Assembly (NCBI GenBank): GCA_025455065.1
Contig: JALONG010000045.1
Location: 1-37,588 of the forward strand
Origin: Candidatus Kapaibacterium sp.
GTDB lineage: Bacteria > Bacteroidota > Ignavibacteria > Kapaibacteriales > UBA4661
DNA length: 37,588 nucleotides
Direction of reading: 5' to 3'
Program-made: the position numbers and the translations under genes
Notes under the pieces: model-generated
What the model was told of the DNA's origin: nothing
Seen by the model: only the letters and a program-made list of their open reading frames with translations
Databases searched by the model: none
Shown here: positions 1 to 37,588 of the stretch, in pieces
How positions within the stretch are numbered: the stretch's first letter is position 1
Layout of the letters: each line of letters opens with the position of its first letter

Positions 1-90
1 AATCCTTCTCGTGATGTCATAGCTCTCTGCAAGTCTCTTAAAAACTGGGATTCTGGAATATGACGTTTGAGAAAGAAAAATCGTTAGGTA

Positions 91-753
91 CTAAAATTGC
101 GCCATATAAAACCAATCCGATTCTAATTGCGCCACAAGTGGCTTCGGCATTGATTTTTGCGACAAAAGCATATCCCATACAAAGTGCGATGCGTTGGGAA
201 AAGACTTTACAACGCCGGTAATTTTGTATGAAGACTTTGTGAATTGAAGCGACTTTCCAAGCACACCCGTTGCTGAACCAAAATATGTTCTGGCAACATC
301 GTCAGTAATGACGACCGAATTCGGTTCTGCAAGCGCATTTACTGGGTTTCCTTCCACAAATGTGTAATCGAAAACAGAAAAAATACTCGCATCCGCAAAC
401 CACAAATGTTCGTATTGAAAGACTTTATCTTCATGCCAAACAGGTTGTTTATTCATCGTTACAATCCTTGCAAACTCCTGTATTTCGGGATAATCTTTCT
501 TCAACGTCGGACCGAGCATGAACGAGCTTCTCGCAAGCGTATTAGTCTGCCCGGATAATGTCATTGAAGAAGTCAAACGATAGATTCTGTCTGCTTTGGA
601 ATGATGTTGGTCGTATTGCAATTCCTTAGAGACAAAAAGCCAAACCAACAACCACGAGGATATTCCGACAGCTAAACCCAAAATCGTAATCGCGGAATAG
701 CCCTTTTGCCGCAAGATACTGCGAAGGGCGATTTTAAGGGAGTTCTGAAACAT
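91..753 (-). pseudogene. FtsX/MacB-type ABC permease, N-terminal part only (interrupted)
   Basis: This begins like the complete paralogues in the window: a conserved juxtamembrane start (MFQNSLKIALRS), one membrane helix at about residues 18-42, then the first MacB-like extracytoplasmic domain with the family motifs YRLTS and SVVITDDVARTYFG. Translation stops with TAG after 220 residues, just where paralogues read F-x-T-Y-L. Full-length relatives are 786-925 residues, and the rest would lie to the left, only partly inside the window. After the TAG the same frame stays open to the edge and gives a segment (TSYSRIPVFKRLAES) that could be permease-like, so an in-frame stop is possible. A mobile-element junction at about 81-97 is the alternative. 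It is the furthest downstream member of the minus-strand array. Family assignment is secure; the cause of truncation is not. Confidence 0.75.
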
Positions 754-807
754 AAAATAATGGAAAGATGGTAAGAATCACTGTAATTTCAATTGTAGGA
801 GAAATTA

Positions 808-1068
808 TCATTCTCGCTTTTTACGAAAAGTAATGGCAATACGATCTTCATCAACAGCCGAAACTTGATATGTGTCCCAATTAGCATCGTATTCAGCAAG
901 AATATTGCGAATACAATTCGCACGAGACACGTTAGGGAAGCCGTAATCGCGTAAGGTGAAAAACTCCACACGATAGTGAAAATCCAGTGTTGCTCCATTA
1001 ACATTTACCGAAATTTCTACGTGTTGATTTTCGGCAATCGAAGGGATTTGTACTGCAAAAGCGTTCAT
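808..1068 (-). CDS. Small hypothetical protein, 86 residues
   Basis: This is a soluble-looking protein with no signal peptide or membrane segment. The alternation of charged and hydrophobic residues and the ending (EDRIAITFRKKRE) look like a real small alpha/beta protein rather than a shadow frame. I do not recognise a family. It lies between the stop of the permease at 1172-3532 (103 bases upstream on the same strand) and the start of the interrupted permease at 753, so it could be co-transcribed with the array. No function is proposed. Confidence 0.6.
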   Translation of the reverse strand: MNAFAVQIPSIAENQHVEISVNVNGATLDFHYRVEFFTLRDYGFPNVSRANCIRNILAEYDANWDTYQVSAVDEDRIAITFRKKRE

Positions 1069-1171
1069 GATTTTTGCTCCAAAAATATTTGATAATTAAG
1101 ATGCAAATAACGCCTACATCTTACTGTAAACAGGCGATTTGCGAGAATCCAATGTCTATATTTAATAACTT

Positions 1172-3532
1172 TTACTCACTCCTAAGTGATTGCACCGGAT
1201 TCGCCTGTGCGGCTCTCAGTGCCTGCCCTGCAACCGTGATAAATGCTATGCCCACAGCACCCACACCTGCTACTGCAAATATCCACCACGATAAATCTAT
1301 GCGATAGGCAAAACTCTGAAGCCATTTACCCATACCCCAGTATGCAAGCGGTGTTGCGAGGAGAATAGCAAGCGCGACCAATTTCAGAAAATCTTTCGAG
1401 AGAAGCCCCACGATACTTGCCGCCGACGCGCCCAACACCTTGCGTACGCCGATTTCTTTTGTGCGAGTTTCCGCCATAAATGCTGCCAAGCCAAGCAATC
1501 CCAAACAACAAATAACCACTGCCAAGCCAGCAAATATGAGCGTTAGACGACTCATCATTGTTTCGGATTTGTACATTTCGTCAAATTCTGCATCCAAAAA
1601 TTTGTAGTCGAACGGTTGTCCGGGTTGGTATTTTGCAAACGTGTTTTGTAGTAGCTTCAAACCCTCCTCTGTTCTTCCTTTTGCAAGTCGAACCAAGATT
1701 CTGTCGGGTCTTGGAGCAAGAACTATCATCATTGGATCTATAGTTTGGTGCATATTTGCGAAGTGAAAATCTTTCACAACACCAACGATTGTCCCTGATT
1801 GTGCATTGGGACCAATGCCCCATTGCAGGGTTTCACCGAGGGGTTTAGCCAAACGCATTTGTTGTACGCAGGTTTCATTGACAATGTAATTCACCGAATC
1901 AGCGGGAAAATTAGCCGAGAAGCCGCGCCCTTCCTTGAGTTGAATACCCATTGTTTCTAAAAATGAATAATCGCCCTGAAAAAACCCAACCATAATTTGT
2001 TCATTGGCTTGCTGACCGCGCCAGCGCATACCACTTGTGTTATTGCCGACGCGAAGGGGCGATTGCCCGCCCGTTCCGGTGATATTTACGATGGCAGGAT
2101 TCGCTTTAAGTTCGCTTTTCCAAGCATTGAAGCGGTCTGCAGGTATATCTACGGGAACGGCAACTACATTTTCACGATCAATGCCGAGGTTTTTTATTTT
2201 GATAAATTCGATTTGTTGATACAAAACAATCGTTGCAACGATAAACGCAACCGCGACAGTAAACTCAAACACGACCAAACCGCGTCGCATAAGAATTGCT
2301 CCGGGACCAGTTTTCATGGTACCTTTCAGCACATTCACCGTTTTGTGCGAGGAAAGTGCGAGGGCAGGATACAGCCCCGAAAGCACACCGACAACAAAGC
2401 CTACAAACGGCATCACGAGCCAGAACCAGAGGTTTGAAAAAGGGATCTGAAGCGTCGCTCCCGTAAGTTCTTTCAAGAGTGGCAAGGAAAATTCGACAAG
2501 AATTATGGCGAAAGGAATTGCTAGAAGTGCCGTGATTACTGATTCTCCAAGCATTTGTGCAATGAGCTTTGTGCGCGTTGCCCCCACCGTTTTGCGAATA
2601 CCGAGTTCTTTGGAACGCCGCAGACCTCTCGCGGATGTGAGATTCATAAAATTCACACACGCCAAAAGCAGCACCATTGCTGCAATTGTGATAAATATTC
2701 TAACCGTCTCTATGCGCCCTCCTTGCTGAATTCCGTTCTCGTATTTGTTGTACAGATACGTGGTGGAAAGCGGCTGAGTGAATAAAAACTGAGTGTCTTT
2801 CGTGTTCGTTTTTCGTTGCAAAAAATCCTTCAAGCGAGCATCTATGCTATTTTGAGAAGCGCCTTCTTTTAGTAAAACAAATGCTTCAAAAGCATTACTT
2901 CCCCATTGCTGCGCCCACTCATTTTCCTTGATGTATTGCTTGAGCGGCAAAACGTACTCGAATCTGAAAGAGGAGTTTTTCGGAATGTCTCGGAACACGC
3001 CTGAAACCTTGACATCGGACTTTGCATCTAGCCGCACTGTTTTTCCAAGCGCGTCGGTTGTCCCAAATAATTTTCGCGCCAACGTCTCGGAAAGCGCGAC
3101 TGTATTGGGTTCGTCGGCAATAGTATTTGCATTGCCCGACAAAAGCGGAAAGCTGAAAACACTGAAAATATCGGAGTTGCCATAGACACCATCTTCACGG
3201 AAAATATTGTTGCCAACAGCAAATGAATTGCGCTCATCCAATGCCTGCGCAACTTGTTCCAGTTCTGGGATGTCAGCCTTAACAGTCTCAACAAAAGGTC
3301 CCGCCATTGCACGATAAACATTCACCGCATTCGAGACTTTTTGTACGCGCAAAACGCGGTAGATTCGGTCTAATTTTTCATTAAAACGGTTGAAACTCCA
3401 TTGGTAATTCACCCACAATAAAATTGCCAAACAGCACGCCAAACCTAGCGCGAAACCGGTAATGTTGATGAGCGAGTAGAGTTTATTGCGGCGCAAGTTA
3501 CGCAGTGCGATTTTGAGATAGTTTTGGAGCAT
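1172..3532 (-). CDS. FtsX/MacB-type ABC transporter permease, 786 aa
   Basis: This is a two-module permease of the inner membrane. It has one helix near residues 18-42, a first MacB-like extracytoplasmic domain to about 280, an FtsX-type bundle with a cytoplasmic coupling motif (LGIRKTVGATR), then a second helix/extracytoplasmic domain/bundle with VGVVKDFHFANMH and EIGVRKVLGAS. It ends in NPVQSLRSE. Proteins of this architecture need a MacB/LolD-like ATPase and act in export or envelope mechanotransmission rather than import; no ATPase gene is present here. The start lies 33 bases after the stop of the upstream permease (3566-5950), so the two probably form one operon. They are also the most similar pair in the array (shared LDRI(Y/H)RVLRVQ and RRSKE(L/F)GIRK), pointing to tandem duplication. 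The substrate is unknown. Confidence 0.92.
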   Translation of the reverse strand: MLQNYLKIALRNLRRNKLYSLINITGFALGLACCLAILLWVNYQWSFNRFNEKLDRIYRVLRVQKVSNAVNVYRAMAGPFVETVKADIPELEQVAQALDERNSFAVGNNIFREDGVYGNSDIFSVFSFPLLSGNANTIADEPNTVALSETLARKLFGTTDALGKTVRLDAKSDVKVSGVFRDIPKNSSFRFEYVLPLKQYIKENEWAQQWGSNAFEAFVLLKEGASQNSIDARLKDFLQRKTNTKDTQFLFTQPLSTTYLYNKYENGIQQGGRIETVRIFITIAAMVLLLACVNFMNLTSARGLRRSKELGIRKTVGATRTKLIAQMLGESVITALLAIPFAIILVEFSLPLLKELTGATLQIPFSNLWFWLVMPFVGFVVGVLSGLYPALALSSHKTVNVLKGTMKTGPGAILMRRGLVVFEFTVAVAFIVATIVLYQQIEFIKIKNLGIDRENVVAVPVDIPADRFNAWKSELKANPAIVNITGTGGQSPLRVGNNTSGMRWRGQQANEQIMVGFFQGDYSFLETMGIQLKEGRGFSANFPADSVNYIVNETCVQQMRLAKPLGETLQWGIGPNAQSGTIVGVVKDFHFANMHQTIDPMMIVLAPRPDRILVRLAKGRTEEGLKLLQNTFAKYQPGQPFDYKFLDAEFDEMYKSETMMSRLTLIFAGLAVVICCLGLLGLAAFMAETRTKEIGVRKVLGASAASIVGLLSKDFLKLVALAILLATPLAYWGMGKWLQSFAYRIDLSWWIFAVAGVGAVGIAFITVAGQALRAAQANPVQSLRSE

Positions 3533-3565
3533 GATGATATTTCAAAAAATTGGATAAAAGGTGAC

Positions 3566-5950
3566 TTATTCGCTTCGTAAAGACTCTATCGGATTCGCCT
3601 CCGCAGCCCGCCACGCCTGAGATGCAACCGTCAAAAACGCTATCAAAACAGCCACCAAGCCTGCGCTGGCAAATACCCACCACGACAAGTCCACTCGGTA
3701 CGCAAAATCCCGAAGCCAAGCGCCCATAACCCAGTATGCAAGCGGTGTAGCAAGTATGATTGCCACAACTATGAGTTTCAAAAAATCTGCCGAAAGCAGC
3801 GTAACGATGCCCGCCACCGACGCGCCCAATACTTTGCGAATACCGATTTCTTTGGTACGTGATTCAGCCATAAATGCCGCTAAACCGAATAACCCCAAGC
3901 AACAAATCATAACCGCCAACCCTGCAAATACGAATGCGAGCCGACCAATCATCGTTTCGGAAGTGTATATTTCATCAAACTGTTCGTCCAAAAATTTGTA
4001 GTCTAAGGGCAGTCCGGGTTGATACTTTGGATAAGTGCGGCGAAGCGCATTCAAGCCCTCTTCTACCCTACCCGCCGCAAAGCGCACAAATACGCGGTCT
4101 GGAAGATCGCCATAGGTAAACATCATCGGTTCAATAGCATCGTGCATTGAAGCAAAGTGGAAATCTTGCACCACACCCACGATTGTTCCCGATAGAGCAT
4201 TTGCGCCATTTCCCCAGCGAAGCGTTTCGCCAACAGGGTTTTCTAGGCGCATTTGGCGAGCGCACGTTTCGTTGATGATGTAGTTTGCAGTGTCGGCGGC
4301 AAATTTCGGCGAAAAGCCTCGTCCAGCCTTGATGACAATGCCCATCGTGGTGAGGAAATCTTCGTCGCCGTGCAGATGAAACACATTCATTTTTTCGTTC
4401 GGAGCCTGCCCTTTCCAGTGCATCGCACTTGTACTGCTTCGCACATGTACAGGTGATGGAGAGCCGCCTCCCGATACACTAAGGATAGCTTTTTCCGACA
4501 GTAATTCTGCTTTCCATGTAGCAAATCGCTCTGATGATAGATTCACTGGAAACGAGACCACATTTTCGCGTTGCAATCCCAGATTTTTCGTTTTGATAAA
4601 TTCGATTTGACGATACATCACGATTGTTCCAGCGATAAACATCACCGCCACCGCAAACTCGCCAACAACCAAGGTGCGGCGCAGCAGCACAGCTCGCGGA
4701 CCCGATTGTAATGTTCCTTTCAACACACTACTTGTCGCAAAGGACGAGAGCGCAAAAGCAGGATACGCCCCGGCAATTACGCCAATAACACCACCAAACA
4801 CCAATAAACCAAGCCAAAACTGCGGCTCAACAAAAGGAATCTGCAACTGGTCGCCAAACTGTTCACCAAGTAGATTTCTCAAGGCGGGCAGAGCCAGTTC
4901 GACAATCAATAGCGCGAGTGGTAGCGCCGCAAACGCCATCAATACTGATTCTCCAACAATCTGCGCAGCAAGCTGCGAGCGACGCGCACCAACGCTTTTG
5001 CGAATGCCAAACTCTTTCGAGCGGCGCACACCTCGCGCTGTTGTGAGATTCGTAAAATTCATACACGCCAGAGCCAGCACCAATGCTGCAATAGCAAGGA
5101 ACATCCGCACCGTCTCGATTCTGCCACCAACAAGTACGCCGTTTTCAAACCGACTATACAGGTGCATATCGGCGAATGGCTGGGTGATAAGTGTTTGTCC
5201 GTCGCGCAGATTGCCCTTTTCTGCGAGAAAATCCTTCAACACCGCATCCACACTGCCCACCGAAACCCCTTCACGCAAAAGGAAATAGGTACGAAAAGCA
5301 GAATTGTCCCACCGTTGCGCCCAAGCGTTGTTGCGGACGTAGTGTTTCAAGGGCAGTGCGTACTCAAAACGAAGCGAGGAATGGCGCGGAATATCGAGGA
5401 ATATCGCCGTTATTTTGCAATCAACCGCTGCATCTAAACGTACTGTTTTTCCAATGAGCGAATGTACCGGTGTGTCGGCGAAGAGCTTCCGTGCAAGGCT
5501 TTCAGAAAGTGCGAGAGAGTTCGGTTCGTCCAACATCGTTGTAGCATTACCAGCAGCGAGGGGAAAATCAAACAGAGAAAACGCCTCAGAATGAGTAAAT
5601 ACGCCCTCTTCACGGAAGATGTTATTCCCGTCGGTGAAGACATTTTCTTCCGCCATCACTTGTGCGAGGGATTCTATCTGTGGGATATTTGCTTTGGCTG
5701 CATCAGCAAACGCACCTGAAATAGCGGCGCTCACAACGGTTGGCTGCCCTTCAATTTGCTGCACTCGCAGTACGCGGTGAATTCTGTCAAGTTTTGTGTG
5801 GAAGCGATTGACACTCCACTCCTGCCTCACCCACAGCAAAATCACCAAACAACAGGCAATACCAAGCGCAAAACCGATGATATTGATGGCGGAATAGCCC
5901 TTGTGCCGCGAGAGATTACGCAGCGCGATTTTGAGGTAGTTGGAGAGCAT
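3566..5950 (-). CDS. FtsX/MacB-type ABC transporter permease, 794 aa
   Basis: It has the same two-module layout as its neighbour: start MLSNYLKIALRNL, a first helix with the SAINIIGFALG motif, a first extracytoplasmic domain containing LALSESLARKLF, an FtsX bundle with FGIRKSVGARR, a second half starting near LLRRTLVVGEF, GTIVGVVQDFHF in the second extracytoplasmic domain, and a last bundle with EIGIRKVLGAS. The C-terminus is NPIESLRSE. It is probably the first gene of an operon with 1172-3532. Upstream, 65 bases separate it from a divergent Uma2-like gene at 6016. That spacer is recognisably related to the one upstream of the permease at 13983-16403, so the permease 5' end and its divergent neighbour were duplicated together. 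No ATPase partner is encoded nearby. Confidence 0.92.
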   Translation of the reverse strand: MLSNYLKIALRNLSRHKGYSAINIIGFALGIACCLVILLWVRQEWSVNRFHTKLDRIHRVLRVQQIEGQPTVVSAAISGAFADAAKANIPQIESLAQVMAEENVFTDGNNIFREEGVFTHSEAFSLFDFPLAAGNATTMLDEPNSLALSESLARKLFADTPVHSLIGKTVRLDAAVDCKITAIFLDIPRHSSLRFEYALPLKHYVRNNAWAQRWDNSAFRTYFLLREGVSVGSVDAVLKDFLAEKGNLRDGQTLITQPFADMHLYSRFENGVLVGGRIETVRMFLAIAALVLALACMNFTNLTTARGVRRSKEFGIRKSVGARRSQLAAQIVGESVLMAFAALPLALLIVELALPALRNLLGEQFGDQLQIPFVEPQFWLGLLVFGGVIGVIAGAYPAFALSSFATSSVLKGTLQSGPRAVLLRRTLVVGEFAVAVMFIAGTIVMYRQIEFIKTKNLGLQRENVVSFPVNLSSERFATWKAELLSEKAILSVSGGGSPSPVHVRSSTSAMHWKGQAPNEKMNVFHLHGDEDFLTTMGIVIKAGRGFSPKFAADTANYIINETCARQMRLENPVGETLRWGNGANALSGTIVGVVQDFHFASMHDAIEPMMFTYGDLPDRVFVRFAAGRVEEGLNALRRTYPKYQPGLPLDYKFLDEQFDEIYTSETMIGRLAFVFAGLAVMICCLGLFGLAAFMAESRTKEIGIRKVLGASVAGIVTLLSADFLKLIVVAIILATPLAYWVMGAWLRDFAYRVDLSWWVFASAGLVAVLIAFLTVASQAWRAAEANPIESLRSE

Positions 5951-6015
5951 TGAACTCTGAAAAAATGTGCTAAAAGTGTAGATTTGTGATTATGTTCAAC
6001 TAATTTTTTGAAAAT

Positions 6016-6333
6016 ATGATTACTCTTGAAGAAGCACTGATTATGGGAACAAACGCACCGCGTATTCACCAGCGCATCATTCGCAAACTCCTTTTTGAGC
6101 TTACCAGATTATACGAAATTGAGCATTCTATAACTCTTGAACCACTATCAACAACAATGCTTGATGAGGGGCAAACCAGCCCTACGCCAGACATCATACT
6201 ACTTGACAACGCACTTTCTTTGACTCCTGTTATCATCGAAATCACTCATACAACGGGCGTTCGTGGAGATTCTATAAAAGTTCAACGTTTGATAGAATCT
6301 CAATATTATGGCATTTCAACCAATGACTTATGA
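6016..6333 (+). pseudogene. Short Uma2-like nuclease-family protein, 3' truncated
   Basis: The 105-residue product contains the core of the Uma2/PD-(D/E)XK-like fold in short form: PTPDIILLDN (acidic residue of the active site), then TPVIIEITHTT with the conserved Glu, then a downstream Lys in the SIKVQRL helix and YGI. A homologue at 16496-17013 shares TSPTPDI and TPVIIE and, when repaired, continues about 36 residues further (GFVYDYKL through NLDLAELL). Here the reading leaves the family right after YGI and ends in unrelated residues encoded by a CCAATGAC-type repeat, so the C-terminus has been lost. ATG at 6016 gives MITLEEALIMG; ATG at 6043 is an alternative start. It is divergent from the permease at 3566-5950. 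Activity is doubtful. Confidence 0.6.
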
Positions 6334-6346
6334 CCAACTAACGACT
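6318..6346. repeat. CCAATGAC/GACCAAC short-repeat junction
   Basis: AACCAATGACTTATGACC followed by AACTAACGAC lies between the truncated Uma2-like gene and the stop of the permease at 6354. Similar heptamer-like words occur at 13964-13980 and 17018-17116, in each case where a plus-strand gene meets a permease 3' end. Confidence 0.45.
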
Positions 6347-6353
6347 TCCTTTC

Positions 6354-9131
6354 CTACTCACTCCTCAGCGATTTCACAGGATTCGCCTGCGCAGCCCGCC
6401 ACGACTGCCCTACAACCGTCATAAATGCGATGAACAACGCTAAAATACCAGAGACTGCAAATAACCACCATTCAGGAGTAACTTTATATGCAAAATCTTG
6501 AAGCCATCGCCCCGAAATCCAGTATCCAAGCGGTATTGCAATCACAACCCCCAAAGCAACAATTTTTAGAAAATCACTGCTCAACAGCATCACAATATTC
6601 GCCACCGATGCGCCCAAAACCTTACGAATACCGATTTCTTTTGTTCGTTGTTCAACAGTAAAAATTGCTAGACCAAATAAGCCAAAACACGCAATGCTAA
6701 TCATGAGCAGCGTCATTGTGCCGAGAATACTTGAAAATTGGCGGTCTTGCTTGTATTGCAGATTGTAGAGGTCATCCAAAAACTTCGCTTCAAAAGGCGA
6801 CATTGGATACGTGCGATTGTATGCCGCTTCTATACGTTTCAATGCTTCTTTCACAGCCGCTCCTTGCAGTCCCGATTCCAGCGAAATCGAATATGCGCCA
6901 TGTCCCGGGAAGATAGTAAATATCAAGGGTTTGATGGATTGGTGCAATGATTCTTGGTGAAAATCTTTTACAACACCTACAATGGTCGCACTTTTTACCC
7001 ATGGCAAGACTATGGTTTTACCGATAGCTTCTTGTGCAGAACGATACCCCAAAAGTCCAAGAGCGGTTTCATTCAGTACGGCAGCTTGATTTTGAAGCCC
7101 GTACTCTCTTGAAAAGTTTTTTCCAGCGATAAATTTCATACCGTAGTTTTGCAGATAGTCGTAATCAACACCAATAACTCCATATGAATATGTGTGGGTT
7201 TCGTCGGGGTCGTCCGTTCTGCGAATCTGCCCGCCATATGTTGGGACTGCCATTCCGGGAATATCTGTCGAAGCAGTAATTGTGCGCACTCCCGGTACTT
7301 TCAGTATCTCTTGCTTAAACGCATCAAAACTTGCATTGTACATTTCGTTACTGCCTTGAATATCTCCTGCCCGTACAACGAGTGTTTGTGCGCTTTTGAA
7401 GCCTAAATCGCGGGTAAGCAAAAAGTTGATTTGACGATTCATCACCAACGTTCCGACAATAAGCACAACTGCCACAACAAACTGCACCAGAATCAGCGCA
7501 GTACGAAAGGAAAATTTACTTAATCGCTCATGGATTCTGCCTTGTAGAGCATTGGAAGGTGTAAATGTCATAAATGAAAGCGCAGGATACACCGCAGAAA
7601 GCACCGTTCCAAGCACAACCAAGCCAACAACGAAGCCCCATGTTCCAAAATCCCACAGGAGATTCCCGCTCAAAAGGTGCAAGGGACGCTCTGTAAAATC
7701 TGCAAAAGGTTTCAGAAAAATTTCAACAAAGCCAAGCGCAATGACCAATGACAAGGCGTTCAACACAAGCGGTTCGGCGAAAAACTGCTTGATAAATTCC
7801 GTGCGGCTTGCACCTAAAACTTTCCGAATACCCATATCTTTCAGACGCTCTGTAAACCGCGCCGTTGCTAGGTTGATGTAATTGATATACGCAACTGCCA
7901 AAATCAAAATAGCAATCAAAGAAAGTGCGAACACCGCTTGAGAACTTGCTTCCGGCGTAGATTCCAAATTCGATGTCGTTGTGAGCGCACGAAACGGCTG
8001 AAGGGTAAAAATCTCTTTTGCGTTTGTGCGGCGTAAATTATCCCCCGTACTTTTTTCACACAAGCTCCCAATCATTGATGCAAGCCGTGTTCGGTCGGTA
8101 TTCGGTTTCAAATGCAAATACGTGTAAAAGGAGTACCAATCCCAATTTTGATTGAGGTTCTTGTTTTGTGCCTCCATTGTTGCCACCGAAACAAGCATGG
8201 AGAATTGTATGCGTGAGTTCGCAGGAGGTTCTTTCACAACGCCCGTTACCTTCCACAGCGCATCCCGCTTGAAAGAGAGTGTTTGCCCAAGAGGATTCTG
8301 TGTACCGAAATATTTCTTGGCGATTTTTTCTGTCAAAACCACGGAATTTGGCTCAGAAAGCGCTTCATTACTTGTGCCAAGAAGCATTGGGAAGGTAAAC
8401 ATTTGTAAAAAGTCAGCATCGGCATAAAAAATCTTGTCTTCAAAAAATTGCGCATCTTGGAAGACAAGTTTCGTCTCCGGCAAGCCGATTCGCGCAATGG
8501 AGTTTGTATTTCCATTGGTGTCGGTTTGGCGGAGCGGGTTTGCGGGGTCGGTCATCCATTCGTTTTCCACAATGAATTTGTATTCATGCTGAATTGGTTT
8601 CGGAAATGTGAGAGAAATTGACCATTCATGCTCTCCGCCTTGTTTACCATTACTCGCAAGCAATATAGAATCAGGCTTCCAGCCGTTAAATGTTCCTGCA
8701 ATGCTAACACGCTTCGCTTTATCAAAACCTTTCAGCGTAAATACTTTTGCAACGCCATTCTTCGAGACCTCTTGGGAAAGGAGAGAGGATGAATCTTCCA
8801 CTGCCCTCGCAATACTAATCATTCCGGTCGCTTTTATCATTCTTGTAGCATGGAGAACATCCTCCGAAGCAGCTTTTATCTGCGGTGCAACAGACGGATA
8901 GGTCGTTGCCGAAAGATACTGCCGCGCTCCATTTTGCAAGCGTTCTTCGTTTACACGCACGATATTATCCGCGTTTAGGTGGAAATTATCGTAACTCCAC
9001 TCAAAACGAATAAAGAGGATAAGCAGCGTAGCCGCGCAAATGCTTGTTATCAAGCCAAAAAGCATGATAAATGCCATTCCAGGGCGGCGGCGCATATTGC
9101 GCAGAGCAAGTTTGAGATTGGAGAGAAACAT
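6354..9131 (-). CDS. FtsX/MacB-type ABC permease with inserted CBM48/AMPK-like domain, 925 aa
   Basis: The permease parts match the array: a helix at about 20-42, FtsX bundle at about 397-510 with MGIRKVLGASR, second half starting near residue 544, IVGVVKDFHQESL, last bundle with EIGIRKVLGAS, and C-terminus NPVKSLRSE. It is about 120 residues longer than its paralogues. The extra length lies in the first extracytoplasmic domain, at about residues 128-216: VFTLKGFDKAKRVSIAG, TFNGWKPDS, EYKFIVENEWMTDPANP and GNTNSIARI. This order matches the AMPK glycogen-binding/CBM48 E-set fold (V-x-(L/I)-x-G-x-FN-x-W, then YKF-x-V-x-x-x-W-x-x-DP, then N(N/S)). The start lies 32 bases after the lipoprotein stop, so the two are likely co-transcribed. 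The domain call is from motif reading only; ligand binding is not shown. Confidence 0.92.
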   Translation of the reverse strand: MFLSNLKLALRNMRRRPGMAFIMLFGLITSICAATLLILFIRFEWSYDNFHLNADNIVRVNEERLQNGARQYLSATTYPSVAPQIKAASEDVLHATRMIKATGMISIARAVEDSSSLLSQEVSKNGVAKVFTLKGFDKAKRVSIAGTFNGWKPDSILLASNGKQGGEHEWSISLTFPKPIQHEYKFIVENEWMTDPANPLRQTDTNGNTNSIARIGLPETKLVFQDAQFFEDKIFYADADFLQMFTFPMLLGTSNEALSEPNSVVLTEKIAKKYFGTQNPLGQTLSFKRDALWKVTGVVKEPPANSRIQFSMLVSVATMEAQNKNLNQNWDWYSFYTYLHLKPNTDRTRLASMIGSLCEKSTGDNLRRTNAKEIFTLQPFRALTTTSNLESTPEASSQAVFALSLIAILILAVAYINYINLATARFTERLKDMGIRKVLGASRTEFIKQFFAEPLVLNALSLVIALGFVEIFLKPFADFTERPLHLLSGNLLWDFGTWGFVVGLVVLGTVLSAVYPALSFMTFTPSNALQGRIHERLSKFSFRTALILVQFVVAVVLIVGTLVMNRQINFLLTRDLGFKSAQTLVVRAGDIQGSNEMYNASFDAFKQEILKVPGVRTITASTDIPGMAVPTYGGQIRRTDDPDETHTYSYGVIGVDYDYLQNYGMKFIAGKNFSREYGLQNQAAVLNETALGLLGYRSAQEAIGKTIVLPWVKSATIVGVVKDFHQESLHQSIKPLIFTIFPGHGAYSISLESGLQGAAVKEALKRIEAAYNRTYPMSPFEAKFLDDLYNLQYKQDRQFSSILGTMTLLMISIACFGLFGLAIFTVEQRTKEIGIRKVLGASVANIVMLLSSDFLKIVALGVVIAIPLGYWISGRWLQDFAYKVTPEWWLFAVSGILALFIAFMTVVGQSWRAAQANPVKSLRSE
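8484..8750 (-). other. CBM48/AMPK-glycogen-binding-like domain inside the permease
   Basis: This segment encodes about residues 128-216 of the 925-residue permease. The seen signatures are a beta-strand start VFTLKGF, SIAGTFNGW, a spacer with polar residues, HEWSISLTF, HEYKFIVENEW, TDPANP and TNSIARI. The five complete paralogues lack it and go directly from the first extracytoplasmic strand region to FADA/YADA-type motifs. That makes it an insertion rather than ancestral sequence lost five times. Confidence 0.7.
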
Positions 9132-9163
9132 TGCACAAATAAATAATGGGGAGAATGGCGTAA

Positions 9164-9547
9164 TTACTTAGCTTGTGGCTGATTTGGCGTATTGTCTTTA
9201 TAGCCCATACTTGGAAAGAACATACTGTAAATATCAACTTTTATGGTGGCTGCAAGAAAAGCTGAATTTTTGAAGGCGACCGCTGTATTAGGGTTGATGC
9301 TGTATTCAGACGATTCACCCGGCTTCAAGGTGCCAAGCGGCGTTGCAACTCCATTCAGAGAATTTGCAACAACTTCCACATCAAAAAGCCCGACATTCTT
9401 TACATTTGCTTTGTAAGCGGGGTGTTCGCCTTCGCCCAAGACGAAGGTTTTATTCGGGTCAATCGTTGTGGTGGAGTAGTAGGAAGCGCACGATTGCACC
9501 AGTGTTGCAGAAAAAGCGAGAGCGGCGAGAACAAGAAAATTTTTCAT
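9164..9547 (-). CDS. Small predicted lipoprotein, 127 aa
   Basis: The ATG at 9547 is preferred because it gives a proper lipoprotein signal: MKNF, a hydrophobic stretch, then ATLVQSC with Cys about 20 residues from the start. A longer upstream reading would bury this signal. The mature part has alternating beta-type sequence (ANVKNVGLFDVEVVANSL, TLKPGESSEYSI, NPNTAVAFKNSA), suggestive of a small beta-sandwich, but I do not recognise the family. The acidic/hydroxyl-rich residues after Cys do not indicate its final membrane. It is followed after 32 bases by the CBM48-containing permease and is probably its co-transcribed envelope partner. A palindrome and a weak promoter lie directly upstream. 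Confidence 0.8.
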   Translation of the reverse strand: MKNFLVLAALAFSATLVQSCASYYSTTTIDPNKTFVLGEGEHPAYKANVKNVGLFDVEVVANSLNGVATPLGTLKPGESSEYSINPNTAVAFKNSAFLAATIKVDIYSMFFPSMGYKDNTPNQPQAK

Positions 9548-9559
9548 GGCAGTACGATG

Positions 9560-9605
9560 AAAATATATGTAAAAACTGTGGTGACAAGTGGATTTGTTCA
9601 AATCC
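9560..9605 (-). promoter_or_regulatory. Putative promoter with adjacent palindrome for the lipoprotein-permease operon
   Basis: On the minus strand a perfect palindrome GGATTTG-AA-CAAATCC (9590-9605) is followed at once by TTG (9585-9587), 17 bases, and TATATTTT (9560-9567), one base from the Bacteroidota TAnnTTTG element; the lipoprotein ATG lies 12 bases further. A 7-bp palindrome is not rare by chance, so the position against the promoter is the main argument for an operator. Confidence 0.35.
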
Positions 9606-9673
9606 TATGCCAAGTTGTAAAGCCAAGATTTTGTGAGTCATTCAAGGCTTTTTCTCAGAGCTGTAAACGAAAA

Positions 9674-9714
9674 ACTGTCCGAAGATGAACGCTCAATGTT
9701 CATTTACGGACAGT
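9674..9714. repeat. Palindromic repeat, copy 1
   Basis: The outer stem is ACTGTCCG / CGGACAGT, the inner stem ATGAAC / GTTCAT, and the loop GCTCAAT. It lies between the divergent lipoprotein and Uma2 genes, so it does not sit where a terminator is needed for either. It aligns with the hairpin at 10651-10682 (CTGTC-G-ATGAA...TGTTCA...ACAGT), and the two flank the Uma2 gene. Confidence 0.6.
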
Positions 9715-9780
9715 GGTAATTTTTTTGATAAATTGATCTACACTTGGTTTAATTCACACAAGGCTTGTTCTTTGGTAACC

Positions 9781-9809
9781 TTGCCTTGAGAAAATTTTTT
9801 GTAAATTTG
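9781..9809 (+). promoter_or_regulatory. Bacteroidota-type promoter for the Uma2 gene
   Basis: TTG at 9781-9783 and TAAATTTG (TAnnTTTG) at 9802-9809 are separated by 18 bases. The ATG at 9830 follows 20 bases after the -7 element, which implies a very short leader. Confidence 0.5.
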
Positions 9810-9829
9810 TACGCGAACAATGTAAAACC

Positions 9830-10519
9830 ATGTTACAACCCTTTATGAACACGCAACTTCTTCAAAATGCTCTTGCAATGCCGGATGCAGCCTTGTTTGT
9901 CATACGTCTGCAAAATGCTCTTGCCGAGGAACGCTCAAAACGTCTTCATTTTTACGAAATTATTGACGAAAACACGAAAATGGAATTCATCAACGGAGAA
10001 ATAGTGTTTCATTCTCCAGTAATGAAGCGGCATAACACGGCTTCCGGCTGGTTATATTCACTGATTCGTATATTTAGTGCAGTAACAAAACAAGGTTTTG
10101 TGGGCATTGAGAAAATCTTGATTTCTCTCACCCGTAATGATTACGAGCCTGATATTTGCTACTTTACCAGCGAGCAATCTGAAAATTTCACTCCGCAGCA
10201 AATGAAATTTCCTGCACCCTCGTGGGTTGTGGAAGTGCTATCAAAATCAACTGCGGAGATTGATAGAGGCATCAAATTCCGTGATTACGCCGCACATGGC
10301 ATCGAAGAGTATTGGATAATTGACCCCGACAATGAAACGATTGAGCAATATCGTCTCATAGAAGGCAATGACGAGTATGAGCTTTTGCTCAAAGCCAAGC
10401 AAGGAACAATCGAATCGTTTACATTAAAAGGCTTTGTTATTCCTATTCGTGCGGTGTTTGATGAACAAGAAAATTTACGCGCCCTTGCTGATTTGATGCG
10501 GCTTGGTGTCAAAGAATAA
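9830..10519 (+). CDS. Uma2-family (DUF820) PD-(D/E)XK endonuclease-like protein, 229 aa
   Basis: This is a full-length member of the Uma2 family. The seen motifs are KMEFINGEIVFHSP near residues 50-63, a helix region with HNTASGWL, YEPDICYF with Asp 108, SWVVEVLSKST with Glu 135, the helix DRGIKFRDYAAHGIEEYW with Lys 149, and IIDPDN. These give the D...E...K constellation of the restriction-endonuclease-like fold, so nuclease activity is plausible, though the biological role of the family is not settled. A second in-frame ATG six codons in could be the true start. It is transcribed in the same direction as the ATPase-TPR pair 234 bases downstream. The gap contains a palindromic repeat, so a shared transcript is possible but not evident. 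Confidence 0.88.
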   Translation: MLQPFMNTQLLQNALAMPDAALFVIRLQNALAEERSKRLHFYEIIDENTKMEFINGEIVFHSPVMKRHNTASGWLYSLIRIFSAVTKQGFVGIEKILISLTRNDYEPDICYFTSEQSENFTPQQMKFPAPSWVVEVLSKSTAEIDRGIKFRDYAAHGIEEYWIIDPDNETIEQYRLIEGNDEYELLLKAKQGTIESFTLKGFVIPIRAVFDEQENLRALADLMRLGVKE

Positions 10520-10650
10520 TGGGTTATTATGCATAGTTTATTGAGCCGTGTGTACAATTTTTCTTTTCATTGCCAAGATGTATGCCAACACTTGAAACGA
10601 AGTTTTGATGCGGTTTTGTTGTATTGTGTCATGCCGCCCCACCTAAAAAC

Positions 10651-10682
10651 CTGTCTGCCAATGAATGTTCAATGGCGAACAG
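10651..10682. repeat. Palindromic repeat, copy 2, with TGTTC-N6-GAACA
   Basis: CTGTCTGCCA pairs with TGGCGAACAG (one mismatch, one wobble), enclosing TGAA-TG-TTCA. It is a shorter relative of the repeat at 9674-9714. Its right half (10666-10681) also reads TGTTC-AATGGC-GAACA, the same spaced inverted motif as the twin sites at 22141-22177. A further weak hairpin (TAGCCT...AGGCTA, 10704-10725) follows, just before the ATPase gene. Confidence 0.55.
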
Positions 10683-10753
10683 TATATCAAGCCACTTGAA
10701 TTCTAGCCTCTTAATTTTCAGGCTATAAGAAGGTAATCTTTTTATTTATTCCC

Positions 10754-12142
10754 ATGCAAAACAGCAATCAATCTTTCATGCAGAAGGCTGATACTCTTGA
10801 AAAAATTGACGCGGCAGTCAATAAATTTCAACCAATACCCCCCAATCATCCGTTTTATGTGAATTTCGAGAATCTTCGTGGAGATTTTCAGGAAAAGTCG
10901 GTTTTGAGGCTGCTCAATGCCAGGAAATCGTACGGAAAATACACGTTTGATTATCGAATTAATCAAGCAAATACATCATTACTCTTTTTAGCAGGAATGC
11001 GGGGTTCAGGCAAAACTTCGGAATTAGCAAAATACGCTGATAGGCTGCATTCGGCAGACTGTTTTTTCGTTATTACCTGTAACATTGATGAAGACCTTGA
11101 TATGGACAATGTGCAATACATGGATATTGTAATTTATCAGTTGGAACAACTCATTAAAAAAGCAGATGCCGTCAATCTTGACCTTGAAAATGGGATTGTC
11201 GAAACCATGTATGAATGGTTTGGAACAAGAGTTGAAGAGATAAATACAACACTCAAAGCGGAAGGTAGTGCAGAGGTGGAATTTACCACAGGAAGACCCG
11301 GAACAATCGGAAGTCTTTTGAAGCACTTTCTTGGACTGACGGCAAAAGTAAAAGCCGGACTTTCCGGTAGTAAAGGGCAAGCAAACTCTATCCGCACTGT
11401 GTTTAAGAATAATTTCACGGAATTTGCAACTAAATTCAATACCTTCATTGAGCAAACCAACGAACAACTCCGCAAACAAGGCATAGCTCAAGAAATACTC
11501 TTTATTATTGACGGTTTGGAAAAAACGATGAGTGCCGACACGCGGCGTAAAATCATCATGGAGGAATCGAATCGCATTCGCCAAATTAAAGCAAACACTA
11601 TCTTTACGCTGCCGATTGAACTCATGCACGAAGAACAGCGCATTCGTAATTTCGGCGAAATTATTACGTTTCCTTTTATCAAAATCAAAGACCGCAAGGG
11701 CTTCCCCGTAAAAGAAGCCTATACAATTTTTCAAGAATTTATTGGCAAGCGCATAGCATCCGAGTTATTTGACAGTCCCGAAACAATCCGCCTCGCCATT
11801 GAATATAGCGGAGGCTCACCGCGTCAGCTCTTGCGCATAATTGAGCAGGCAAATTGGCTTGCTGATGAAGAAAAGGGCATCATTACACGGAAAGATATGG
11901 ATGAGGCGATAAATAAATTAGGGAACAGTACCGCACGCTTTTTAACTCCTGAAGATTACGCCATTCTCAAACAATTACACGTGGACTTACAAGCGGGAAA
12001 CCCTATTGGCTTCAGCAAGGAAATTCAAGTTTTGCTTGAGAAGGAAGTCATTTTTGAATATAATGATGGAACATACAAACGTGTGAATCCCCTGCTTGAG
12101 CGTTCAACACTCTATATCCACAATGTTACCAATGCTACATGA
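10754..12142 (+). CDS. P-loop ATPase (AAA/STAND-like), 462 aa
   Basis: The N-terminal segment PIPPNHPFYVNFENLRGDF precedes a Walker A at residues 81-88 (GMRGSGKT). A helical insert follows at about 125-245, rich in charged coiled-coil-like sequence, with the stretch TAKVKAGLSGSKGQ. Walker B is at about 247-256 (EILFIIDGLE, Asp 253). A post-Walker-B part contains IKANTIFTLPIEL, then SGGSPRQLLRIIEQA, typical of the lid of AAA/STAND ATPases, and a C-terminal winged-helix-like region at about 380-460. It belongs to the ATPases often paired with TPR proteins in bacteria, here confirmed by a 4-base ATGA overlap with the next gene. The pair probably acts as a sensor/switch complex in the cytoplasm. 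Target and trigger cannot be read from sequence. Confidence 0.85.
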   Translation: MQNSNQSFMQKADTLEKIDAAVNKFQPIPPNHPFYVNFENLRGDFQEKSVLRLLNARKSYGKYTFDYRINQANTSLLFLAGMRGSGKTSELAKYADRLHSADCFFVITCNIDEDLDMDNVQYMDIVIYQLEQLIKKADAVNLDLENGIVETMYEWFGTRVEEINTTLKAEGSAEVEFTTGRPGTIGSLLKHFLGLTAKVKAGLSGSKGQANSIRTVFKNNFTEFATKFNTFIEQTNEQLRKQGIAQEILFIIDGLEKTMSADTRRKIIMEESNRIRQIKANTIFTLPIELMHEEQRIRNFGEIITFPFIKIKDRKGFPVKEAYTIFQEFIGKRIASELFDSPETIRLAIEYSGGSPRQLLRIIEQANWLADEEKGIITRKDMDEAINKLGNSTARFLTPEDYAILKQLHVDLQAGNPIGFSKEIQVLLEKEVIFEYNDGTYKRVNPLLERSTLYIHNVTNAT

Positions 12143-13938
12143 GTGAAACCGAGTTTTCATCGCAACTCAAAATCTTGGCTAAAGCACTTCGCCACAAGGC
12201 GTTTCGGTTAATTATCATTGAATACAACAACACGGCAATTTATCAAGAAATTGCTGCTTTTCTCCGCACGACCTACCCTGAGCGACCTCAAAGGGAGATT
12301 CGCTTTATCGGCAATGATTACCGCTCAATCATGGATAGTTTGAATGCTGCCCAAGAAGCGTTTGTGCTGATACCTGATTTTGACCGAATTTTCGATGCCA
12401 ATAACGCAGCTCTGTGTGTTTCCTTCAATCAACGCCGCGATTATTTTGCCAATCGCAACATGGTGCTTCTTTGCTTCATGGCACCGGAAAATGTTATGCA
12501 TTTCCCCGAAAAACTCCCCGATCTTTGGTCATTGCGCTCGTTGGAGTTTTCTTTTTTCCAAGAACCAAGCCAAATCTCTGACAGTACGGCATTAGATTTA
12601 GAAAGTACAATAGACAGTGCAAATATCATTGTAACCTCCTTCAACAGCGATTATCAAGAAGAAAAAGAACGAGAACTAGCTAGTTTGCTTAGTCAGTTAG
12701 AACAAAGTGATGAAAAAAATTTTACTTTGCACTACTACCTGACTAAGCAGATTAGTAATATATACCTAAAACTAAATCGGAGTGAAAAAGCATTAGAAAA
12801 TGCGGAAAGATCGTTGGTTTTGGCACGACAACTTCAAGATTCGCAGCATATTATTGATTCTTTGTTCTTAGAAGGCATCATATATGCAGAACAAAATGAT
12901 TTTGTCCATGGTATTGCGAGGTATAACGAGGCACTTTCCATTGCGCGTGAACTAGCTCAGAGTAATCAGAATGCTTTTTTACCTCAAATTGCTATGACAC
13001 TCAATAATCTGGGGATGCTATACAAAGACACGCATCAGTTTATCAAAGCAGAACAAGCATACACCGAAGCACTTTCTATCAAACAAACATTATCACAAAC
13101 TAACTCTGAAACATATTTACCTTTTATCTCAAATACACTCAACAATCTGGGAAATTTATACATTGATATACATCAATTTGATAAAGCAGAAAAAGTATTA
13201 TATGAAGCACTTTCTATTTCTCGAACATTAGCAGAAACTAGTTTCGAGGCATACATAAATAATGTAGCGGCTGCACTGACAAATCTTGGAATTTTATTTA
13301 TAACTATCTATCAACTCAACAAAGCAGAGCAAGTATTAACAGAAGCCCTATCAATTAGACGAGAATTAGCCCAAACTCATCCCGACCGATATTTATCCAA
13401 CGAGCTAGCCATCACACTTCACAATCTAGGAATTGTATATTCTCTCACCAACCAGCATAGCAACGCAGAACAAGCATTCTCTGAAGCACTTGCTATCCGG
13501 CGAGAGCTTGCAAAGACCAATTCTGATGCCTATTTACCTCGTATTGCCAGCACACTTAATAATCTGGGCAACGTATTGAAAGACAGCTCTAAGTTGAACG
13601 ACGCAGAACAAGCATTTTCTGAAGCACTTTCTATTCGACGAGATTTAGCGAAAACGTATCCCAATGCATACTCGCTCAAAGTCGCACAAACAGCAGGAAA
13701 TTTCAGTTTGTTTTACCTGACCTCACAACCAGATAGCAAGCGGTCTCTAGCTCTTGCACGTGAAACACTTGAAGCCTCACTTCCTTTTGAAGAGAAGTTG
13801 TCTGATGCCCGAGAAAGAGTATCCTTTGCAAAAGATATTGTTCGTAATTGGGGCTTAGACGCAGAAGCATTTGTGGAAGAGATTCGCAAGAATATGACAA
13901 ATCCGCCCACACAAATTCCAATATCGGAATCTGAATGA
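12139..13938 (+). CDS. TPR-repeat protein with N-terminal Rossmann-like domain, 599 aa
   Basis: The start ATG overlaps the ATPase stop (ATGA), so translation is probably coupled. Residues 1-150 form an alpha/beta domain with buried strands (RLIIIEYNN, EAFVLIPDF, NMVLLCFMAP) and the pattern LNxRRDY...LPDLWSLRS. It looks like a nucleotide-binding-type Rossmann fold without a Walker A, that is, a degenerate NTPase-like adaptor. Residues from about 190 to 545 are tetratricopeptide repeats. The central five follow a 46-residue kinesin-light-chain-type period (NNLGxLYxxxxxxxKAEQ, EALSIRRELA). No catalytic effector domain is seen. It most likely binds the ATPase and a partner or ligand through the TPR groove. 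Antisense frames here are not supported. Confidence 0.85.
   Translation: MSETEFSSQLKILAKALRHKAFRLIIIEYNNTAIYQEIAAFLRTTYPERPQREIRFIGNDYRSIMDSLNAAQEAFVLIPDFDRIFDANNAALCVSFNQRRDYFANRNMVLLCFMAPENVMHFPEKLPDLWSLRSLEFSFFQEPSQISDSTALDLESTIDSANIIVTSFNSDYQEEKERELASLLSQLEQSDEKNFTLHYYLTKQISNIYLKLNRSEKALENAERSLVLARQLQDSQHIIDSLFLEGIIYAEQNDFVHGIARYNEALSIARELAQSNQNAFLPQIAMTLNNLGMLYKDTHQFIKAEQAYTEALSIKQTLSQTNSETYLPFISNTLNNLGNLYIDIHQFDKAEKVLYEALSISRTLAETSFEAYINNVAAALTNLGILFITIYQLNKAEQVLTEALSIRRELAQTHPDRYLSNELAITLHNLGIVYSLTNQHSNAEQAFSEALAIRRELAKTNSDAYLPRIASTLNNLGNVLKDSSKLNDAEQAFSEALSIRRDLAKTYPNAYSLKVAQTAGNFSLFYLTSQPDSKRSLALARETLEASLPFEEKLSDARERVSFAKDIVRNWGLDAEAFVEEIRKNMTNPPTQIPISESE
12967..13680 (+). repeat. 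138-bp period repeats encoding TPRs
   Basis: About five direct repeats of 138-141 bases each encode a 46-47 residue TPR unit: LNNLGxLY...AEQAxxEALSIRxxLAxTxxxxY. The DNA copies are diverged, so this is old internal duplication rather than recent slippage. Confidence 0.8.
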
Positions 13939-13963
13939 GCGGACTGTACTGAAAATTGTACTT

Positions 13964-13980
13964 CATTGACCAACTCACCA
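13964..13980. repeat. CATTGACCAACTCACCA junction motif
   Basis: This short word group related to the repeats at 6318-6346 and 17018-17116 lies in the 44-base space where the TPR gene converges on the permease at 13983. Confidence 0.35.
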
Positions 13981-13982
13981 AC

Positions 13983-16403
13983 CTACTCACTCCTCAGCGA
14001 CTGCACCGGATTCGCCTGTGCTGCTCTCAGTGCCTGCCCTGCAACCGTCATAAACGCTATGCCGACAGCACCTGCCCCCGACAATGCAAATATCCACCAC
14101 GATAGTTCGGTTTTGTACGCAAAATCTTGAAGCCATGCCCCCATACCCCAGTATGCAAGAGGTGTTGCGAGTACAATAGCAATTCCTACCAATTTCAAAA
14201 AGTCTTTTGAGAGTAGCCCGATAATACTTGTTGCCGATGCGCCCAGCACTTTGCGGATGCCGATTTCTTTCGTGCGCTGCTCTGCGGTGTATGCGGCAAG
14301 ACCGAATAAGCCTAAGCAAGCTACAAGAATAGCCACACTTGTAAAGACTGCAAGAATAGAACCGGTGCGCTGTTCGGCACGATACGCATTAGCAAAAGCA
14401 TCGTCAGCAAATTGATATTCAAATGGTTTATTGGGATAAAGTTTTTTCCACGTTGATTCAAGCGAAGCAAGCACTGATGAGGTTTGTGAGGCATCAAACT
14501 GCACACTTGTTGCACCCATTGTATGTCCAAAAAAGAGTATGAGAGGATTGATATTATTGCGTAACGATTCAAAGTGGAAATCTTTCACAACGCCAATAAC
14601 GGTGAACGTTTTAAGGTTATTAGACATATTGCTTGTCGTGATGAATTTGCCAATCGGGTCTTGACCTGCAAAAAGGCGGTTTGCAAATGTTTCATTGATA
14701 ACTACGTTCATCGAATCACTAATATTTGCTGCCTCAAAATTGCGCCCTTTGATAATTTGCATAGAAAATGTCGGAATAAAATCCGCATCCACGCGCCATT
14801 GCTGGGTTACTTGCCCATTTTCCTGCTGATTACCGATGAAGGTAAGGTTATTGTTGCGGTCGCCGCCTGTTGGTAAATAGTTAGTTACAGTTGCATTTTT
14901 AACCCCCGCAAGTCGCATTACTTCTTGCTTGTAGCGATGAGTGGTTTCTGTTATGCGAGTATCGGGGTCTTGCACCATCACAATCTGCTCGCGCTTGTAG
15001 CCAAGCTGCTTTGTTTGAATAAAATTCAACTGTTGGTAAATAATGAGCGTTCCAATAATCAACGCCACCGACGCTGTAAACTGTACCACAACTAGCGTTG
15101 AACGAAGTGTATTGTTACGGCTTCCGCTAGATTTATCCCCTTTCAAGACTTTCACGGGTTGATACCCCGACAACACCAATGCGGGATACATACCCGCAAG
15201 AAGGCTTACAACCAAAAACAATGCACCAAATAACGCTGCAAAGAACGGCGTGTGTATCATGGAGCGAGAAAGTTCTTTCCCCGAAAGCGCATTAAATGAA
15301 GGAAGAAATATTTCAATGCAGCAAAACGCCAGCACCAGAGCCGCAGCAACCATTATTCCCGATTCCATGAGAAATTGCCAAACAAGCTGCAAACGTTGTG
15401 AACCAAGCGTTTTGCGAATACCAACTTCTTTTGCTCGGTTTGAAGCCCGCGCCGTTGCTAAGTTCATAAAGTTCACACACGCAATAAGCAAGACGCACAC
15501 GGCTACCGCCGAAAATACCCAAACGTATTGAATATTGCCGTTCGGCGAGAGTTCGCCTATTTTCGCCCCAGAATACAGATGAATCTTTGTAAGCGGCATC
15601 AAAGGGTATTTGTAATGATTGCCTGCCTTCAGAAATTCTTCGTACGTCGTTTTGACTTCTTTAGCAAATGCAGGTACAATGTAGGTCTTTACCATCGTTT
15701 TCAATTTTTCATCTATAATGTTAGGATTCGTACCGGGTTTGAGCAAGATGTAGGTCTGGAAGTTATTGCCAAGCCAGTTATTTTGGCGCGAGTCACCAAT
15801 ATCACGCATGGCAATCAATACCGAAAACGGCAAATGCACATTCTTCGGTAGATTTTCCATCACTGCGCCGACGGTGTAGGTTTTATCATTGTCCCCAACG
15901 AGTTGTTTACCAATCGGGTTTTCGTTTCCGAAGTATTTTTTTGCTAACGATTCGGTAATGACAATTCCGTGTTCTGTCCTCAAAGCCTCTTCACCACTGC
16001 CTTGTAGGACTTTCAACGAAAACACTCTGAAGAACGTGGAATCCGCATACGCAACATTTGCTTCACGAAAAACTGCATTTCCATTGCGAAAATTCCATGC
16101 TCCGTTTACACGAAAGCGTGTGTATTCCCCGACTTCAGGGATTTCACGTTTCATCTGAGGTCCAAGCGGGTCCGGAACAACAGCAATGTTGTACTGTTGC
16201 CCTTGAAATTTCACATCTCCCTCAATACGATAGATTCTATCAGCATTGGCGAAGAATGTATCAAAAGAAAGTTCGTCAAGAACATAGAGCGTAATGAGCG
16301 CACAAACACTAATTCCGAGCGCAAGCCCGATGATATTGATTGCACTAAAGCCTTTTTGCCTAAGAAGGCTTCGGAGCGCGATTTTAAGATAGTTAGAGAG
16401 CAT
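13983..16403 (-). CDS. FtsX/MacB-type ABC transporter permease, 806 aa
   Basis: The ATG at 16403 (MLSNYLKIALRSLLRQ) matches paralogue starts; an in-frame ATG at 16472 would add 23 unrelated residues. The layout is a first helix with SAINIIGLALG, the first extracytoplasmic domain with GIVITESLAKKYFG, an FtsX bundle with VGIRKTLGSQR, a second half from LRSTLVVVQF, TVIGVVKDFHFESL, a last bundle with EIGIRKVLGAS and the end NPVQSLRSE. The last 120 residues are close to those of the 1172-3532 and 19611-22019 copies even at DNA level, which suggests gene conversion. It is divergent from the decayed Uma2-like gene 92 bases away. It converges with the TPR gene, whose stop is only 44 bases from its own. 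Confidence 0.92.
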   Translation of the reverse strand: MLSNYLKIALRSLLRQKGFSAINIIGLALGISVCALITLYVLDELSFDTFFANADRIYRIEGDVKFQGQQYNIAVVPDPLGPQMKREIPEVGEYTRFRVNGAWNFRNGNAVFREANVAYADSTFFRVFSLKVLQGSGEEALRTEHGIVITESLAKKYFGNENPIGKQLVGDNDKTYTVGAVMENLPKNVHLPFSVLIAMRDIGDSRQNNWLGNNFQTYILLKPGTNPNIIDEKLKTMVKTYIVPAFAKEVKTTYEEFLKAGNHYKYPLMPLTKIHLYSGAKIGELSPNGNIQYVWVFSAVAVCVLLIACVNFMNLATARASNRAKEVGIRKTLGSQRLQLVWQFLMESGIMVAAALVLAFCCIEIFLPSFNALSGKELSRSMIHTPFFAALFGALFLVVSLLAGMYPALVLSGYQPVKVLKGDKSSGSRNNTLRSTLVVVQFTASVALIIGTLIIYQQLNFIQTKQLGYKREQIVMVQDPDTRITETTHRYKQEVMRLAGVKNATVTNYLPTGGDRNNNLTFIGNQQENGQVTQQWRVDADFIPTFSMQIIKGRNFEAANISDSMNVVINETFANRLFAGQDPIGKFITTSNMSNNLKTFTVIGVVKDFHFESLRNNINPLILFFGHTMGATSVQFDASQTSSVLASLESTWKKLYPNKPFEYQFADDAFANAYRAEQRTGSILAVFTSVAILVACLGLFGLAAYTAEQRTKEIGIRKVLGASATSIIGLLSKDFLKLVGIAIVLATPLAYWGMGAWLQDFAYKTELSWWIFALSGAGAVGIAFMTVAGQALRAAQANPVQSLRSE

Positions 16404-16495
16404 TTTCGTTTTGAAAAATAGTGCTAAAAATGTAGTTTTATTTGATTGTTCAACATTACAGAATCTCAGCATGATTCCTTGAGGAAGTAATAATC

Positions 16496-17013
16496 ATGGG
16501 CGTAAACGCTTCAAGACCGCATCAACGCGCCATTTCCAAGTTGAATACCGAACTTGGAATGCGGTACTATAAATTATATGCTATCGCACTCGAACCATTT
16601 CCGAAAATGATGTTGGATGAAGACAAAACCAGCCCAACACCTGATATTTCCTTGTATGACAACGTTCTTGAAAACACGCCCGTCATCATTGAAGTTACGA
16701 AAACAGGTATGGTGCAAACAGACATGAAAAAAGGTCGTGAGATTATTGATAGCCATGATTACGGCTTTGTCGAAGGCTTTGTCTATGATTACAAACTTAG
16801 TACATCATTCTTGATTTAAGTAGTTATTTTTAATCAAGTATTTATGCGGAATAATAAAATTAAAGTAGCTTAAATACTTGCTTTTTAATAATGGCTTATT
16901 TTAAGAACAATGTACTTACCAAATGGCATAAATACCACCGTGATAAGGGCGACATCACCGACAAGCCCTCCTATTGCGAAGCAATCAACCTCGACCTCGC
17001 GGAACTGCTTTGA
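16496..17013 (+). pseudogene. Short Uma2-like gene split by a palindromic insertion
   Basis: The first part reads MGVNASRPHQRAIS..., with TSPTPDISLYDN (Asp), TPVIIEVTKTG (Glu), a Lys-rich helix and YGFVEGFVYDYKL. It then runs into the inserted element and stops at 16819. Family-like sequence resumes at 16918 (TKWHKYHRDKG) and continues through PSYCEAINLDLAELL to the stop at 17011-17013. Joining 16798 to 16918 keeps the frame and gives 132 residues, a plausible complete short Uma2-like protein. Upstream, ATGATTCC-TTGAGGAAG aligns with the start of the homologue at 6016 but is 2 bases shorter, so the original N-terminus may also be frameshifted. It is probably non-functional. Confidence 0.72.
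16799..16917. mobile_element. MITE-like palindromic element, ~119 bp
   Basis: The ends are imperfect inverted repeats: AGTACATCATTCTTGATTTA on the left against AGTACATTGTTCTTAAAATA from the right. The inner arms continue with a perfect 10-bp pair CAAGTATTTA (16834-16843) / TAAATACTTG (16871-16880), so almost the whole element folds back on itself around an AT-rich loop. A CTT (or ACTTA, 16795-16799 and 16914-16918) direct repeat flanks it as a target-site duplication. It encodes no protein beyond a short read-through. It interrupts the Uma2-like gene precisely, and removing it restores the frame. Confidence 0.7.
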
Positions 17014-17017
17014 GGAA

Positions 17018-17116
17018 GGTCATTGGTGCATTGGTTATGAGTGAATCGGTCATGAGTCAAATGCCGCACAAATACTCTCTTCTCGACCAATGACAAATCA
17101 ACTAATGACCAATGAC
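17018..17116. repeat. Degenerate TCATTGGT/ACCAATGA short repeats
   Basis: GGTCATTGGT and GCATTGGTTATGAGT on one side and GACCAATGAC, AACTAATGACCAATGAC on the other form a loose inverted arrangement of heptamer-like units. They lie between the decayed Uma2-like gene and the stop of the permease at 17125. Related words occur at 6318-6346 and 13964-13980. Confidence 0.5.
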
Positions 17117-17124
17117 TATCTCCC

Positions 17125-19566
17125 CTACTCACTCCTTAACGACTGCACAGGATTCGCTCCCGCCGCCCTCAACGCCTGCCATGCTACCGTTACAAATGCT
17201 ACGCAGACAGCACTCACGCCCGCTACGGCAAATATCCACCACGACAATTCGGTTTTGTATTCAAAGTCTTGCAACCAACGGCTTGCAGCCCAGTACGAAA
17301 GCGGGGTTGCGAGAATAATTGCAATACCGACCAACGCCAGAAAATCCTTCGACAAAAGCCCGATAATTCCTGCTTCCGTAGCACCAAGCACCTTGCGGAT
17401 ACCGATTTCCTTTGTTCTGACTTCCGCCGAGAATGCTGCCAAACCGAATAATCCCAAACACGCGATAAACACCGCAAGGCTTGCAAAGACTGTTACAATG
17501 CGGCTTGTACGCACTTCTGTTTTGTAGAATTTGTTGAAATTTTCATCCACAAACGAATAATCAAACACCCAATTCGGTGCAAAATCATTCCAAACGCGCT
17601 CAATTTGCGCCATTGTTCCACGCGCATCGCTTGTATTCATGCGCACAACGAAACGGCGTACTTCGCTATTGTTTATCATAAAAATTGCCGGGGCAATTTT
17701 GCTGTGAAGAGATTGATAATGGAAATCCTTGACTATTCCAATGATCTCACCCTTACGCGAAGGCTGCTTGCCATACCATTCCAAACGAGTACCGATGCGC
17801 TTCCCATCATTTACGTTTGCTTGCTTGCCGATTCCCAGTGCATTTGCAGCCGCTTCATTCAGCAAGAATGCGCCGTTTGCATCACCTCCTCTCACAGCCT
17901 CGAAATTACGTCCTTCGACAAGAGTCATTCCCATTGTCTGTAGATAATCCTCATCAACAATAAACCGAGAAACCAACACGTTTTTGTCTAATGGTGCGCC
18001 TTCAAGCGTTACAGGGTTTTCGCTTGTTCCTGCGTCTCCCGGTACTAAATCCGCTCCGGCAACGCTCATTACGCCGGAGACCTGCCGCAAAGCCGCTTTC
18101 ATACTTGCCTTTCTTGGCTCAAACAATGAATCATTCGGCAAAGAAAGCGTAAGCACTTGTTCTTTCTTGAAGCCTAAATCTTTGGACTGAGTAAAATCTA
18201 ACTGCTTCAAAATCACAATTGTACCTGCCACGAGAATAATTGAGACGGCAAATTGCATGATAACAAGTCCTTTCCGCAATGTCGCCCCCGTTGAAGTGCG
18301 CACAAATGCACCTTTCAAGACTTTCACCGGTGCAAAGCCCGACAGCGCCAGTGCCGGATATGTTCCCGCAAGAACGCCGACCAACAACGCAAATGACACA
18401 AACACAAGTATTTGTGCGCTATTGGCAATATACCCCACGGAAAGATGTGTTTCCATGACACTGTTCACGAGTGGTAATGCCGCTTCCACCAGCACCAATG
18501 CGAGGGCAAGCGCAATGAGACTAATAACAACGGATTCACTCAGAAACTGCATCATCAGTTGAGAGCGAGCCGCTCCGAAGACTTTTCGCATACCCACTTC
18601 TCGTGCGCGTCGTGTAGAGCGGGCTGTGGAAAGATTCATAAAATTGATACACGCCAAAAGCAAGATAACAAGCGCGATTCCGCCGACGATGCGTAAGGTC
18701 TGCATACTTCCTTGAGGCTGTATTTCTCCCTCTACCGGATTCAAGTGTATTTCTCGAAGTGGCTGCAAATCAAGTGTGAAACTGATGTTTACCCTTTTAA
18801 GGGTGTTTCCTAAATGCTTCTCCACAAAAGAAGGGAATTTTGCCTTGAGTGCAGCCAATGATGAGCCTTCGCGGACTTTGATGTAGGTATGCTGTTCTGT
18901 GAATGCAAACCACATCTGCCGCATTTCAACCCCACTTTTTTGCCACTGCCCAATGAGAAATTCTATCGGGATAAGCGCATCAAATCTGACGTGACGGTTA
19001 TTTGGCAGATTTTTGATGACACCTGTTACGGTAAAATACTCGCTATTATCAACACGAAGGGTCTTACCAAGCGCGGGTTCATTGCCGAAATATTTTTTTG
19101 CCAAATCCTCCGTAAGCACGATAGATTGGGGTGTTTTGAGCGCAGTTGCTGGATTTCCGGCGATAAATTCCGAAGGGAACATTTGGAAAAAACCGTCATC
19201 GGCATACATCACTTGCTTCTCCAAAAATTTATTTGCACCATTCGCAAAGAGCGCACGACCATTGGCGTTCAGGCGGATTGCCTGCTCAATTTCAGGCATT
19301 TCCGCTTTCAGCGTCGGGGCGAGTGGGAACTGCGTTGCAGCCATTGTGCTGACTGAGCCTGCATCTTTGCGATCAATGGTAGGATTGATGCGATATACAC
19401 GGTCGTTCTGTGGCACATCGGCATCAAACCTTAGTTCTTCCCGAATGAACAATGCCAATACAAGGCAGCACGCCATTCCAACAGCAAGTCCGATGATGTT
19501 GATAGCAGAATATGATTTTTGCCTCGAAAGGCTGCGAAGCGCGATTTTAAGGTAGTTGGAGAGCAT
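17125..19566 (-). CDS. FtsX/MacB-type ABC transporter permease, 813 aa
   Basis: The ATG at 19566 (MLSNYLKIALRSLSRQ) is chosen from paralogues; longer readings include sequence overlapping the upstream gene's end. Its parts are a first helix with SAINIIGLAVG, the first domain with SIVLTEDLAKKYFG, an FtsX bundle with VGMRKVFGAAR, a second half from LRKGLVIMQFAVS, GEIIGIVKDFHYQSL, a last bundle with EIGIRKVLGAT and the end NPVQSLRSE. It lies 44 bases after the stop of 19611-22019, so the two likely share a transcript. The mid region after the second helix (SFTLDLQPLREIHLNPVEGE) is specific to this copy. No ATPase or fusion protein is adjacent. Confidence 0.92.
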   Translation of the reverse strand: MLSNYLKIALRSLSRQKSYSAINIIGLAVGMACCLVLALFIREELRFDADVPQNDRVYRINPTIDRKDAGSVSTMAATQFPLAPTLKAEMPEIEQAIRLNANGRALFANGANKFLEKQVMYADDGFFQMFPSEFIAGNPATALKTPQSIVLTEDLAKKYFGNEPALGKTLRVDNSEYFTVTGVIKNLPNNRHVRFDALIPIEFLIGQWQKSGVEMRQMWFAFTEQHTYIKVREGSSLAALKAKFPSFVEKHLGNTLKRVNISFTLDLQPLREIHLNPVEGEIQPQGSMQTLRIVGGIALVILLLACINFMNLSTARSTRRAREVGMRKVFGAARSQLMMQFLSESVVISLIALALALVLVEAALPLVNSVMETHLSVGYIANSAQILVFVSFALLVGVLAGTYPALALSGFAPVKVLKGAFVRTSTGATLRKGLVIMQFAVSIILVAGTIVILKQLDFTQSKDLGFKKEQVLTLSLPNDSLFEPRKASMKAALRQVSGVMSVAGADLVPGDAGTSENPVTLEGAPLDKNVLVSRFIVDEDYLQTMGMTLVEGRNFEAVRGGDANGAFLLNEAAANALGIGKQANVNDGKRIGTRLEWYGKQPSRKGEIIGIVKDFHYQSLHSKIAPAIFMINNSEVRRFVVRMNTSDARGTMAQIERVWNDFAPNWVFDYSFVDENFNKFYKTEVRTSRIVTVFASLAVFIACLGLFGLAAFSAEVRTKEIGIRKVLGATEAGIIGLLSKDFLALVGIAIILATPLSYWAASRWLQDFEYKTELSWWIFAVAGVSAVCVAFVTVAWQALRAAGANPVQSLRSE

Positions 19567-19610
19567 AATTGTTGTGGATTTGAATTGATAGAAATAATCT
19601 ATGTTTGGAA

Positions 19611-22019
19611 TTATTCGCTTCGTAGCGACTGCACAGGATTTGCCCGCGCCGCCCGCCATGACTGCCCTGCAACCGTGATAAACGCTATTCCAACTGCACC
19701 TACACCCGCCAATGCAAAAATCCACCATGATAGTTCGGTTTTATATGCAAAATCTTGAAGCCACTTCGATGAAATATAGTAGGCAACAGGTACTGAGAGA
19801 ATTATAGCTACCATAACTAACATCAAAAAATCTTTTGACAACAACCCAATAATGCTTGCGACCGAAGCCCCTAAAACTTTGCGGATACCAATTTCTTTTG
19901 TGCGCGTTTCGGCGGTGTATGCCGCCAAACCAAGTAATCCCAAACAAGAAATCGCAATCGCAATTCCAGCAAAGACCGCAACCACTGACCGCAACTGTTG
20001 TTCGCGCTTGTAGGTTTCGTTAAACTCATCGTCTAAAAATGAATACTCAAAGGGGCGATTAGGAACAGCTTGTTTCCATGCGGCTTCCAGAGCTTGGAGA
20101 GTTTGCGTGGGGTCGCCTTTACCCAGTTTTATGCTCATATTACCCATAAATTGAGGATAGTAATGAATAAGAAGTGGCTCAATCTCTTTGCGCAGCGTTC
20201 CTACGTGGAAATCTTTGACAACGCCCAGCACACGTCCTGTTTTTTCAATGTGCCAACCACTCGCCTTTTCACCTATGTTGTAGCCGATTTCTTTGCCAAT
20301 CGCAGTGCCATTTTCCCACTTGAGTTTTTTTGCAGCAGCTTCGTTCACAAGAAAACCACTCGTTTTGTCTGTTTCTGAACCGTTTAAGCCGCGTCCTTCC
20401 TTGAGTTCAATACCGTAGAGTTTCATAAATGTATCATCTATGCAGAGCCATTTGATATTGGGGTCTTTGTCACCGGAGGCGAGATATTTGAACTCAATCG
20501 GCATTTGAATAAGTACATCACTTTTACCCGGAAGGCTGCTGGAAACGGCAACTCCTTGTACGCCTGAAGTCGCTTGGAATCTCGTTTTCAAGACATCTAT
20601 CTGTTCTCTATCATCTTCACCACGCATTTGAACAATCAAAATATGCTCACGGTTAAAGCCCATATTCTTGGAAACAATGTAATTAAGCTGATTTTGGACA
20701 ATCAGCGTACCGCAAATCATCGCAATCGAAACCGTAAATTGTGCAACGACCAATACAGAACGGAGCGAGAATCGTCCTGAACCCGTTTGAAGTCTTGTAT
20801 TGGCAGCGCTGCTTTTTAGTGCATCAACAGGCTTAAAGCCGGAGAGCATTATTGCAGGATACACACCAGCAAAGAGGCTCACCGCCAGAAGTGTAGCAAC
20901 GATGATACTTCCAAGCAATGCCAGATTTCCGCCTAATAATTGTAGATGTTTTCCTGTGAGTGTATTGAAGGTTGGTAATAGAAGTTCGACCGCAAGAAGC
21001 GAGAAACCGAGAGCGATACAGGTCAGTAGGAATGATTCACCCCAAAACTGCATGGCAAGTTGAAAACGTCCCGCACCAAGCGTTTTGCGAACTCCAACTT
21101 CACGCGCACGACTGCTGTACCGCGCCGTTGCGAGGTTGGTGTAATTGACACACGCCAAAAGCAGAATTATTGCACCCACAATCGCCAGAAAGCCCACTGT
21201 TGCTTGTGCATTCTCATCAACAAGATGAATACTTGTTAGCGGATGCAATGCCAAAACAACCGGAATATCTTTGGCAACTTTGTTTTTAATTTGCTGAAAA
21301 AGTGGCTCTATTGCTTGCGCAGAAGCACCTTCTTTCAGAAGAATATAGGTGAGAAAGGGATTCCAGAACAAACTTTTGAAGCCGTCAGGCAGCGCAAATT
21401 CACGCTTGACGGTTTCCATTGAACCAAGAAGTTCAAATTTCAAGTGCGACGTATGCGGTATATCCCGCATCACGCCTGTAACTTTGAGGTCAAATTTATT
21501 CTCCACTCGAATTACTTTCCCCATTGAATTTTCGGTTCCAAAATACCGTTTTGCAGCACTTTCCGAAATCACAACCGAGTACGGCTCTGCAAGTGCAGTG
21601 TGCATATTTCCTTGCACGAGCGGGAAATCGAATACTTGAAACACATTCGCATCGGCAAATTTTACGGTTTTATCATAAACCTGTTTTTGACCAACCTTGA
21701 GAAGAAGCTGAAGTTCTCCAAAAGGCTCATAAATCCTTGTTCCTGCTTCAATCTGCGGAATATCGGAGGTAAGAATATCCAGCCACGCCGGAGCCGTGTA
21801 TGCAGGCAATTCTCTTGTTGGTTCCCATTGCGTGAAACGGTAGATTCTGTCAGCTTTTGTATGATGTTTGTCGTAGGAAATGTCATCGTAAATATGCAGT
21901 GCGATGAGCAATGTACAAGTAAGACCAAGAGCTAATCCTATGATGTTGATAGTGCTGTACCATTTCTGACGAAGCACAGTTCGGTAGGTGATTTTGGCAA
22001 GGTTCGCAATCATAATCAT
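19611..22019 (-). CDS. FtsX/MacB-type ABC transporter permease, 802 aa
   Basis: The start MIMIANLAKITYRTVLRQ differs from the other copies but then shows STINIIGLALG in the first helix. ATG at 22013 is an equally good start. The first domain has SVVISESAAKRYFG, the FtsX bundle VGVRKTLGAGR, the second half begins near LRSVLVVAQFTVS, and GRVLGVVKDFHVGTL, EIGIRKVLGAS and NPVQSLRSE follow. It is the furthest upstream permease of the array and probably heads an operon with 17125-19566. Its 188-base upstream gap to the histidine kinase gene carries two TGTTC-N6-GAACA sites, making it the copy most likely to be under specific control. Confidence 0.92.
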   Translation of the reverse strand: MIMIANLAKITYRTVLRQKWYSTINIIGLALGLTCTLLIALHIYDDISYDKHHTKADRIYRFTQWEPTRELPAYTAPAWLDILTSDIPQIEAGTRIYEPFGELQLLLKVGQKQVYDKTVKFADANVFQVFDFPLVQGNMHTALAEPYSVVISESAAKRYFGTENSMGKVIRVENKFDLKVTGVMRDIPHTSHLKFELLGSMETVKREFALPDGFKSLFWNPFLTYILLKEGASAQAIEPLFQQIKNKVAKDIPVVLALHPLTSIHLVDENAQATVGFLAIVGAIILLLACVNYTNLATARYSSRAREVGVRKTLGAGRFQLAMQFWGESFLLTCIALGFSLLAVELLLPTFNTLTGKHLQLLGGNLALLGSIIVATLLAVSLFAGVYPAIMLSGFKPVDALKSSAANTRLQTGSGRFSLRSVLVVAQFTVSIAMICGTLIVQNQLNYIVSKNMGFNREHILIVQMRGEDDREQIDVLKTRFQATSGVQGVAVSSSLPGKSDVLIQMPIEFKYLASGDKDPNIKWLCIDDTFMKLYGIELKEGRGLNGSETDKTSGFLVNEAAAKKLKWENGTAIGKEIGYNIGEKASGWHIEKTGRVLGVVKDFHVGTLRKEIEPLLIHYYPQFMGNMSIKLGKGDPTQTLQALEAAWKQAVPNRPFEYSFLDDEFNETYKREQQLRSVVAVFAGIAIAISCLGLLGLAAYTAETRTKEIGIRKVLGASVASIIGLLSKDFLMLVMVAIILSVPVAYYISSKWLQDFAYKTELSWWIFALAGVGAVGIAFITVAGQSWRAARANPVQSLRSE

Positions 22020-22140
22020 TACAAGAATTAGTGCAGAAAATGTTGTAATCTTGGTTGAAGCAACAATTTCATGCCAAAGAATTCATGCAAGTATTCAAGC
22101 GCTTCTATGGGCTTTTTGTCGGATTAATTGGTGGGGCGAA

Positions 22141-22177
22141 TGTTCACCAACGAACAATAAGTGTTCACTTGTGAACA
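22141..22177. promoter_or_regulatory. Twin TGTTC-N6-GAACA operator candidate
   Basis: The two sites are TGTTC-ACCAAC-GAACA (22141-22156) and TGTTC-ACTTGT-GAACA (22162-22177), with starts 21 bases apart (two helical turns). The second extends to an 8-bp perfect palindrome (GTGTTCAC/GTGAACAC). They lie 120-160 bases upstream of the permease start at 22019 and just past the histidine kinase stop. A single such site is expected well under once per window, so a pair is unlikely by chance. Confidence 0.55.
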
Positions 22178-22207
22178 CAAATGTTGAAAAGAAATTGGAA
22201 GTTGAAA

Positions 22208-23854
22208 TTATGATACAATACCCCTTGCAACTGGTACAGCAGGAAGTTCCACAAAAAACGTAGAACCTACACCTTGTACGCTTTCGCACCAAACACGCCC
22301 ATTCATTGCTTCAACTAATCGTTTTACAATGGATAACCCCAATCCGGTGCTGTTTTCACCGGCAGTCGGCTGCGGGGAAAGTCGCACAAATTTTCTAAAG
22401 AGTAACGGTAATTCCTCTGCACTTAGTCCCGGACCCTGGTCTTTCACGGAGAACAACAAAAACTCCCCATCTTGCCTGAAAGACTTGTGAATTTCGATGA
22501 TTACAGTTGTTCCAAAGGGTGAGTATTTAATGGCATTAGAAATGACGTTTTCGAGTATTTCTTCCAAAGCTATGCTGTCCGCAAGAACGCAGAATTGCTT
22601 CGTATTGTCATATTCAAAGTCGCAAATAATCGTGATTTCCTTCAGTGTGGCTTGTTGACGAAACTCTTTAATGCAAATGTCTATTTTTGCAGCTAAGTCA
22701 ATTTCCACGTATTCCAGCCGAAAATTACCCTGTTCGATTTTGTTCCAATCAAGCAAATTTTCAATTAACGTGTACATTTTTTTTGAAGTCAAAATCACCA
22801 GCTCAAGCGCTTGTTTCTTATGTTGTTCGTCAATTTCAATGCTTTTACCGCGTGCCATATCTGTAAGCATCATAATATTCCCAAGTGGATTTTTCAAATC
22901 ATGCGCAACAATTCCCAGAAATTCATTTTTCTCATTGTTCAATTCTGTTAACCGCTCATTTTGCTCTTGAAGCAGTGCGTTAGCGACCTGAATTTCTGAT
23001 GATTGTTGGACTTGCACGGCTACCTGCTTTTGAATTTCTTCATTTGCGGCAAAAAGCAACTGCACTTTTTCCTCTAATTGCCGTGTCCGCTCCTGCACCA
23101 AGCGCTCTAATTCATAGTTTTGTTGTTCAATAATTTCACGCTTTTCCTGCTCTTGTCTGAGCATCGCCTCAGAGAGTACTTGTACTTCTTTGGTTTGCAG
23201 TTCGAGATTTTTATTCGTCAAAGCAAAGCGTACCGATGTCCAAAGCGCCATGGTAACAGGCATTACAAGCATATCGGATAACGTAAAAAACATCATTTCA
23301 AGCTCGTTTAATTTAACGTTCAAAAGCCTTGTTATCCAATAAAACAGCGATATACAGAGAAATAGGAATGTTCCAAGAGCCAGAATCCACGCACCAGGAA
23401 GTGCCGCCGAAATTGAACGAAATGCAGTGCGGGAAACTTCCAATAATAACACCGCAACAATAACAAACGAAATTGCTGGACTCCATGAATTAGGAAAAAA
23501 CGCATTAAGTAAAGAGAGGAAAATAACTGGAAAAACAAGCCAATACAGGCGCTTGGGGAAATGTTGTTGCACGGTTGAGTACATTGCCATAACCAACGCT
23601 AAACCTGTAATTGACGAGGAAATACGAAAGAGCATTGGGCAACAAACTAATACCCACGAAGGAAGTGCAATAAGTGTCGGCAAACCACTTGCAATGTTGT
23701 TTACTACTAAGATAAGTGCTAAAAAAACAAAAAAAAGATTTGACCTCTCCTGCCTATACGCAAGGTATAACAAGAGATGAAACGCAGTTAATATCGTCAG
23801 CACACCCAACGGAAAAATAACTGCAAACGCTGTCATGATATTTGCTTCAGGCAT
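22208..23854 (-). CDS. Membrane sensor histidine kinase (orphan), 548 aa
   Basis: The first 210 residues hold about seven hydrophobic helices with short loops and no large periplasmic domain. A coiled coil follows (about 212-310, heptad-like with many E, Q and L). HisKA has the phospho-acceptor His 318 in VAHDLKNPLGN. The HATPase_c domain has the N-box ENVISNAIKYSP (Asn 440), DQGPG (472-476) and GLGLSIVKRL (504-513). All catalytic boxes are intact. The input is therefore likely membrane-embedded or lipid/physical. No response regulator gene is adjacent; the only receiver domain in the window is in the cyclase at 24553-26895, two genes upstream on the same strand. ATG at 23836 is an alternative start. 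Confidence 0.92.
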   Translation of the reverse strand: MPEANIMTAFAVIFPLGVLTILTAFHLLLYLAYRQERSNLFFVFLALILVVNNIASGLPTLIALPSWVLVCCPMLFRISSSITGLALVMAMYSTVQQHFPKRLYWLVFPVIFLSLLNAFFPNSWSPAISFVIVAVLLLEVSRTAFRSISAALPGAWILALGTFLFLCISLFYWITRLLNVKLNELEMMFFTLSDMLVMPVTMALWTSVRFALTNKNLELQTKEVQVLSEAMLRQEQEKREIIEQQNYELERLVQERTRQLEEKVQLLFAANEEIQKQVAVQVQQSSEIQVANALLQEQNERLTELNNEKNEFLGIVAHDLKNPLGNIMMLTDMARGKSIEIDEQHKKQALELVILTSKKMYTLIENLLDWNKIEQGNFRLEYVEIDLAAKIDICIKEFRQQATLKEITIICDFEYDNTKQFCVLADSIALEEILENVISNAIKYSPFGTTVIIEIHKSFRQDGEFLLFSVKDQGPGLSAEELPLLFRKFVRLSPQPTAGENSTGLGLSIVKRLVEAMNGRVWCESVQGVGSTFFVELPAVPVARGIVS

Positions 23855-23904
23855 TTTTTACAGTGGTATTCAAGCGTCATTAATCCTAAACCGCACCAAT
23901 TTCT

Positions 23905-23927
23905 TTGGTATTGCTACTTTATACCAA
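23905..23927. terminator. Hairpin downstream of the VOC gene
   Basis: TTGGTAT-N9-ATACCAA lies 29 bases past the stop of the VOC gene on the minus strand and 51 bases upstream of the histidine kinase start. No T-run follows, so it could be an operator for the kinase rather than a terminator. Confidence 0.3.
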
Positions 23928-23955
23928 GACCAACAGCACAATTCATTATCGAAAT

Positions 23956-24363
23956 TCAGGCTTCATTTTGGTTATCAAACGGCGCGTCAATTGGTTCCCA
24001 AAGTTCGATTTTATTCCCCTCAGGGTCAAGAATCCAAGCAAATTTGCCGTATTCATATTCATCAATTCCCCCAACTATTTGTACCCCCTCATTCTTGAGC
24101 GCTTCCAAGAGTTCGACTAAATTATGCACACGATAATTTATCATCATCGGCGATGCACTTGGCGCAAAATAATCCGTGCTTTCCTTAAATAATGACCATG
24201 TTGTTGATCCTCGCTGTTCCGGATTGTGGTCATCCCGCCACCAAAATAAACCGTAACCACCCTGCTCTTCTGGAATAGCTAGATGTTTTGTGTACCACTC
24301 ACGCATTTTTTCTGTGTCATGGGCTTTGAAAAAAATGCCCCCGATTCCGGTTACTCTTTTCAT
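23956..24363 (-). CDS. VOC (glyoxalase/bleomycin-resistance fold) protein, 135 aa
   Basis: The ATG at 24363 (MKRVTGIGGIFFKAHD) gives the normal VOC start; an upstream in-frame ATG would add 24 unrelated residues. The two beta-alpha-beta-beta-beta halves are visible: GGIFFKAHDTEKMREWYTKHL, then YRVHNLVELLEALKNEGVQ, and the ending FAWILDPEGNKIELWEP, with the conserved DPxGNxIEL motif carrying the metal-ligand Glu. Members act on small molecules such as lactoylglutathione or antibiotics, and the substrate here cannot be told. It stands alone between the kinase and cyclase genes. Confidence 0.88.
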   Translation of the reverse strand: MKRVTGIGGIFFKAHDTEKMREWYTKHLAIPEEQGGYGLFWWRDDHNPEQRGSTTWSLFKESTDYFAPSASPMMINYRVHNLVELLEALKNEGVQIVGGIDEYEYGKFAWILDPEGNKIELWEPIDAPFDNQNEA

Positions 24364-24552
24364 ATTAGGAATGAATTTTGAATAAAATAAATGCAATAAT
24401 ACCAATATACTTCGAGAATTGTTTATTATTTTCAAGCAATTTTTTCCTTAGGAAACAGCATCAAAATTTGCTCAAAGAAACATCATAAAGACAAGGAATA
24501 CTATTGTTAGCACAACAATTCACTCAAATACGCCAACTACTGTGTCAGTGGT

Positions 24553-26895
24553 TTACATAGCTTCAGGGCGAACCCCCTCAAGGAAATAGGTCTGCATAGT
24601 GCCTTTTCCTTTGATTTCTATTTCACCGCGTTTCTCGAAGAGGAATTCTTCTTCTAATGCTTCAAAAACCGCTTCTGAACAGTGTACTCGACCCGGTTCT
24701 CCGTGAGATTCCATGCGGCTTGCTGTATTCACGCTATCGCCCCAAAGGTCATACGCAAATTTATTTTGTCCGATAACTCCTGCGGTGGCTTCGCCGCAAT
24801 GCAATCCGATACGAATGCTCAAATCTACATTCAAAAATTCTGAGCAACGTTTGATTTCTTCAGTCATCTGCAAACCAAGATGAGCCATTGCTGCCAAATG
24901 GTCTTTGCGCGAATTAAGCAGACCACCCGCGACCATATACGCATCACCAATGGTCTTGATTTTCTCCAAGCCGAGGTTTTGCGTTAATGTATCAAATGCT
25001 GAAAATACAACATTGAGCATTTCAACGAGTTCTTGGGGGCTGACACGCGCTGAAAGTTTTGTAAATCCAACAATGTCAGCAAACATGACACTTACATTTG
25101 GCAAACCGTCCGCAATGCTTCCTTCACCTTTTTTTAAGCGTTCAGCGATAGCTTCTGGCAAAATACTTTTCAGTAAATGGTCAGATTTCTCGCGTTCATG
25201 CTGCACTTGAGCAATGTATTTATGCTGATTTCGACGGATATTGTAAAGTTCATAATGAAATTTTAACCGTGCAATAATTTCTTCTTTTTGAAAGGGCTTG
25301 ATGACATAATCAGCGCCGCCTGAAGAAAAACCTTTCACTATCGCATCCGTATCATTCATACCGCTCATAAAAATGACTGGAATATCTTCCGTTTCCGGCA
25401 CACTCTTTATTTCCTTACAAACCTCGTATCCATCAATATCCGGAAGAATAATATCCAGTAAGATAATATCCGGGGGGCGCTCTGCAACTATATCTAAAGC
25501 AGCATTACCGTCTGCAACGAGCGTCAAATCAAACATTTCTTTATTGAGGATATTTTTGAGCATTGACAAATTTGTCATTGAATCATCTACAATAAGCAAA
25601 GACGGTTTTTCTTCAGTTTTTTTGGCATCTTCTTCTTGCTGTAGGCTTTCTGAAGCAAGTGTTTCGAGCATTGAAATCTCACGGTGAGCCAATTTTTGTT
25701 GTTCAATTTCCTGCTCACCACCTTGTTGCTGCGCCCGCTCAACATCGTACTGCAAAAGACGATTTTGTAATCGCTGTAAATCCTCTGCAAGCCGCATTTT
25801 TTCATTTGTTGTTGCGATATCTTTTTTTTCTTTACTTTCAACCACCTGTTGTTCGATTGTATCACGCAAAGCAGACATAGTTTTGAGCAATTCTTCTTTC
25901 TTTTTTCTACGTTCGGCGAGGCTTTCAAACATACCTTGTAATTTTGAAATATCTTCTTCAGAAGAATGTGCAGCAAGTTTTCTTGTAATACGTCCTGTTT
26001 CTGAGGAAATTATCTCAGGAAGCGTGGTTTCAAGTGTCGCATTTACATTCCCTGATTGGTTTTTAAGCATAGTTTGAACTTCCGCGAGTTGTTTCCTAAT
26101 GGCGTTTTCAGTCAATCGCGGTATATCGGTAACTTCCTGCATGAAGGACTCAAAAACACCAAAATTCTGCACCATTTCGCGTACGGCAAAATGTAACTCC
26201 CCTTGACGGTTAATAGCATCAGATTGAATTTGCCTCATTAACTCCAAATGCTCTTGCACCGCAGCAATCATTTGATGCAATTCGGTATAACTTTGCGGTA
26301 ATGTCTCGCTGTTACTTGTTTGAATCGTGCTTGCGATTGATTCAAGGGCAGAATCAATTTGCTTTTGGATTAAATCCAATTCGGTTCCGAATATATTTGT
26401 AAAATCCTCCCGCAAAAGGTCCGGTAGTGCCACTTGTAAACCATCAAAACTGCTTTGAAACTGGCTTTGAAACTCCTGAATAATATGCTCTTGCACTGAA
26501 TTGGAAAGATGCTCGGGCAGTTCTTCTTGCAATTGAGATTGCACCTTCGCTAGTTGCTCCTGCATCTGTGAGCTAAGTTCGGCTGAAAGCGATAATTGAA
26601 GAGTAGTAAGCGCTTCATTGAGCATTGAAACGGATTCTCTGACTTCTAATGCCAGTGCCTCCGAATTGCTTGAATTTTCTTTCGCAGAACTTTCCACCAG
26701 TGAATGTGTACGCTGGGTTTGGAGCATCAATTTGGAAAAAGCATTTTTCACCTCATTTGTAGCGTGGGACTGCTCCGCAAGGGTGTTTAGACTTGCTTGC
26801 GCGGTTTGTCGGAGTTGCCATAAGAACCATAAAGAAACTCCGGTACTAAAAACGATAAATACCACAAGGCAGAGAATTAAAACTGATTCGGACAT
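24553..26895 (-). CDS. Membrane-anchored coiled-coil/receiver/class III adenylate cyclase, 780 aa
   Basis: The ATG at 26895 gives MSESVLILCLVVFIVF, a clean single N-terminal membrane anchor. About 400 residues follow that are almost all helical and rich in Q, E, L and S, with a coiled coil (ERAQQQGGEQEIEQQK). At about 430-550 is a CheY-type receiver (LLIVDDS, LLDIILPDIDGYEV with the phospho-Asp near 480, VIKPF). At about 590-775 is a class III nucleotidyl cyclase with metal Asp residues in FADIVGFTK and TIGDAYM. Purine-selective residues (EKIKTIGD and YDLWGDSVNTASRM) favour ATP, hence cAMP. The long coiled coil in place of a HAMP or sensory fold is unusual. The receiver could take phosphate from the orphan kinase encoded nearby. 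Longer starts add a Phe/Trp-rich stretch and are less likely. Confidence 0.92.
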   Translation of the reverse strand: MSESVLILCLVVFIVFSTGVSLWFLWQLRQTAQASLNTLAEQSHATNEVKNAFSKLMLQTQRTHSLVESSAKENSSNSEALALEVRESVSMLNEALTTLQLSLSAELSSQMQEQLAKVQSQLQEELPEHLSNSVQEHIIQEFQSQFQSSFDGLQVALPDLLREDFTNIFGTELDLIQKQIDSALESIASTIQTSNSETLPQSYTELHQMIAAVQEHLELMRQIQSDAINRQGELHFAVREMVQNFGVFESFMQEVTDIPRLTENAIRKQLAEVQTMLKNQSGNVNATLETTLPEIISSETGRITRKLAAHSSEEDISKLQGMFESLAERRKKKEELLKTMSALRDTIEQQVVESKEKKDIATTNEKMRLAEDLQRLQNRLLQYDVERAQQQGGEQEIEQQKLAHREISMLETLASESLQQEEDAKKTEEKPSLLIVDDSMTNLSMLKNILNKEMFDLTLVADGNAALDIVAERPPDIILLDIILPDIDGYEVCKEIKSVPETEDIPVIFMSGMNDTDAIVKGFSSGGADYVIKPFQKEEIIARLKFHYELYNIRRNQHKYIAQVQHEREKSDHLLKSILPEAIAERLKKGEGSIADGLPNVSVMFADIVGFTKLSARVSPQELVEMLNVVFSAFDTLTQNLGLEKIKTIGDAYMVAGGLLNSRKDHLAAMAHLGLQMTEEIKRCSEFLNVDLSIRIGLHCGEATAGVIGQNKFAYDLWGDSVNTASRMESHGEPGRVHCSEAVFEALEEEFLFEKRGEIEIKGKGTMQTYFLEGVRPEAM

Positions 26896-27030
26896 AATGA
26901 AAGAAACAAAAAAAAAGGAAGTACACCACATTAGGAAGCCGAAATATACAAATTCATTCATTCAAAATCCTGTGAAAAGAGCATCAATAGCAGAAATTCT
27001 TTGCAGTAAACAAAACTTCATTTTGATTCA

Positions 27031-27060
27031 TTGGAAAATCATGAGAAACAAGTATTTTTG
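27031..27060 (+). promoter_or_regulatory. Bacteroidota-type promoter for the DoxX-like gene
   Basis: TTG (27031-27033), 19 bases and TATTTTTG (27053-27060) match the TTG/TAnnTTTG consensus. They lie 45 bases upstream of the start codon. Confidence 0.55.
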
Positions 27061-27104
27061 CTGTTTAAGATAAAATATTACGTGAATTATTTGAGGAGAC
27101 TCTT

Positions 27105-27572
27105 TTGAACAACACGGTACAATCGTTTTTCAAGCAACTTTCCCGTCCTTTCGGTCGAGAATCAGTCTTGTTATTGTTGCGAATGTGGTTAGGGTTAATC
27201 ATGGTTTATCATGGCTCAGACAAACTTTTTCGGAGTCTTGACCCATTTACCCAGCACTTAACGACTTTCGGCATACCACTCTCCAAGTTCGTTTCAGGCT
27301 TTTTCACTGTTTCACAGCTTGTAGGTGGAACTTTACTTTTCTTTGGTTTACTTACTCGCCCGGCTCTTGTTTGCATCGTGCTGACCGTTTTTTCTGCTGT
27401 TGTTGAAGCTATGTTTTTTGTTAATTATGACCCCTTTTCGCGTAAGGGAGAGTTAGCGTTTACCTATATGATATTAGGTTTCGCCCTGTTAGTGAGCGGT
27501 CCCGGTATGTACAGTTTAGACTATTTTTTATCGCATTTCAAGCAAACCGAAGAGCATGATGAGGCTCTCTAA
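27105..27572 (+). CDS. DoxX-family membrane protein, 155 aa
   Basis: The start is TTG, supported by a clear Shine-Dalgarno GAGGAG (27093-27098) six bases before it, which is uncommon for this type of genome. Four membrane helices are visible: VLLLLRMWLGLIMVYHG, FVSGFFTVSQLVGGTLLFFG, ALVCIVLTVFSAVVEAM and FTYMILGFALLVSG. The HGSDKLF and GLLTRPA motifs fit the DoxX/quinol-oxidase-subunit-like family, found in envelope redox and stress functions. The family role is not well defined. It is the first gene of a plus-strand run and is followed after 50 bases by the substrate-binding protein gene. Confidence 0.87.
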   Translation: MNNTVQSFFKQLSRPFGRESVLLLLRMWLGLIMVYHGSDKLFRSLDPFTQHLTTFGIPLSKFVSGFFTVSQLVGGTLLFFGLLTRPALVCIVLTVFSAVVEAMFFVNYDPFSRKGELAFTYMILGFALLVSGPGMYSLDYFLSHFKQTEEHDEAL

Positions 27573-27622
27573 TGCTCTAATGAACAAATTCGCATTCTTT
27601 TTTCATTTCATTACCATTGACT

Positions 27623-28948
27623 ATGAAATATCGTTTTACATCTCAGGTCTGCGCATTGATGCTACTATTGAGCAGCACTTTTTTTGCGACACTTTTTGCT
27701 CAAACCGCAACTAAAAGTTCCCAACCAAGCGCAGAAACTATTAAAATCGGGATAAGTATTGTAACTTCCGACCCCACAGGTTCAACGCAGTTACAAGGCG
27801 CAAAGATGGCAATTGAAGAAATAAATGCAGCAGGTGGCGTATTGGGAAAAAAATTGGAATTACTGCCCGTTTACAATGAAAATCGTAATTATCCGAAAGC
27901 ACAAGCCCTTGTCAAGACAATGATAGACGAAGGAGCAAAATATATCATCACCTCCGGCGGCTCGGGTATGACGATGAAAGCAGCGGAAATCACCATTCCG
28001 GCAAATGTCATGCTCATTACCGGCTCGTCTTCATCGCCGAAAATCAGCGAATTAAACGATAACGACCTTGTATGGCGCACTGTTCCTTCCGATGCGTTTC
28101 AAGGTCGTATTGCTGCAGTATTTATGGACTCTTTAAAAATACGCTCGGCGGGAATTATTCACCTTGATAATCCTTATGGAAATGAGTTAGGGCGCACTTT
28201 TCGTGAGGTTTTTGAGCGACGGCGCGGGAAAGTATTAGCAACATCAAAGATTCCTGATGCGACAAATTATCAAAACCTTGATTTTAAGCAACTTGTTGAT
28301 GCTGTCTTTTCCCAAAAACCACAACTGATTTATATTATCGGCTCAGGAGAAGAAAGTGCTAAAGTCATCAATACTGCAAAATCATATTTCACAAAGGATT
28401 ATCGTCCTCAACTCTTAGGCTGCGACGCAAATTACAATAATGATTTTCTTTACGGTGCAGAGCAAACACTCATCGAAGGAATGCAAGGATTTGTGTATAT
28501 ACACCCGCAGAATTACCCAAATTTTGAAAAATTTGCAAAAGCGTTTGAAGTATTTCAAAGCAAAGTGAGTAATGATGCTGCTGAAATGTCTGCTACTTCA
28601 CTTGCCTCGTTGCTTGGTGCAGTATCAACAAACTCTTATGGTGCAACGGTCTATGACGCGATTTATAGCATTGCTTATTCAATGCTGAAAGCAAAATCTA
28701 TTAACCCTTTCGATGTTGCTAAACAAATGCGGGAAGTGGCTAACGACCACGGCGGCGCAACAGTCATCAATGTCGGAGAATTTGCAAAAGCCTCGTCTAT
28801 CCTTGCAAAAGGTGGAAACATCAACTATGACGGCGCAAGCGGTTCACTTGAATTTAATGATACCGGCGACGTAACTACAGGTACGTACATTATTTGGAAA
28901 GTTAAGGATGGAAAGTTTGTGGAAGCAAGCACAATTTCATTTCCTTAG
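27623..28948 (+). CDS. Periplasmic substrate-binding protein, type 1 (LivJ/Peripla_BP_6-like), 441 aa
   Basis: The ATG at 27623 gives a signal peptide (MKYRF, hydrophobic core, TLFAQ with cleavage near residue 27); a TTG two codons upstream is an alternative. The mature protein shows the classic type 1 periplasmic-binding fold: IKIGISIVTSDPTG, QGAKMAIEEINAAGGVLGKKLELL, AQALVKTMIDEGAKYIITSGGSG, SAGIIHLDNPYGNELGRTF and LIYIIGSGEESAKVI. Such proteins feed branched-chain amino acid or amide importers, but no permease or ATPase genes adjoin it. It may serve a transporter elsewhere or act as a sensor subunit. No lipobox is seen. Confidence 0.9.
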   Translation: MKYRFTSQVCALMLLLSSTFFATLFAQTATKSSQPSAETIKIGISIVTSDPTGSTQLQGAKMAIEEINAAGGVLGKKLELLPVYNENRNYPKAQALVKTMIDEGAKYIITSGGSGMTMKAAEITIPANVMLITGSSSSPKISELNDNDLVWRTVPSDAFQGRIAAVFMDSLKIRSAGIIHLDNPYGNELGRTFREVFERRRGKVLATSKIPDATNYQNLDFKQLVDAVFSQKPQLIYIIGSGEESAKVINTAKSYFTKDYRPQLLGCDANYNNDFLYGAEQTLIEGMQGFVYIHPQNYPNFEKFAKAFEVFQSKVSNDAAEMSATSLASLLGAVSTNSYGATVYDAIYSIAYSMLKAKSINPFDVAKQMREVANDHGGATVINVGEFAKASSILAKGGNINYDGASGSLEFNDTGDVTTGTYIIWKVKDGKFVEASTISFP

Positions 28949-28975
28949 CATCATCCATGTTTATATTATTGTCAG

Positions 28976-29039
28976 AGAGTTTATTGTGATTCACGGCATT
29001 TCCGGTTGATAACTATAAATGCCCAATCCGATAAACTCT
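28976..29039 (+). ncRNA. Possible structured RNA element after the binding-protein gene
   Basis: The outer stem is AGAGTTTAT (28976-28984) / ATAAACTCT (29031-29039). It encloses a small GTG-ATT-CAC hairpin and an inner stem GGCATTT (28995-29001) / AAATGCC (29017-29023). A TTTTTT run occurs about 45 bases further. It could be the terminator region of the binding-protein gene or a leader of the next gene. Stems of this size do occur by chance, so the call is tentative. Confidence 0.3.
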
Positions 29040-29146
29040 TTGCTGTTTTTGATGGAACGGAGATAACACTTTCGGCAATAGCCTTTTTTAAGTTGATGCT
29101 AAATTATTCATCCCCTTACCCTTAACCCAAAAAACATAAATTATTT

Positions 29147-29713
29147 ATGACAATTTTTCTCTTTGTTCTTTTTTTAGCGATTGGAATTCAACGTTTGTTG
29201 GAATTACGAATTGCGGAGCGCAACCGATTGTTAGCGCTGGAACGTGGAGCCAAAGAATTTGGCGCTCAACACTATTATCTCTTTGTTATCTTGCACACAG
29301 CATGGATGCTGGGTTGGTTGGTCGAAGGGTGGATACAAACACATCAAGCACAATACTGGACTTCGGAAGATATAGGGCGCATAATTTTAAGTGTAACTTC
29401 ATTAATGATAGTTATTGCGGCCCAAGGGTTACGATATTGGGCGATTATCAGTTTGGGGGAAGCATGGAATACTCGCATTTTAGTCGTTCCGGGCGCAAAT
29501 CGTATTCGGAACGGACCATACCAATATATCAACCATCCTAACTACGTTGCGGTGGTCATGGAGTTGGCATTTGTACCACTTATTGTTTTTGCTTGGAAAA
29601 CCGCAGTTATTGCTTCAATAGTAAATGTACTTATTTTGCTAATCATTCGTATCCCACAAGAGAATAAAGCTATGCAAGATTTTTTACAAGATTCAAACCA
29701 TTCAAGGAAGTGA
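29147..29713 (+). CDS. Isoprenylcysteine carboxyl methyltransferase (ICMT)-family membrane protein, 188 aa
   Basis: About five hydrophobic segments are present. The family signature lies near residues 125-140: RIRNGPYQYINHPNYVAV, then a membrane helix (the ICMT family carries R/NHPxY for S-adenosylmethionine binding). Bacterial members methylate small lipophilic or phenolic compounds, for example alkylresorcinol-type lipids. No polyketide synthase lies next to this gene, so the substrate is unknown. The stop overlaps the next gene's GTG start (GTGA), which indicates a coupled two-gene unit of membrane proteins. The N-terminus (MTIFLFVLFLAIGIQRLLEL) begins directly in a membrane helix. Confidence 0.82.
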   Translation: MTIFLFVLFLAIGIQRLLELRIAERNRLLALERGAKEFGAQHYYLFVILHTAWMLGWLVEGWIQTHQAQYWTSEDIGRIILSVTSLMIVIAAQGLRYWAIISLGEAWNTRILVVPGANRIRNGPYQYINHPNYVAVVMELAFVPLIVFAWKTAVIASIVNVLILLIIRIPQENKAMQDFLQDSNHSRK

Positions 29714-30018
29714 ATGCGATGGTAATTCAAGATTTGGTATTATGGGGTGCTTTTGGGTTATATGTTGTGAATTTAGTCATTGGAATAACAGCACAATTAA
29801 AACTTTATCATTTTGGTAAAGTGCATCATTACATATACTTTTTTGTTGTTGTTGCTTCAATTGCTGCAATGGTTGTTCATTTTCACCCTGCACTACTGCT
29901 AACGCTAATTTCCCTTATCTTGATGCCGAAAAGTAAACCCTGGACTTGGAAACATCCTGCTTGTGCTGCGGTTGGCTTTTTGGGGTTTCTATTTGCATTA
30001 TTCTTCCAAATTCCATAG
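29710..30018 (+). CDS. Small membrane protein, 102 aa
   Basis: Three hydrophobic helices (LVLWGAFGLYVVNLVIGI, YIYFFVVVASIAAMVVHF, AAVGFLGFLFALFF) are separated by short charged loops (KLYHFGKVHHY, MPKSKPWTWKHP). I recognise no family. Translation may start at the GTG overlapping the methyltransferase stop or at ATG 29719. The tight coupling suggests it works with that enzyme in the membrane. Confidence 0.72.
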   Translation: MNAMVIQDLVLWGAFGLYVVNLVIGITAQLKLYHFGKVHHYIYFFVVVASIAAMVVHFHPALLLTLISLILMPKSKPWTWKHPACAAVGFLGFLFALFFQIP

Positions 30019-30186
30019 ACCAACACCTAAACAAGCGTAATGCCTTCACATTCATTACAACCGTTGAGTGTAAAAGAGGGTCAATTCAGACCCAAATTTG
30101 CAGATTTATGACAAAAATTTCGACAAACGCCCAATTTTCCGTAAGTTTAGAGTTTGCCCTTTTGTTATACCATCTTCGCATTATTT

Positions 30187-33033
30187 GTGAACTCAACCAC
30201 CCCGACCTCCACCCCTCAGCAAGAACCGGTTGCTTTACCCGATACACTTTCAACCCCCTCGCCACGCCGCACCATTGCTGTACGCGGAGCGCGTCAGCAC
30301 AATCTCAAAAACGTTTCGATTGACCTTCCGCGCAATAAACTTATTGTCGTAACGGGCGTGAGCGGTTCGGGCAAATCGTCGCTGGCATTTGATACCATCT
30401 ACGCCGAAGGGCAGCGCCGCTTTGTGGAATCACTTTCCGCCTACGCTCGGCAGTTTTTGGAACGCATGAATAAGCCCGATGTGGACGTGATTACCGGCAT
30501 TCCACCTGCGATTGCGATTCAGCAAAAAACCATTTCCCGCAATCCTCGTTCCACCGTCGGCACAACGACGGAAGTGTATGATTATATGCGACTTCTTTGG
30601 GGACGTATCGGTGAAACGATTTGCCATGTTTCTGGAAAAGTCGTGCGAAAAGATACACCGGAGTCGTCGCTCAACGACATCCGAACGGCAACAAAGCCCG
30701 AAGAGCGTCTGTACGTCTTATTTCCACTTCAAAACCATGACAAACACTCGTTCCGAGACGAAATAGAGAATATTAAACAACAAGGTTTTTTCCGCGTTGT
30801 TATGGTAGGAACAAATGATATTCTCGACCTTAATACCGACAACCTTCCCACAACGCTTAAAAAGGAAGTTCTGGTGCTTGTGGACAGAATTGTGTTTCGT
30901 GATGATGCCGATGTACAAACGCGCCTCAGTGATTCGCTGGAGCAGGCATTTGTCAATGGTGCAGGGCGCTGTGTAGTGCGGAATATCTCCACCAACACCG
31001 ACCTCAAATTCAGCAACATCTACGAATGTGCCACAAGCGGCATTGTCTATGACGAGCCGCAGCCACGCTTGTTTTCCTTTAATAACCCGCTTGGCGCTTG
31101 CCCCACCTGCGAAGGTTTCGGGAGGACGATGGGCATTGATGAAGATTTAGTGATTCCAAACAAGCAAAAATCTCTTGCAGACGGCGCTATTGCTCCTTTT
31201 CAAACACCTGCACACGCAAAATACCAAGAAGCGCTGGAAAGAGAAGCTGCCAAACGAAATATCAATCTTGATGCGCCCTTGAGTAGCTTGAACAAGGAAG
31301 AATTTCACTTTGTGTGGAACGGCGGCGGAAAATATGACGGCGTAAAAGGCTTTTTCAAAATGGTGGAAGATAACAACCAAAAAATGCACTATCGCGTGCT
31401 GATGAGCCGTTATCGTGGGTACACACGCTGCCATGATTGCGGTGGTTCGCGCTTGAAACTTTCGGCGCGGCAAGTGTTTGTGGGCGGGAAAAACATTCCG
31501 GCAGTGGTCAATATGACGCTGGAAGATGCTTACACATTTTTCAATGCACTGGAATTAACCGAGTACCAAACCGCAATTGCAGAACGCATTTTGAAGGAAA
31601 TCACCATGCGATTGGAACTGCTCAACCGCATGGGGCTTGGATATTTGACGCTTGACCGACTCGCGCATACGCTTTCGGGCGGTGAAGTGCAGCGTATCAA
31701 TTTGGCTACATCTATCGGTTCATCGCTTGTCGGAGCGCTTTATGTGCTGGACGAACCTAGTATTGGTCTGCATCCACGCGACACAGAGCGTATGATTTCC
31801 GTAATGGAACGCCTCAGAAACTTAGGAAATACGGTGATTGTGGTCGAACACGACGAAGACATTATGCGCCGTGCTGATATGATTGTGGACATGGGGCCAC
31901 GCGCCGGAGAGCGCGGCGGCGAGGTAATTTTTCAAGGCTCACCCGCAGCGATTATGCACCACGAAGAATCGCTCACTGGCAAGTATCTATCTGGTCGTTT
32001 AGAGATTCCGATTCCGCAACACCGTAATAACGGCAACGGCAAGGAAATTATCGTCAAAGGAGCGCATGAAAACAATCTCCGCGATATTGATGTGCGCATT
32101 CCGCTTGGCGCAATGGTTGTTGTTACAGGTGTGAGCGGTTCGGGGAAATCAACATTTGTTCACGATGTCTTTTACAACGGACTACAGCGCAAACTCGGTC
32201 AGCCTGTGCAGTCTGTGGGCAAACATACGAACATCATTGGCTGGGAGAACATTCAGCACGTTGAGATGGTGGATCAATCGCCCATCGGCAAGTCGCCACG
32301 CTCCACTCCGGCGACTTACACCAAAGCATTTGACTATATCCGCGACCTTTTTTCGATGACACAAGCCGCAAAGCAACTTGGCTGGAAGCCAGGTTCGTTT
32401 TCCTTTAATGTTCCGGGAGGGCGCTGCGAGACCTGCCAAGGCGATGGCATGGTGAAAATTGAGATGCAGTTTTTAGCAGATTTGTACCTCGAATGTGAGG
32501 ATTGTCGGGGAACGCGCTACAAGAAAGAAGCCCATAGTATTCGCTGGCGAGAAAAATCTATTGTGGACGTGCTTAACATGACTATTGACGAAGCAGTCGA
32601 GTTTTTCAAAGGCGAAGACCGCATCACTTCTCGCTTAGAGACCTTGCAGAAGGTTGGTTTGGGGTATATGCGCATGGGACAGCCCGGCACTACACTTTCC
32701 GGCGGCGAAGCGCAGCGCGTCAAGTTGGCGTCACATTTACACGAAAAAAGTAGCCAGACGACACTCTTCATTTTTGACGAGCCTACAACGGGTTTACATT
32801 TTGATGATATAGCCAAACTTATTACCTGTTTTCAAGAACTCGTGAAACGCGGACATTCGTTAGTTATTGTTGAACACAATACGGACGTAATGAAATGCGC
32901 CGATTGGATTATTGATTTAGGACCGGAAGCCGGAACAGGTGGTGGAACAATCGTCGCCGAAGGAAAACCGGAGGCGATAGCAAAGGTTACGGCATCACAC
33001 ACAGGGCGATTTTTGAAGGAGATTTTGGGGTAA
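30187..33033 (+). CDS. uvrA: UvrABC excision nuclease subunit A
   Basis: This is the damage-recognition ATPase of nucleotide excision repair. It has two ABC modules: Walker [15 protein letters not shown] with signature [14 protein letters not shown] and Walker [15 protein letters not shown], then [24 protein letters not shown] and [14 protein letters not shown]. The UvrB-binding region and the second zinc module are intact (CETCQGDG ... CEDCRGTRY). The first zinc module is reduced: instead of CPxC there is ECATSG before [21 protein letters not shown] know this pattern from Bacteroidota UvrA. The start is uncertain: GTG at 30187 gives 948 residues; TTG at 30154 would add 11. No uvrB or uvrC is nearby. 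Confidence 0.95.
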
Positions 33034-33482
33034 GGTTTTCGACTTCTTCAGTACACCGGTGGTTTATCGAAAAACTGCTATCATTTCCGAATTTCCATCA
33101 AAGCGCTTTTCATGAAGCATTTGCACATCTATTATTTTGGTAAGCAAGGTTGCGCTGTGGTTCACCAAATCTAGGTTTTCAAAAATGCGTTAGGTACTAA
33201 AATCTGCACCCAATAAACTTTGTGATCGTTTTTACGTGATTGAAAGGAGAATAAAAACATTGCACGGTTTGCTTGTAAACCTGATTTTTCGCGTAATTCA
33301 CGAACTGCTGCCCCTAAGTGAGATTCACCTAAATTTGCAACTTCGACCGAACAATAAAAAAGAATCCCCGTTCATTGCATTGAGCAAAATTCCCTGCTTT
33401 ATTTCAACTCACTGTTCCTCCATGTGTCTTCATTTCTTTGCTTACTCGAAATGTTTTCCCCGACCGAATAGATTGTTGAGTT
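33034..33482. other. 449-base gap with gene remnants
   Basis: No intact gene is seen. The minus strand holds the decayed toxin-like frame described separately (33171-33371) and, just upstream of it in another frame, a short open stretch (NFAQCNERGFFFIV) that may be its shifted N-terminal side. Just after uvrA a GTTTTCGA...TCGAAAAAC inverted repeat with a CACCGGTG palindrome between could end the uvrA transcript, but no T-run follows. Confidence 0.5.
33171..33371 (-). pseudogene. Decayed RelE/HigB (Gp49-like) toxin fragment
   Basis: A 66-codon frame without a usable start reads LGESHLGAAVRELREKSG, then RAMFLFSF, HKVYWVQIL and NAFLKT. The spacing of L-x-x-x-V-x-ELR, (Y/N)R-x-x-(Y/F), a hydrophobic strand and AF-x-K-T resembles the Gp49/HigB toxin family, in which ELR...YR...hGFxKKT is conserved. 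The usual C-terminal helix is missing, and the upstream part continues only in a shifted frame. No antitoxin gene is seen. The resemblance is from memory of the family pattern and is moderate. Confidence 0.4.
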
Positions 33483-33932
33483 TTATTGTTTTCCTGTGCT
33501 TCCAAAACCGCCAGTGCCACGAGAAGTCGGGCTAAGTAATTGGACTTCGTTCCATGCGGCAGTTTCATATTTTGCAATTACTATTTGGGCAATGCGGTCG
33601 CCTCGTTGGACAACAAAAGGTTCTTTGCCAAAATTGGCAAGTAACACATGAATTTCTCCTCGAAAATCACTATCAATCGTTCCTGGAGCATTGAGGCAAA
33701 ACACAGCATTTTTTGCAGCCAGACCGCTTCTTGAGCGCACTTGAATTTCATAACCTTCTGGAATTTCAACAGCAAGCCCTGTTGGAATCATCGCAACTTC
33801 ACCACTATTTATGGTGATATTTTGGAGAATTGCGGCGCGAATATCTGCTCCGGCTGAACCTTGTGTAGCATAAGCGGGAAGCGCAAAATCGTCGAAACCC
33901 TGTTTTGTTCGAGTGATATTTATTGTGAGCAT
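33483..33932 (-). CDS. dut: Deoxyuridine 5'-triphosphate nucleotidohydrolase (dUTPase)
   Basis: This enzyme hydrolyses dUTP to dUMP and pyrophosphate, keeping uracil out of DNA and supplying dTMP synthesis. All five trimeric-dUTPase motifs are present in order within 149 residues: AGADIRA (27-33), RSRSGLA (66-72), NAPGTIDSDFRGEI (81-94), RIAQIVI (113-119) and RGTGGFGSTG (138-147). The length is normal. It starts six bases after the stop of the upstream hydrolase gene, so the two are co-transcribed, an unusual pairing. Confidence 0.96.
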   Translation of the reverse strand: MLTINITRTKQGFDDFALPAYATQGSAGADIRAAILQNITINSGEVAMIPTGLAVEIPEGYEIQVRSRSGLAAKNAVFCLNAPGTIDSDFRGEIHVLLANFGKEPFVVQRGDRIAQIVIAKYETAAWNEVQLLSPTSRGTGGFGSTGKQ

Positions 33933-33938
33933 AAAATT

Positions 33939-35030
33939 TTATCGTGAATTATCCTCTTGAGTGCTTGAGGCAGCAGGTTTGGGTGCAAAGGCTTGTTCAA
34001 AGAACAAACGAATTCTTCTAAGGTTGCCAAATGAGTAAAAACCACTATCCCAATGGCGATAGCCATCCAATAAATCCAAAGTTGAAGATACTCCAGCTTT
34101 ATTTAAGGCTTCATCAAGCAATTCACTTTGATTGGGAGGGACATTACAGTCCACTGTTCCATGCTGGATAAGAAACGGTGGATCATCGGGTGTAACATAA
34201 AAAATCGGGTTGGCAAGTTTTACTTTGTCCGGTATGGTTTTTATCGCTGCCCCCATGAGTAGGGCTTCTGGTGAGGTTGGCTGACTATGAATAATTGGTG
34301 TGGCGCAGTCTTCAACAGGAGCATCATCCATTTTCAAAAAATCGGTAGGACCATATAAGTCGACAACGGCATGAACACGGCTTGAAAAACCGATATAGGG
34401 TCCAACCGCACCTTCAATTTCAATCGTTACATCACCCGATGTGGCTGTTTTTACGTCTCCAGAGCAGCCCAACAATGCAGCCAAATGCCCACCAGCTCCT
34501 TCGCCCCAAACACCTATTTTTGTTGTGTCAATTTTGAATCGTGCCGCGTTGGCACGAATCCATCGAATTACGGCTTTACAGTTATGTAACTGTGTTGGAA
34601 ATCGTTCATTAGTGACATAATTCGCACAAACAACAACAAAACCGCTTTTCACCATGGAAGCGGCATAATTAACCCCAAAACCGTTTTTATTTCCAGAAAA
34701 CCACGAGCCTCCATGCAACCATAATATCACGGGAAATGTAGGTTTTTGCGGATTCTCTGATGGTACATAGATATCCAAAAGCATATCTTTTCCTCCTACA
34801 TTTCCATAAACAATTCCCGTTTCAGTAGGAGGCACAAATTGTTGTGCCGCAGCGGAAACTGTCGCTAAACTCAATAGCACAAGAGATACTCCCAAAAATT
34901 TTTTACCTAACGTCGTTAGGGCAATTCTTGGGTTCCGTCGTTGCTGTCGAGAGAAATGTATAAAACAGAGAAAAATAGTCATCAAAACACGGTTTTCGTC
35001 CCTTTGCGCTGCTGCTTTCGCAATGGGCAT
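33939..35030 (-). CDS. Secreted alpha/beta-hydrolase (BD-FAE/esterase-like) lacking the nucleophile Ser
   Basis: A signal-like segment (GKKFLGVSLVLLSLATVSAAAQ, residues 42-63) precedes an alpha/beta-hydrolase domain. It has the oxyanion motif LHGGSW (105-110), the elbow GVWGEGAGGHLAALLG, HGTVDCNVPP with Asp 294, and GYRHWDSG with His 326. The elbow should read GxSAGG; here residue 178 is Gly (codon GGA at 34497-34499), so the catalytic Ser is missing while Asp and His remain. It may be a pseudoenzyme, or have changed chemistry. The n-region before the signal is long: ATG at 34982 (residue 17) is the likelier start than 35030. The gene is tightly followed by dut. Confidence 0.85.
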   Translation of the reverse strand: MPIAKAAAQRDENRVLMTIFLCFIHFSRQQRRNPRIALTTLGKKFLGVSLVLLSLATVSAAAQQFVPPTETGIVYGNVGGKDMLLDIYVPSENPQKPTFPVILWLHGGSWFSGNKNGFGVNYAASMVKSGFVVVCANYVTNERFPTQLHNCKAVIRWIRANAARFKIDTTKIGVWGEGAGGHLAALLGCSGDVKTATSGDVTIEIEGAVGPYIGFSSRVHAVVDLYGPTDFLKMDDAPVEDCATPIIHSQPTSPEALLMGAAIKTIPDKVKLANPIFYVTPDDPPFLIQHGTVDCNVPPNQSELLDEALNKAGVSSTLDLLDGYRHWDSGFYSFGNLRRIRLFFEQAFAPKPAASSTQEDNSR

Positions 35031-35211
35031 GGCGGAATGGTCTTGTTATGGTGTAAATTTATATGCTTTTTTTGGATTTATTGAGAAATTTTTACCATAA
35101 CGAAAGAAATTTTCTCCTTTATACCTTGACATCCCTTTTCGTTCCTAGGTTTATTACAGTTCCAAAATCTCTTTTGTTCTTATGCTTAAAGTTTTTGCAG
35201 TATCACATTTA

Positions 35212-35233
35212 TTTTTTAGATTAAGCTAAAAAA
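35212..35233. promoter_or_regulatory. DtxR/MntR-like operator upstream of the Nramp gene
   Basis: TTTTTTAG-ATTAAG-CTAAAAAA is a palindrome with 8-bp arms, 41 bases before the Nramp start codon. The core TTTAG-N6-CTAAA matches the general shape of DtxR/MntR/SirR-family boxes (TTTAGGTTAACCTAAA type), whose regulators control Mn and Fe transporters. Assignment is by pattern and context. Confidence 0.5.
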
Positions 35234-35274
35234 ATATTTAGTCAAATTTCTCATCTCTAGATTCAGTAAACATT

Positions 35275-37158
35275 ATGACGAGTCAATCTTCACAAAATCC
35301 TTCATTTTCCAATATTCACCAATCAGTGAAAATACCAAACGACAATCGTTGGAAAAAGGTCTTTGCATTTTTTGGTCCGGCTTATCTTGTTAGCGTTGGG
35401 TATATGGATCCTGGTAACTGGGCAACGGATATTGAAGGTGGCGCTCGCTTTGGGTATGCACTTGTGTGGGTGTTATTGATGTCCAACCTTATGGCGGTTC
35501 TGCTTCAAACCTTATCAGCTCGCTTGGGCATCGTTACGGGGCGTGATTTAGCACAGGCTTGCCGCGATAATTATCCTGCTCCGGTTGCATATTCACTTTG
35601 GTTCTTAGCAGAAATTGCAATAGCCGCTTGCGATTTAGCTGAAGTACTTGGTACAGCAATCGGCATTAATTTATTATTTCATTTTCCTGTACTTTGGGGA
35701 GTAATTATTGCAGGGTTTGACACTTTTTTACTGTTGCTCATTCAAAATTTTGGAGTGAGAAAGTTTGAAGCTTTTATCGTTACATTGGTTGCAACCATTG
35801 GAGGCTGTTTTTTGATTGAGTTGTTTCTATCCAAACCTGACATAATGATGGTCACAAAAGGCTTTGCGCCCTCTTTACCGGAAGGAGCGCTTTTTGTAGC
35901 AATTGGAATTATTGGCGCTACAGTTATGCCCCACAATCTCTATCTTCATTCATCGCTCGTACAAACACGAGCCGTAGAACCTACTAATGAAGGCAAACGT
36001 ATTGCAGCAAAATATAATTTTCTTGATTCAGTCATCGCACTTAACGCTGCATTCTTTGTTAATGCTGCCATTCTTATTTTGGCGGCATCCACGTTTCATA
36101 AAAACGGGGTTGTCGTAACAGAACTGCAACAAGCGCACGAACTTATTTCTCCGTTACTCGGCACAACACTTGCAGGCACACTTTTTGCCATTGCACTTTT
36201 GGCTGCTGGTCAATCATCCACTCTTACAGGAACACTTGCTGGACAAATTGTCATGGAAGGGTTTCTACATTTCAAAATGCGCCCATTTTTGCGTCGTCTC
36301 ATAACACGGATGGTTGCAATAATTCCGGCAATCTGGGTTCTTCTAACAGCAGGAGAAACCGGAACGTATCAATTACTGATATTAAGCCAAGTTATTCTTA
36401 GTCTGCAACTTCCCTTTGCAATAATTCCCCTTATTCATTTCACATCAGACCGCAGACAAATGGGTGAATTTGCTAGCAAGCCGCTTGTTGTTTTCTTTTC
36501 GTGGGTTGTTGCGGTCATTATTATTGTACTAAATATAAAATTAGTCATTGACAAATCAACTGAATTTCTTTCAGCGCAATCCTCTATTTTCCCGAAAATA
36601 GGGATACTAGTGGTAAGTATAGTTCTAGTTCTTCTACTTATCTACATTATTGTTAAACCATTTCTTGACCGTACGAATCGAGGTAAATCACGAAAACCGA
36701 CATTTACAATGCTCGACGAGGGTGCAAATTTACGTCTCGACAAACCCAGTTATACACGTGTCGGCGTAACGATTGCTTTTTCTGATAATGATAAAAAAGT
36801 CCTAAGTGAGGCTTGTTCGATAGCTCGCCAACACAATGCGGAATTATACCTTTTCCACGTTGTTGAAGGGGTAGGAGGAGTAGTATATGGAGGTGCTGCT
36901 TTTGACGCTGAGGCACGAGAAGATGAATTGTATTTACGTCGTGTTGGCGATGCACTTATCGCAGAAGGAATAGCCACTAAGTGTTTTCTTGGTTTTGGTG
37001 ATGTGCCCAAAGCAATAGTCGGGCTTTGCAAGGAACACAACGTCGAATTACTTGTCATGGGTGGACATGGGCACCGCGGACTTTGGGATTTCGTTTTTGG
37101 AGCTACAATTTCTCCGGTGCGCCATGAACTATCAATCCCAATGCTTATTGTTCGGTAA
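35275..37158 (+). CDS. Nramp divalent-metal transporter fused to a universal stress (Usp) domain, 627 aa
   Basis: Residues 25-455 form an Nramp/MntH-type proton-coupled Mn/Fe importer. The first unwound helix carries YMDPGNWATDIEGG (Asp 45, Asn 48) and helix 6 carries ATVMPHNLYLHS (Ala 215, Met 218, His 220), that is, the full metal-site set. About eleven helices can be counted. After a basic linker (RTNRGKSRKPTF), residues 480-627 form a cytoplasmic UspA domain: VGVTIAFSDNDKKVL, LYLFHVVEG, VELLVMGGHGHRG and FGATISPVRHELSIPMLIVR, including the G-x-x-G...G(S/T) nucleotide-binding loop. Typical Nramp proteins are 400-450 residues, so the fusion may gate transport by ATP or stress state. A palindromic operator candidate lies just upstream. 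Confidence 0.93.
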   Translation: MTSQSSQNPSFSNIHQSVKIPNDNRWKKVFAFFGPAYLVSVGYMDPGNWATDIEGGARFGYALVWVLLMSNLMAVLLQTLSARLGIVTGRDLAQACRDNYPAPVAYSLWFLAEIAIAACDLAEVLGTAIGINLLFHFPVLWGVIIAGFDTFLLLLIQNFGVRKFEAFIVTLVATIGGCFLIELFLSKPDIMMVTKGFAPSLPEGALFVAIGIIGATVMPHNLYLHSSLVQTRAVEPTNEGKRIAAKYNFLDSVIALNAAFFVNAAILILAASTFHKNGVVVTELQQAHELISPLLGTTLAGTLFAIALLAAGQSSTLTGTLAGQIVMEGFLHFKMRPFLRRLITRMVAIIPAIWVLLTAGETGTYQLLILSQVILSLQLPFAIIPLIHFTSDRRQMGEFASKPLVVFFSWVVAVIIIVLNIKLVIDKSTEFLSAQSSIFPKIGILVVSIVLVLLLIYIIVKPFLDRTNRGKSRKPTFTMLDEGANLRLDKPSYTRVGVTIAFSDNDKKVLSEACSIARQHNAELYLFHVVEGVGGVVYGGAAFDAEAREDELYLRRVGDALIAEGIATKCFLGFGDVPKAIVGLCKEHNVELLVMGGHGHRGLWDFVFGATISPVRHELSIPMLIVR

Positions 37159-37203
37159 ACCAGGGCAGAGAGTTGATGTTTTTTCGTACCTGGGTCAGGT
37201 GTG

Positions 37204-37588
37204 TTAAAATTGGAACTGTACATTCTTGTTCGAGAAGACATCAAAGAGCGCATCAAGAATGTTGGTTGTCTGCTTACGCAGGGTTGAGCCGAAGCCCCGC
37301 AAACGACAAAACACCACAGCACCGTTCATGGAACGGAACGAACCGGAAATTTTTTGTTGGACTGTGATCATACGCAAATCACGTTCGGCAAGGTTGTTGT
37401 CGAAAACAGCGTAGGGATCAGTGGCAAAGCGGAGGATGTCTGCTTTGTGGTGGAGGAGGCGTTCAGCCAGTAGGCGCTCTTCGGATTGGTTGATACGCCC
37501 TTTTGTTGTTCCGTTCTCTCGCTCGGTGCTGCGCGGATGAAGCCGCAATGCTGCCTCCACCAGCTCGTCGTAGCGCGTTTCTATGCTG
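37204..37588 (-). mobile_element. IS66-family transposase, C-terminal part, runs off the right edge
   Basis: The frame is open from the window end. It reads RYDELVEAALRLHPRS, RLLAERLLHHKADILRFATDP, then the IS66 hallmark VFDNNLAERDLRMITVQQKISGSFRS and GFGSTLRKQTTNILDALFDVF, ending at 37204. This is the C-terminal domain of an IS66 TnpC-type transposase, including the last acidic residue region of the DDE domain. Only about 128 residues lie in the window. The stop is 45 bases from the Nramp stop; no clear terminal inverted repeat could be defined in that gap. Confidence 0.88.

Follow-up and report, generated by a model that had tools for sequence, protein, structure and literature searches.

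An AMPK1_CBM/CBM48-type domain inserted into a duplicated MacB/FtsX-type permease of Candidatus Kapaibacterium: a candidate glycan-binding arm

The window analysed here comprises the 37,588 nt of contig JALONG010000045.1 of Candidatus Kapaibacterium sp. (source genome G000). On its minus strand it encodes a MacB/FtsX-type duplicated permease of 925 amino acids (6354..9131; open reading frame, Pfam, and structural model), which carries an inserted domain of the AMPK1_CBM/CBM48 type, a family of carbohydrate-binding modules (CBM). This is a new domain architecture built from known parts, and a search by titles and abstract openings, mostly outside the subscription journals, found no published account of a CBM in an FtsX/MacB-type permease. 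We take the protein to be a Type VII ABC permease (the MacB/FtsX/LolCE/YbbP, or mechanotransmission, class) and propose, with moderate confidence, that the captured domain serves as a glycan-binding arm on one of its moving heads.

The domain occupies residues 138-215 (8487..8720, minus strand) and was recognised on the permease by the Pfam profile PF16561 (AMPK1_CBM) at 42.5 bits (E 7.6e-11, cut-off 26.8). When the insert alone was compared with the PDB in a single-sequence search, it matched the glycogen-binding domain of AMPK beta-2 (E 1.6e-6), whilst the whole fusion permease matched 3is6, MacB, and AMPK beta, the first two through its body. The family assignment made in a preliminary description of this DNA is therefore upheld. 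MacB_PCD and FtsX scored 107.7 and 87.3 bits on the same chain, in two stretches each, with the best MacB_PCD stretch starting at residue 233, i.e., past the CBM; the second periplasmic head gave no CBM match with Pfam. A search of the whole genome with AMPK1_CBM identified two places, the better of which is the permease insert (47.4 bits). The other, on a different contig, is a 420-residue protein with a C-terminal part that appears esterase-like by eye.

The borders of the insert were set by alignment against 56 permeases of the genus, family, and order, including the window's five. By this measure it comprises residues 108-222 (115 amino acids; 8466..8810, minus strand), all missing from the 56 other permeases, and the stretch around it is 127-131 residues long in the three fusions that we know of, as against 14-25 (median 15) in the others. 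The insertion into an extracytoplasmic domain that had been proposed is supported; the coordinates first given for it, 8484-8750, cover the CBM and fall short of the whole insert. The five intact paralogous permeases of the window, all on the minus strand (1172..3532, 3566..5950, 13983..16472, 17125..19728, and 19611..22019; Pfam and alignment), lack the insert, as the preliminary description had it, and none has an AMPK1_CBM match by Pfam. The G+C content of the insert (0.464) is nearly equal to that of the rest of the gene (0.446). A frameshift at the insert borders had been raised as a possible explanation; we found no sign of one and reject it, along with an assembly artefact, because the reading frame of two congeners is likewise open and includes the insert, so that the frame runs through it in three genomes.

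A model of the full-length protein had a mean pLDDT of 72.9, with the body mostly at 70-90 and the insert at about 30. It contains eight long helices (residues 17-45, 397-438, 443-480, 495-521, 542-573, 794-828, 843-877, and 888-915), which, with the topology of the family also in mind, we take as membrane helices that accompany two predicted periplasmic domains. Over the full length, the structure that it resembles most is E. coli YbbP (Z 24.6, rmsd 9.9, 649 residues aligned), and the first head, with the low-confidence insert left out, resembles the head of a Porphyromonas permease, 3is6 (Z 22.8, rmsd 3.1, 227 of 237 residues aligned). The insert falls between model strands 92-108 and 228-237, at a hairpin tip of the first periplasmic head and ~63 residues past the first membrane helix. 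In MacB, 41 residues of the Porter subdomain precede Sabre, and the role of Sabre is described as less obvious, perhaps a task-specific adaptation, in the available part of the source (PMC5985334). Given these 41 residues in MacB and the ~63 that separate the insert from the helix here, the insert would, by analogy, lie near the start of Sabre. Confidence in the modelled insert is low because the alignment used contained no relatives of it. Modelled alone from its single sequence, it is all-beta, again at low confidence (mean pLDDT 54.9), and with that low-confidence model Foldseek found nothing at E 0.001; its rows were mostly immunoglobulin-like, a CBM21 came 17th, and the best 50 included no AMPK domain. 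The best NCBIfam matches of the permease body were ADOP (TIGR03434; 292.5 bits, cut-off 622.3) and the darobactin exporter DarB (NF038008; 113 bits, cut-off 700). With both scores well below the cut-offs, we did not assign the permease to either family.

The same architecture was looked for in related genomes, as the preliminary description had suggested, and the fusion was found intact in three of the eight genomes of the genus (G000, G005, and G007), at 50-52% identity over the segment searched. AMPK1_CBM scored 47.3 bits in the G005 fusion and 51.4 bits in that of G007 (cut-off 26.8; the latter scored on 843 of 923 residues). Some of the absences within the genus may be assembly gaps, because two genomes that lack the fusion are split into 570 and 680 contigs, and one has a completeness of 86%. 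To cover a wider range, a profile of the three fused segments was run against sampled genomes, 391 from the class and 395 from the phylum (the latter sample without G007), with up to seven candidates scored per genome. Matches across the CBM were found in 3 of the 391 and 2 of the 395 genomes. The three known fusions score 450-473 bits, and the next rows, at 92.8 bits in the class and 96.1 bits in the phylum, are without a CBM. The remaining listed matches sit on the permease flank behind the CBM, although a few extend back to position 121 of 238. In the search of related genomes, a match in G060 had at first seemed to extend into the insert, but the protein has no CBM. The rarity of the arrangement is supported, as in these samples it is confined to the three known genomes.

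By itself, AMPK1_CBM is common, occurring in 207 of the 391 class genomes and 204 of the 395 phylum genomes. Across 60 selected stretches plus L053-L055, 72 ORFs matched our own CBM profile (E 0.01, some at only 15 bits), and none of these 72 matched our own FtsX profile; four proteins from CBM-bearing loci that were scanned with Pfam proved to be a GH13 enzyme, a GH57 enzyme, and two multi-CBM proteins. A whole-permease scan of named genomes returned six loci with best identities of 24-36% (frames were read at four), a plasmid search with the permease returned 42 records, all below 60% identity, and viral collections gave no relative in one search and two weak ones in another.

In a tree of 59 permeases, from which the insert columns had been omitted, the three fusions form one clade (support 100) with a sister (support 97) that is without the insert. 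With one fusion clade and an insert-less sister, a single gain is the simplest account, and the tree would most simply reflect one capture, by the common ancestor of the three species, all of a single genus. We do not claim a donor for the CBM. In a CBM tree with good support for only 11 of its 88 inner branches, the copy nearest by path to that of the window is the first repeat of a congeneric three-CBM protein. When plain identity is used instead, the G005 CBM finds its best match outside the fusions in a different family of the class. Genes for proteins with three AMPK1_CBM repeats lie directly after a gene for a retropepsin-like aspartyl protease at L043:6971-7903 (G007), L044:3616-4935 (G002), and L045:1535-2854 (G001); the G007 protease matches Pfam PF13650, and those of G002 and G001 were judged by sequence likeness. 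Multi-CBM proteins also occur elsewhere in the phylum (L103-L105). Beside the G005 fusion, a permease paralogue occupies two overlapping frames (L039:5092-7591) and is probably decayed.

Numerous permease paralogues, one of them split in this way, and the presence of the fusion in only three of eight congeneric genomes would fit a chance, near-neutral insertion that was tolerated in a redundant permease. We disfavour this explanation and consider it improbable, since the fusions, although diverged to 50-52% identity over the segment searched, still have an open frame, the motifs of the fold, and the contact residues discussed below, and since the non-synonymous rate is equal in insert and body. 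For the three pairs of fusions, the non-synonymous proportions in the CBM and in the rest of the protein are 0.344 and 0.321, 0.323 and 0.326, and 0.213 and 0.210, respectively, with synonymous differences of 0.605-0.81. The inserted CBM evolves as slowly as the permease body and, to judge from these comparisons, is under selection, with signs of use.

The nature of that use is suggested by the residues that contact the carbohydrate. According to the accessible portions of two studies of AMPK beta-1, W100, K126, W133, and N150 are critical for carbohydrate contact (PMC4032982), and glycogen binding is lost in W100G and K126Q and partly disrupted in W133L (PMC6274970). The corresponding residues of the fusion permease, W151, K185, W192, and N210 (8502..8681, minus strand), are kept in all three fusions. 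The comparison set held 91 CBM domains after duplicates had been removed from 108, and 37 of the 88 domains outside the fusions have all four residues. The site is thus more than a family default and is suggestive of glucan binding, although the 37 domains that share it, whatever their ligands, weaken the argument, and membership of CBM48 does not in itself guarantee binding.

The main rival to a glycan-binding arm, which we regard as a real if lesser possibility, is that the inserted E-set domain acts as a docking or spacer module, with a partner protein and no glycan as its ligand, or with a stiffening effect on the head. As in the fusion, CBM48 is appended to another domain in the CE1 esterases of Bacteroidota, where, as far as the available part of the report goes, it packs against the enzyme and either showed no affinity for the glycans tried or did not bind starch (PMC8040265); the heads of Type VII systems can dock a partner protein, as TesA does on YbbP (PMC12646458, in the part available); and a three-CBM protein of the genus weakly resembles a T9SS plug protein model (NF052315; 44.9 bits, cut-off 100). 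Against a docking module stand the four AMPK-type contacts, complete in every fusion whereas 51 of the 88 other domains lack at least one, and the observation that no partner gene common to the three fusion loci was seen in the stretches read (by eye, and partly scanned). This last point, like the low confidence of the modelled insert, also counts against the glycan-binding arm.

If the domain does bind a glycan, as we favour, the chemistry for an alpha-glucan is available, because all eight genomes of the genus encode glycogen synthase and phosphorylase families and the G000 genome has matches to the Alpha-amylase family. Against glycogen itself, the product of these enzymes is presumably cytoplasmic, whereas the insert should face the periplasm; candidates for the ligand also include maltodextrins, exported glucans, and other glycans. 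Alpha-glucan handling by the fusion permease is compatible with the four contact residues that it keeps. Among the 16 window proteins that were scanned, no alpha-glucan enzyme was recognised. An alpha/beta-hydrolase at 33939-35030 of the window, 25 kb from the fusion, matches PF20434 (BD-FAE) at 203 bits and is possibly a carbohydrate esterase.

Immediately upstream of the permease, and ending 32 bases from it on the same strand, lies the gene for a lipoprotein-like protein of 127 amino acids (9164..9547, minus strand), which has a lipobox-like LVQSC motif, identified by eye, and homologues in six of the eight genomes of the genus. The preliminary description paired this protein with the permease. 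Strand and spacing agree with such a partnership, but the homologue lies elsewhere in both other fusion genomes, and we consider the pairing weakly supported. In G007 (L141:7363-13192), the lipoprotein stands in a row with an adaptor, a duplicated permease without a CBM, and two ABC ATPases; the best NCBIfam matches of this adaptor and these ATPases are DarC/DarD, below cut-off. G001 has the same gene order, with the adaptor cut by a contig end. Pfam was run on the adaptors of both genomes and on the G007 permease and ATPases; the G001 ATPases were judged by sequence. In G002 one gene separates the lipoprotein from a permease; the stretches read around the lipoprotein homologues of G005 and G006 showed none. 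In G000 itself the lipoprotein gene was found only beside the fusion, and the genome carries a sister permease followed by two ATPases on another contig (C50). The sister permeases of G001 and G000 were placed in the tree, and that of G007 was judged alike by sequence. Since the lipoprotein homologues of G007 and G001 adjoin permeases without a CBM, and those of G005 and G007 lie away from the fusions, the lipoprotein travels with the permease branch rather than with the CBM.

These neighbourhoods bear on a further explanation, in which the permease and the adjacent lipoprotein belong to an export pump of the MacAB kind, with the CBM serving to read, or recruit, an exported glycoconjugate. It would be in keeping with the G007 row, where the lipoprotein lies between the adaptor and the permease with its two ATPases, with the matching though truncated order in G001, and with the union of the fusion clade and the sister clade containing the G001 permease (support 97). 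We nevertheless give it little credence, as the lipoprotein lies away from the fusion in G005 and G007, the sister-type permeases are without a CBM, and neither a MacA/HlyD-type adaptor nor a MacB/LolD-type ATPase was recognised among the 16 scanned window proteins, where the sole ABC_tran match is a UvrA-like protein. The sister-type permeases of G007 and G001 do have an adaptor gene nearby. We infer that the ATPase of the fusion permease is supplied in trans.

Returning to the glycan-binding arm, we envisage that the CBM at the hairpin tip of the first periplasmic head would bind a periplasmic glycan that resembles an alpha-1,4-glucan. As one head of the two has a CBM, there would be one arm per permease chain. 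ATP-driven opening and closing of the heads would then act on whatever the arm holds, and either a glycan-bearing cargo might be lifted out of the membrane, or the presence of the glycan might set the activity of the machine. It is a more tentative suggestion, and one that we think less likely than the presence of an arm as such, that an alpha-glucan of the periplasm or the cell surface, contacted by way of the CBM, is what the permease actually pulls on or what switches it. The periplasmic side, the placement at Sabre, and mechanotransmission are all inferred here by analogy with characterised relatives.

The features that set the fusion apart are apparent from a comparison with known systems. 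MacB has a single periplasmic domain and carries its ATPase domain in the same chain. MacB and 3is6 share the MacB-type periplasmic domain with the fusion permease, and differ in that their matches include no CBM-like part. Wzt of O-antigen ABC transporters likewise joins a carbohydrate-binding domain to an ABC transporter, although there it is located on the cytoplasmic ATPase subunit and belongs to another fold family. The AMPK beta glycogen-binding domain is of the same Pfam family and has the same W, K, W, and N contacts; it is, however, part of a cytosolic kinase subunit, whereas the domain described here would be carried by an ABC permease, in one of its periplasmic loops. YbbP of the E. 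coli YbbAP-TesA complex, a Type VII system that uses ATP for work on the periplasmic side, is similar in having duplicated permease halves in one chain and two MacB-like periplasmic heads; it differs in having 10 membrane helices, compared with eight in our model, and the part of its published description that is available mentions no glycan-binding domain (PMC12646458).

The phylum has many duplicated permeases, in which the fusion permease offers a readable hint to a substrate. To our knowledge, no substrate is known for most of them. The natural insertion of a well-understood ligand-binding module, apparently near Sabre and under selection, could also be used to test whether the choice of cargo lies with the heads.

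Three other reading frames of the window deserve mention. A MacB_PCD-only frame of 220 amino acids at 91-753 is probably a remnant, or the cut end, of a further permease. At 24553-26961, a response regulator and an adenylate/guanylate cyclase domain are joined in a single chain of 802 amino acids, and at 35275-37158 an Nramp metal transporter and a C-terminal universal stress protein domain form a single chain.
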